From Prosapia bicincta (lineage: Eukaryota; Arthropoda; Insecta; Hemiptera; Cercopidae), in contig JBAIZL010000376.1 of NCBI GenBank assembly GCA_036971475.1, positions 10,086,501 through 10,150,500 on the forward strand: a stretch of 64,000 bases of DNA. Reading direction: 5' to 3'. The notes beneath the pieces were generated by a model that was given only the letters and a program-made list of their open reading frames with translations, was not told the origin of the DNA and ran no database searches. Positions 1-64,000 of this stretch are shown here, piece after piece. Position numbers and translations under genes: made by a program. Each line of letters opens with the position of its first letter. Position 1 is the first letter of the stretch.

Positions 1-1285
1 TATGTCTACCAGTATATCCTCTTGTAAGAAGACGGATACAGACGGACCTAAGTAAGATCGAGGGAAGGACATAATGACCCCCTGATACAGGATATTGTAC
101 TACATAAAGAAGCTGTGCTATATAATGAGGTCATAAAGATATGTCTACCAGTACATCCTCTTGTAAGAAGACGGATACAGACGGACCTAAGTAAGATCGA
201 CGGAAGGACATAATGACCCCCTGATACAGGATATTGTACTACATAAAGAAGCTGTGCTATATAATGAGGTCATAAAGATATGTCTACCAGTACATCCTCT
301 TGTAAGAAGACGGATACAGACGGACCTAAGTAAGATCGAGGGAAGGACATAATGACCCCCTGATACAGGATATTGTAGAATACATAAAAAAGCTGTGCTA
401 TATAATGAGGTCATAAAGATATGTCTACCAGTATATCCTCTTGTAAGAAGACGGATACAGACGGACCTAAGTAAGATCGAGGGAAGGACATAATGACCCC
501 CTGATACAGGCTATTGTACTACATAAAGAAGTTGTGCTATATAATGAGGTCATAAAGATATGTCTACCAGTATATCCTCTTGTAAGAAGACGGATACAGA
601 CGGACCTAAGTAAGATCGAGGGAAGGACATAATGACCCCCTGATACAGGATATTGTACTACATAAAGAAGCTGTGCTATATAATGAGGTCATAAAGATAT
701 GTCTACCAGTACATCCTCTTGTAAGAAGACGGATACAGACGGACCTAAGTAAGATCGAGGGAAGGACATAATGACCCCCTGATACAGGCTATTGTACTAC
801 ATAAAGAAGCTGTGCTATATAATGAGGTCATAAAGATATGTCTACCAGTACATCCTCTTGTAAGAAGACGGATACAGACGGACCTAAGTAAGATCGAGGG
901 AAGGACATAATGACCCCCTGATACAGGATATTGTAGAATACATAAAAAAGCTGTGCTATATAATGAGGTCATAAAGATATGTCTACCAGTATATCCTCTT
1001 GTAAGAAGACGGATACAGACGGACCTAAGTAAGATCGAGGGAAGGACATAATGACCCCCTGATACAGGCTATTGTACTACATAAAGAAGCTGTGCTATAT
1101 AATGAGGTCATAAAGATATGTCTACCAGTACACCCGCTTGTAAGAAGACGGATACAGACGGACCTAAGTAAGATTGAGGGAAGGACATAATGACCCCCTG
1201 ATGCAGGATATTGTAGAATACATAAAAAAGCTGTGCTATATAATGAGGTCATAAAGATATGTCTATCAGTACATCCACTTATAAA
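1..1285. repeat. Tandem satellite, 139/141-bp unit, about 9.2 copies
   Basis: Unit starts (TATGTCTACC) fall at 1, 140, 279, 420, 559, 698, 837, 978, 1117 and 1258, so spacing is 139 or 141 bp. The 141-bp units (3, 7 and 9) carry GTAGAAT in place of GTACT and AAAAAAG in place of AAAGAAG. Other sites vary between units (GTATATCC or GTACATCC; GATATTG or GCTATTG). Units 1-3 and 5-7 share the same order of GTATATCC/GTACATCC and of the 141-bp form, with unit 4 between them, which points to higher-order amplification. The array is cut by the window start and ends in a diverged part-copy near 1285. Repeated open frames on the minus strand here are by-products of the repeat. Confidence 0.97.
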
Positions 1286-3866
1286 GCACGCAGTTTCTTC
1301 ATGTGACTAAGTAGACTATAACTGGGACGAAGAACTACATTACAATGGGTTTCTTGACATAAACACTGTCTCGTACAACTGGTTCCTGTCTCTTCAGAAC
1401 GTAACTCGGAGACATGAATCAAACGTCACTCTATCATTATCTCTCTCGGAGGGTCGAACTATTATCCCCTTTACTAACTTATGCAAACGATATCTATTGA
1501 CGTTTAGCAGAACTGTGGCACGTAACGCAAAAGATCAGAGGAAGATCTATGGCCACTCTCTGAGACTATGTGACATTTCGTTATTACATTTGTGTTTTAA
1601 TGAAATGACATGCATGTGAATGGATAGAATTAAAACATGGTTAAAATAAAATGAGGTTTGCGTGTAAAAATCATTTTACACGTAAGTAGATAGTCCCTAT
1701 AAAGCGAATTTACCGGTATCTCCTAGAAAACAAATTCTTTGTTCTTCCGGAGGTACTGTCGAATCATTTTGTGTAAAATCGGAGTTTTAGATGCGCACTG
1801 CCAAGAGGTACCAGTGCGCATGCGCGACAGGGCGAGAGGTCTGAGCGACACTTTAGTTGGTTGTGAAAGTTGCCGGTGATGGATCTGTACGTACCTTTCC
1901 AAAAACATTTTCTGGTGTTATGTTTTGATTTATGTTTTATGTTATCTTTTGTGTTTTATAGTGCACGTGTTTTTAGTTTCTTTAAGAGATGGCGCAACCG
2001 GGTAGTACTCGGGTTCTTTATCTTGACGTGCATAAATGATTCAACTCAGCTGAAAGTATGTAGTCAGGATAGTAACGTTTCTACTTAGAACTGTCTCTTC
2101 CTCCTTCCCTCGCACGCGGCCAAGCGCCACCCCTCATCCCCACATGCCTGCACGAGGCGATTATTTGTCAAAGTGATTCAACCGTATTGTCTGTACACGT
2201 TATTCAAGCCATCATCAAACTTAGCACGGAGTTGAAACTCCCCAACTGTTCAACGCCTTTCTCGATATTTACGTCGGTTTTACGTGGCGCCTAAACCCGA
2301 TACTTAAACACAAGACGTACGCTTCAATGTAAATGTTGATTCGTATTACTCAAGGTAAGCCAGACTAGAGTCGCTAACTCGAGCCTTGCCCATTCTCACA
2401 AAACCTTTGTTGTCATGGGCACTTATACAATTATTATCAGCTGTTCGCTAATCGAGTTCAAACTAAGCCGCTATATTCACAACACTGTTACTTCGTTAAC
2501 ACGTTGTGTCGCTTTGAAAAAAAATAATGCCATTTAATAAATTATACGAGACTTTGACTGGCAGTGGCTTAAATATGAAACGAATGCATGCGCTCGCACA
2601 TTACTCAATAAATTTAGCAAAAATAAAAATGTGATCAAAGTAACCAATTACAATGCAAGAAACAATCAAGCTTAAATTTACACGGAAATCCCGTAGTTCA
2701 TATCTCAGCTACATATCTTCATGTTACTCCAGAGAAATAACTCGTTCCTCCAGCGCCACATGTCTGCACTTCACGTTCTATCTCCACTTCGATCCGATGG
2801 TCGTCGTATTTGTAGATTACCAATGCCGTGCGATCTTTATAGGGGATTTCTATTTCCATCGACCATAAAAAGCTCAGGAAATTCCATCTTCTTCTTGAAG
2901 CCGTCATGACGTCGACAAAGTTTAACCACAATCAGTGTTTCACCTTCCAGAACGAATTATTTCATAAAGTTCACCAATTTTTAAGAAGGATCGTCTCACG
3001 CTGTAAGAAAATATTTTAAAAATATATCAATCTATATTAAGTTTATAAATATAATTTCACTGTTTTCTTCTTTCGACTTCAGTTTGACAACCAAGACGAT
3101 TTACTAAAATGGCGTCAATCACTGCGTACGTCACTATTTCACTATTCACAATGTTATTTCAAATAATAAGACTATTAAAAACTAATTTAACAATCTATTA
3201 AACGCAGTCCCGCTGGGTCGAAGTGGATGAGGACACTCTACAATCCGACACCGACCCTCGCTACGGTGATTCTGTCTCGGAAATCGTTTGATGAAGACTA
3301 TAAACACTTTACGGCCGGAGAAGTAAAACAAGAAAGTTATTTTATGACGACCTTATTTTATACCAATTTTATGCTGCGGCTTTTGTGATCTTGACAAGTC
3401 AGAGGTGATTTACGCTGGGTTGTTTTGTACCACATTTAATAAACACAAGATAAACACAATGAAATAGAACGGAGCTTATAATCATGTAAGTGATCTTATT
3501 TGCAAACTACATATTTACTCAGGCAGGAAGAAACATCTTGTAATTGTAACATCCGTTGTACGATATCCAATAACAAGTGAGCGAAACGGTATCACAGGTT
3601 CGTAAAATCTTTTGAAGGTTATTGCTTATTTTGCTGAGTGTGCCTGTTTGTTTTTTTTAATATTTTGTCAAAGTAAATTTACTAGTTTACATATTCTTAT
3701 CTATAGAAACAATAATTTGTTTTATTTTACCTACTGCAACGTTCTCTGATAAGATAACTGAGATTATTCAAATAACTAACTATCTAACGAAATCAACTTG
3801 TTTAGTTACATTTAGTAGGAACGTTAGGCAATAGATTCGTGAATTGGAGATGAGTACAAGTCGCGA
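1286..3866. other. Mostly unique AT-rich DNA, no gene recognised
   Basis: No long open frame, RNA gene or mobile-element terminus is evident apart from the hairpin at 1791-1826, listed separately. A GC-richer, CpG-containing patch runs from about 1790 to 2340. Several 60-80 codon frames occur, on both strands and overlapping, with no recognisable domain, and I do not call them. Confidence 0.5.
1791..1826. promoter_or_regulatory. 10-bp-arm hairpin overlapping an NRF1/EWG-type site
   Basis: ATGCGCACTG (1791-1800) is the exact reverse complement of CAGTGCGCAT (1812-1821), with an 11-nt loop. The right arm runs into TGCGCATGCGCG at 1815-1826, which fits the YGCGCAYGCGCR consensus of NRF1 (erect wing in insects), a family often found at CpG-containing promoters. 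The local rise in CpG supports a regulatory reading. No gene is recognised downstream, so this is a candidate site only. Confidence 0.35.
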
Positions 3867-4087
3867 GATATAGCAAGAGACGTGACCAGCCAATGCGCAT
3901 TAGCTGGTCCACCAATGACATTTGATGTGGTGGGGGAGCCTTCGAACTTAATGTTTGTCAAACCTCGCCTCTATACGTATCGGTCTGCCGCAACCTTTCT
4001 TCCTAGACGCCAGATAAGACAACTCCCTGATCTTCCACTTCCACTAGTTGGCGAAATGACTTCGTACTTAGAGTCTCTTGCTATATC
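3867..4087. mobile_element. Candidate small TIR element (MITE-like)
   Basis: GATATAGCAAGAGAC at 3867-3881 recurs as a perfect 15-bp inverted copy at 4073-4087, giving an element of about 221 bp. Both termini contain TATA, so a TA target duplication is possible but cannot be told from the TIR itself. The interior is GC-richer than its flanks and holds a near-perfect 22-bp palindrome at 3886-3907. The frame of 78 codons inside resembles no known protein. A 15-bp inverted match is unlikely by chance at this distance, but the superfamily is unknown. Confidence 0.4.
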
Positions 4088-6550
4088 ACTGACTCTAATT
4101 GAGTTATTTTGTTGTTAAATGGAGATGAGCAGACCCTTGAAAGAAGTAGATTTTACCAAGATTATCAGCTAATGGTTTTTTTTTTAAACTGGTATACGTT
4201 GAATTACTACTGACTCGTAAGTAGCATACTGTCGTACTGCTATTAATTTTATTTACCCTTCAGAATTTGACCTGTTTTCTCCTACGATAAGACAAGAACC
4301 ACGTTAATACCTATGTATACGTGATGATGTCAGAGACGGCTACTAATCACTCTAGCAACCGGTTAGCGGATGGTTAGCGAATACATTCTTTATTCGCCCA
4401 CTAACCATTGGATTTTATAGCTATACTAACGTTCATTATAAAAATTGTTATTTCCAATCTTCACAAAAAATATTTTTAAGAACCTAAGAACTGATATAAA
4501 GTAACCATATCTGAAAAATTAACTACAAAAAGAAAAAGTAACGCACACCTTGATTAGAAAGGGCCAAAACAAATTGAAATGTAACAATTGTTAGACCATG
4601 TTATCGGATAATCAAAAATGCAGTTGAACAGTGTGAATCCATTTTTAATGCAAGACGTCTTATTCAATATGTGGACTCTAGAAATGCTGGGAAAGTTTAA
4701 CGTAAAACATGAATTAGGACAACAAATTGCAACTTCGTGTACTTGCGGAAAATTCGTCACCTTAAAGTAAACATGATTTCTAACAAAGTCTTGCATAAAC
4801 AGGTGAATAGATTAAGCCTGATTAAGATTAAGATGAGAGCATGAACGCAGAAGGAAAAATTCGGATATTCGTCAGCGGAAAATACTATATTAGCAAACAA
4901 AAATTAGAACACCGACGGCTACAAGTAAAGCTCTTACGTTTTAACATCTGGCGCTCTCCTGACTTTCTACTCTAACGCTTCACTCTTAGATCAGTCTTTA
5001 CCTCGTTCCGCATGCCCTGTACTATCCGTCTTCAATACATTCAATAGTTATCTAATTTAGACGGGAGAACTACAATGCAAACAGTTTTTCATCATTTCTA
5101 CCCTGACATCCAATAATTTTCTAATGCTTACTCCAATACATAATTAACTATTTATTTTTAATTTCTAATCTATTTCTATAATTTTTCGTTCTTAATTTTA
5201 AAAAAAAATTATTATAATTATTTTTCTATTTACTCTTACTTTAATTCATATCTTAAATTTTGATAACTCTATATTATATAAAGGATCCATATGTCTACCT
5301 ATGGATATTCTGCAGACATCAAAAAGCTAGCCAATATCATAGACAAACCTTATAAAACCGTCGTCATCAGAGATTTGTTCTCTGCCACTATTAAGATATA
5401 TAGTCTACTACCTAATAATGTTACTTGCCAAAACGTCAGATTTGATAAAACTCAATACAACTCCAAAACAGGCAATATTGTTTGCAAAACACTCCATCGC
5501 AGATCGGAGAGGGGTGAAAAGCTGTAAATCCTTACTTATCCTGAGATCAGATATCGCGGGGGATCTTTTCAGCTCACAGACAAAAGGTGTCAAGTCCTGT
5601 GTTCCCCAGTGCGACAGACATTTTCCTTTTTCCTCGAACCAGTAACTCTCCCACATTGATTCGATAAAAGCTTTACATTTTGTCTCGACGAAAAAATAAA
5701 GTATAAATGGATGGTCTTTGTTAAGTAAAGGTGAAAGCCAATTAAAATTAACAAATTTTTTAAAATTAGCAAACGTTGACTGTGCTTTGTAAACAAATAG
5801 AGAAAATGGGGCTAATTTCAATTAAAATTTTGAAATATTAAAGACGTATAAAGTGGAGAGAATAAACAAACTGTGTGATTAGGGCAATAAAGATAGAAAT
5901 TAAAAGTGTGGCTAATTAGTACCTTGGAGAAAGAGCAATGTCACTAATATTGGTAAGGTTCACTAATTAACTCGAGGCTCAATTAGAATCGTTAATCACA
6001 CACTATAGAAGAGCTGATTAGGTACGAGGTGACGTAGTTTCGGAAAGTCAACGATTATTGAATACATCGATGCCATTTTCTTGACGTAAATTACACAGTG
6101 TTCGAATAAATGAATTACACAGCGTTGAAAATTATAAGTGCGTAACAAGGTAAATTGGAAGTTAGTGTTAAATATTCGTATATATCTTTGTATTTATTTC
6201 AAATTTTATCAAGTCGTTTCGAAAATCCGTACTAGTAACCATTGCCTCTACATATCCATTTCCACAGATACCGGAGCTTACCTCAAGTGAATTCTCGTCA
6301 CTTCTACTTCCCCATGTGTGCCATTTTACCTCCTACATTATGTGAAGATGTTTAACAAACTTTCCTCATTAGAATTAGGATTTACCCTCATTTTCCGGCA
6401 CAGAAAAATTTATCAACTTTATTTAATACCATAGCCTTTTCAAGGATTCACCAATTCAAAGCTTGACAATGGAGTGATATTATATCTTCGAAAGTCAGCA
6501 CGTAAAAAATAAAGTAAGATTGCCTTATGAAGAGATAAAGTAAAGAAAAA
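4088..6550. other. AT-rich unique DNA, no gene recognised
   Basis: This stretch includes very AT-rich sequence at 5100-5280. From 5281 to 5821 it is less AT-rich and open in several frames on both strands (up to 137 codons on the minus strand). No motif, signal peptide or family resemblance supports a gene. Confidence 0.5.
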
Positions 6551-6640
6551 TTATATATATATATATATATAAAGAACTAAGTCAAAATACAAATACAAGA
6601 ATTATAATTGAATTTATGTATAATTGAATACATATTGCGA

Positions 6641-6690
<50 letters not shown>
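6551..6690. mobile_element. Microsatellite-flanked mini-element, copy 1
   Basis: A core of about 72 bp (6571-6642) sits between a (TA)n run at 6551-6570 and a longer one at 6643-6688. The core shares AACTAAGTCAAAATACAAAT, an ATAATTGAAT block and CATATTGCGA with the reverse complement of the core at 46189-46290. Because both copies begin and end in TA/TG microsatellites, the repeats look like part of the element or its target. This resembles MITEs that insert into (TA)n, such as the Micron type in rice. It has no coding capacity. Confidence 0.6.
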
Positions 6691-6692
<2 letters not shown>

Positions 6693-7212
6693 CCTGTCCA
6701 CTATTTATTTATTTATTTATATTATATATGAACAGCTTTAATTTTGTCCCTGTAACGCAATGCTTACCTTCGTTGAAATGTAACGGAGTAACCTAATCAA
6801 GTCTTAATAGTATGAAATCACATTATGCTATCGCCCAATTTAAGCTAAAATATTAAACGTCGTCTCAAGCGTGATGGAATCAAGCTAGCCTCGCCAAGGA
6901 TTATATTATTTTATTTAGTGCAAGAGATACAGTATTACCCAGCGATAAGACGTATCCACTTGAAAATGCCCAAAAGGATGTGGTAAGACCACGGATAACT
7001 CCTTTCTAAACTAATTTCTGAATTAACTTAACTACAGGTGGTAAATTTTATTAGACAAACAAATTAATAAATCCTCTGCCACACTATAAAACCATTCAAG
7101 AGAATGTACGTTTAAGATGTTTCTCTTGACATAACTATAGCAAAACCGTGTTACGAGATGACTTGAAAATCCAGAATTAATAAAAGTTATTATTGTGAAC
7201 TAAAGAACTTTG

Positions 7213-7380
7213 GAACTTACTTGCTGACGAGTTTTGAAACAATCGCTTCTTTACGAAGCTGACACTCTACTCTCGTATCGAAACGCGTCAGCAAGTAAGT
7301 TATAAAGTATTCACTTAGTTACGCAATAATTACCCACAGTTTAATCAGTGAATTCAAGATGATTACAACAAGCAACTTTA
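7213..7380 (-). repeat. Interspersed foldback repeat, copy 1
   Basis: AACTTACTTGCTGACG near 7215 is repeated in inverted orientation (CGTCAGCAAGTAAGTT) near 7288-7303, making a foldback of about 90 bp. The sequence to its right, to about 7380, is the reverse complement of 30303-30390 (shared blocks ATCTTGAATTCACTGATT and TAACTAAGTGAATAC). The left arm and loop match 30391-30446 directly (ACTTGCTGACG, TTACGAAGCT). The two sites are therefore diverged copies of one dispersed repeat. I see no clear target duplication. Confidence 0.65.
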
Positions 7381-8129
7381 ATTGTTATAAAATACGTTGT
7401 GTGTTTTTTGTAGGAAAAGCGATATTCTTCACAAGTAAAAATAGCTTCTATAAATTTGCACCGGGTACGTTCACACTTGTGCACTCCATTTATCATCGCT
7501 CTCGTGTTTTTTTTTTTTTTTTTTTTTAATAGCAACCGTGCACAAATCTTCGTCTATTTGTACCTTCAAGGATCTTCCAGACTATCCAGCGAACGCATTT
7601 TTTAACTTCGATTTTAAGATATTCAAATTACAAACAACCATATTGTTGAGCTAACCAATTGCCATATGAACGCATAAAGGGCTGAGTGAATGTCAGACGA
7701 GATTGGACGACATATTAACAAGAGTACAACCGGAAACAGTGTAAGGTATATAAAACAATGTGAGTACAAATCGTCAGCGCTGGCAATAAATCCGAAACTG
7801 AGACGCTGTTAAAACATGGCCGTACTACCGTACTGAGTTTATTTCCAGAGGGAGGCAATAAAATGTTTTCTGTATGGCGAATCGTTAAATGGATATGACG
7901 GGACGTTTTATGTTGGAGATTTCATTGGAGCTGCACGACTGCAAATAGCAATCGAGTAAAGAAATATTAAACCGAAATTTGGATTTAGGAGGCAAAGAAA
8001 ATAAATTTCGTAAAACGCTTTCAAGTTTCCTTTATTTATGTTTAGATAGTGTATTTATGTTGGTGAAAATAGTGCCATGAGTATAATATTATAAGACATT
8101 TTGGGCTCTTAGAAAAACTTAAAGCTTGT
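7381..8129. other. Unique AT-rich DNA with a poly-T run
   Basis: A homopolymer T run lies at about 7506-7527. Nothing else is recognised; the 64-codon minus frame across the T run begins in poly-lysine and is not a gene. Confidence 0.5.
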
Positions 8130-9245
8130 GTATAGAACTGAATGATTAAGTAAAAACTGTATTTTATTGCTGATAACTATATTCTTTAATAAAGAACTTC
8201 ATTGTATAAAAACACTTTAGGGTTCAAAACTGTATTCTTTTGTAAAGAGCTTCAGGCTTTTGTATAAAACTGTAATCTTTTGTAAATTACTTATCCTCTT
8301 ACAAAGAACTGTAGGCTTTTGTTTAAAACTTTTTGCGTGTGAAGAACTTATCTTTTTATAAAGAACTGTAGGATTTGTATAAAACAGTTTTCTTTTGTGA
8401 AGAATTTATCTTTTTATAAAGAACTTATCTTTTTATAAAGAACTGAAGGCTTTTGTATAAAACGGTTTTTTTGTGAAGAACTTATCTTTTTATAAAGAAC
8501 TCTAGGCTTTTGTACAAAACTGTTTTCTTTTGTGATGAACCTATCTTTTTATAAAGAACTGTAAGCTCTTGAATAAAACTATTCTTTTGTGATGAACTTA
8601 TCTTTTTATAAAGATTGTAATCTTTTATACAAAACTGTATTTGTTTTGTAGAAAATTGTATTTTTTTTTGGAAAAACTAAATTCTTTTGAAGAGTGCTGT
8701 ATACTTAGGTATATAACTACCTTTTTATACAAAACGGTAATAATTGTATACATTTAAAGAAAACTGAATTCGATATGTATAATCTTTTGCAAATAACTCT
8801 ATTCCTTTCTAGAAAAAGGTGTTGTTGTTGGGGTCTGTTTGCTTTTGTAAAGAATTCTGTTTTCGTAAATAATTGTGTTTATTTTAGCAAACCGTATTAT
8901 TTTGTACAGACTCTACGCTTTCTTAAAGCTTTTTTTGCAGAAAACTGTAGACTATTCTTTTGCTGCGTTCTCTGGTTCAGTTCGTAATTTTTTAAAGAAC
9001 TCCTCTACTTTGTGGCCTACGTTTCGTAAATAACGTAATTATTTTACAGAAAACTGTAATATTTTGTTGGTAACTGTATGCTTTTGTGCAAAACTGTATT
9101 CTTTTTTAAGGAATTGTATGCTTTTGTAGACATCTGTATTCTGCTGTAAAGAATTTGACGTTTTTGTATAAAACTGTATGCTTTTATAGAAAATTGTAAG
9201 ATTTCGTAGAAAACTATATATTTTTGTATGAAGAACTGTAAACCT
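8130..9245. repeat. Degenerate tandem array, ~20-bp motif with ~59-bp higher-order unit
   Basis: Variants of CTTTTGTATAAAACTGTA and CTTTTGTAAAGAACTGTA alternate through about 1.1 kb. Between 8290 and 8640 three motif types recur in fixed order as a unit of about 59 bp (GTAGGCTTTTGTATAAAACT, then TTTTCTTTTGTGAAGAACT, then TATCTTTTTATAAAGAACT). The motif decays towards both ends, as expected of an old array that no longer homogenises. Confidence 0.85.
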
Positions 9246-10534
9246 TAATTTTATGCTTTAAATTTTGGAAGGAGAAATTTTTACTAAATACTTATTTGTC
9301 AAAATTACTTAATCATACTTTAAGAATTTTTACAAAATTAGAAAACATCTACATACATTTCTGGGAAAATTGTGTGTCAGGAAATCTCTAGAGATCTTCC
9401 AAATTAGAAAAAGGAAAAAGAAAATCGCATCTTAATCAAAATACAAAACACCAACGGACACTATAACGAAACAAAACTTACGTGATCTGTTAAACCGCGA
9501 AAATCAGGGCACAGGAAATATTTAATGAATGTATTAGAATAATTTTGTATTTTACAAAGTAACAGCAAAGTCAATAAAGTCGCCAACTTGGATTCAGGGA
9601 GTAATTGCAATGCTCATTAAGCGTATAACAACTCTTTCCTCATTTTATAAAGAGGTGGAAAAGATGGATTAAAAAACCTGCGTCAAACAAGACTCGGCAG
9701 ACGCTATTTCCTGCCAACGCCAGACGGAGGGGGTGTTTGAGTGAAAATAAAGCTCTTTGCAAATTACGTGCTGAATAAAAAAAGAAGAAAAAGAGACTCC
9801 AAAGGGATTATAAGCTGCGGAGAAATCAGGGTGAATATGAAAAGAATGAATTATCGGCACTGTCAAACCCGAAGAGACTGGGACCATAAGGAGAAGCAGA
9901 CAAAAAATAATGGTCGAGGGAGTAAGGATCTTCAGATTAAAGAATTTCGAGGAAAGTACGCAGAAAGACAAATCCCTTTTGGCTGTCAGAAGGGGATGAG
10001 TCCTTAATTATAAATGTAGCTCAGGGTGGGGAAAAAGATACAAAGAAGACAGTGGTAAGAGCTGTTAAACATGATTAAATCTGTGAAGCTTGTATTAAAA
10101 GAATGTTTTATCGTAGTTTGTGTAAAAGAAGAATACAATTGAAGTTTAAAATCCACTGGAATAAAATATAATGTCTAGTTCCGTTATTTTAATAGCATAA
10201 AGTAAAAATCATCAAATTTTTAGGATTAATATTTTGAAAAATAAAATCAAGAGTATTTAACTCCATTATTAAAAGTTAATAATCTCATCAGTTAAATGAT
10301 ATGAATTGTTATGATACTAATTTCATCATAGTGTGATTAATATTTCAATATTTTTAGTCGATTTTATTTTTGTAACACATAATATCCAATTTTTAAAAAT
10401 AAAATTTCTATATCTTAAAAGCACAAATTTAGTCCTTTCGAAATAAAATAAAAGTAAATAATTTGATACACTGCAATAAAAATAAGTTATCGGCTTAACC
10501 TGATTTACTTTTTTAAGTATACTTAAAGCGACTT
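9246..10534. other. AT-rich unique DNA leading into a satellite
   Basis: No gene is recognised. A stretch at 9740-10010 is open on both strands (88 and 100 codons) without resemblance to known proteins. From about 10250 the sequence begins to resemble highly diverged monomers of the following satellite. Confidence 0.45.
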
Positions 10535-12110
10535 TAACGTAATATGGTTGAAGGCTTTTAAGCTCTGTCAAGTAAAGTAACATTAATAAAGTGTGGTTAA
10601 CGGCATTAAACCTCTGAAAAATAAAGCTTCAAGTAATAATAATGTATTGTGATTGATGGCATTAAAGTTCTGACAAATAAAGCTTAAAGTAACATTAATA
10701 AAGTGTGGTTAACGGCATTAAACCTCTGAAAAATAAAGCTTCAAGTAATAATAATGTATTGTGCTTGATGGCATTAAAGTTCTGACAAATAAAGCTCAAA
10801 GTAACATTAATAAAGTGTGGTTAACGGCATTAAACCTCTGAAAAATAAAGCTTCAAGTACTAATAATGTATTGTGATTGATGGCATTAAAGTTCTGACAA
10901 ATAAAGCTCAAAGTAACATTAATAAAGTGTGGTTAACGGCATTAAACCTCTGAAAAATAAAGCTTCAAGTAATAATAATGTATTGTGATTGATGGCATTA
11001 AAGTTCTGACAAATAAAGCTTAAAGTAACATTAATAAAGTGTGGTTAACGGCATTAAACCTCTGAAAAATAAAGCTTCAAGTAATAATAATGTATTGTGA
11101 TTGATGGCATTAAAGTTCTGACAAATAAAGCTCAAAGTAACATTAATAAAGTGTGGTTAACGGCATTAAACCTCTGAAAAATAAAGCTTCAAGTAATAAT
11201 AATGTATTGTGATTGATGGCATTAAAGTTCTGACAAATAAAGCTTAAAGTAACATTAATAAAGTGTGGTTAACGGCATTAAACCTCTGAAAAATAAAGCT
11301 TCAAGTAAGTAATAATAATGTATTGTGATTGATGGCATTAAAGTTCTGACAAATAAAGGTTAAAGTAACATTAATAAAGTGTGGTTAACGGCATTAAATC
11401 TCTGAAAAATAAAGCTTCAAGTAATAATAACGTATTGTGATTGATGGCATTAAAGTTCTGACAAATAAAGCTTAAAGTAACATTAATAAAGTGTGGTTAA
11501 CGGCATTAAACCTCTGAAAAATAAAGCTTCAAGTAATAATAACGTATTGTGATTGATGACATTAAAGTTCTGACAAATAAAGCTCAAAGTAACATTAATA
11601 AAGTGTGATTAACGGCATTAAACCTCTGAAAAATAAAGCTTCAAGTAATAATAATGTATTGTGATTGATGGCATTAAAGTTCTGACAAATAAAGCTCAAA
11701 GTAACATTAATAATGTGTGGTTAACGGCATTAAACCTCTGAAAAATAAAGCTTCAAGTAATAATAATGTATTGTGATTGATGGCATTAAAGTTCTGACAA
11801 ATAAAGCTTAAAGTAACATTAATAAAGTGTGGTTAACGGCATTAAACCTCTGAAAAATAAAGCTTCAAGTAAGTAATAATAATGTATTGTGATTGATGGC
11901 ATTAAAGTTCTGACAAATAAAGGTTAAAGTAACATTAATAAAGTGTGGTTAACGGCATTAAATCTCTGAAAAATAAAGCTTCAAGTAATAATAATGTATT
12001 GTAATTGATGGCATTAAAGTTCTGACAAATAATACCCAAAGTAACATTAATACAAGATAGATTAGTGCATTAAAGCTCTGATATAAGCTGATATAAATTT
12101 TAATGTGACT
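10535..12110. repeat. 112-bp satellite of two ~56-bp half units, 13 registered copies
   Basis: GTGTGGTTAACGG (or a one-base variant) recurs at 10591, 10703, 10815, 10927, 11039, 11151, 11263, 11379, 11491, 11603, 11715, 11827 and 11943: a strict 112-bp period with two 116-bp units. Each unit holds two related halves (GGTTAACGGCATTAAACCTC and GATTGATGGCATTAAAGTTC), so the present unit is a dimer of an older ~56-bp monomer. The two 116-bp units share three private variants (an extra AAGT, AAAGGTTAAAG and AAATCTCTG) and lie 564 bp apart. This indicates a segmental duplication of a five-unit block. Confidence 0.97.
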
Positions 12111-12903
12111 AACGTAGTGTAGCTGATACATCAAAAACCTAACATGTAATATCTGAGAGTCTTTATTTAATATAGTGGAAAACGTTAAAAGTTAGAAATA
12201 TATGCTTCAAGTGATTGTACAGTAGTTGGAAATAATAAAACTAAGATATATATTTCTTGAGTGTCTTTGATACAGAGTGATTTAAACGAGCTATATTCCG
12301 ACACATACGTTTAAATACTTCGCTTAACGTTTTATATGCTACTTGAGTTATATTTCTTTATATATTTAGTCACTTGAGGTTTTAAAGGATTTTAATGGTG
12401 ACGTTGTAGACATCAATAAAGACGAATGTAAATGGAGCATGCAGGAAGAATATAAAATCTATAACCTGACAGCTGAGAAGAGTATAAAGTTTCATGTACC
12501 ACAATAATAACTTCGTAAAAACATTTATGCCTTTAATACAAAATACAGAACATCATTGCGGTTAAACCTAAGAATACACCTACAAGTAGTCTAATTTAGT
12601 AGTCTATTTAAATACTTGTTCTGGACTCATGCACAACACGTCAGTGAAACGCACTCATCAAGACATAAAATGTTATTATAAGCTCGTGACTGACAATAGT
12701 GAAACATTTTTGTAGGAATTTAAACATGAATCGGTGAATGTAAAAAACCCAGGAATCCACAGTATCAACTTTAACGTTAGCAACATACAGTTATCGTTTC
12801 TGAAATCTGGTTAAAGGTACAAATTAAAAGAGATTAGAGTAAACTCTGGAAAACCCCAGAGACCAATTTATGCAAACAAAAATAACTAAATAGAGCAAAT
12901 CAG
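12111..12903. other. AT-rich unique DNA, nothing recognised
   Basis: The first bases are very diverged satellite-like sequence. After that I see no repeat, open frame or RNA gene that I can support. Confidence 0.5.
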
Positions 12904-13086
12904 TCAGGCAGTGCCCTTCATAGGGACATCCAGAATAACAACACCTTCACTTTCCTCCCTAACCTTAACAACATTCTGCCGAACCTCTGCTCCATAAACT
13001 CGGAAACCACTTAACCCCCTTATTTTCGGACTAATTTTATTCACGAAAGAATCCCTTCCACACACATTTTCATTAGGTTTTTTACT
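12904..13086 (-). CDS. Candidate coding fragment without ATG, unknown family
   Basis: Reading the minus strand from 13086 to a TGA at 12904-12906 gives 60 sense codons with a coding-like composition, ending in SEGVVILDVPMKGTA. It is less AT-rich than its surroundings and the alternative plus-strand frame is shorter and less protein-like. There is no in-frame ATG, and a stop lies just upstream (13087-13089), so it could be a terminal exon or a piece of a decayed transposon. I do not recognise the family. No convincing polypyrimidine-AG acceptor precedes it. Confidence 0.22.
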   Translation of the reverse strand, partial: SKKPNENVCGRDSFVNKISPKIRGLSGFRVYGAEVRQNVVKVREESEGVVILDVPMKGTA

Positions 13087-14012
13087 TCACGTATTTACAG
13101 TGTGTTTGATTGTAACCTGTCTTGTGGATCGCTCGGCTACCTTAGCTGGCCCCCAATGTGCCTTATCTTTTGCAGGTGTTTACTTAACGAGTCACCTATT
13201 AACACCCTTCGTTACTTAAATTATATTCCTACCCTAATTATAATTACAAAATTTTTATGGAATATTTGAAAACACGAAAAATATAAAAAGAACGACACCG
13301 AACACGACATAACTTGTTAAATTAAAATTACGATTGTTACCGCACATAAACAAGCAACGTCTATTTTGTAGTATTTTCTATGTGGCATCGTTCTTCTTAG
13401 ATTGTATGTATTTTTCAATTATTCGATAGAAATTGGAAGTAATATTTAGGGTGAGAATGTTATTTACTTAGTGGAGATCTAGTACACGACTCATTAAGGT
13501 TACAGCTGCGAGCGACTGCAAATGATAAGCCACATCCGAGCCCAGTCAGCTGAACGGTCCACAACACAAGTTACATCATATAGTCTATAATGCCTAATTA
13601 TTCTTCTTATATCAAGCCCTTTTTTGTCTCGTGTAGACACTTCAATGACGAAGAGTGAAGCCTTAATAAAGAGTTGAGACCTAAGATATTCCTAGCTTCA
13701 CATTCCAGGGCAGATTATAGACCACATACTTATCTGTGCTCTTGGTTTTATATCATAAGATAGCGGTTAAACGATAGAAAAATAACTTTTCTGAAATTTT
13801 TACAGCAGTTTTTGTACTATTTAATATTCGTATAGTTCATAACACTATCTGACTTGACATTAAAGGAGATATTTTGTAAATACTTTTTTATAACAGGAGA
13901 TTCAAAATGGCGGATATCATTGTATACTTTTCAGTAAAGAGATTCAGATTCTTTATTAGTTCATACGAGATCAAGTCCCTTCTCTGGCTACCAGTACCAT
14001 TTATACAGAAAC
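13087..14012. other. Unique AT-rich DNA, nothing recognised
   Basis: No repeats, RNA genes or significant open frames are visible. Confidence 0.5.
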
Positions 14013-14261
14013 TTTATTCAACACTATAATAAATAAACAAAAACCTCTTAACCACAAACTTCCTTTATTTTACCCTTATGTACATTTCAGTTACCAGGTA
14101 ACCATCCTCAGAGGGATAACATGTTATCCCTCTGAGGATGGTTACTTGGTAACTGAAATGTACATAAGGGTAAAATAAAGAAATTTTGTGGTTAATGGGT
14201 TTTTGTGTATTTATTATTAAATTCAACCACAGTATATTCCTAATAAATAGTTTATTCAACA
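14013..14261. mobile_element. Foldback retroposon with hammerhead-like arms, copy 1
   Basis: The element (14024-14250, 227 bp) is bounded by a perfect 11-bp direct repeat, TTTATTCAACA, at 14013-14023 and 14251-14261. It consists of two inverted arms meeting with no spacer (centre between 14121 and 14122). The right arm reads outward: CTGAGGA at 14132-14138, a 6-bp hairpin GGTTAC-TTG-GTAACT, GAAA at 14155-14158, ATGTACAT, then AGGGTAA at 14167-14173. That last block pairs with TTA(T)CCCT at 14124-14131. The left arm carries the same block on the minus strand. The longer right arm continues to an end shared with copy 19519-19798. No protein is encoded. Confidence 0.9.
14122..14173 (+). ncRNA. 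Hammerhead-ribozyme-like motif (type I layout)
   Basis: In order: stem I 5' strand TTATCCCT (14124-14131), core CUGAGGA (14132-14138), one extra U, stem II GGUUAC/GUAACU with a 3-nt loop, core GAA plus A, mini stem III AU-GUAC-AU, H17 = A at 14166, and stem I 3' strand AGGGUAA. The extra U between A9 and stem II departs from the consensus, so activity is uncertain. The predicted cleavage position is after 14166. Confidence 0.45.
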
Positions 14262-15159
14262 AGTAATTAAAAATGGGAAAATATCCAAATTAAAGAGAGA
14301 AAAAACCAATTATCAACACATAATACAGCATTCATATAAATCGCAAATCAAATCGAGCCGACTGATCGATCCGCATAAATATTTAACCGCCTTCCACGTT
14401 CCCTAAAAGAATCTCGCCAAGTGTTATCCGCGGATATTTATTTTTATAGCACTTGGGATTTTACGTCTCTCGTACCATCGTAATGGCTTTTTTTAACAGC
14501 TGTAATCATAAAATTATGTCTAAGGGTGCAACAATAAAACATGTAATATATACAGGAACAGAGTGGGCTTCGTTTTACGACTTACTTTGTTAACTACTGT
14601 TGATAAACTGAAAGCGTGGGTTGTACACTTTGTAATAGTTTTAATTAATCCTTATTTGAAGCAAACATTACTTACAGCGTGACCTATTGGACAGCTGTAA
14701 TTACGGGAGTATTGAGTTATAAGGTATAAAACACTTATTCATATTCTAATTGCAGGCTGCCACTGAGCGTTACAAAGCAATGTACAAGTTTACAACTGAT
14801 TTCCCGTTAAAACGAACCCTAATATTTTGGCGATGGGGGTGCCCACCACATAATAATCTCTCAAATCTAAGTTAAAAAAAACAACATGAATTCTTGTTTT
14901 TACCGGGAAAGCGTGGCGTAGAGAGTGTGGGCAAGTAGTTTAGTTGATTTTGAGTATGGAAATTATGTATAGTTAGTCAGTACCGTCCCACCCAAAAACG
15001 ATCTGCCGTACATAAACCCCTCCTGAAATCCAGCCCTTCACCAAAAGCCCTGATCCCAAATTTCTACCCGAAGCCATTCTCGGTGACAGATGCTGCAAAA
15101 CCTCGGGGGTCACCAAACCCCTACTTTTCTGACTGACTGACTGAGTTAGGCAGAATTGT
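14262..15159. other. Unique DNA, nothing recognised
   Basis: A GC-richer patch at 14990-15130 precedes the single-arm element and might be its 5' part, but nothing in it is recognisable. Confidence 0.4.
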
Positions 15160-15275
15160 GTTATGATTCTGAGGATGGTTACTTGGTAACCGAAATGTAG
15201 GCCTACATCAGGTTAAAATATAAATATTTGTGGTTAGGGTTTTTGTGTATTATTTATTATTATTAAATTTCTTAT
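15160..15275 (+). mobile_element. Single-arm copy of the hammerhead-like foldback family
   Basis: CTGAGGA at about 15165 is followed by a perfect 6-bp hairpin GGTTAC-TTG-GTAACC, GAAA, and then ATGTAGGCCTACAT, which makes a longer stem III than in the other copies. H17 is C (AUC, a classical hammerhead triplet), followed by AGGTTAAAAT. The 3' part matches the outward tail of the other copies (TTTGTGGTTAGGGTTTTTGT, ending in TTATT repeats). No second arm exists. A possible 8-bp direct repeat AAATTTCT (15056 and about 15267) would make a ~200-bp element, but this is weak. Confidence 0.7.
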
Positions 15276-16137
15276 TCTGAATCTTCCATTGCCCATTCTT
15301 GTCTGTTTCAATGATGAATACATTCATTAGAATTTTTTTTCAATCATTCTTCTACGGATCTTCTCTGACAGAAAGATAATGAGTGCATTTTAATTTGTTG
15401 GCTACTACGACATATGCAAACAAAAACTTTTGCAATTTCATAATTATAATCTTATAAATAAATATTTCATTAGAAATGTGACATCTCCAAACAAGTGAAA
15501 ATTAAACCGACTCAAGAGAGTTCTATCAATATGCCCGTAAAAACTCTAATTATAGGCAACCAATTTAAGCGTCTAGTCGAAAAAGATAACCTTTGTACAT
15601 TGCCAGAACACAAACAAGTGTAAGTTAAAATATCCAGCTTGTTAGAAGCTGTTAGAAGATTCAAGAAAAACATCTATAAATATGTGTCTCAAATGATTCG
15701 TTATATATAACCGTATGTGTTTGTCGTAAGAGTCCCTAGCGTCGAGTCCAATTACTTGCTATCGCCGGCGCTTCTTCGAAGAAATTGCCAAGAGTGTTTT
15801 TCAGAAAAGATCTACTGTTGTATGTAATTCTTTACAGAATATGTTTGTACATTCCTGTTTATTTAGGCATTTCTATAAAGTTTTTCTATGAAAAAAGACT
15901 GTTTATTACTAATTAGCTAGTTTATTATCAATATTTTCCTTCATAAATATATATTGTGAATTTATTATACTTATGTATTATTAGTTATGTTATATTACGT
16001 TATAATACTCGTATACTACAATAGGCTAAACTACATTGCATTATAAATTATATAATATTCTCTATAAAGAACAAAGTCCGTTTCTCGGCGAAATTTTTTT
16101 CAAGTAAAATTTCTTTGGGCCCACCTGATACTTTTGT

Positions 16138-16159
16138 GTAAGGTTTTTAAAAACCTTAC
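16138..16159. repeat. Perfect 22-bp palindrome
   Basis: GTAAGGTTTTT (16138-16148) is followed directly by its reverse complement AAAAACCTTAC. It could form a cruciform or hairpin. The flanks (15276-16245) are otherwise unremarkable AT-rich DNA. Confidence 0.8.
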
Positions 16160-16245
16160 AGTTCGCGTCTTCAGAGTTTTGGTTACAACAGATTTACGTT
16201 TAATTAGATGATAATATATAATTTCATTAAACAGCTATTTTTCAA

Positions 16246-16710
16246 ATCTTTCTATTAGTTCACACTGTCCCTATACATATTTATATACCGTTCAAATTTT
16301 CAATCGTTAATAAAATACTTTTTATTCATCTTCTCCGGTTCAAATACATTTTTTTTAAACTCGTGGTTCACACCTGATCTTAATACAGTTTTTTTCAAAT
16401 ATTAATTCACTATTAAAAAAATATTAAGAGAAAAAATATTCATAAAGAGGGCAAGGTATGCAATATACTTATTTCGACTCAATTGCCATAAAATAAGTAA
16501 TAACATATGATTTCATGAAACACATGATTTTATGTTATAGGTTATGCGACAGAACCGCTGTGTTTAACGGATATGTTAAGTTACTTCATTTATATTATTT
16601 GTTGTATATATATGTTTATATAATTATTAAAAAATAACTAAAATAACATTTTCGTTTGTTGACCCAAGTAGGAATTTACTTTGAGACCATTTAGTTTATA
16701 CATTTTGTTA
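16246..16710 (-). repeat. SINE-like repeat family, copy A (decayed)
   Basis: It starts with the family tail (TTCTATTAGTTCACACTGTC), then CGGTTCAAATACATTTTTTT and AATACAGTTTTTTTCAAATA. It ends with the other boundary block, TTTGTTGACCCAAGTAGGAA. These match copies at 22.65, 48.68 and 57.84 kb in the same order. The tRNA-like head found in other copies is not recognisable here. Confidence 0.65.
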
Positions 16711-16954
16711 TGTTATAGTTTGTATTGTATGTTACGTTATAGGCCTACATTATTAATTAAAAATGTTACTCTTCCATATGTTAATTAGTTAGATATAATA
16801 ATTTATATTTCAATAAATCTTACAATAATTAATACAATATAATTATAATGAATTATATAGCCTACTTTTATTTTTCTTTTAATAAAAACGTCCTTACGTT
16901 TCAACTGAATTCGTTAAATAAATTGTTTAATTCAGTCAATTTTAAATATCTATA

Positions 16955-17249
16955 AAGAGGATACATAACTGTATAAAACGAATGTGGCGTAATGTTTAAC
17001 ATGAATAAATGAAACCTCTAAACCACAAATGATTTTTTTTTCTTTTATTTAAAACCTTATGTACATTTCTATTGCCTAGCAATCATCCTCAGAGGTAATT
17101 TACAATAAAAATACAATTTTTTATTGTAAATTAGAAAATTACCTCTGAGGATGATTGCTATGCAATCGAAATGTACATAAGGTTTTAAATAAAAGAAGAA
17201 AGTCATTTGTGTTATAGAGGTTACATTTATTTATGTGAAGAGGATACAT
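16955..17249. mobile_element. Foldback retroposon with hammerhead-like arms, copy 2
   Basis: A perfect 12-bp direct repeat AAGAGGATACAT (16955-16966, 17238-17249) bounds a 271-bp insertion. The inverted arms run from about 16999 and to about 17236. The left arm has an extra leader of about 30 bp. The right arm reads TTACCT, CTGAGGA, T, hairpin GATTGC-TAT-GCAATC (6 of 6 pairs), GAAA, ATGTACATA, AGGTTTTAAAT. Stem I is ACCU/AGGU and stem II differs from copies 1 and 3 by paired changes. The left-arm stem II has one mismatch. The central spacer is AT-rich. Confidence 0.9.
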
Positions 17250-19518
17250 GTTAATAAAGAGGCTCCTTTATTATTACCTACATTAATCAGATTATATCAA
17301 GTTAGTTAATAAATATACATTCTTCAAGCATACATTTTTTGTCAACATGAAGTGTTTTAAACGATACTGATGTTTAACACGATTTATAACTTACTAACGA
17401 TGTAGAAAAACAAAAAGAAGCCTGCGTGTATAAGAAAATGCTACAGTGGTATGAAGGTGGAGAAGAACTACAAGGTGCGTTTGTACCCTGTCAAAAAAAA
17501 ATGTTCCCTTTTAATCTGAAAACATTTTCGGTTAAACTTGAAACACTTACGGAAAGGTAAATTCGTTAAGTTACGCTACTCTCGCCGTAGCAAGTTAGTA
17601 GCTAATTACATGATAAGATTAAGCGGCCTAAATTAAACTGAAACCCCCCCCCCTCCCTTCTGTAACCGCAACAGCCCAACTTGCTTGTCGCCAGGAAACA
17701 ATAAAATCCACTTGCCTTTTCCAATGCGCACCGTAAAGATATAAACCGTTACAAAATCAAAATTTATTACGGTGCCCAAAGCAGATTTCATGGCGCTGTT
17801 ATCCTGAAATGTCTGTCATAATAGTCGCTAATATAACAACATAAATGACGCTATATAGGTCGTGCGTAGTTAACGTTAAGTTAGAGCTTAACGACGTTTG
17901 GTGCAGTTTATAGCCGGGAGTAAAACTTTAATGTCTGGTGTATTTTTGTCGACCAAACCAATAAACACACGCCTTTGCCAGTTTCAACATCTGTTTGTAT
18001 ATACGGTCACAACACACGATAACTACGCGCCATTATAATTCACGTAAAATAAACACTACTTTGTGTTAAATATTTCTGGATTAAATCAACGTTTACGCGG
18101 CTGGCTCGGAGACGTGTTTCAAACAAACACAGAGATCTGAGCGGGTTTGTATTCGCACGGTATCATCTAGTTTACGTGATGATGAAATATAAGCTTCCAA
18201 AACAAACTGCTAAATTAAATAAATGAAAGAGCGTTTCGGTCATGCAACGTACAAAATGTTCGTGTCCTATCGAATCAAAAGAGACTTTGCGAGCGTGTAC
18301 ATAATTCAACCGTCTCATAACGTAGTCAATAACAGATGGCAAAACTCCATGAATTGCAAACAGCGTTTCACGAGACGATTTAACCAAACAAGGAGGATTT
18401 TAATATGTCGTCGTATATTTTGAAAAAGAAAGTCACAGATTAATTAAAATTATTTACGGTTCGTTTCATAATTTTAGATTTCACAACAGTAAATAATGAT
18501 TATTATATTTATTATTATTTATATCATATTATATTACAGTATAATACATTATCATATTGTATTATGCCTTTTATTATATATTACTGCGAGTACGTCTTTT
18601 AATTATTTAATAAGCAGCGAATAGTATAATTGAATATAGTATATTATACAATAGAATATTTTATTTATCGTCTTGTATTATTTAATGAACAATAATATAA
18701 GTTCGGCATATGAAATGAGCTCAACTGTAGCTGTAAATGAAACACCCAACTAACAATAGCTCAATCAAACACTATTGAAATACTATGAACAGATTTTAAA
18801 AGGGTTAACAAAATAATATCCCTTAAGATGAAATAAATGTTCAAACGTTGTTTGAGTAAGTAAATGTTTTTAGTTGCACGATTTGAGTAGGTTTTAGTTT
18901 ACACCTTAATATTATTTAAGCGTAATTTAAAAATAATTAGTGAATGTAATTTCAAATAAAACTGGAGGTTATATAAACTACAAAATGTTGAAAAAAAACT
19001 TACTATTTGAAACATTTTTCAAAAACATAATCTATTTTAATCAATAATTTAAAAAAATTAATTACTTTTACTCATGAATATAAACACTAAAATCAACAGC
19101 CACTATAGGCTCGCCTACAAAATATATTGAAAACAAAACTGAGCTAGCAACCGAGAAAGAGAAGAGAAGGCACGCCTGCTTGTGTGTAGTAGAAAAGGCA
19201 GAGTACGTTACCATAGATTATTATTTTGAGCGATTCCAGTAAAGCCGTATAAGCCATGCGGAATCCGGTGAATAGTACCTTGGAATTGAAAGCGTTTGTA
19301 CCAACATCTGTACACAATGGGAGGCTCTGGAACGTCAGACTAAACGTTGAATTACTGCAAGTTTACTTGTCAGAATAGTACTTCCCGCTTGGTTCTATTT
19401 TACGGCGTTGTTGTCCACTTTACCTGACTGCGCTCACTTCGTTCTCCATTACTCGTACGTATTCAACTTTTGTTTTGACTTTGTCGACAAGTTTATCCAA
19501 CATCAATTACCTTATAGG
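17250..19518. other. Unique DNA, no gene recognised
   Basis: It contains a short C run at about 17645-17656 and extremely AT-rich sequence at 18470-18680. The stretch at 18170-18420 is open on both strands for 66-71 codons with no recognisable motif. Nothing else can be supported. Confidence 0.5.
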
Positions 19519-19798
19519 TAATTTCAGAATTACTATTTATTAGGAATATACTGTAGTTGAACTTAATAATAAATACACAAAAACCTCTTGACCACAAACT
19601 TTCTATATTTTACCTCTATGTACATTTCAGTTACAAAGTAACCATCCTCAGAGGGATAACATACAAAGACTGTCTTTGTATGTTATGCCTCTGAGGATGG
19701 TTACTTTGTAACTGAAATGTACATAAGGGTAAAATATAGAAAGTTTGTGGTCAAGAGGTTTTTGTGTATTTATTATTTATTATTAATTTCAGAATTAT
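19519..19798. mobile_element. Foldback retroposon with hammerhead-like arms, copy 3
   Basis: A perfect 14-bp direct repeat TAATTTCAGAATTA (19519-19532, 19785-19798) bounds a 252-bp insertion (19533-19784). Its long left arm begins CTATTTATTAGGAATATA, exactly the end of the long arm of copy 1 in inverse orientation, so the family has a fixed terminus. The short arm ends in TTATTTATTAT. Both arms carry CTGAGGA, hairpin GGTTAC-TTT-GTAACT, GAAA and ATGTACATA. Right-arm stem I retains AGG/CCU. Confidence 0.92.
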
Positions 19799-19971
19799 AA
19801 AGAAATTTATTTAGAAATTACAAGAAAGTAATATACTTTATACATTTTGTACTTATCAATTTAAAAAAAACACAACTAATTTATTAAAAACTTATTATAT
19901 GATCTGTAACGGCTTAGTGGCTTGTAAGTGGTGGTTTCAAGATAAACTTGTTCAGAAAAATTAATTGAAGT

Positions 19972-20039
19972 ACTTATTACAATATAATATTATAAAATAT
20001 AGAATGTCTGGTCGCAAGTAATTTTATATTGTAATAAGT
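19972..20039. repeat. Short inverted repeat (17-18 bp arms)
   Basis: ACTTATTACAATATAAT (19972-19988) is matched in inverse orientation by ATTTTATATTGTAATAAGT at about 20021-20039, with a loop of about 30 nt. It may be a small foldback remnant. The surrounding 19799-20867 is otherwise unremarkable. Confidence 0.6.
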
Positions 20040-20867
20040 GATTAACAACCAGCTCGTTTTCAAATTTCAACAATGTGTTTTCAAACGACAACAACAATTT
20101 TCGAAATTTAATTATTTGAAGTATTTTACGGTTCTTTTAAGTTAGTTTTGCATAATAAATTTATTAAAGTTTTTTGAACTAACAGTACAAAAGTACTAAT
20201 GGGCTTTTTACTATCGGGTGTTTTAAATCCAAGACACGAGTAACAGCAATGAGAAGAGTCGCTAGCAATGACGTCACTGGCACGGAAAAAGTAGTGTAGA
20301 GCAGCACAGTTAATAAATTCACGGCGCCCGCAAGATTGGCAGTAACTGCACCGTACTAGGACGATAAATGTTACAAATGACAGGATCGGGTTCACAGTAA
20401 ATATCCCAGCGGTGTTTGGCTTTACTACTCTCCTGCCATTAGCTCGACCCCGGGGGATGTCAAGAGGTACGACGCTTAAATTAATCTGCAGTTTATTTAG
20501 CAGGCTTCAACGAGATGGGGATCGATAGCACATGTCTCTTTGCTGTCTTTTGGTACATCAGAAGCACTAAAAGCTAACATTTCTCTTCACACTTTCTTAA
20601 AATTAACTAAAGACAAGAAATTATACATTTTAAGGATTTAGATAAATATAGTCAAGACCACCCAGGATTTGTCATTGAAAAAAAAATTACTGCCTGGTTA
20701 TAAAAATGTAGGACTATTGTTGAAATATTAAGTGGAAACTTATCTTTTCAAATTTAACTGTATCATACCTACAATTTGTATTATTAAAAAAAACTTTTTA
20801 TAACGAAGAAAAGAATAATTTTAACGAGAGTGGTATAGAGGTTATGGCATTATGATTAATAGCATAC

Positions 20868-20935
20868 AGACACCCTCTAGCCACAATAGTTTGTATCAAC
20901 ATTATGTACATTTCGGTTGCAACAATGGTTTGTGG
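20868..20935 (-). mobile_element. Decayed single arm of the hammerhead-like foldback family
   Basis: The order ACCCTCTAGCCACAA, TTGTATCAACATTATGTACA, TTTCGGTTGCAAC follows the left arms of the complete copies (CCTCTTAACCACAAA, TTATGTACATTTC, stem II). The CUGA core is lost. It is an old relic and no target duplication was found. Confidence 0.45.
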
Positions 20936-21949
20936 TAATTTATTATAAATTCACTACACTTTGCCCCTAAGCAGTTATTAACAGCTTGGTAGCTGAAGAT
21001 TGGTTGTCGCCACAGACGAAGGTTACGTGTACCTACCCTGATTTTATTTATTATTCACAACCCTATTTTTCCAAAATGAACAATAACTGTAAGTATGTCC
21101 TGATCACGCAAAAACATTTTTTCAAATTATATAAAATGAGAAAAACCCGTTTTTGAAAAGCGAAAGAGTGAGTATTAAAGATGACGAGACCAAATTTCTA
21201 AACAAACACGGAGACATCCTAATGTTTTTTAAAAAATGAACAATTTTAAAATGCTTGGAAATAATTTTAAAATTAAAGCTATTTCCTGCAGTGTAACGAT
21301 TACGATTCAGAATAATGTAAAGTCTGCAGTAACATTGAAACAACTAAATGGAGCGTCACATAAAACACGATCTGCTACTTGGGGATATCACAGGTTATCC
21401 CTCTCAATATTAGGGCTACGGGGATTACCAGTATTACGCAACTCCCCCATCAAAGGCTTATTGCACATTCAACAATTCCCCCATATTGGCCTATTCCCTA
21501 ATGCGACGCTATTAAAGAACCTTTCTGTAGATTAACGTGTGTTGATGCAAGGGAAAATTATAAATAGCAAACATTCGTCTCGAAGCTACTAGACGCACAA
21601 TGAGAATACTTTTTCGTAGATGTGGCAACAGGGACTGTTTTAGGATCAGGTATATTATCGCCTACATAAGTTAAGAAAGAATTGTGAACAATTGTATAAT
21701 TAAGGTAGAGACATAATCAAACTACCTCTACAATACACACGCGCTGGCAGACGATAGAGGGAGAACATGGTTTCAAGTGTAAAGGGTCGCTTACCTGAAC
21801 TATCGAAGACTTTAAAAATGTCCACCTGCTACACCTCTTTTAAAGAAGATTAAGGAAGAAAGAATTTAGTAGAAGTATTATTATTATTAAAAACTCGGAG
21901 GGACCTTATCGGTGTAGAGCACTTAGCTGTAGCCTTTTTACTCTCTTCC

Positions 21950-22211
21950 CATCCCTATCACAGGACTATCTTAGTGGATAACTACCTCTTTACAGAATCC
22001 AAGTACCCACCTGATACCTCTGGTATACATAGCTGCTAAACAAAACACTTTCTCCTAGCAGCTATCAAAGCAGGGCACTCACAGAGCCTTCCCCTTGGTC
22101 CTTGTCGCATCTCTTGCACACAAGGGACCTACATCTTCCAATTTTGTATTTGAACCCTCTCACATTCCCATAGCCTGTGACCAGCTCTACAGCAACTGAG
22201 TTGAGGTCTAC
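21950..22211 (-). pseudogene. Decayed 3' end of a non-LTR retrotransposon (RNase H tail)
   Basis: Minus-strand translation from about 22211 gives VELVTGYGNVRGFKYKIGRC followed by VCKRCDKDQGEG. After a frameshift it gives ECPALIAARRKCF, a stop, then PEVSGGYLDSVKR, a stop, and LSTKIVL. This order (LvTGHgnvr...kIG, Cys-rich CxxC, hxxCECPAL) is the typical C-terminal end of LINE polyproteins that carry an RNase H-like domain in arthropods. At least one frameshift and several stops make it non-functional. The frame at 22229-22489 just upstream may be the same element, further decayed, but I cannot align it. Confidence 0.6.
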
Positions 22212-22649
22212 TTAAAAAGAGTAGTTATTTAGCGCACAAATCTCCCGAGAAATCCCACAGTACCTTGGATTCGCAGCACCCCAAAGTAGCATTCCATTCT
22301 TCCCTGCACAACCTGTCTATATGTGCCGTTACCCTCTTGCCCCCAATCCTGAGGCGGCATGCACACTGCCCTCAGCAACGGTCCTTGAATTATACACCCT
22401 TGTTTCGAGTAGAAGTAAGGAGAGATCATAATGACCCTCTGGGCCTGGGAATAGGGTAAAGTTATGGCATCTATAACCAAAGTAGTCATGCTCTCAGGGC
22501 GACCAGTCTGTTTTATATTAAATGTAAGTAAGTCTTAGATGGAACGTAGAGCTCCAAAACTGAAAAAAAACTTTTATGTAGTACATTTATTCCGTATAAT
22601 ACATGAAATGTATTTTATACGTAATACATTTACTTTAAGGACTATTCAA

Positions 22650-23151
22650 TACCTTCTATTAGCTCACACTCTCCTTTTAAATATCTAAAAATGTTCAATC
22701 TTAACATAATGTTTTAATTCCTCCAATCGTGTTAAAATAGATTTTTTAAAACCTGTAGTGCATGACAATTGATGGCAATAAATATTTCTCAAATAATTAT
22801 TCATTAATCAAATGCTAAACGCTTATGACTCGTCCGTATTCGAACTGAATGAATCCATGTTTAAAATCCAGCACTCTGGCACTGATCCAATTTTCCCAGA
22901 GCTAGGGATCAGTTATTTAATATATGAAATTACAGGAAAAGAAAGGTTCCTTGCAATAATGAAACATTACAAGAGATGGATAGAATGGGGAATTATAGGC
23001 CACCGTCAGCTTCATAAGTTAAAAACTATAAAAAAGCGAATAAATAGTAACAAAACAAAAATAATAGTCCAACCCCATATATTTTATAGATAAGGAAATG
23101 GAAAACTACATGGAAATTCACTTTCTATTTTACCATCTAATATTGATTCTG

Positions 23152-23248
<97 letters not shown>

Positions 23249-23370
23249 CAGAATCACAATATTAAGTATTAACTGTAATTATAAATTAAAAATTAAGTAA
23301 AGAAATTTTTTTCTTTGTTGACCTCAGTAGAAATTGACATTATTTTATTTTTATATTACTTGTTTATGAA
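22650..23370 (-). repeat. SINE-like repeat family, copy B, with expanded (GT)n
   Basis: Family order is intact: tail CTTCTATTAGCTCACACT, TGACAATTGATGG, ATTATTCATTAAT, a tRNA-like head on the minus strand (22829-22910, with GTTCGAATACGG as B-box), AGGTTCCTTGCAATAATG, CACTTTCTATTTTACCA and the end block TTTCTTTGTTGACCTCAGTA. A long (GT)n/(TA)n run at 23154-23249 replaces the short TGTGTATACATAT of copy E. The 93-codon frame at 22812-23093 is not a gene. Confidence 0.75.
23154..23249. repeat. (GT)n-(TA)n microsatellite inside SINE-like copy B
   Basis: About 42 GT units are followed by about six TA units. The homologous position in copies D and E holds only TATGTATATACATA and TATGTGTATACATA. Confidence 0.98.
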
Positions 23371-23744
23371 AAAAATATATATATTAGGGGCATTTAAATA
23401 TAGTTATGATATGTAGATTAAATCCAAGGGTGGATTTAGTTTATATACAATTTTAATAAAAGAAAAGTATTGGCTTAGGTAACAAAAAGCATGTTTTGAC
23501 ACAGACAAACAAAATTATTATTTTCCCACAATTGCAAACCTTTTTTGTTTGGCCTTGATGGAGTGTTGGCCTTATTTTTATCTTCCGCGAAATACATAGA
23601 ATAAGTTTACAATATTCTTTAAATTTAAAATTTTCAATGTTTGTTTGTTTTTCTATTTATGTTTTGATACTTTGCTTGTGTTGGAAGAGAGCGTTTAGCA
23701 GACTTAAGAACCAGTAAAAATGAAAATAAAAACCAAGTTAATAA

Positions 23745-24625
23745 AAAAAAATTTAAGTAGATTCCTACTGAGGTTAACAAAAGATATTTTTTTTTTTTAT
23801 TTTAGTTACCCCAAAGCACTATTTATGATATTGTGTGGTAACTATTGCAACAGTTTAAGGTTGTACAATGGAGGTTTCGACTACAACCAGATGGGGGAAA
23901 AAAGTTATATACATCTTTGAGAAATATATTGCTAGGTATTGGAAAGTTGGTGCAGTCCCAAGGCGCGCGATTTCGAACTTAAAGATTCACAGTTCGAATC
24001 CGGCTGGACATCACAAATTTTATAATTTAGTTATTGAATAAATATTTGAAAAAACAACTGTATCAACATCAACTGCCATCCACTATAGCTTTAAAAAATA
24101 GATTTGAAAATGATTGGATGAATAAAAGCGTATTTAGTAATGATTCAACATTTGTACAAGATATATAGCTGGAGAGTGTGAGCTAATAGAAGGAATTACA
24201 ATGAAAATATTAGAAAGAACCTCAATACCACAAAAATAATCAAACATAACAAATTAAACAAGTTACTTAAGATTAAACCTTTATGTACATTTCGATGACC
24301 ATGTCATCATCATCAGAGGGTCTTATTACAAAATCACAATCTAGCAAACAAGAAGATACAAACTAGAGTAATCTCTCTCTAGTTTGTATCATTACTTTAG
24401 TTTATGACTTCTTGTTTGCTAGATTGTTATTTTGTAATAAAACCCTCTTATGATAATGACATGGTCATCGAAATGTACATAAGGTTTTAATCTTGAGTAA
24501 CTTGTTTAATTTGTTATTTTTTATTATTTTTGTGGTATTGGGGTTCTTTCCAATATTTTCTTTGTAATATATTCTACCACTGTGCTCTTGATATTGTGTA
24601 ATAGAAGGAATTTAATAATAAAGGC
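23745..24625 (+). repeat. SINE-like repeat family, copy C, interrupted by a foldback insertion
   Basis: This copy is in the opposite orientation to copy B. It starts AAGTAGATTCCTACTGAGGT. A tRNA-like head lies at 23938-24012 (A-box-like TTGGTGCAGTCCC, B-box AGTTCGAATCC at 23991-24001), followed by the family tail: GAATAAATATTTGAAAAAAC, CATCCACTATAG, GATTGGATGAATAAAA, GTGAGCTAATAGAAGGAATT. The tail is split at 24197 by a 401-bp insertion and resumes after 24612. The head keeps both pol III promoter boxes but is not a functional tRNA gene. Confidence 0.75.
24184..24612. mobile_element. Foldback retroposon with hammerhead-like arms, copy 4, inside SINE-like copy C
   Basis: A perfect 14-bp duplication TAATAGAAGGAATT (24184-24197, 24599-24612) bounds a 401-bp insertion. 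The same 14 bp is single in copy E, which gives the empty site. The left arm (minus strand, 24270-24330) has a canonical CUGAUGA, U, stem II GAUGAC-AUG-GUCAUC (6 of 6), GAAA and AUGUACAUA. The right arm (24433-24490) has CUUAUGA, a core mutation, but keeps stem I AAAAC(C)CU/AGGUUUU. The right arm carries a leader of about 40 bp absent from the left. The centre has a further inverted pair (GATACAAACTAGAG). Confidence 0.93.
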
Positions 24626-27600
24626 ATAAACGCGAAAAAACTAACCTAACCTTTACAGCTTGTTAATATTTCTACAATTTTTCATCATAATAAACATCTG
24701 AAGCATAAAAATAACAAGAGTTTAGTAAACAATACATTTATAGTTTAAAATGACTCTGTTATTAACGATCGATATCAGAAAACGTCCTTCAATGTAACTT
24801 TGAGAAAAGCTGATTTTAAACAAGTAATACGAATTTATCTTTTAAAAATACAGATCTACACCTAACGAAAAACTTTATAAACATGTTCTACGATATATTT
24901 TAATTTTCATCAACATATAGATTCCAACAAATTTCACTATAACCAACACAATATAAACAAAATCGCAAGCGCTTCGTAAAAATAACACTACCACCCAACA
25001 AAAACCTCTACGCTAAAACCAACAGCGGCGCGTTGAAATGGAAAACATCTCATTTTGCCGCAAATCCCCGTAAAACGCCGTCCCAGTAAATCCCGCTTAC
25101 ACGGAGTAAATCTCCGCACAGTGTGAATTGTCGTGTCCGCCAATAAGAACCCAGAGAAAGACAGTGCTCGGTGAAGATTTTTTGGTTGACCGCAGTTTGA
25201 GCGAGGTTATGAAAGAAGTAGCGAGGGTGTAGTAATGCGACGGGTAGGGAAGGGGCGTGGAAGCGTGAAAGCGTTCAGTTGAACACTTTAGCTCTACGGC
25301 GCCCCTTTCCCGACCTGTTACCATAACAACGACAAGAGAGAGGTTCCAAATATTCTTTTAACGAGACGAGAACGCGACGTTTTACAACATAAAAGGAAAT
25401 GAACGCGAGAATCCTTCTACTAACTAAATACAAGTATTCACTGTTAACTGGGTAATTAGCGATACTGACGAGAAGAGAGAGCCAAGAGACAAATTGCTCA
25501 AGAACTAAACAGCTTCCAGAGAAGTTAAAACCTAATTAGCAATTTTAATTATATTCTTAAACAGCACAAGGTGTTTAGCAAAGTAGGTGTTTATAGTAAT
25601 GCTCAACAGTAATGCTACAAAAACAAGATTTCATATAATTATTAAAACGACCCCAAGAAATTTTACCACTTAATTTTTTCCTGGTGAAAAACCAATTGTG
25701 ATTATTATCGCGAATCAACATTTAAGACGAAAACGGCAATATTTTAGATAACACACAATTTAAATCAAACAAAAATATACAAAACAAACATAACCTAAAC
25801 GTAACAGTAATAACATAAAATTTGTATATGTAACAATAAATATATAACAAAAAGGACAAACAACATTAAAACCACACTAATTGAAATTTATTTAGGTTAC
25901 ATTAACTTCTCCTAATACCTATTAGAACAAAGGTAAACATGAAAGAAGATTTTAGTAATATTTTTTAAGAAAATTTAAATAAGAAAAAACTACAGCGAAG
26001 CTCTGAAAGGCTGTAAACATTACATGTGTGGTTAAAACGTTTGTCCAAACAAAATTCAATTAAAATTAAGAAATTAATACTTAAATTGTAGATATTCAGT
26101 TAAGTGTTAATTATCACGACGAAACGAAAACGTGCTACAACAATAATGTTAAAACCGGAAGTTATGAAACATAAATTATAGAGTTTTTAAAAAAATATTG
26201 CAGTTGCTCACAAACACTCAAAATTTTTTTTAAAAATATACGATTCCAAAAATTTAGAAATACAAAATAGTTAAATAAGAGCGAACACCAAGTCACAATC
26301 AATAACTTTTCTTTCATACACGTTTCTCAACAGTACTCTGTCATCATCAATGGTGAGTATAAATACACAACTTTTATTAAACTAAATCAGTTATAAATAG
26401 ACATGATGATGACTATCATTGAAACGTTCATAGGAACATAAATTATTGATTTTGACTCTGGTGTTCGTTGTTATCTATTACCTTTGCTAATAAGCATAAC
26501 TCCAATTTTAGTACCCATAGAAAAGTTTAAAACTCGAAATACCAAACTAAAGAAAACAAATGACAGAAAAAAAGTTTTAAAATAAGTTAATGTTAAATTT
26601 CGTGAAACATATTTTAATGAAGTGAAAATAAGGAAACAGTTTTCGCAAAACGGAGGCGAGGTCCCTCTATCTCAACAGCTATTTCGATAAACTGTACTGT
26701 AAAATAAAAATTGAATAAAATAAAAAAACTACTTCAACAGCGTATTAAATAAAAATTAAATACACGCCCACAAAAACATAAAGACTTTCATAATTGTTAA
26801 CGTAAAATATTTTATTTTTATTAAATTTATTTAATTTTTATTTGGATTCCAAAACACGTCACACAAAAGTATTTAGGAGCACCATAAGAAAATTGTGGAA
26901 ACGTATTTTCTGTTGGAAACTTAGAAGAAAAGGAGTGAAATATTTTGCAAGGATTATCATATCAGTCAGACATGTATCATATTTTCCTTGCACGCCCTAA
27001 CCCCAAAGAAAGACATTGACTTTTCCGCCCTTTCCGACTCTTGCGATTTATTAATTAGCCACCATTTCTAGAGGAGTGAAGGAGAGATAAGATCAGCCAG
27101 TTTAAACGCCGAGGGTGTGTGGTTCATCACGTGGTACAATAGAAAGGGTGTTAAATAATGAACAGGGGCGAGGAAGTGCTTACCCCGCGTCCACAGAAAA
27201 GGGAGTTTATCAGATGACAAGGCTACTTTTAAAGCCTCTAAGTACAGTCAGTTAAACAAAACGTGTTTGTTTTTTATTTATGGTCAGAGTATTTATTGTA
27301 AAAGCTAAAATGATTACTCATAGTATTTGGAACAGAACTATTAAAAAACTATAAAAACGTTACAGAGATTCAATAAAACATAACATTTTGTCTTGAACTA
27401 GAAATGTCAAAACTCGTGTTATTCAACACACTGGAGCTCCGCAACCCAGCCGCCTGAGCCATGACGATCGTTCATTTGTCACACAACATGACTGTACCTG
27501 ATGAACGTTCATCGATACAAGGTTAGAAATTAAAACAAATAGCATTTAAACATCGACGTAATGTATCGCTATACTTAGTGCAAGTGCGTTTCGTTAGATC

Positions 27601-27729
27601 AAGGTTTTATTTCCGCCTCGCTATATACACTTCGTTATACCGTAGGTCAAGAAAACAAACAATTCGAATAAGATCGAAATTTCTAGATTTTCTTGTAGTT
27701 TTAGGATTATCAGACAGTTTGTAAATGTA
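24626..27729. other. Unique AT-rich DNA, no gene recognised
   Basis: It includes a CpG-richer patch at 25020-25380 with a 75-codon minus frame of no recognisable family. The remainder is low-complexity AT-rich sequence. Confidence 0.5.
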
Positions 27730-28002
27730 GTGTACATGAGGGATAGTAGTTCTGGTTGGAGTTCGTCTCGTCCCAGGGGCGGGTCGGTCACTAGTCCACG
27801 GTCTTACAGACCCTTACACACTGGTACCACGTGTAGTGGCACCTCGAGCCCGATACTAATTATCCGGGAGGGGGTCACGAATTTAAGGTTGGATTCGTGG
27901 GGGTTGTGGTTTCATATGCTTGGCGGAAGATGACCCACGTAAGAATCTATCTTTGTGTTCATTGACAAAGAGGTTCTTACTGTCACAGATTCTTCCTGTG
28001 AC
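27730..28002. other. GC-rich island ending in two adjacent hairpins
   Basis: From 27730 to 27935 the sequence is markedly GC-richer and open on the plus strand for 67 codons. It contains GGTACCACGTG, two overlapping 6-bp palindromes. It is followed by hairpin 27939-27980 (arms GTAAGAA...TCTTTGT and ACAAAGA..TTCTTAC, loop about 8 nt) and hairpin 27982-28002 (GTCACAG, 7-nt loop, CTGTGAC). A retroelement 3' region is possible, but nothing matches a known family by eye. Confidence 0.4.
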
Positions 28003-28239
28003 TATTCTTATTTTCTTCTTTTTTTCTTCTTACACTTCGCATAACACACTGGCGAATGTAAATGAGAGATTGTCATAATTTGACCACAGTCGCGATATAA
28101 ACCTTATATCAGGGTCATATGAAGGTATCAATTACTTAAAATACTTGTAAAAGAAAGGACAGAGAAGGGTATGTGGGAGTATGTATGAAAAATGGCATAA
28201 ACATGTCAGTAGACTTGTTCCAAACCGGCTTAAAGAAAG

Positions 28240-28740
28240 ATGTACGAGTACACCCGTTACATATATAAGAATACAATAATACTTAAAATTACATCCCGAG
28301 GGACTCAGCCTGCCCCAACGGCTATAATCATATTGTTTTGCAAACGCTTTCCAAACAAAAAAGATGCCATTCTCACGATAACTCTACATAGCCTCACGTT
28401 ACAAAGCTTTGTAAAGCTATCCTCCTTATACTTTATCATAAAGAAATCCTATAGCTGTTTTTCTCCTGACAAGGTTTTTTCCAGGTATTTTCATCCAGCT
28501 CTTAGGATAAAGAACTCTCTTATTTCACGCCCTCCTCCTAATGTTCCAAGGAAAGAGCTTATTAGCTTGGTACATGGCCAACCTCTCCTGATTCCTTCAT
28601 TCATGGTAGAGATACTAAACGCATGCGCGTGTAAGGTGGAGGCAGCTCGCTAGAGGATTGCTGCATGAGGGCTGAGCGGGTTCTGGGAGCCCAGACCCAA
28701 CGGGCTATAAAAATAAATACCTACAACAAAACAAACAAGC
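28240..28740 (+). other. Unidentified open segment with GC-rich hairpin end, possible retroposon 3' end
   Basis: A 137-codon frame (28240-28653) starts at an ATG and resembles no family I know. It is followed by a strong hairpin at 28678-28698 (GGG-T-TCTGGG-AG-CCCAGA-CCC) and then an A-rich tract (CTATAAAAATAAATA, AACAAAACAAACAA). A GC-rich hairpin followed by an A-rich tail is typical of non-LTR 3' ends, but no reverse transcriptase or RNase H motif is visible. Confidence 0.25.
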
Positions 28741-30302
28741 TGCATTTGATTCATAACACAATTCGAACATTTGAACGAATTTGACTCATGATGGTGATAC
28801 TGGCCAGCAGATTATTTATTATAAGAAAAACTTACGAGTATGACGTAGACCTACTCTCTAATGGGGTCACAAAAAGTCCACTAATCACTATCCGGTCTTT
28901 TTGGATTTTTGTAAACACTTTTTTTTATTCCAAAGGTTTATAAATATTGTTAACTGGTAAACATTTTTAAATAAATGTGTTATTACTGATGTAGACTATA
29001 TTTTTGTACGTCTTCCATTTTATTCCTTTTCTTTTAAACGAGAAAATTTTACAAATAATTTTTGTTATCGAAGCTAAACTTTACCACTTTATCTTCCCAA
29101 CATACATTTGAGGATGTCTGCGGCTCAAGCCCGATAAAATTTGCAAGTGCATAAGTTCCTGATCAAGCTGTCTACGATGGCTCAAAAAGACGCCAATGGA
29201 GATTTTAAAATGAGATATATAAAATGAGTTAGCGTGCAAGTTCGCAGAGAACATAAAACGAATAAACGCTGTCGAACTTTTTATCAAAATGTGATTCATC
29301 CGCCATTTACAGCACATATGAAAAGACCTCGTAGAGTGTATGGCAAAGCACACTTTGCAAAGACAAGAATTTCAATAAAAAAATGTTTGTTTAGAGGTCA
29401 ACAGAGAACATACGGGCGAGGAACGATCCTTTCGCAAACACAACGCAGGATGTGGATCTTGCACAAAGGATTTACATTTCAATAATGTTAGCTTTGGAGT
29501 CGACATGAGACGAAGAATCTGGAGAATAGGAAATGCTAATATCCACACAACGAGGGATGGAGGGGTAAAGGAAGTGGTGCTTACACAGCCGAGAGCATCA
29601 CGACACCCTTTGTAATGGAGGAGAGGGATGCAGCCCTAGGATTTACTCTCACACAGATATTCTTATATTAAAAATGTGAAATAAAATTAAATATAATAAT
29701 GAGATACATATAATGAAAAAACGAGTAGACTATACATATATAATGAAATATAAAGCTTTTTAGGGAAATTTTTTAAATTAAAACAAGAACTTAAATCTCT
29801 AATGCGAATAGGATTTTTTTTTTAATAGTAAAACTGTGTTATTACGTCGTTCGGCTCTGGTTCGTCACGAGCAATCTAAAAACAACCCTCTTTGTTTTGC
29901 TACCCATAATTCTCTTTCATGTCCTTTACTATGGAAACTTGAGTCAGTTATGTAACTTACTTTTCATCTATCGCTTCTTATCTCTACACTTAGGACTAAC
30001 AGGTACAACTGTATGTCTCCGATAGAGGCTCCGCTGCAAGCGCCAACCAAGCTCCCTCAGCTCTTCCAAAGAAAGATTCTTCTCCTTTCCGTAATACCTA
30101 TATATCACCTACCCTTCTTTACTACTGTAAAGCGGTATAGCTTTCGCATAACCCCGAAAGAGAGACTTTTTCACTCATGAATAAAGACCTACACATGTGA
30201 GCAAAGAATGTCATCTCATCATTAATACCAGGGTAGTCTTATGTTTTGAGAATATTTTACTCTTTCCCTTTTAATAAAAATATTAAAAAGACACAGGTCC
30301 TC
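28741..30302. other. Unique DNA, no gene recognised
   Basis: Overlapping frames on both strands at 29081-29485 (83 and 90 codons) have no recognisable domain. Nothing else is visible. Confidence 0.45.
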
Positions 30303-30446
30303 ATAAATTCAAAGTTGCTTGATGTATCATCTTGAATTCACTGATTAAACTATAATTAAAAAGTACTTAACTAAGTGAATACGTAATAGTTTACTTGCTG
30401 ACGCGTTTAAAAACATTCGTTCCTTTTACGAAGCTAATCCTCTACT
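30303..30446 (+). repeat. Interspersed foldback repeat, copy 2
   Basis: It begins AAAGTTGCTTGATG and continues ATCTTGAATTCACTGATT, TAACTAAGTGAATAC, TTACTTGCTGACGCG, TTACGAAGCT. The first part is the reverse complement of the right side of the copy at 7213-7380; the last part matches its left arm directly. The second arm is missing, so this is a partial copy. Confidence 0.65.
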
Positions 30447-32267
30447 CACATCATTTTAAATTTGTTAACAATATTTATAATTATTTCGCACAGTGTTTGA
30501 TAAGAATACGTATCTTAGGTCGTATTTGTCTCAATGACGATGAATATTTTCTGTAGTTCATTTCCTTTATGGGCGTGGTTATGTTTCCCTTCATAACAGT
30601 CTGCTAATCCCATTTTCTACCTCCAATATTAGCGCCTCGTCCAACTGAGTGGCAAGGTGTCCCTTACATAGTTACAATACAACCTCGTTTATAATTTCTC
30701 ACACAGCATAACATAAAGCCTCCACATTGGCTAACACTTCCTTCCTCACCTTTAGTATGAAGCATATTCATAATGACGTCTAAATCTAAGGCAGGTCTGT
30801 ATTAAAAACATGAATTTCTTATTGCATAACAGAAGAACTTTAATAAGAACAAGAAGAACGTGGCAGACATTTAATCAGGAAACAGAAACATTTTCCTGGC
30901 GGAAAACCTGAGCTAACGCTTTCAGCAAACTGAATATCTTCATTGGGAGGAAATGTAATTCCTTATCTAACCTCGATCGCTTCTAGCAACTTCCGCAGCT
31001 CTGTACGAAGGAATCATATTAAACTTTACTAAATTTTCTTATTTCTGAAAGAAGACGTTTTGAAGCAGTAAAACGATTTATCATTTCCGCCAACAAAATG
31101 CGAATACAGTAGTTTCCTTAGCGATCCACGTTTTCTTCAACACAAACTTTACGAAGCGATAACAAAATATCTTTTTCCCCTACGGATTCTCTTGACTGAA
31201 TAAAATTAATTCTATTTTCCCACCTCTTAAACTACTATGAGGCACATTTAATAATGCCGCTTTAGGTTAATTATTCTAATTCAAACATCACCAGAAACGG
31301 CTGCCGTATACCACAATATTTATGTAATTTTAAGGTATATTTTCAAGTACAAATGAATAAACTGTAGATGGTTCCACTCATTTCTCCAAGTCATGACTAT
31401 TCCCCGCTTCTCAGTGGAAACATAATGTCCTCCTACGTATAGGCGCCAATCCATGTATTTAAAACTCATTAAGCACGCTGAAAAATACTAGAAGTTATTA
31501 ATTTCGACGTTCTAAACTACTCCAAAGTTCCAAGCAGTACTGTGGTTGTCTTTTAGTGGATAATCGCCAGTTAGGGTTGGTTACAGTTCTGTGTACAGAC
31601 AGTCGGTGTAATACGGAAAATTTCAATTTGCTTAGAATAGTCACCCTAGGTAGCGTAGGCAGCCGTGCCCTTATGATATTCCCACAGCTGCATGCAGTAA
31701 CATACAGACCAACGACCTTGCTTACTGTCGCGGCTTTACGTATCCTAGTCAACAATCCCGGCCTTACAGTAAAATCTCTGAGTTCTCAACTTGTACCGCG
31801 ACTTGTTGAGCCGACCTACGATTCGGGCCTGACGCTAGTCACCCATGCTAGAGTGCAGATAATAACTTTGAGTTCTATGACTTGTAGGTAGAAGACAAAA
31901 TGCTAGATACTCTTTAGTAAAATCCCTTATTCACTATGTTTTCATTTTCTTTTCACTTTTCATCAACACTCCGGCTACGCCGTGGCTTCAGAAAAAATAA
32001 AAGCAACATACTCGTAGTTATGAACGAAACACAACGTTATAAGGAACACCGTCTTAGCTAGGTCCAATCTTCATAAAAATACCATGTTTAGAATATAAAT
32101 GTCAAAAGCAAAAATATGTCTAAATACAATACAAATTATATTTATTAAATAAATAATAATAACTTGAACATTTAATTTGTTCAACTTTTTTGTGCTATTT
32201 TACATTTTTAACTCAACTGTTTAATTTTCTGTTTTGAACATGGTTTAAATAATTATTATTGTGTTGT

Positions 32268-32270
<3 letters not shown>
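30447..32270. other. Unique DNA, no gene recognised
   Basis: The GC-richer stretch 31500-31900 is open on both strands (111 codons plus, 85 minus). Neither translation has a recognisable motif, so I leave both uncalled. Confidence 0.45.
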
Positions 32271-32324
<54 letters not shown>

Positions 32325-32641
32325 TATATATTGTAATCTTTGGATGCATGTCTTTTTAATGTTATACACACACACACACACACACACACAATTAAATGAC
32401 ACCTTCATAAATAAAATTTGTATTTTATTTTTCTTCATACATTGAAGCTATTCGCTGATTGGCAGTATCGGCATTATCAAAATTTTCAAAGTACTATTTT
32501 TAAAGGAGTATACACAGTCTAGATGTAGTCATAGAACTATAAGGTACTTTGAAGATTTTGATAATGCCGATACTGCCAATCAGCGAAAGCTTCAATGTAT
32601 GAAGAAAAATAAAATAAAAATTCTTCTTTATGAAAGTGTCA

Positions 32642-32696
<55 letters not shown>
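32271..32696. mobile_element. Long foldback element bounded by microsatellites
   Basis: The inverted arms are 32391-32494 and 32544-32648, roughly 100 bp each and about 90% identical by eye (shared TTGATAATGCCGATACTGCC, CAATGTATGAAGAAAAATAA). The spacer is 49 bp. Outside ATTAAATGACAC on the left lies (AC)n (32365-32390) and, beyond a short spacer, (TA)n (32271-32321). Outside the matching GTGTCATTTAAT on the right lies (TA)n (32648-32696). No coding capacity and no other target duplication; the TA runs themselves may be the duplicated target. Confidence 0.85.
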
Positions 32697-32704
<8 letters not shown>

Positions 32705-35700
32705 TAAGACAAGCATTGTTACTATAACAATAATTTATTTATTAATATTTTATTAATAATTTATTTAATAAGTATTAAACTAATCATTTAATAAAATTAT
32801 CTAAATTTATAAAATTAAAATTTCAATAATTTTATACTTTATGAACAACAGCACATTAGTATTTACAACAGTCCTAAAAATAATACATCATTTTCAAAAT
32901 ATTCACACCTGAACTTTGTTTATATATTTTGTATTAATTATAAAAGGATCAAAAAATATCAATTAGGCAATGATCCCAAACGTTGATTTAAATACATACA
33001 CAGAAAAACGTCTTCATTTCACAGAATTTTCCTGGCTCTGCAAAATCTTTCTGTTGGAATAACGTGCACATTATTTTCTGAATACGATAATTTAAAAAGT
33101 CGATATAGAGAAAATTTTCAATTTTATAACCCTATTACTCATTTGTGTAAACTCATAATCCGGATTAATTAATCATCAGCAAGTCGCAATCAATGAAGTT
33201 AAGTTTATAAAGTCAAGTATTACGTGATAGGTATCTGACTCATATCATATTAATTACGTAAATAAATTACCAGTAAACATTAACTGTGCTAGTTGCAGTG
33301 AAATTCCGTCTCGCCTTCCACCCCGCATACACTCAGGCTAAAGTTCTTAACTTGGAAAATGAAGATAAAACAGATCCGAGTTAAGACTGTGGCGGAAATA
33401 AACAGTTTTCTAAAGTTGGCAAACGTGAACCGGAGAAAGGAAATGCGGCTATTATACTCCGGCAAGAGAAAAAGCTTACTCCTTCCCAGGCCGCGTGCAA
33501 AGCAAAGAATCCCATCGCCTTTTGAATGTCAAACAAGAAAGGGAGGAGTGGAGAAGGAGGCGGGCAGATATATACACCGAGAGGGGGAGCACGGCAGAAT
33601 TTGATTTAATGTGATGTAAGTCGGTTGCTATGGGAACACTCTTGCCGAGAGAGAATCCGAAATTACGCGACTATCGATTTGTGCTCGGCATGAACCACCG
33701 CTGTGATGATAGTACAAATAGCAACCGCCTGACCTATATCAACACTTCAACACGCATCCCTCTGTAAACCCCCGCCCTTTCCTTTTATTAAACAATGATT
33801 ATTAATAGGGCTGCAGGAAACCTAACCATAAAATGACCACCCTAAGAATTAAACAACGAAGCTATAAATATTTTTAAAAATATTTACATTAATTGCAATT
33901 TTTACAACCACAAAATACAATTTAAAAAAATATATCCTCTTTTAGGAATCATCGATAAGTGGCCAGAAAGTAACAAGCGTGTGTAATATGTGCACTCACA
34001 TACATTCACAAGAATAAATTAATCTCAACAAATTGAATGCTTATGAGTTATGATTATCTTTAATGTTAGCAACTAAATTTACCATAGCATCGGTACACTA
34101 CTAGCTGCATGCTTCAATAATTGCATTTTTACACCCCAATATTTTCAAGCCTATAGTTAGATTCATGATTGGAAAAACACTATCCACGAAATAGTTTCTA
34201 AAAAACTGAAACCTATGTTAAACAACACTCAAGTGATTACACATTCAATTCGTTCACTGCTTTTTGCCCCATGATATATCCTTTCTCCAATCATCCTTCG
34301 CTTTTTCATCCCGAAATACTCCGTCCACCTACCTCTTGAAACATCATCACACGCCTTCTTTAATTTAATTCTCTCTATCATCAGTTTCAGTATTGGTCGT
34401 ACTTCGTCCAAGTTCCAACACATAAAGTTAAAGGAGCATTTATCTTCCAGTCAGTCCAAATAAATGTTGTAAATTCTACAAGGGGCAAATTAGGCAATAT
34501 GGATACAGCTATTCATAGCGTTACCTAACGCGTATTTATTTAATAATTACATAGGGAAGGGAAGTTTTAAACACAATAGGTGTACATGTTTTATCAGTTA
34601 TAACACGAAAGGTCACATAAAGTTACGAACACTTTGTTAAAGCAGTTTGCACACGCAGACGCTCACACTTCATCATTAAACTTTTGTAAAAAGATTTATT
34701 TAAACAAAAATTATTCTCACTCTATTATTTTAGCTTAAGAAGGATAGGCTAAGGGGCTAAGGGTTGAAAATATAGGAATAATATGTAGGTAACAACAGTA
34801 TATATATATGGTACAAAGGTAGGGAAGAAGAGGTCAAATAAATATAGAACTAAAAAGAAGGGAATATATTACTGTTTACCTCTTGCTAATACAGAAAATT
34901 AAACTTTGGGACTACGATTTTGAAACGAAAACTGTGACCATACCACGTCGGTTTTGTATTACAAAATAAATCGAGCAGCCACAAATAGCACTGAATGACA
35001 ACAAAAATCACTCTGTCCTCATTGTTGTTTACCAAACGATAAATTAGCTAAATTTCACCGCGGTGACCCGCAAAGCCGTCGAACGCTCATTGGCTTCGTA
35101 TCAAATCAAACGAATCTAATTGAACCGGGAATTCAGCCGTGCTCAGTGTGTTTGTACAAGTGCTAGGTAATATAAGTAGTGTCTTGAGGTTAGGTTAGTA
35201 AAACCTTGAAAGGCTTCACGAAAATGTCTGTATTTGTTAACTCAAACCTAACCTAACAGTACAGATATTAGGTTAGGTTACGTTTAAAACATAAACATTT
35301 TGCAATGGATATTAAAACATTGCATTATCTCATGAATTTCGGAAACGTTTCTTTGTAGATTATATTACCAGCAAATACTATAATAATGGTGATTGCATTG
35401 TTAATTTAGGGTGATAATGTGGCTTGTATATCACAATAAACTAACCTAACCTATCAGTGCGTAAATCATGCCATGTGACTACTACAAAACTAAACATTAT
35501 GTACTACTTTGTCGAGATGACGTGACGCTAATTGTATCTCAGATCTGCGGCTAATCTATCTCATCCGTATAGGAAAACCTTTTTGGTAGTTAAAAAATTT
35601 TCAACAACACTCAACTCAATAAATATAATTTTAAGATGCCTGAATTGATATTATTCATCATAATTTTTTACACAATATAAAAATTAAATTCAATACAATT

Positions 35701-37279
35701 TAAAAAACTCATAAGAGGTGAAGGCCGTCAGGTGTAAAGGATCTCTTACATTACGTTATAGCATAACTTTTTATACATAGCTTTAAATATGTCACAATGT
35801 ATTTTGAATGTTAACATATTACTGAAATATACGATGAAATGTACACGACGGAAAACACGGTAGCAAAACAATGATAAAGGAAATTAGGGGGGAAATTTAA
35901 AATTAGAGCATCAAATTACTTCAAAATTAGGATTTTTACACACATTTTAGAACACGATGTTTAAAAATGGGGAAACAGTATCTCATAAAAACGCCGTGTA
36001 TAATACGTAAGACCAATATTTTGAATTTCAAAATATCTAAACTTTTTCAGAGTACAGGCAGAAAAACCATTCACAATATAAACAATATGGAATTATTGAA
36101 AAAGCTACTTTACCAGACGTTTTCAGGACACGAAATATAACTAGTTATTTCCTTTGATAAAATATCAGTCGACCTTTAAGCCATTTACCGTCTACTTATT
36201 AATATTCACAAAACTAAAACTTCCTATAATGACAACAAAAAATAACTAAATTCAACACTGTAACTAGATAAATATTATGTCGTGATATTCCTTAGATGCC
36301 TGATTATCTATTACCTTATAGAAGACGTTAGATTCAGTTCATTATTATAGGTGATTTTTTCGGAGAGAAAAATACAAAATATATACAACGTATAACAAAC
36401 TCAACACACTAAGCGGAGATTTCATACAGCTATCGCTTTAGTATTAAGAAAACAATATATTCAGTATACCCCACATTTTTTAAAAGGTATCTTTCAGGAA
36501 GAAACACCACTTGACTTGTTACATGAAGTAACAACACTTCACGAAAAACTACAAAATTAGTATACTTTAATGTTACAGTTTAAATCCCCCAATTATTTTG
36601 TCAAAATGTGCAAAAGAATTTCACAAACGGCCAATGAACTGCATAAAAAACGCTTAGTGGTCCTCTCGCCCTGGTCGTGGCGGTCTTTTATTAGTTTTAA
36701 ATTGAGAGGAAATCCAATTGCGGTCTGACAAGGAACCGCAAATGGTCGGCCCTCAGAAGTACCCTCCACACAACAATAACACCGGCCCGAACAATATGCA
36801 CAGACTGCGGAGAATCCCCAAACCTCATTGTTGTGACAAAAGAGTAAACACTCCAATAGCTTTTCTTCCCGGACCCCATTGTTGCTTAATCTCTGCGCGT
36901 TTGACGTGTTCACGTGTAAACGTTGTTAAAAAAAAAAACAGGGCTTTTAAAGTAGAGCAAATCCTACTTTTCACATTTGACGAGTTGAAAAAATTAATAG
37001 AAAAATATGAAGCTTTTGGAGTAATGAGGCATGCAAAAAAAACAAAACTGAGCTTTTGGTGTTTATATATTCAACAATATTACATACCATGGTACTTTAA
37101 CCACCGTATAGGAATATAAATATAAGTGTATTCAATATATTTGATAACGTTTTGGGCAGTTGTTTGGGCACTGTGCTGAAATATATATAAACATTTAATT
37201 GTTCTGTTACTTTCAAATATTTAAAATACAATTTCACGTTCCTCAGTGACTCAGTGAAAAAGAAAAGCTCAGAAGAGGT
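32697..37279. other. Unique DNA with scattered CpG-rich patches, no gene recognised
   Basis: GC- and CpG-richer patches lie at 33290-33760, 35040-35160 and 36640-36920 within otherwise AT-rich sequence. Short frames there are uncalled. Four TTAGGTTAGG-type motifs fall within 35187-35455. No transposon ends were identified. Confidence 0.4.
35187..35455. repeat. Cluster of (TTAGG)2-type motifs
   Basis: GGTTAGGTTAG near 35190, AACCTAACCTAAC near 35250, TTAGGTTAGGTTA near 35270 and AACCTAACCT near 35443 occur within 270 bp, in both orientations. Insect telomeres are (TTAGG)n, but such short runs are too small to call an interstitial telomere. Confidence 0.5.
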
Positions 37280-37287
37280 GAAATTAG

Positions 37288-37336
37288 CGCGCGCGCGCGG
37301 ACGCACACACACACATATACATGCACACACACAAAT

Positions 37337-37383
<47 letters not shown>
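37288..37383. repeat. Compound microsatellite (GC)n-(AC)n-(TA)n
   Basis: GCGCGCGCGCG is followed by ACACACAC runs and then about 20 TA units. No palindromic core is attached, unlike the microsatellites at 6.6, 32, 41.7 and 46 kb. Confidence 0.95.
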
Positions 37384-37387
<4 letters not shown>

Positions 37388-40300
37388 TATATAAAAATAA
37401 TATAAATATTAAAAAGTATAACATAATATAAAGGTGTATTACGTAAGAGTATAATATTCCTTATGTAATAATCCTAAGAGTATAGAATGTTATGCAATAA
37501 AAACTTTATATACCTGCACAACTAGACAATACGTCGCAATATGCCTACAGGCGTGTTCAATAAATCACTATATGGTACCACACAAGTGTGCAACATATCG
37601 TAATAAGGTTACACGTGTATGGAATTAAAACTAATATGCCTAAATCGTATACAATAGATCGAAATATGCCTATATATGTAAGCAACAAATCATAATATAC
37701 TTACACACGCTTGCAATTAATCGTAATATGCCTATATGAGTATGCCCTCAGTTTTTTCGTCTACTATATTGTAAGTATAAACCTTAAAAGCTTTGTCCTC
37801 CACAACAAACATTTCCACGATATGAAAAACCTAGTTTGCCGGAAAAACTACAAACTGCTCCGAGGTTAAAGTTAATTTATTAGAGAAGTATAAAATTAAT
37901 GTCAAAGCCAAGTTGCCTGGCGATGTCCATTAAGCACTTGATTTCACGGTCATAATGTTTTATGAGACGATTAAGTGGTAAAATGTTATTGTCGAGCCGC
38001 CAGAATAAGTTAGAACTAATTATGATGCTTAACACTTTCTATGATACATGAAACTTACGCTTTTAAAAGCCCCTACAGTAAGGGAGAAAGGCTGAAATCG
38101 ACAACAGGCGATAGTAATTTTTCAAAACATAGGTTTGTTTGTCACTTGCTTAGCAATATACTCGTAAATTGGAGCTATCTGATGGTTTTTTTAGACTTTC
38201 AACCCAAACCCATAAAACTTAATTAATCGCTAAAACATTTAGTGTCTGAAATAATTTCCGTTTTTAGTTGTTTTTACGACAACTGTAAGACTCCATTAGC
38301 AAGACATTTAAATGTAAATATGAGTTCGTAAAAATCAACGATGCACTAATTACCTGACCACGCAAACAGAATGTGCCGAAGCAGAGAACGCGGCTAGTTA
38401 AAGTAGAGCTTTTGGTCGCAAAAAGAAATTTAAATCCTTTACAGCGGGAAATACTATTCTGGCAAAAAAACATTATACAGAGGAAAATTAGTTGGGGAAA
38501 CGTTCATGGCGTCTTGAATGTCGAGGAAAAATATTCCTCGCCATCATGTTACTTTAGGGTAACTAAAGAAAATCATTTTTTTTTTAAATCCATACTAAAC
38601 CTACGACAGGAAAAAAAGTCGCTTTTGGTTGAAAATGAAAAGAAGAGCGGACACGATAAGTAGCCGACTCAAACATTTTTCGTGCACTCCATTGCGTCTA
38701 CGGCAAATTGTTTTCCTCGGCACCGTCCCTTACCGTCTTAATGATTATTACAGACGAAACGATCCCATTTAGAGCGCCGCGACGTAAAGGGAGAAATCTT
38801 TTGAAAAAAGTAAACGTTCTGCGGACAAAGGCGAAGGGATGCGGAAAAAGGTGCTTAAGGTTTTAATGATTGCAATGAAGTTCCTAATAAAAGACTTCCA
38901 ATTTAGTTCGCCACCGTTTTTCCGATAATGTTTGCGGGCGGGGAGAGGGCGGAACGAGGAGGGGAATTAATGTAAACACGGTGCAAAGCTTTCAGTTCTT
39001 TAAGAAAATCGTCTTCGATAAAACGCCGAATGGCCCAAAGGTGACATACAAACTAGCCTATGAACACTTTAACTAATGTTTTCCCATTTAATCTTTTCAA
39101 AACATGCGCCAGTCTTCCAAATATACTAAACGAGGTTTCCTAACCTTCTGCGTAAAGTTTTGCATATATTTCACTGTTACGTTAAAACGCACTCAAAATA
39201 AAAATAAAACGTTAAAACCAACTATTCTTCATTTTCTCACAATGACGATGCCTATTGCTATAGAAGTATGACAAAATCACGTCCTTATAACAACACTCAA
39301 TACGCATTTCACTCTTATAAACTAGTGGGGATATAGATTTAGCACCTCTTGCACAAAAATAGAAAATGAACCTTAAGAGATGAATAACACCTTCCCCAAA
39401 TGTGATTTTGGGGATGATGAGGCGATCATTCAGTATGGATGATATATTCCTAGATGTTGGATTGTGAATAATAGATAAACTACTGGTGTGTACGGAAATA
39501 CCTAGGTAAAATGTGAAGTGTCACGTACCTGAACGTACTTTCTATTGCGGACATAAAGAAGTGTCCAACCTTTACAACTTTCTATAAATAATAAATAGAA
39601 TAAAGAAGTTTAGTTGGAATTAAGGTAAGCCTAAGAAAGGAAATAATTATTCCCTGCTGCCTGCAATAGGGTAATATGGTGTCACGTGAGCACCATCGTA
39701 AGTCTTTCAAAGCAGTGATATATAGGTAGTGTACGAAGTAAATTGTGAAATATATTCTTTCCCTTCTAGTGATTACTGAGTGACGTGAATACTGTTTAAA
39801 CACGCTCCGGACTTCGGGGAGTAATTCATAAAAATAACTAGTGCAAGATAGATTTAATATATCCAGAAAATAATTGAATTCCAAAGATGAATTACAACTA
39901 CAAACTATTGAGATATTTAAACAACATAACTAGCTAATTCCCTTACATAAACATAAAAATACAATACGTGTATGCGCGTGCTTGCAACATTGTGTGGACA
40001 CTTACAGTTCACACGAACTTGTAGTTAACACCTGTTAAATAATACACTGACCTTATGTTACGCTAAACCAACAAATCCAGACAACTGAAGTAACAAAGGA
40101 CTTACATTTAATTTGTTCGCATAAATATAATATATAAACGCACATGTATCTTGTATTAACCAAACACGTAAATCGAATTACGCGTCGAACATTAGTTAAT
40201 TGACAAATTAATGGTTCAAGATGTAATAACCTAGGGTAAATTAAACGCAGCGGTGATCGGGCAGATTGGGTTGTAATTAACAGAACCACCCCATCGCTCA

Positions 40301-41455
40301 CTTCGCCCTCTAGCATCATATATAACTTGCCATCAAGGCAGTTTATTGTAAAACAAATTTCTGTATCACACATTAGCTAGTCAAGCATCGATAAATCCTA
40401 AATGGTGATGTGGAGCACGTCAACGTAGTAATTTCTAAAAACAAATAAATCTATAATAAAATCAAATTCGGCTATTTTTAGTTACGCAGATAACAATCTA
40501 AAAAAACATATAATTATTCACAAAGGTAAGTACTAAATTAGATAAACTTAGAATAATTACTGGTTTATTAACTAGAATATACTTCGTGCAGACCAGGAAG
40601 CCCTTAGAAGGCTGCTCTTACACACACTCGCGTTGACCCAGCCCGGCGGTCTACTTGCAACCCGTGGTTCTACTTAGTTTACATAATTAAACTGTTACAT
40701 TTTCATTATTTTTACTGACATATTTATATCCTATATATTATTTTGAAATTACTGGCCCAATTCAACGAAATTATATCACTCCTAAAGAATATAGAAATAA
40801 AATTCTAATATTCTTTAGTTGTGACATAACCAAGTCGTGTTTCGGCTATATTTTCAAGGAATAATATGTACAAAAAAATCAGTAAAAATTATGAAAATCT
40901 AACAGTTAAAAAATTTTGTAGTTTTGTAGACCAAGCCTTGGTAGGTGCCTCATGAAAAATCTTCGGCGGCAGTTGAGCGATGCGAGTATAAGCGTGTTTT
41001 AATGCGAGGGTCACCTAATCCTCTGGGCCGCATTGTAGTCCAGATGGCCTATTGGTTCAGCGACCGTGTCACCTTCACTGGTGATTGTAAGTCCATCACT
41101 CACAATTTAATTACGAGCATTGAAATGATTGCGCTTCGCCTCAACTCGCTTCGAAGAGAAAAAGGTAATAGCACAACTAGATAGAATCGTTATTTGGAAA
41201 TCGCAAAATGTTTCCGCCATCACTTTATTTCTGAAAACCATTCGGATACTCAAAGTACGGATTATTGGAGTTACACTGTATGTGTAGTTTATAGCAATAA
41301 TATTTTCCGGGATAACTGAACTTTGAAAGATGTTTTTACATCCGCTAGTAGTTCACTGTCTAGACCGGGCAATAATGACTAACACGCACGCGTATGTGGA
41401 AGCCATTATGAAATGTACGATCCATATTTATATAAAATATGTTTTTTTGAATAAT
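37384..41455. other. Unique DNA with CpG-rich, possibly conserved patches
   Basis: The segments 37900-38040 and 38370-39010 are richer in CpG and in TAATTA/TTTATG-type homeodomain-like words than their flanks, and lack low-complexity tracts. By texture they could be conserved regulatory DNA. Frames of 60-106 codons at 38041, 38373, 39582, 40053 and 40945 have no recognisable domain. Confidence 0.35.
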
Positions 41456-41696
41456 AATCAAAACAAATGATGTAATTTAAATAAGAGAATTACTTATTAA
41501 TTTTTATTCAGATCTGTTCGTGGGTAAACGGTAACATTACCAGGAATAAATAATACTTAATGATATTATTCATTCCTAATGATGTTGGTAATGTTTACCC
41601 ACGAACAGCTCTGAATAAAAATTAATAAATAATTCTTGAACTTGAATAACCTCAGTTTGTTTTGATATATATATATATACACACATATATATATAT
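41456..41696. mobile_element. Foldback element beside a (TA)n microsatellite
   Basis: The left arm 41456-41556 and right arm 41565-41665 share ATTAATTTTTATTCAGA, CTGTTCGTGGGTAAAC and TCAAAACAAA in inverted orientation, with near-zero spacer (central AATAATATCA). A (TA)n/(AC)n run begins immediately at the right end (41665-41695). The left flank is AT-rich without a clean repeat. It has the same architecture as the element at 32.4 kb but a different sequence. Confidence 0.8.
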
Positions 41697-44600
41697 TGGA
41701 ATCTGAATAGTTCGCGGCTCAATTATGAACCCAATGTAATGCGTTACAATCAGTGAACATTTTAGCATTTACGTTCACGTAAAACCAAGCTTTTCATATT
41801 TGAAGAAGACAGCAGCAAATTTATTTATTTTGTTCCGTTTGCTTACGTATTTTTGATTCGGCGTTTCCGTCAAACAAGTGGTTTCTTGGTGTTAACGTTC
41901 CTACAAATAATCCAGGTCTTACGTCGACTTACGCGCGACCAAAATATTATGATGTCAATAACAAGACGTATTGAGGACACCGATACAACCAGCATGTGAC
42001 CTGGCAGTAATGTCCGACTTGGTGTCTCGTATGGGTGATTTGTTTATTATAAGAGATCGAAATATCTCATCTTGTGCAGGCGGCAGGAGTTTACAGCTCG
42101 CTCATACAGTTTGTACAAGATAAATGAATCGTACTTCCTGACCAATGTGTGACTGTTAACAAAAAATAACTCCTAAAATTTACATAATTTAAATAAAAAG
42201 CAGTTGCACAACATGTCGTTTGCTGAAAAGACAACTGTATGTACCGAATGTTAATATTTTCCTTCAGAACCGACATAAACACTTCAATATGCTCGCTACA
42301 CAGGGTATATAAAAAAAGGGTACACCTGCCTGAAAAAAGGTTTCTACAATTTCCATGCCTCCGACACCACTACAGAACTACAAAACCCTTGATGTACAAA
42401 ACAAAAAAACTTATTCTAATGGACTGGAAGCTGCCCACAAAACGACTACCAAACTATTAATTGACTGATTCACTAAACAGGCCCCAAAACAATTCAATGC
42501 AATATCTGCAAAATTGCAATTCATTAAATGCAATTTTTTTAAACTATATCGGCCGAACGGAATTGCCCATTTCAACCGTTATCAGAAATTCATTTCAAGT
42601 TGGTTTGGGTTCAGTTTTTATTTTTCTAAAACAAAACCTTAAGAAACACAAGTTTTTAAAGCGTGTATTAATCAGTAATAACATCTCACAGTTTTGTAAA
42701 CGGCATTCCAAGAAAGCGAATATAATCACCGAAGTGTAAAAAGCACAAGGTAAAGCAACACAATTAGTGTGTTATTAAAGCGCCGAGCGAGGCCGGTAAT
42801 TAATGCTTGTATTTATGACGTTGATTTAACCGCGCAACAAAAAATAAAAAACTCTTTCAATTATAAGTTCTTTTATATAGAACGCCTTTAATAATGTGGA
42901 CTTTTTATTACATTTCTTTTCCAGTTTAGAGCAATTAGCAGAGGTAGACAAGTAAACACGCTATAAAACGAAAGTTAGAGAGCACGTTCTTGTAACTGAA
43001 CGTGTTATTAGAGGGAAATGAATGTTTACTTGTCGGAGAACGTCAGGATAATATTTCCGTAAGAAGATTAACTCGTAACTGTCGCCTGCGTTTTTACAAC
43101 ACATTTCTTCTACTGTTAAGCTACCGCGCTGATACAGCCAGTCAACATTGCTTTATGAAGAACACATTACCAGTTATAAATATGGGGAAACAATTGCAAA
43201 TGTAATTGGATTTAACGAAAGAAACAAAAAAAAGCAAATATTCTATGGGATTTTTACAATGTGACATAAGGAAATATTTTTTAAAAATCTATAAGATTGA
43301 ACTCATAAGAACATATCGATAACGGTTTTGATAGGAAGTTGTTTACCTTATCGTCGTCCCCTTCGCTATCACACTGCAACAAACAGAAATATTGATTAGA
43401 CAAATGATTAATAAATTATACATAATAATATTAACAATAATAATTTATAGACCGTATATATTAATATTAAACAATATATTAATAATTATATAATATATAA
43501 AATTTTATAGATATATATTTACAGCAATATAATTAAAATTATAAACAAATGTTGAAAGGTTTTGGTCAGCTACAGTGCCTACATCATGACATAGGGCGCA
43601 ATTCTAGATAGCCTTAACCTAACACCGTTGCAAATTCTAATACACTGTTGCCATACAATGAAAGATACTGAATATAGTATCGCAGTTAGCCTACATTGCA
43701 CTTGTTAAATTTATTTAAATATTGTCAATTCAATTTTAAATTTAAGAACTTGTTTTTAACACTATACTTAAATCGGTAATCCATATCATTCAAGAACTGC
43801 AGTCATTTATAAGGTCGTCTGATCAATAGACCACGTGTGTATTTCTGTAATTAGATCTCGTATATTGGTCGGGTTAGGAACAATGGTGGGTTGCGATCGA
43901 TTTAGACCTAAATTAGATAAAATTCATACAGTAATTACTTACAATAACTTAAATATTGAGATTTATAATTAGAAATTAATTATTTAATTTCTTTACAATG
44001 AAAAATATGTTTACGTATTTATAAATAAAAACGCATACGTTTTTCGTAATTTATAAACATAAATTTCACGAGATATTAGGACAGCAGATGAGCTTCTTAA
44101 AAATGTTGAAACACTTCAGTTTCCGCCAGGATTACTATCATCGTTACACTGATTAAGGCATATTGCAATAGCTTTACCTATTTCTTCAAAGAAGCTCTAT
44201 CTCAAATCTCAAAACTCTGCACATTGTTGTGAGTATACAACAAAAGAACTAATCATTTACTGCTCGTGAAATGACGTATCCAAAGAGAAAGAATCGCAAT
44301 CGATTTATAAAAGGACAGTTTTCTCTCCTCATGCATATAATATTTTCAAGCAAAATATAAATCTTATTATTAATTATTATTTCAAACAAAATATAAACTC
44401 TTGCTTTAAAAATGTAGTATAAAAATATTTTCAGTAACAATTATACAGACCACAAAGTGGCCAGAACAACAAGGTGGCACATAAACGACACGATATGGAA
44501 AAGTAGATAGCTATGAACACAAATAAAAGCAAAAAAATATACCACTCTTCACAAAAAGAACCAAGATTGCAAAGACTGAACGACGATTAGAACATGATAA

Positions 44601-46122
44601 TATTACGAAAAATAAGAGGGGAAACCAATAAGAGAAAGAGAGAGAAGCCAGAACGTATAGTATAGATGTGAAATGAATCAATTAACTCCAAGAAGAAATA
44701 TACATAGAACAAACATTCAAGAAGAATGGAGGAAGGTAAAATAGTAAAAATAAACCAAAATATGCCACTCTAGTTAAGAGATCGTTCCAGTTAAAGATGC
44801 AGTAACAATAATTAAATACAGCAAAAAAAAAAAAAAAACACAGCCAAATTGCCTATATATAAAAGAGATTTATTACCAAGAGATTTTGTATTGAGAACAA
44901 ATACCATGGCGATGTCTGGTTTTAGTTCGTCCGAATTTCTACTCGATTGAGGCCAATCTAATCCACGTTACGAATAAGCCATACAAAAAATTAAAAACCT
45001 AACCCACGACAAACAAATTCTAAAACCAATACGTACAAAAGGACCGCGCTACGGAACCCCGACTGATTGGGTTTATCAGATTAAAAGCATTGCGTTGGTG
45101 GAGTACTTATTGCCCGTGGAACCCTATTTTGGTAAATGAGACGTAAACTGGAAATCGATGTCCCGACGGAAACGGGTCTCGAAGCGGCAGTTAGAATACG
45201 AGATGAGGTAATTGGGCGGAGATTGGAGCGGGAATGGTTGGCGGAGAGTTCATAAGCTGCGGAACACGGAGTCGGATATTCTTTCGGTAATAAAGTGTTT
45301 GGCAGGAACGTTGAACGGCAGGTCCTGTTGCGAGGAAAATACAGAACTTGAAAATTTCTTTTTTTATATAAAAACAAATCAATATCCATATCGGTTTAAC
45401 CGACGCATGTAGTTTTAATATTAAAACAAAACTCCACCAGTTATTTATTTTTTTATAATTTATGTTTACATAATTTTGTCTTTATTCATTTCCAAACTAA
45501 TTAACTAGTAAATCGACAATTACAAAGTGTACGTTACACTTAATTATAACCGATTGCCTTCCACTATTTGTAGGCGTGGCCTGATCTCTACAATCCTTCC
45601 ATTTTCACGCTCCGCCCCTTCTATACTGGTCGTGAACGCTCTACAGCTTTCATAAAACTAGCCCGACCACTTTAGGTACACAGTTCTCCCCACTTCTACT
45701 TCCAACAGTTATTTTTTTTTTTTTTTTTGTAACCTACACCATGTCCCGTAAGAGTGTTGCTACACTAACAAATGTTTGTAAGAGTGTGTAACAAGAATAA
45801 CCCAAGGTTACTGCCGTAGCAATGACTCTCGCTTATGTCCAATACCAGAGGGAATTTATGTCTCTACCTTGTCTATCATTTAGTACCCTTACTGCTAGAA
45901 TAAGGAGACGAGTGTCATGTTCCATTTACACTTAGATATACAAAATGATGGCAGTAGGAATACTGAAACAGACACCGAGTTCTGAATATGGATTTACTAT
46001 ATGTAAATTTAATCTATAAGTTTTTTGATCTTGGCCTTTTTTACTTCGCCACTTAAGATCTTTATATCATTCAGATTATATGAATATTGAGGAATTAAAT
46101 AATTTGAAAAATAAGCTAAAAA

Positions 46123-46129
<7 letters not shown>
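41697..46129. other. Unique DNA, no gene recognised
   Basis: Poly-A (about 44824-44840) and poly-T (about 45711-45729) tracts are present, without a recognisable retroposon body on either side. CpG-richer patches occur at 42770-43150 and 45040-45330. Frames of up to 102 codons are unrecognised and overlap on both strands. Confidence 0.45.
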
Positions 46130-46191
<62 letters not shown>

Positions 46192-46285
46192 GCAATATGT
46201 ATTTTTGTGTATTAATAAAGAACTAAGTAAAAATACAAATATAAGAATTAGATTCAATTATAATTCTTGTATTTGTATTTTGACT

Positions 46286-46352
<67 letters not shown>

Positions 46353-46375
46353 TGTGTCTGTGTGTGTGTGTGTCT

Positions 46376-46446
<71 letters not shown>
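46130..46446. mobile_element. Microsatellite-flanked mini-element, copy 2
   Basis: A 102-bp core (46189-46290) lies between (TA)n (46130-46188) and a long (GT)n with GTCT interruptions (46291-46446). The core is a hairpin: AACTAAGTAAAAATACAAAT on one side and ATTTGTATTTTGACTTAGTT on the other. It matches the reverse complement of the core at 6571-6642, including the CGCAATATGTAT block next to the TA run. Frames here read as poly-Cys/Val or Thr/His and are microsatellite artefacts. Confidence 0.75.
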
Positions 46447-46447
<1 letters not shown>

Positions 46448-46890
46448 CAAACGCACACACATTTTAAAAAGATTCAGAAGACAAATCTTTGTGGCCAGGC
46501 TGCAAATCCAATACCGCCTGCAAGGATCTAACATGAGACAAGAATCGAATATGATCTAAACACGTCTTTGGTTTAGTCGCTACACAGAGCTCTAGCGCGA
46601 TACAAAGTTCACTCTATGTTTTCTGTATGAACACAGATGAGCAGTTTCATCTCGACCACTTGGAATAAGATACCCATATAGAAGGACGTGTTATTAACAT
46701 AGAGCAACCAAGGTGATAGTATTTTACCCGCCCTGGGTTAACTCATCTAAGAAAGTTAGTTACACCTAGTAATTTAGACTCCTATCTATGAATGCGATAG
46801 AAAGATAATCCAATCAGGGAATGAGCCTGGTAATATAAGCCATACGTTCAAATGTCTTCCCCTGCAACATAAAATAAGTTTACATTTTTG
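46447..46890. other. Unique DNA, nothing recognised
   Basis: No repeat or gene signal is visible in this short interval between the microsatellite and the hAT-like element. Confidence 0.5.
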
Positions 46891-48030
46891 ATTAAGACTA
46901 GGGCTGGGCTGACTCGGATTTTCAATTCCAGGAATCATCGATTCTAACGGTATCGCAGAATTGACGATACTCGATTCTCAATTGATTAAGGTGCCGATCC
47001 CGATTTTTTTTAACTGTTAAAATACGTGTGTGGTGTAATTTATAAGAAATATTGTTAATTATCTCCTACCTCTTATTGAATTAGGCCTATTAGTTGCTCT
47101 GAATGAATTATAACGATCAAAGCAAATGTCTGTTTGAGATCACGAAAATATTATTATTTATGACGCAACATCAAAGACGATTGGAAGTGTTATTGGTCCT
47201 TTTGTTTGTCACCGTTCTTCTTGCTCTGTTGTCTCACTCCCACTCGGGAGAACTCGAAATTCTCTTCCCGTCTCTGGCCGCCACTACTTCATACATGTCG
47301 AAATGAAACACAAAGAAAATGTAGTTCCAATTTCTCCAGTTATACAAACTGAAATGGCTATTACTGAAGTTATATTGTAATTGTGACTGAAGTTCATATC
47401 TGAAATTTTAAATAAGCCATTACGTTTATCTATTATGTTTGTCACCCTTTCAGAAATTCCTATTCATAAATCAACGTCGAATGTTTTTGTAACCTATTAC
47501 ATTAAAACGGAACTTTTAAAAGACTTCTCTATTTGACCAGGATTTTAACTAAATTCATTATTAAAGATTATCATGCATGTCTATATAACTTAGAAAAATC
47601 GAGAATTGATTTAAAAATCGAGAATAGGAAAAACAACTTTAGTTCGAGATAGGAATCGGAATCGAAAATTTTAGGTATCGAGCCATTCCTAGTATTAACC
47701 TTTGCTTATATTTTGCAATATTCAAAATCCCTTTCATCTTGTTTAGGTTGTATTTAAAAAAATCGACGTAGGCCTACATGCAATCTTTATAAACTATTAC
47801 CAGAGATTTATTTCGTAACTAAATCAAACAAATTGAGTTATGATATGACGTTTTTAGTTCTCCATATGACCAAACCGTTAAATAAAATCATTATTAGTGA
47901 ATATCATGTAGGCCTTTTTAACTTAAAAATCGAGAATCTACTTCAAAATCTAGAATCGAAGAAAAATTTGAGAATCGAAATTGGAGTAGGAATCGAAATT
48001 TTTAGGTATTGGCCCATCCCTAACTGAGAC
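46891..48030. mobile_element. hAT-like non-autonomous element (about 1.1 kb)
   Basis: The ends are TAGGGCTGGGC at 46899 and GGCCCATCCCTA ending at 48022, imperfect inverted repeats of a type common in hAT MITEs. The flanking 8-mers ATTAAGAC (46891-46898) and ACTGAGAC (48023-48030) match at 6 of 8 positions, consistent with an aged 8-bp hAT target duplication. Subterminal repeats of AATCGAGAAT and GGAATCGAAAT crowd both ends. A second right-end-like block at 47620-47690 (ending GCCATTCCTAG) suggests an internal duplication or nested end. No transposase is recognisable inside. Confidence 0.7.
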
Positions 48031-48684
48031 CATTTTAATTCTAATTTAACACTTTTATATCCATTTTCAATTGGTGAAGAAATGAACAAAACGTCAAATG
48101 ATACGAGCTGTATACAGCCTTCTGGCAATAAAACATTATTTGTAGCAGATACGGCTTAGTCAAAGTCATTACTGTAAGTTTTTAATTTAATAATCATAAA
48201 GACTCCACAGAATTTCTCGGATTTGAATAAACTACTTTCAGCACATACGTTCTTTCTAAAAGCGGAAGAGCTAGAGCAGCAGTTTAAATGCTTCAAAAAT
48301 TCGATGTGGGATTTGTCAAATCAGGACGCGTCCAACGCCACTGGTAACAACAATGTGAACTAAAATCATTGAAGTGATACTGAAGAGCACACTCGTTACA
48401 GGCAGCCTGTTTTATCATATGTTACAGTGATGCCTGTTTAATCGCCAATGAAAGCTGTAATTCCCCTCTAATAGATGATGTAGAGGATAATGGAGCCGAC
48501 ATATACAACGTAACTGGGACTTGACAGATTAACTGCATGCCGACAATGGAAATAGGTAATGTGATTTAAACAACAAAACTGCAAAGTAATTTCGATAATG
48601 TTTTGCACATTAATTTTGATAAATAAATGTGGGCTTCAAATATTGCACAATAAATATTTGGTACAATAAATCAAAAAGATTATT
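48031..48684. other. Unique DNA, nothing recognised
   Basis: No repeat or gene signal was identified. Confidence 0.5.
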
Positions 48685-49335
48685 TAATTCTTTCTATTAT
48701 CTCACGCCAGATATATATTTTGTACAAATTTTTAATCAATAACAGAATAAGTTTTTATTCACCCATTCAAGTTCAAATACATTTTTTTTAACCTATAGTG
48801 GATGACAATTGATGTGTATACAGTTTTTTTCAAAAATTTATTCATTAACTAAATTTAAATAATTTGATGCCTCGGTCGGATTCGAACTGAATGACTATGT
48901 GTTTGAAATCTAGAGCGTTGGCACTTAGCCAACTTCCCCGCAACTAGGAATGTATTACTTAATTATATATATGAAATTAAAAGAAAAAGGTTCCTAGCAA
49001 TAATGAAGCATTACAAGAGGTGGATAGAATGAAAGATTATAGACCGCCAACAGCTTCAAAAATTAGAAACGAAAAAAAGAAAGCGAAGAAATGATAAAAA
49101 ACAAAAATAATAGTCCAACACCATATACTGTATAAGGAGTAAAGTGGAAAATTGCAAGGAAATCCGCTTTCTATTTTGCCACTTGAGATTCTGTCATATT
49201 GTGATTCTGTCATATGTATATACATATTTATAATAATTGTAAAAAAAGTAAATACAATCAAATTTTTGTTTGTCGACATTAGTAGTAATAGACTTTAATA
49301 ACCTTTATTCAACTTATTACTTGTTTTATAAAATA
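48685..49335 (-). repeat. SINE-like repeat family, copy D, best-preserved tRNA-like head
   Basis: On the minus strand the head at 48868-48943 reads GGGGAAGTTGGCTAAGTGCC (A-box-like) and later AGTTCGAATCCGACCGAGG (B-box GTTCGAATCC). The 3' side carries the family tail (GATGACAATTGATG on the plus strand, TTTCTATTATCTCACG at the end). The 5' side has a conserved block of about 300 bp, including GCTTTCTATTTTGCCA and TTTGTCGACATTAGTAGTAA. The head lies mid-element, so the unit may be composite rather than a simple SINE. Confidence 0.75.
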
Positions 49336-51084
49336 TTAACGTTTCGTTTTAGTTGAATTTATTACTTTTATCAGTTTTGGGTGAACCATAATCATTCCAA
49401 ATATTGGCAGTCCAAATATTTCTGAAAGAAAGTGCCTGTACAGTAATCTTCTTAGAGGTTGTGGAGGTCTTCGACAAGGAGTTTTAGTACGTTATAGTCA
49501 ACGTTAGAAACTTTGTATGTACTTTAAAAGATTGTTACGAGGTTACGTTACACTCAGTATTGCTAAAGATAGTAAAAATATATAAAACAAATGATAAAAT
49601 TAAGTTCAACATGGAATTGTTTCTTTTTAAAAGGTCAATAACAACGTAATTGGCCAGATTATTCCCTAATATGTTACCCCTACGTAATCCTTTGATTTCT
49701 ATTTAATTACGAGTAGAAACAAGTAATTAAATACGGGAATTATAGCACAATCTATTTCCTCTGTCCGCTTCTGAGAATCTACGAAGTCAGTCTCGCAATT
49801 CTGCCGCTCAAGGCACTGCTATAACACGTTTTGTAGTGTTCCTTCTTGGTGCAGCATATTATAAAATGATTGTAACTTACACGAAATTTCTGTTACAATA
49901 TAAAGAATGACGTATTTTCTCTCGAAGATTTCTGAATGCAAAACATGGCGACTAATACCAAACAGCTTTGGTTTAAAAATTATTGGATGTTGTTAAATCA
50001 TTATCAAATGCAATTTTCAACATGTTCAAAAATTTCGTATGTTTAATTAAATTGTGTAATAAGCTATGATTTAATACAAATCTGTTTTTATTACTCATAA
50101 ATAATGATACTTTCTATATTGTACAATGTAGTAAGATGCAGGTATAAGAAAAGTTATGTTGTCACAGTACGTTATTTGTAAATATAGTTCTAATTTGCTC
50201 GACACGTTTATGGTTATGTTCACTTTATAAGGCCTACAACCTCTCGTAACCTTATTTAGAAAATGGTTATTAAATCTTGCCAGCGCGTACATAATAAAAA
50301 TAGAAGAGCTATATAGTAACAACGAAAATAAATCTTTTAAAAATCTTTTAAAAAAACAGGATTATACCTTATGTGATTTAACCATAATGCAAGGCACTAT
50401 AACTATAAAGAAAACGACATGATGCAAAGTTAAGAAGCGGCCACGATACACATATATGCCAAATACTGTAATCACTATAAACAGCCAAGTACAAGATCCA
50501 ATTATCGGACACCAAGGGCTTCAAGTGTCAACTGGTAAAATTAAAAATTGTACATTCAGTGGCAATCGCTTCCCAATCTAACCATGTCTAAACTCCCAAT
50601 CCCAACCAGTGTATACTGAACAAAACCCACATCCACTGATTGCGCTTTATTTGCAATGTTATGATTAGTAGCGGCCAAGATTGCGACCGGAAATTTGATG
50701 ACTACCCGGAAATAGATGGCCGGAAGTGTGCGACTATAACGGAACTTATGTAAACCTGTAATCATTCCGGCTGGATGATGTGGCTGTCTATTTGCCTACA
50801 TATAATTTTACTAATTTATAGCAACAGTTTGTCTATAAATGAAGGGCGACCTCTCTCCTCGCGTCAATATGGTTTTATTTAGAAATTATTTCAACAGCGC
50901 ATACGTGTTAAACGAAGAAATGTTTTACGTATATACTAAGGAAATACAAGGTGATCCAGTTTTATGTCACTATGACATCTATGCTGTTATCAAGGCATCG
51001 TAGCCCGTTTCGCAAAATCCAAGTCAATCGTAACTTCCCTATATCATCTGAGCCCTTTTGGGACGCCTCTCTATTCCCGTTAAG
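49336..51084. other. Unique DNA, nothing recognised
   Basis: AT-rich sequence without repeats. The sequence from 50556 to 50770 is less AT-rich, with a 69-codon minus frame that resembles nothing known. Confidence 0.5.
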
Positions 51085-52160
51085 GAGTAGGAGTAACTTT
51101 AAACACATTAGCGATGCGCATAAACCGTTAGGTGTAAAGGATAAGCTCCTCTTGAAATACCCGTTAGAGAGTAGGAGTAACTTCAAACACATTAGCGTTG
51201 CGCATAAACCGTTAGGTGTAAAGGATAAGCTCCTCTTGAAATACCCGTTAGAGAGTAGGAGTAACTTCAAACACATTAGCGTTGCGCATAAACCGTTAGG
51301 TGTAAAGGATAAGCTCCTCTTGAAATACCCGTTAGAGAGTAGGAGTAACTTCAAACACATTAGCGTTGCGCATAAACCGTTAGGTGTAAAGGATAAGCTC
51401 CTCTTGAAATACCCGTTAGAGAGTAGGAGTAACTTCAAACACATTAGCGTTGCGCATAAACCGTTGGGTGTAAAGGATAAGCTCCTCTTGAAATACCCGT
51501 TAGAGAGTAGGTGAACTTCAAACACATTAGCGATGCGCATAAACAGTTAGGTGTAAATGAAAAGCCCCTCTTAAAATAAGCGTTAGAGAGTAGGTGAACT
51601 TCAAACACATTAGCGATGCGCATAAACCGTTAGGTGTAAAGGATAAGCTCCTCTTGAAATACCCGTTAGAGAGTAGGGGTAACTTCAAACACATTAGCGT
51701 TGCGCATAAACCGTTAGGTGTAAAGGATGAGCCCCTCTTAAAATAACCGTTAGAGAGTAGGTATAATTTTAAACACTTTAGCGATGCGCATAAACCGTTA
51801 GGTGTAAAGGATGAGCCCCTCTTAAAATAACCGTTAGAGAGTAGGTGTAATTTTAAACACTTTAGCGATGCGCATAAACCGTTAGGTGTAAAGGATGAGC
51901 CCCTCTTAAAATAACCGTTAGAGAGTACGTGTAATTTTAAACACTTTAGCGATGCGCATAAACCGTTAGGTGTAAAGGATGAGCCCCTCTTAAAATAACC
52001 GTTAGAGAGTAGGTGTAATTTTAAACATTTTAGCGATGCGCATAAACCGTTAGGTGTAAAGGATGAGCCCCTCTTAAAATACCCGTTAGAGAGTAGGTAT
52101 AATTTTAAACACTTTAGCGATGCGCATAAACCTTTAGGTGTAAAGGATAAGTCCGACTAC
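51085..52160. repeat. 84-bp satellite, about 12.8 copies, two subtypes
   Basis: The GAGTAG landmark or its variant falls at 51085, 51169, 51253, 51337, 51421, 51505, 51588, 51671, 51755, 51839, 51923, 52007 and 52091. The period is 84 bp, apart from two 83-bp units. Copies up to 51754 mostly carry AACTTCAAACACATTAGCG and AAGCTCCTCTTGAAA; those from 51755 carry TTTTAAACACTTTAGCG and GAGCCCCTCTTAAAA. Because 84 is divisible by three, the first five units are open on both strands (a 28-residue repeat on each). The 1-bp deletion near 51510 ends this, and no start, signal or domain supports a protein. Confidence 0.97.
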
Positions 52161-53719
52161 GAAGAGTTTCCTAAAATATTATACTTGCTTCCGGAGTAAT
52201 ATCATGCATCTAGATAGCGCTATCAATGACAAAACTTCACAGTAATTTATATTAAAGAAATACTGCTTATTTAGCACCAGCTAGCCGCTATCGACTCCCG
52301 ATAATGTCGAAACTAATATAGGCGATAGTTTTTATATTATCTAACATCCAAAATAGTTTAAAAAATATGAGTCTTCTTTCCACATATTGTAAGAATAAAT
52401 TACATACAGCACGTCATCGCGTAGGTGCGGGCTTCAAAGGGTTCGCGAAGCGAGCGATGGGAATTGTCTTTTGTAATAATGTTGCGCAAAAACAACGGAA
52501 AAGAATAAGGGGCGACGATATTGTCTGCACTACAAATACTAGACTAAGGGAAATATTTCCAGCGATTTGCCAGCAACGTAATAAAAGAACATATTATTCC
52601 CGTCGACTTCGTCATATTTCACCGGCATTATGGGGCAATAAGATGCGCGATACGTCAGGAGATAAGGGTATAAAAAGGAAAAAAATACGCGAGACGATAA
52701 AGCGGAAATCAACTCGACTCGAGTTATGGTAACTATGGAAACAATTTATTGTCATTTGAGAAGAAATATCTCGCGGGAGGGCCTCCCTCTCTATTACTTA
52801 GCATGGGTATCGATCATATCCCGAGTGGAGGGTGTTTGTTAGGCATAACACACGTCAGAACAAACTACCCTAGGGGCTTATATTGGATATCCCATTTGCT
52901 GGAGTTCTTTCACAAACACTGCCGTTCAGAATACAAACTGCTGTATTTTTGGTCCGCGGACGGATTAAAAACATGGCTATTTAAACCGAGCGCTGTGTGT
53001 AAATAAGGATTTTATCAGTGCTGTAATTTTACTCCACGGGACGTGTAACGCATCGTTTCCATTATTAAACGATAATAAAATAAAACTTGTTGAAAGACTT
53101 AAGGACAATCTCTTAGCGACCTCAATGTACCTTTATTTTTTGAAATATCCGCTCAAACACGTAGGAAAAAACATTATGATTAATCAAATGCTGAAAACGT
53201 TAACATGTTTTTCAAATATCTTCAACCCGTTGCATTTAAAAGGCCATTGCGCATTTAGAGTTCATACATGAAGAGTACCTAATGGGGTACCGAATTTAGG
53301 GTATCCTAATGTGTAGTATTCCCTTGCCAGCAGTGTTACGACCATATTATTTTAAATCCTTTTCAATCTTTTAAAAGATAACAGTCAAACTGACTGAATG
53401 CTTTGAAATATCACAAACAAACAGTTAAATAAATACCCTTAACGGGGCCCTTTTATTGATCGATTAAGAGATTTCTTTATCTGTACATATTTAGGCAAGT
53501 TTCGGCTAAAACTGGGCATTTTATTACTCAGGTAAACACGAACACGTGTTGATGGACTTCCCAATAGATATTTCCGCAATGAAGAACAAGACACATAAGC
53601 TCTTGCCCTGTCCTATATTCTACATCATGTAATCCTTTATCCAACACGTAATCACACTCAGTCAAATTAACTGATACCTCCGGACATTCTCTACGGTTGT
53701 TCAACTATGTCTAGTAGTA
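52161..53719. other. Unique DNA, no gene recognised
   Basis: The stretch 52360-52740 is CpG-rich and open on the plus strand (121 codons, very basic, ending RKSTRLELW). An 85-codon frame follows at 52749-53006. Neither resembles a known family and no splice or promoter signal is convincing, so both remain uncalled. Confidence 0.4.
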
Positions 53720-55600
53720 AAAGGATCTATATGTTACCCGATTATATTATAGGTGTCTACCTGCTACCCGATTAAAGTATATGGGTTTAATTTCTACCCG
53801 ATTGTAATATAGGTTTCTAACTTCTACTCTATTATAGTATACGCGTGTAAATGTCATTTGATTGTAGTATAGAGGTCTACCTGCTACCCCATTATAGTAT
53901 AGGTTTCTACCTTCTACTCTATTATAGTATACGTGTGTAAATGTTATTTGGTTGTAGTATAGAGGTCTACCTGTTACCTGATTATAGTATAGAGGTCTAC
54001 CTGCTACCCCATTATAGTATAGGTTTCTACCTGCTACTCGATTATAGTATGTGTGTGTATATATTCCCTGATTGTAGTATAGCGGTCTACCTGCTACTCC
54101 ATTATAGTATAGGTGTCTACCTACTACCCAATTAAAGTATATGGATCTAATTTCTACCCGATTGTAGTATAGAGGTCTACCTGTTACCTGATTATAGTAT
54201 AGCGGTCTACCTGCTATATCATTATAATATAGGTTTCTACCTGCTACTCGATTATAGTATGTGTGTGTATATATTCCCTGATTGTAGTATAGCGGTCTAC
54301 CTGCTATATCATTATAATATAGGTTTCTACCTGCTACTCGATTATAGTATGTGTGGGTATATATTCCCTGGTTGTAGTATAGCGGTCTACCTGCTACCCT
54401 ATTATAGTATAGGCTTCTACCTGCTACTCGATTATAGTATGTGTGTGTAAAAGGTACCAGGTTTAGGTATAGAGGTTTACCTGCAACCAAGTTATGATAT
54501 AGGTGTCTACCTTATACAGGGTTGTAGTGTATATATCTACCTGCTACATGGTTAAATGTGTTTACCTCCTACTCGCTTGTTAAATAAGTGTCTACCTGCT
54601 TCGTACTTGTAGTATGGGGTTTACCTCTTACCCGATTATAGTTTGGATGTTAAACTGTTATCCAATCGTAGTATATGTATCTACCTGCTTGTAATATACG
54701 TGTCTACCTGCTACCAGGGTATGTTATAGGTGATTACCAGATACACGGTTGTAATGTATATACACTATCTACCTGCTACTCGATTTAGTATAGGTGCTTC
54801 ACTGTTACTCTGTCGTATTGTAGAACCTGTTACTGGTTTATAGTGCGTGTCTACCTACTACACGCTTGTAATATATGTCTACCAGTTATCCGTTTATAAT
54901 ATAATAGGTCTACCTGCTACCCGGTTGTAGTATGTGTCTACCTGACATTGGTTTGTATTGTGTTTACCTACTATCCTCTTATAATATAGATGTATACCTG
55001 CTAATAAAGTATATTATAGGTGTCTAATTTTTTCCCAGTTGTAGTTTAGGTATGTACCTACTACCCGATCATAGTATACGTGTATACCTGCCATCGGTTT
55101 CTAATGTGTGTCTACCTGCTAACCGGGTATATGCGTTTACCTGTTACAAGGTTGCAGTGTAGGTATCTACCTGCTACTCAGTTACACATGTCTACTTGCT
55201 ATCGGATTGTAATATTTGTCTACTAGGTATCCGGGCATATTATAGGTGTCTACCTGTTATTCGGTTGTAGTGTAGGTATCTACTTGCTTATAGTATATGT
55301 GTTTACCTGCTATCCACTAGTAATATGTATCTACCTGCTACCCGCTTGTTAATATATGTGACTAACTACTCTCAGGGTATATTATACGTGTTTACCTTTA
55401 ACCCAGTTGTAATGTAACTATTTGTTTGCTACCTGTTATGGTATGTGTATACCTGCCACCGACTTGTAATAAGTGTCTAGCTGCTACTCGTCGACATATA
55501 ATGTAATGCGTCTTGCTGCTACCAAGGTACATTAAATGTCTCTACATTTTACCCGGATCCAGTGTAGGTATCTACCCACTTGTATATGCTACCAGGTATT
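53720..55600. repeat. 30-bp minisatellite with higher-order units, decaying rightward
   Basis: Variants of GTCTACCTGCTACCCGATTA then TAGTATAG recur every 30 bp exactly from about 53740 to 54490. Triplets of variants repeat as 90-bp blocks (AGGTTTCTAC at 54231 and 54321, AGGCTTCTAC at 54411; also at 54021). After 54490 the spacing becomes irregular (about 22-32 bp) and the motif degrades to about 55600. The 247-codon minus-strand frame (53747-54490) is 10-residue repeats (YYNRVAGRPL-like) produced by the 30-bp period, with no other support. Confidence 0.95.
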
Positions 55601-57837
55601 TCCCATAAATACATGTTAAGCACTGAGCCATGATTTCGCCCTACACACTACTTCAGACAGTTTTATTCCTACCTATATTTATAATCTTTTTCACATTCTG
55701 TACAGCCCATAACGGCCACCTTGCATTATCGCCAAACAATTCGCACAGAAAAACCGACTTTCAGGTTCATTCGTTAACTGTATACAAGAAAAGCATGAAC
55801 AATCTCTCTTTCTCTCTCTCTCCCTCAACCTACCTGCCTCCCTCCCTCCCTTCAGTAAGTAAACCTACCTTTAACTAATGTTTTTCTCATATGTTCTCAT
55901 TACGCCTTATTTATTAAAGCTAATGTTTTGCAAACCCTTGAAAAGATCAATTTGTACAAAATTCGCTTATAAAATAAGCATGTAATTGTACATGCACGAC
56001 TGAGTGTTCACTGTTTACTTTAAAAAACCAACACCAACTGTTTTCGCTAACTGCTTTTATGTGCGAACAAAGTGGCTAGCACGTCAAATCAACCATTGCG
56101 TACATACACAGTACGTAAATTTACATTACTTTAGGTGTAATGAGTCGCGGTTAGACTTACTCTATTGTCATTTGTTTTTATACAATTATATTACATTTGC
56201 AGCTCTTTTCAAAGTTCTTTAGACTTAATTATTTTCTTTGTTTACGCTTTGGGTAGAATATCCACATGATAAATTAAAATAACAATCCCATATCGTTTTA
56301 ATTTTTTGAAATGTTTACAAATTAAATCTGGATGTAGTTCTTTTTTATTTAAACCTGTTAAGTGCAGTTCATTTTGCTACTAACTTTAAGATTATTTCAG
56401 TGATGCAGACGGTTTTGAAACTAATCACTTTGTGTGTAATTATTTTCAATATTAAATTTAAAACTAATTGTAATTATATGTTTTTAATGTTAAAAATTCT
56501 ATTCTAAAAAATGAAACAGGATGTACTTCTATGTTAATAAACCAACAACCATTACGAAGTACAACTTTTCACAACCTTACAAACAACAGTTCTAACTAGC
56601 CTGACCAAAAACAGCTTAACATTATTCGTTTTCCCTCAACACGAAATATTTTTTCTGAACATGGATTGGATTGTGCAGTTGTATTTCAGAGACTGGAATA
56701 AATCTTCGTTTGGACGACACAGAATCGCAGTTTATAAATCTTTCTCTTCTGACTAAACAGGAGCGCGATAAACTAAAAGACTTAACTATTGTATTTCCGT
56801 TTAAATGGGTAAGAAAAACAATTAAATCGAGAACATTAAAACTGTTCCCGATACTGCATAGAAACAAGAGCTCGAGAAAAGCTTTGTGGAACGCAGAGCA
56901 AATCCATGTAATGAACGTTTAGATTTATTTATTACAAAATAAAATCAGGTAATTCGTGTTTTTTTTAAATTAAAACTAAACCTTAATTTCTATTTAAACT
57001 AGTTGAAGCTTAAAGAAGAAATATTCTTTTTATATATACATGAGTGTTGGCGAAGTCTAAATTATCCAAGATAAAGTAAGGTCAAGAGAGCATTTCTACA
57101 GGCCCAAGACAACTGAAACGTTGCTCTCTAGGACCAAAGAAGAGTCCTTGACTATGAAGACATCAGGGCATGGAGGACAAACATTCCAACTAGTCCATTG
57201 GTGCAGAAACTAAAACAGAACTACTATCCATATTCGTTACGTATTTATCTGGCTGCAAACAAGTAAACTGTAGATTGAACTTTGAAGGGCGGTATCAAGT
57301 GGTTTGATTATGACTAGGACCCTGGAGCTCTGACGTAATGAAAGTTGTGATAGTTTCAACGTAGCAATATATATAGATTGTTCAATTTGCCCTATGTACA
57401 CGAGTTTCACTATTACAGGTAAGTTAATATACCACTGGGGAAATTAAAAGTACTAATCGAAAAAAAAATGTTCAACTGTTAATTTGTATTCCTATCCTGC
57501 TGTTGCAAATATATCTCTTACTTCGTTTTCATATAGAACATAACTCCAGAGGCATTACCTTAACGGAAATAAATAAAACATTTTAAAGGCTGTTCCTGAT
57601 ATGGTATCGATAATGTATCTATCGTTATTTAAACTAATAATACTCAACCATGTGCAATGAACCGTGTATAAACGCTAGGGAGTCAAAGTTACGATAGGGT
57701 TTTCCCTACCTAAGAGTTCATTACTACTAGTTCATAAATTGCTGAGCAACATGGACGTAAACTTTATGTAACGGCAAATTTACATTAGGTGAAGAGAGAG
57801 TGAATGACTTGTTCTTAAATACAATCATTATTATTAA
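55601..57837. other. Unique DNA, no gene recognised
   Basis: A polypyrimidine (CT)n-rich tract at 55805-55857 ends in CAG followed by TAAGTAA, so it looks like a splice acceptor, but it is simple sequence. Overlapping frames at 56622-56922 (81 and 83 codons on opposite strands) are unrecognised. Confidence 0.45.
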
Positions 57838-58460
57838 ATTCCTTCTATTAGCTCACATTCTTCTTATATATATATATATTACTTGTACAAAATTTCAACC
57901 GTTAATGAAATACGTTTTTATTTATCCAATCCAGTTCAAATACATTTTTTTTCAACCTGTATTGTATGACAATTGATGTTAATACAGTTTTTTCAAATAT
58001 TTATTCATTAATAAAATTTTTAAAAGTTTATGTCAGTCTGAACTGAATGACTACATCTTTTGACATCCAGCACTTTGACACTGAGCCAACTTTCCCATAG
58101 CAACAAATCAATTACTTAAAGATCTATATTAAATTTGAAATAATGAAACCTTACATGAGATGGATAAATTATAACTACTATCAGCTTTATAAATAAGAAA
58201 CGAAAAAACAAAACCGAATAAATAGTAACAAACAAAAATATTAGTTAAACACCACATACTGTATAGAGCGAGAAATAGAAAACTGCAAGGAAATTCGCTT
58301 TCTATTTTGCCAATTAATATTGTGATTCTATCATATGTGTATACATATTTATATTATATGGAATTATAAAATAAGAAGAAATAAAATAAAACATTTCTTT
58401 GTTTACGTCAGTAAGAATTTATTTTCAAAATTTCTTTTTATATTACTTATTTTTAAATAG
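57838..58460 (-). repeat. SINE-like repeat family, copy E
   Basis: It starts CCTTCTATTAGCTCACATTC and follows the family order through TGACAATTGATGTTAATACA, a decayed tRNA-like head (58034-58100, B-box mutated to AGTTCAGACTG) and TCGCTTTCTATTTTGCCA. It ends with the block TTTCTTTGTTTACGTCAGTA. It supplies the unoccupied target site for the insertion at 24184-24612. Confidence 0.75.
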
Positions 58461-59096
58461 ATTGTGAGTAGTGATAATTATAAAATAAATAAAAAAACTT
58501 TCTCAAACCCATAATACACACATTTGTTCAAACACCAATGCTTTTTATGCTATCATCAGTAAGGACGATACAAAATATTAACACAGAAATATTAAAATGT
58601 GAACAAATATGTTTTTAGAACTGCTAATAGAGTGCAGTTTTTGCTATAATGTGTTGATTAAAAACCACTATAAAATGTATGCACGAACAACGTTAAAATG
58701 TTTTACGTTTTTAAATTCGCTAACGGTAAAGAGTGCCGCTTGAAAGTTGAGAGCCGTGTATTTGAGAGTTTACAATCTTGTATAAACACCGTTGCTAAAA
58801 CAATACACATCTGTCGTAAACCCAGAGCCTATGGCTATTCCGGTGCTGCCACTTTATCTGTTCCACGATATTTTTCTAAAACGTATTCAACACAGGTATT
58901 TTGTATTTAAATGTTTCAATCGTACGACCGTTAGTACCTGAAAAAGGCCGTTCGTCGGATTACAGATGGTCATTGACAAGACAAATAGTTCAAATTTTAT
59001 TTTACTTCTCTTGTTATAGAAGGGCTGGGTAATGATGTCGTTATTGTATCTATTTATTTGTAGTGTTAAAGCGCATAACCAATAAAACTATTATCG
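58461..59096. other. Unique DNA, nothing recognised
   Basis: A 70-codon plus frame at 58698-58910 has no recognisable domain. No repeats were identified. Confidence 0.5.
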
Positions 59097-59573
59097 TCTA
59101 TGAGCAGTGGCGGACTTCCCATTAGGCACACTAGGCACGTGCCTATTGGCGCAGCCATGAAAGGGTGGCAAGCGGCAGCCGTTTTTTTTTTTTTTTTGTA
59201 CCGATGAGTTTTAGTGACAATAGTAATAGTACCTAGTTAAATGTGGTGAATGTCATAATGTGAACCTTAGTTTAATCAGTGGCGGACCCAGCAGGGGGCG
59301 CCTCCCCCCTTGAGAATAGAAAATTTCCTTTTATTTTATTGATTTTTAATTTTATCGATGGAACCAAAATAAATTTTTCAATTTATTTTTATAAAAAGTC
59401 TTTAAATAATTTCTTATCTATATTTCTTTGAACAGGCATGAAAACAGATTCGTATGGTGAAAAATTAAAAGCATTATATTACGTTGGGACGTTTCCAATA
59501 AATTCGCAAAGGGGCGGCCGACCGAATTGTGCCTGGGGGCGGCACCATGGCAAAGTCCACCACTGCCTATGAA
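59097..59573. mobile_element. hAT-like MITE (about 461 bp)
   Basis: Termini CAGTGGCGGACTT (59105) and AAGTCCACCACTG (ending 59565) are inverted repeats matching at 12 of 13 positions. The flanking 8-mers TCTATGAG and CCTATGAA match at 6 of 8 positions, as for an aged hAT duplication. Both subterminal regions are GC-rich (GGCAC, GGCGC and GGCGGC blocks), unlike the AT-rich interior. A second CAGTGGCGGACCC at 59277 looks like another left end, so a related copy may be nested or the end duplicated. A poly-T run lies at about 59181-59197. Confidence 0.75.
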
Positions 59574-59689
59574 CGTACGAACGGACTGTGATTATATATA
59601 GAATTACATGACTTGCACATAGTTGCATTCAAAATTACACAGAGTTAATGTAATTACATAAAATTACTAGACATAAATTACCTTAAGAT

Positions 59690-60540
59690 ATAGGGGAGAC
59701 TATGTGCAGGATCGCCCAGCTGAAGTAGAACTACTCCTAACGGGGTCATAAATACGTATCTACCCATAGAATGGAAGGAATAAGACTAAGGAGGTATATA
59801 ATGAACGATTATGTTATGCGTAGGTATGGAGGCTTACTTGAAGTGCCCTTGCTCGCACATAGGACGGAGAGTGGTGTATAACCGGAGTATCCAGCCTGGA
59901 AACACTAGAAAAGATTATAAAACTATAGAAGGACATGCCACAATGGCGGCGGAAGGATACCGAAGGAATGACTGCAGCCACTGTGCTAATTACCACCGGT
60001 AGCAACATTGCCTGAAGAGGAGGGTTAACGGAAAACTCTGAAAAATATTATGAAACTATAGAGGGACGTGATACAATAGGGGCGGGTGGGTACCAAGGGA
60101 ATTGTTGCAGCCACTATGTTACAGATCAAATTTTATAAGCTTGCACTTGGCTCTTAGATAAAAATTGTGTATTCGTCATCTATAAAACATCAGGGACTGT
60201 CGTCATCCCTCTTCGAGTCCATAAATCCCTTATACGGCCTACTCGTCCCAACCCTTATACAATCCTATTGGCACGCTTCCGTGAACCCCCAATACATTTC
60301 TTATTTATACTAAACTTTAACAAGTATTAATAAGTAACAAAATAATGAGCCAGCGGAAGTCCAAGGGTTGATGTTTTTGGAAATGACCTGTGAGCACCTC
60401 CACCCTCCCCTCGTCATCGGCCTCTCGTCGAGGCCTGGAGGCCCGAGTGCTTATAAAATATGCCGGCTTATAAAATTTTACCTATACCACAAGTCCAAGT
60501 AGCCACCTTGCCTGAAGCGAGGGTTGACGGGTAAAACAAG
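59690..60540. repeat. Diverged tandem repeat block
   Basis: Segments beginning at 59908 and 60040 are related (shared AAACTATAGA, GGACATG/GGACGTG, GCAGCCACT) with an offset of about 132 bp. GCCTGAAGAGGAGGGTTAAC near 60009 recurs as GCCTGAAGCGAGGGTTGACG near 60510. The block is GC-richer than its surroundings. No coding function is recognised. Confidence 0.55.
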
Positions 60541-63500
60541 TCAACAACCCTGCGCGTGTTTACAAATACTGTAGCTACGGAATTGCAGACGTATTGTACC
60601 AGCGGTGACTCACCGGTTTTATTTTAATGGAAATCTCCAATGAATGAAAATTTTCTATAGTTCAATGATTAATTTATCAACAAATAGATATTTATAAAAA
60701 ATTAAAATAAGACCCAAAAATATGCCCGAAAACCTGCTGAGTGTGAATATTGGTTTTGCAACAGACAAAAAAGCAAAAACTAGGTTAGCATTGATAAAAG
60801 AATCAAACCGTGTATAAAAAAAATTATAAAAAGACCTTTAAATGCCTTCGTCTGCTGGCCTGCATAGCGAAATTAGAATAAAAGAGAAGATAATTACATA
60901 AAGGCTTGTACTGTAAATATTTTAAAAATTATAATGTCAATTAAAGGCTGTAAAACATGTAAATAGTGCTCATTGTGACAACCCTCACAAGATAAATGAC
61001 GAAATTGAGAAAACCGAAAAGGTGCTTGCTTGTGTATTGCCAGATTTGTAATAATTCACGGCTCAGCTGGTGAAACATAACTGCATCTATTCCCCACCTA
61101 CATACAGGGTGGCTACTACTACACCTAACACTTGATTAACTCATAAAAGTTGAGTTACATAATACGGTAAAGCAATCCATCACAGTCTCATAAATCAGAA
61201 AGTTGGAGATATGCAAAACAATTTTCACGAAATCAACCCTTAAGTCAGGTTACCACTTTGGCGAAGTTCATTCGCCTTGCTTCCTTAGCGTCACCTGTTC
61301 AGATTAACTCACTGCCTTTAGCACGAGTGGAGAGGGGGGGGGGGGGTCGAAGAAGAGATTTTATATTATCTCGTGAATATGGAAATGGTAATAACTGATT
61401 GGATAATGTCTCAGACGGGATAACTGTTTTGAAATATAGTACTAAATTCATTGGGAGAAAGCTAAAATCTAAGTAGCTAGGGACTAGATGCAATCTACGG
61501 AATCTTTGTCCAAATGCCAGAAGTTATAATTCGTTTGAATCCCTCTGGCGTACACTGGTACGTTTTTGCAATCTGTCGCATTCTCGTGTGTTTAGAAATA
61601 TCAGATCACAAAAAAACAACACGGTGATAAGAGGAACAATTTCAAGGAGAAACCATTCATTCAATGACACAGTATAACTGAAGGAGTTGTAGATAGAAGA
61701 AGTGGAAAACGAAGAAGGGAAATATATATATGAGGAAGATAATGAGATGAGTAAAGCGCCAAGACGTAAGTTTGAGGCTTTCGGTCGTATTTTTGTCTAA
61801 TTTTTAGTACAAATGCTATACGTCATAAAACAATTCCTTCTTCCGTAGTTCTAGTACTATTAGGAATAAGATGATATTTATGTTTCATCACATAATTATA
61901 TGTTACTTTCCTTTACACAATAAAAGAGCGTTACCTCACAATTTGGAGTCTACCGCTGTACCTTGCCTCTGGAAGATGTATCTTGAGACGGATTAAAAAC
62001 GAAAGACGTCACTAGACAATTTACTGAATGTTTACCTTACTTTTGACGCCCCCACATTGTAATATTCGTATTCTGTTCAGCCTTTCAGAGCTAAAGTTAA
62101 AGCTGTAGACATTACAATTTTCTCTTTTTAAATAGTCTAGTTATTACATGCCCTTTTAAATTTTATAACACTGTAAAAAATATCCTCAAGCAACAATAAG
62201 TTTCCAAACATAAAAGCTAAAAAACTGGAATGAATTCGTTGACCTATGAGAGTTGCAATACAAAACAGTATTTTGTATTGCTTTATTCACAATACGAAAG
62301 TTTTAAAACTGTTGAAAATGTATTTTAATACTTTCCAACTCTTTTCAAACTCCTGAATAACTATTGTTTATAAACAAAGCGAACCACGACAAATTTCGCT
62401 GACTTTGCAGTTATTTGAAGTGTGTATGGGAGGAGCTTCGCAACGTTTACAATAGCCTTAACGCCTGAAGCCTGCTCGGTTCACAGTGCCACACGGGGTG
62501 AGGCCGGTTCACAGCTTAGCAGTGGGCGAGAACCTACGACAATATCGTTGTAAATAGTACGATAGTAAATTTAGAAGATTCAATACAATTTAGATGATAT
62601 AGTACTGGTAGAATACAGAGCTGGACATTTATTTCGTAAACGGCTCTTAAAAGTATTTATATATAGACAGGTTTGATTAGAAAGTCAACCTAAACAGGAA
62701 ATTTTAATTGATTTGAGATTTCGATCTCATACAGCAAAATCAACGGAACGAACACAATTACTGGGGTAAAGAAAACAGTATTTAATTAAATAGATGTAAG
62801 AAAATTAGGCGTAAGATATAGTGTGGTCTATTTTCCGGAACCGTCATCGGTGAAGATACTTTATGCAAATGAAAGAGTACCCTTTCAACAGTCCACCGCA
62901 CTATCATTGACGAAAAAGCATATCCTATACCATTTCTCAACGATGGATTAGGGCGAAGAGTAAACGCATCCGAACGGTGTCGCGTCAGTTGCGCCCAGCG
63001 ACATTTGCGCCACCTTAATGCTGTTGAAGGATAGAACAGCCTTCGGAGACCTAATTCTAGAGTCCAAGAATTAATTAGTTGTTTCAAAACTGAAGCGGAA
63101 AATGCACTCGGCGCATACATGAAGATACAATTAAACCTTGGTGGGAAGAGGAGGAAATATATAAAACTGGCCAAAAGAATTAATTAAACTATCAAGTGCG
63201 AAGATACTGGTGACGTAAGGATGTGGCTTGTACTCTGACCTACTTACAAGAATTAGACTAGTTTCAAACTGAAGACCGCTAAAAATTATGTCAATATCTG
63301 TAAATAATACTAAGTTCATCACAAAAACAAAACAAAATAGTAACATTAAAATACAAAAAAAAATTAACATGATATACTATGATTTAAAAAAGTAAAACAA
63401 TATAAAAATGACAACTCTTTTAGCTGATTTCAAACACGCCTAATTAATAGAAAATTAGTTGTCCGAGATGATGGAGAAAGGGATTTTCTATCACTTAGCT

Positions 63501-63710
63501 ATTCCAAAGCCTGGGTAAGGTGTGATGGGAATTATAGAGGCTATAATCGTACTTAATGCAGGAAGGAAGGTCTCCCAAACGCAGGTATATTTAAGGTAAC
63601 ATGGGCTCAACTGTTGCAAACTTCAAGATAGGCGCAAGTGTCACTGGGTGCATCTGTCGCATATTCGTCCGAACACACACTATCTTCGTGTTAACTCCAA
63701 TGGGCTAGAA
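60541..63710. other. Unique DNA, no gene recognised
   Basis: A G run lies at about 61334-61346. The stretch 62780-63170 is CpG-richer and open on the minus strand for 130 codons, without any recognisable motif. Nothing else can be supported. Confidence 0.45.
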
Positions 63711-64000
63711 CATGGGTTCCCAAACTAATCGACACCACGCCCCCTCCTATTGAAAGAGACTCACGCGCCCCCTCCACTTTACACTATAAATAAATGGTAG
63801 GCGCATATGAAAAAGAAACACATCTTATATATGTTTAAAACAATTTGTTCAATTATACATACATTCACAAGAAACATGATATAACATTCCAAATTTTAAT
63901 TTCAAACATAATTTTAACTGAAAAAGAGAATGATAATTTTAAGAGAAAAATGTGTTAGTGAGATGGATGAGCTTGCATTTTTTTTTCACTAGCACGTCTA
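63711..64000 (+). mobile_element. Left end of a hAT-like element, truncated by the window
   Basis: CATGGGTTCCCAAACTAATC at 63711, followed by CACCACGCCCCC and CACGCGCCCCC, resembles the CAGGGGTTCCCAAACT termini and C-rich subterminal repeats of hAT (Charlie-like) elements. The other end and any target duplication lie beyond position 64000. Confidence 0.45.

Follow-up and report, generated by a model that had tools for sequence, protein, structure and literature searches.

Hammerhead-bearing foldback insertions akin to Penelope-like elements: palindromes that seem to be rebuilt at each insertion, and a possible footprint of cleavage

How is an element copied that consists of hardly more than two inverted arms, and would a hammerhead motif in these arms leave a trace in the copies? 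The question is raised by a 64,000-nucleotide stretch of the Prosapia bicincta genome (the window), in which an earlier note had described four complete foldback copies and two partial ones. Here we report their structure, their relatives in the genome, and a model of how they could be inserted.

Results

Foldback copies in the window and in the genome

The four foldbacks are insertions of 227-401 bp, each composed of two head-to-head arms with one hammerhead motif per arm (one of the eight motifs is broken), and target-site duplications (TSDs) of 11-14 bp flank all four. No stop-to-stop ORF of at least 90 aa overlaps them, and they are therefore non-autonomous. The features are as follows.

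14013..14023, no strand: left TSD of copy 1, TTTATTCAACA
14024..14250, plus strand: copy 1, complete foldback of family 3 type with right-arm tail and shortened centre
14073..14115, minus strand: hammerhead motif, copy 1 left arm; predicted cut after 14077 (minus strand)
14128..14170, plus strand: hammerhead motif, copy 1 right arm; predicted cut after 14166
14219..14250, plus strand: tail of ~32 nt, copy 1 right arm
14251..14261, no strand: right TSD of copy 1
15165..15213, plus strand: copy 5, solo arm; its hammerhead motif has a palindromic stem III that is long, AUGUAGGCCUACAU
16955-16966 and 17238-17249: TSD of copy 2, AAGAGGATACAT
16967..17237, minus strand: copy 2, complete foldback of family 2 with left-arm tail
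16967..16997, minus strand: tail of ~31 nt, copy 2 left arm
17054..17096, minus strand: hammerhead motif, copy 2 left arm, with a stem II base mismatch; predicted cut after 17058
17141..17183, plus strand: hammerhead motif, copy 2 right arm; predicted cut after 17179
19519-19532 and 19784-19797: TSD of copy 3, TAATTTCAGAATTA
19533..19783, minus strand: copy 3, complete foldback of family 3 with left-arm tail
19533..19564, minus strand: tail of ~32 nt, copy 3 left arm
19613..19655, minus strand: hammerhead motif, copy 3 left arm; predicted cut after 19617
19687..19729, plus strand: hammerhead motif, copy 3 right arm; predicted cut after 19725
20903..20914, minus strand: copy 6, remnant consisting of GAAAUGUACAUA only
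24184-24197 and 24599-24612: TSD of copy 4, TAATAGAAGGAATT
24198..24598, plus strand: copy 4, complete foldback with right-arm tail, of a different family from copies 1-3
24278..24320, minus strand: hammerhead motif, copy 4 left arm; predicted cut after 24282
24443..24485, plus strand: degenerate hammerhead motif, copy 4 right arm
24566..24598, plus strand: tail of ~33 nt, copy 4 right arm, placed by the arm register and the element end

The four complete copies and the partial one at 15.2 kb lie where they had been reported; the flanks of the latter were examined for a TSD and none was found. For the partial copy at 20.9 kb, said to share the hammerhead motif, GAAAUGUACAUA is kept and the CUGA core is absent. 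The core attributed to all four complete copies is present in seven of their eight arms, the right arm of copy 4 having CUUAUGA in its place. The mismatch at the base of stem II in the left arm of copy 2 had been missed.

In the 2.2 Gb genome, copy 2 and copy 3 each yielded about 1,700 first-look candidates, and the best 40 per family were all foldbacks; since these 40 were the places scored, complete foldbacks are favoured in the sample. Exact direct repeats of at least 11 bp flank 17 of 22 copies in family 3 (one inside an AT run) and, in family 2, 13 of 20 rows, of which L046 and L061 have common flanks. Leaving aside one AT run, the longest exact flanking repeats measure 8 to 15 bp. One family 2 place, L062, carries extra head-to-tail units joined at the recurrent inner end GTATTTTT.

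A minimal hammerhead variant

Judged by its sequence, the motif in the arms is a minimal variant of the type I hammerhead: the CUGANGA and GAAA core with stems I, II and III is found in the seven intact arms and in copy 5, and we call it a variant because one base intervenes before stem II. A scan of 284 kb around the window for CUGANGA-stem II-GAAA, allowing 0 or 1 base after A9, gave 20 motifs versus 1, 3, 1, 2 and 1 in five first-order Markov control sequences. A single base separates A9 from stem II in 17 of the 20, and in 16 of these 17 it is a U, which creates an AUG. The extra U had been regarded as a departure from the consensus; it does depart from the arrangement with stem II directly after A9, but as the local rule it is no defect of the copies in question.

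The previously listed stem II pairings (GGUUAC/GUAACU, GGUUAC/GUAACC, GAUUGC/GCAAUC and GAUGAC/GUCAUC) are correct, as is the predicted H17 of copy 1 at 14166. Ten aligned local motifs had a covariation score of 0.430, compared with 0.205 +/- 0.033 in shuffles (0/500 reached 0.430) and 0.056-0.111 when the pairing partners were slid. The covariation extends to both stems I and II, and the earlier suggestion that an RNA fold of the arms is under selection is thus supported. Folding energies of the ten single motifs were not better than those of shuffles (z between -0.9 and 1.3), so the support comes via covariation and not via stability. The similarity of the two arms in one copy is not evidence for the fold, because these arms look like sister copies made at insertion.

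Rfam had no gathering match in the window, and its matches up to E 10 in 13500-25200 comprised microRNA hairpin families and one sRNA family but no hammerhead; the microRNA families match because the foldbacks are palindromes. The whole-genome RF00008 search gave 0 matches and was uninformative, its 14 controls being equally silent. A degenerate hammerhead pattern had 0 matches in viral_contigs.

One tail per copy and mirrored variants

All four window copies have the outer tail of ~32 nt on one arm only. The match on the opposite strand starts at query base 23-37 at 39/40 best places of family 3 (at base 11 at the other one) and at base 24-40 at 40/40 best places of family 2, and these late starts mean that the outer part of the query occurs once per copy. 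One tail was also present in 17 of the 18 fetched mini-foldbacks described below. By analogy, this one-arm tail resembles the known tail of Penelope-like elements (PLEs).

Four variants of family 3 occur in 3, 4, 6 and 7 copies, and in 20/20 cases both arms have the variant. Variants present in at least three copies of family 2 amount to 17 copy-variants in both arms, 11 in the left only and 7 in the right only. Sister arms differ less than random pairings in family 3 (34 versus 69.2 differences; 0/20000), in family 2 (84 versus 111.8; 0/20000), where L061 was left out because its flanks are identical to those of L046, and in mini-foldbacks (38 versus 52.6; 2/20000), compared over the first 43 columns of 14 of 15 insertions (L070 dropped; L069, L080 and L076 left out earlier). 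The centres vary between copies; the centre most often seen in family 3 contains a spacer of 1 nt, and in some copies the spacer is missing altogether. The arms of the family 2 copies c2, L043 and L052 look like two templates. Because variants are mirrored in family 3, and less so in family 2, and because centres differ between copies, the palindrome seems to arise anew with each insertion instead of being inherited. The incomplete mirroring in family 2 is an observation that counts against this model.

Mini-foldbacks that start near the predicted cut site

Rare mini-foldbacks have arms that start at or no more than 2 nt from the predicted cut site, in 22/30 arms of family 3 and 27/44 of family 2. 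In family 3 (18 places reduced to 15 distinct centres by dropping three rows with repeated centres), 10 arms start at 0 (A1.1), 5 at -1, 7 at -2, 2 at -3, 1 at -4, 1 at -15 and 4 at +2. In family 2 (23 places, 22 distinct, two of which lie 1.1 kb apart with similar centres), 15 start at 0, 8 at -1, 4 at -2, 5 at -3, 2 at +1 and 10 at +2. All starts are the longest possible readings, in which one junction base may count for both arms. The dropped family 3 row L076 has a genomic place different from that of its repeated-centre twin. TSDs of 9-14 bp flank 11 of the 18 fetched mini-foldbacks, a set that lies outside the family 2 places, and in L075 and L077 one arm continues into the hammerhead.

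Both arms lie within 5 nt of the search anchor in 13/15 mini-foldbacks of family 3 and 22/22 of family 2, versus 2/6 in a control anchored upstream (Fisher 0.031 and 0.0007). For single arms, the 22/30 and 27/44 do not differ significantly from the 5/12 of the control (Fisher 0.078 and 0.33). This control is small (9 places, reduced to 6 places and 12 arms after three repeated centres were dropped) and not clean, the 5/12 arms lying within 2-4 nt of its own anchor; arms near the anchor may be favoured by the search itself. The family 3 pattern, restricted to one subfamily, retrieved 18 places, and a control pattern that admitted more subfamilies retrieved 9.

Discussion

We consider it probable that a Penelope-like reverse transcriptase (RT) copies the foldbacks and that it uses both ends of the cut target as primers. 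The RNA would begin near the centre and extend outward across the arm with the tail; a central start is suggested because the arms share the recurrent inner end and the tandem units join there. A PLE protein would bind this RNA, and a staggered cut of the target would leave the overhangs that become the observed TSDs. Both 3' target ends would then prime cDNA, at an outer and an inner start site ~32 nt apart, which would leave one tail per copy, the pattern observed. These two cDNAs are antisense, would usually stem from a single RNA or source, and would be joined where their copies of the 5' end meet, with 0 to ~13 extra bases, as the variable centres suggest; in this way target-primed reverse transcription, begun at both ends of the target, would rebuild the palindrome. 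In the cell the hammerhead is predicted to cleave its RNA some of the time; insertion of the shortened 3' product would still be possible and would give mini-foldbacks such as those found, with starts at the cut site.

The mirrored variants and palindromic centres would also be accounted for if the end of a cDNA made from a single RNA folded back, or an antisense RNA primed itself, to give the second arm. A self-primed hairpin needs a loop, for which a spacer of 0-1 nt is too short, and this is the spacer of the commonest family 3 centre and of the copies with none. Together with the family 2 arms that look like different templates and the two start sites, one per arm, which fit two priming events better, this makes such self-priming improbable. 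Inverted repeats, TSDs and high copy number would likewise suit a DNA transposon of the foldback or MITE type, which a transposase copies whole and in which the hammerhead is a passenger. MITEs have identical termini and a fixed TSD length; here the ends are unequal, the tail being on one side, the flanking repeats outside the AT run range from 8 to 15 bp, family 3 variants are mirrored, centres vary and head-to-tail units exist, and we regard a transposase origin as extremely unlikely. Scarcely more credible is an animal non-LTR retrozyme, in which tandem hammerhead repeats move through circular RNA: the elements are short and non-coding with a type I hammerhead, and L062 has head-to-tail units, but the junctions of these units are at the inner arm end and not at the ribozyme cut site, and the best 40 places scored in each family are inverted pairs and not direct tandem repeats.

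We are less sure of the origin of the mini-foldbacks than of the other parts of the model. Their starts at or near the cut site could be a footprint of cleavage in vivo, and the fuller proposal, that two-ended target-primed reverse transcription rebuilds the palindrome and that truncated copies record in vivo cuts at the predicted base, is put forward tentatively, as a serious possibility that falls a little short of probable. With the rest of the model kept, it is also quite conceivable, if again not the probable case, that an alternative transcription start, central deletions driven by the palindrome or an effect of the search anchor accounts for these copies. Central deletion of palindromes is common, the single-arm counts do not set the starts apart from the upstream control, and L075 and L077 each have an arm extending into the hammerhead. 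Such origins sit less well with the enrichment, in both families, of places where both arms are short, with the excess of places from the narrower family 3 pattern, and with the single tails and TSDs of the fetched mini-foldbacks, which resemble those of primary insertions.

The retroposed, Penelope-like character proposed in the earlier note is borne out by the head-to-head arms, the TSDs and the one-arm tail. The foldbacks have what is expected of non-autonomous PLEs, namely inverted pLTR-like arms head-to-head within a TSD and a tail of 30-40 bp on one arm, and they do not have the ORF with telomerase-like RT and GIY-YIG endonuclease of a full PLE. PMC3846280 describes Adineta vaga PLEs with head-to-head pLTRs, palindromic junctions, TSDs of 8-10 bp and an optional 31-bp tail on one inverted pLTR, and proposes that such PLEs arise by self-priming on an antisense template. 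The structural traits are common to both systems, and since head-to-head pLTRs are thus a known habit of PLEs, the foldback architecture is not new in kind. The statement that a non-autonomous, head-to-head foldback would be unusual therefore holds for another feature, the high-copy families without an ORF: compared with the Adineta vaga elements, the foldbacks lack an ORF, consist entirely of a single inverted pair of arms (227-401 bp) and reach ~1,700 candidates in each of two families. No description of a foldback PLE or of hammerhead footprints was found in the literature searched; three primary papers on PLEs and PLE hammerheads lay beyond that search, and novelty is uncertain.

According to PMC11167929, a PLE protein cuts and extends both target strands in vitro, and two start sites of reverse transcription define the PLE tail. 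The Anolis Poseidon PLE (PAc) has a hammerhead with an AUG opening stem II, as here, along with the two start sites and both-strand cutting and extension that we infer for the foldbacks. PAc carries an ORF, unlike the foldbacks, and showed no strand difference in start site in vitro, whereas one tail per foldback copy is nearly absolute. The same paper reports that the Anolis enzyme inserted RNA even with mutant hammerheads, that the hammerhead cut only with protein present, and that no RNA-seq reads ended at the PAc cut site, whereas some foldback insertions end at the site predicted for them. The lack of a strand difference and these three results count against the model proposed here. The minimal type I hammerheads of PLEs and Terminons, as reviewed in PMC7761336 and PMC6155905, have a very short or absent stem III, a trait found here too, and presumably act as dimers; the foldback motifs add to these a base, usually U, after A9. 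Metazoan non-LTR retrozymes (PMC7229834) are also short and non-autonomous with type I hammerheads, but they consist of direct tandem repeats and spread through circular RNA, in contrast to the inverted pairs described here.

The foldbacks provide many finished products of apparent PLE integration, each with two priming events side by side, and make the way PLEs insert head-to-head directly testable. If insertions do record cleavage products, these could be read without RNA in any genome with many copies.

The helper of the foldbacks would belong to the PLE class. The 284 kb around the window gave one unconvincing YxDD-like match to PLE RT or GIY-YIG signatures, and the search for PLE genes was for this reason made genome-wide. 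The genome contains PLE genes, with GIY-YIG and RT domains and with related hammerheads. Among the five places read of the 86 GIY-YIG places listed, no autonomous PLE shares its arm sequence with the foldbacks; a hammerhead similarity of ~40 bp to copy 4 occurs in this set, and one of the GIY-YIG places (L084) also has a copy of the copy 1/3 type nearby.

Complete foldbacks and their hammerhead fold

The four complete foldbacks of the window, copies 1-4, each lie between direct repeats and are finished insertions; the earlier note's count of complete copies stands.

Complete foldbacks of the window
14024-14250: copy 1, complete inverted repeat, flanking direct repeat TTTATTCAACA
16967-17237: copy 2, complete inverted repeat, flanking direct repeat AAGAGGATACAT
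19533-19783: copy 3, complete inverted repeat, flanking direct repeat TAATTTCAGAATTA
24198-24598: copy 4, complete inverted repeat, flanking direct repeat TAATAGAAGGAATT

The partial copies (15.2 and 20.9 kb) showed no flanking target-site duplication (TSD). Automatic detection gave exact flanking repeats of at least 11 bp in 17 of 22 copies of family 3 (the foldbacks found with copy 3, copy 1 being of the same type), one of them inside an AT run, and in 13 of 20 rows of family 2 (those found with copy 2), two rows having common flanks. Copy 4 adjoins or interrupts one unit of a dispersed repeat with AGTGTGAGCTAATAGAAGGAATT or near variants (16241-16283, 22645-22687, 24159-24197). Elsewhere in the window, 187-1306 is a repeat with near-identical minus-strand open frames, and 50912-52156 and 53747-54511 are tandem repetitive DNA with several frames open.

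From the centre outwards, an arm consists of the stem I 5' strand, CUGANGA, a U, the stem II hairpin, GAAA, AUGUACAU, H17 and the stem I 3' strand. The core is broken in one of the eight arms of copies 1-4 (copy 4, right arm), and stem II has a mismatch at its foot in the left arm of copy 2. A scan of 284 kb around the window, tolerating at most one base between A9 and stem II, returned 20 such motifs vs 1 to 3 in five Markov sequences. Covariation was scored on ten motifs that lack independence, since one family supplies copies 1, 3 and the locus L024 and copy 2 contributes both arms. In these motifs 86.7% of cells are paired and 7 of 12 pairs changed on both sides (16 such cells); the covariation score is 0.430 vs 0.205 +/- 0.033 in shuffles (reached by 0/500) and drops to 0.056-0.111 when partners are slid. 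Further pair types are no more numerous than in shuffles (208/500). The scan excess and the covariation uphold the proposal of a real, selected RNA fold. The extra U after A9, which had been taken as a departure casting doubt on catalysis, is instead a local rule, with one base at this place in 17 of the 20 scanned motifs, 16 of these 17 having U. The palindrome AUGUACAU forms stem III in copies 1-4, and AUGUAGGCCUACAU does so in the 15.2 kb copy, which suits pairing of two RNAs; small PLE (Penelope-like element) hammerheads are said, in the title of one paper, to cleave as dimers. In the window copies the inserted U, together with A9 and the following G, forms AUG, and in the Anolis PLE the ORF begins at the corresponding AUG (PMC11167929). 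Beyond the window, a second hammerhead family (window-based positions 129853/129967, 220892/220986 and 246103) has the palindrome AAGCUU for stem III and a 7-bp stem II; its pairs 129853/129967 and 220892/220986 are head-to-head.

Genome-wide families and the one-sided tail

Copies 3 and 2 as queries gave 1747 and 1711 first-look candidates, respectively, in the genome. The best 40 of each were scored (copy 3 included among its own), and 40/40 in both families were two-strand matches, i.e., whole foldbacks, a proportion biased toward complete copies by the choice of best-scoring places. Family 2 is diverged, being about 68% identical to copy 3 over 212 bp. The opposite-strand match begins at query base 23-37 in 39 of the 40 family 3 places (at base 11 in one) and at base 24-40 in all 40 of family 2; the outermost part of the query is thus matched on one strand, which means that the two arms of a foldback are unequal, one long and the other short. 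The tails measure about 31-33 nt in the four window copies. This single tail of about 32 nt resembles the 31-bp tail that Adineta PLEs carry on one of two inverted pLTRs (PMC3846280); in Anolis two reverse-transcription start sites delimit the tail (PMC11167929).

Probable rebuilding of the palindrome at insertion

Copying of foldbacks as units would let the two arms diverge and would pass on arm-specific variants. In the family 3 arm table (22 copies), four variants common to 3, 4, 6 and 7 copies sit in both arms in 20/20 cases; another appears in both arms of L030 and in the right arm alone in L031, and one site counts one left and one right case. For variants in at least two copies, the raw counts are 24 in both arms, 5 on the left only and 17 on the right only; most of the one-sided cases fall in the first three columns (copy 1, L037, L038) and in the last two columns, which reach flanking DNA. 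Single-copy variants (7 both, 15 left, 20 right) are mainly one-sided, as expected from change after insertion. Sister arms are more alike than randomly paired ones, with 34 differences vs 69.2 (0/20000). The effect is weaker in family 2 (19 copies), with 84 vs 111.8 differences (0/20000) and, among variants in at least three copies, 17 in both arms, 11 left-only and 7 right-only. The centres of family 3 are mostly GAC-T-GTC, with others truncated or enlarged by 11 bases or by short inserts of other kinds; in family 2 the centre varies among most copies, with GTATTTTTATTG as the recurrent end of the arms beside it. The centre, like the palindrome, thus appears to be rebuilt at insertion rather than inherited. 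The recurrent arm end is also a unit join in the locus L062 and is therefore a likely RNA 5' end. In this locus (L062:1-701), two arm-plus-tail units in head-to-tail order come after a foldback, with GTATTTTT, the likely RNA 5' end, at the joins.

Read on the genomic strands, each outer end of the element matches an RNA 3' end, and two RNA 5' ends fall at the centre; two target-primed reverse transcriptions starting from opposite sides of a staggered cut would produce this arrangement. We hypothesize that priming from both sides builds the head-to-head arms, that the outer start site would be used on one target strand and the inner on the other, and that the RNA 5' ends lie near AGUCUUUG in family 3 and GUAUUUUU in family 2. 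In the Anolis study, the PLE protein cuts and extends both target strands in vitro from two start sites, yet no start-site difference between strands was seen there, unlike the strand-specific use proposed here (PMC11167929). Single-sequence folding predicts a stem-loop of the UGUGGU/ACCACA type across the start-site region in copy 1 and, less clearly, in others. The second arm could also be made by snap-back priming, which has been put forward for PLEs (PMC3846280); this is less likely because some spacers have only 0-1 nt and some copies look like products of two templates. Within family 2, copy 2, L043 and L052 each pair arms that seem to belong to different subfamilies, which would follow from the use of two RNA molecules as templates.

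Short copies starting at or near the predicted cut

Cleavage of the template RNA by the hammerhead would yield a 3' product that retains the tail and should remain insertable, leaving mini-foldbacks that start just after H17, i.e., at A1.1 (position 0), the base that follows UACAUA (14167 in copy 1). The genome was searched for short palindromes with paired anchors placed 2 nt downstream of A1.1 and at most 30 bases between them. Family 3 mini-foldbacks occurred at 18 places vs 0 with the reversed control pattern. Exactly one tail was present in 17 of the 18 fetched and a TSD of 9-14 bp was detected automatically in 11; the pairs L065/L069 and L067/L080 have common flanks, and here, too, sister arms resemble each other more than randomly paired ones do. 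Read as the longest possible, with one junction base perhaps counted in both arms, the 30 arms of 15 places (repeated centres removed) start at A1.1 (10), -1 (5), -2 (7), -3 (2), -4 (1), -15 (1) and +2 (4). Family 2, known here from pattern matches only, gave 23 places vs 1 with the reversed pattern (22 distinct, including one spacerless CCT|AGG centre), and its 44 arms start at 0 (15), -1 (8), -2 (4), -3 (5), +1 (2) and +2 (10).

Arms starting within -2 to 0 number 22/30 and 27/44 in families 3 and 2, vs 18.7% from a crude uniform model. A control pattern that was anchored more upstream and admitted more subfamilies matched at 9 places, 6 of them distinct, with 12 arms. Against it the single-arm excess is not significant (Fisher 0.078 for family 3, 0.33 for family 2), because 5 of the 12 control arms also start at a distance of 2-4 nt from their anchor. 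Counted by places whose two arms are both short, the excess is significant, with 13/15 and 22/22 vs 2/6 in the control (Fisher 0.031 and 0.0007). In vivo hammerhead cleavage is, on these distributions, the more likely but unproven source of the mini-foldbacks. The sampled full-length copies cross the cut site, so insertion does not require cleavage; this agrees with Anolis, where HHR-mutant RNA was still inserted in vitro (PMC11167929).

Relation to Penelope-like elements

The foldbacks follow a known PLE architecture in a derived, non-autonomous form. The earlier note had called such a form unusual, which does not hold for the head-to-head arrangement, known from PLEs, and does hold for the ORF-less, high-copy form. 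In the accessible literature we found no description of ORF-less foldbacks at high copy number or of palindrome rebuilding shown by mirrored variants, nor of a third feature, the possible cleavage footprints in short copies.

A GIY-YIG search of the genome listed at least 86 places, 150 of 23557 candidates being scored. Five places were picked for long open frames; fragments from four contained GIY-YIG, one of them RVT_1 too, and L082 had no Pfam match. No direct helper was found among the five, none of which has a pLTR made of the family 2 or 3 arm sequence. Three of these places carry hammerheads built in the same way (CUGAUGAU, stem II GAUGAC/GUCAUU), and inverted repeats of 131-2252 bp enclose or flank the coding part at four, which indicates that coding PLEs of this genome, too, can be arranged head-to-head. 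One PLE fragment had 16 relatives in a protein search, the named ones from the leafhopper Cuerna arida and the moth Achroia grisella, which makes an insect host probable. At 1506-3727 of the locus L084, a near-palindrome of 2.2 kb that is 92% self-complementary contains coding sequence for a PLE endonuclease.
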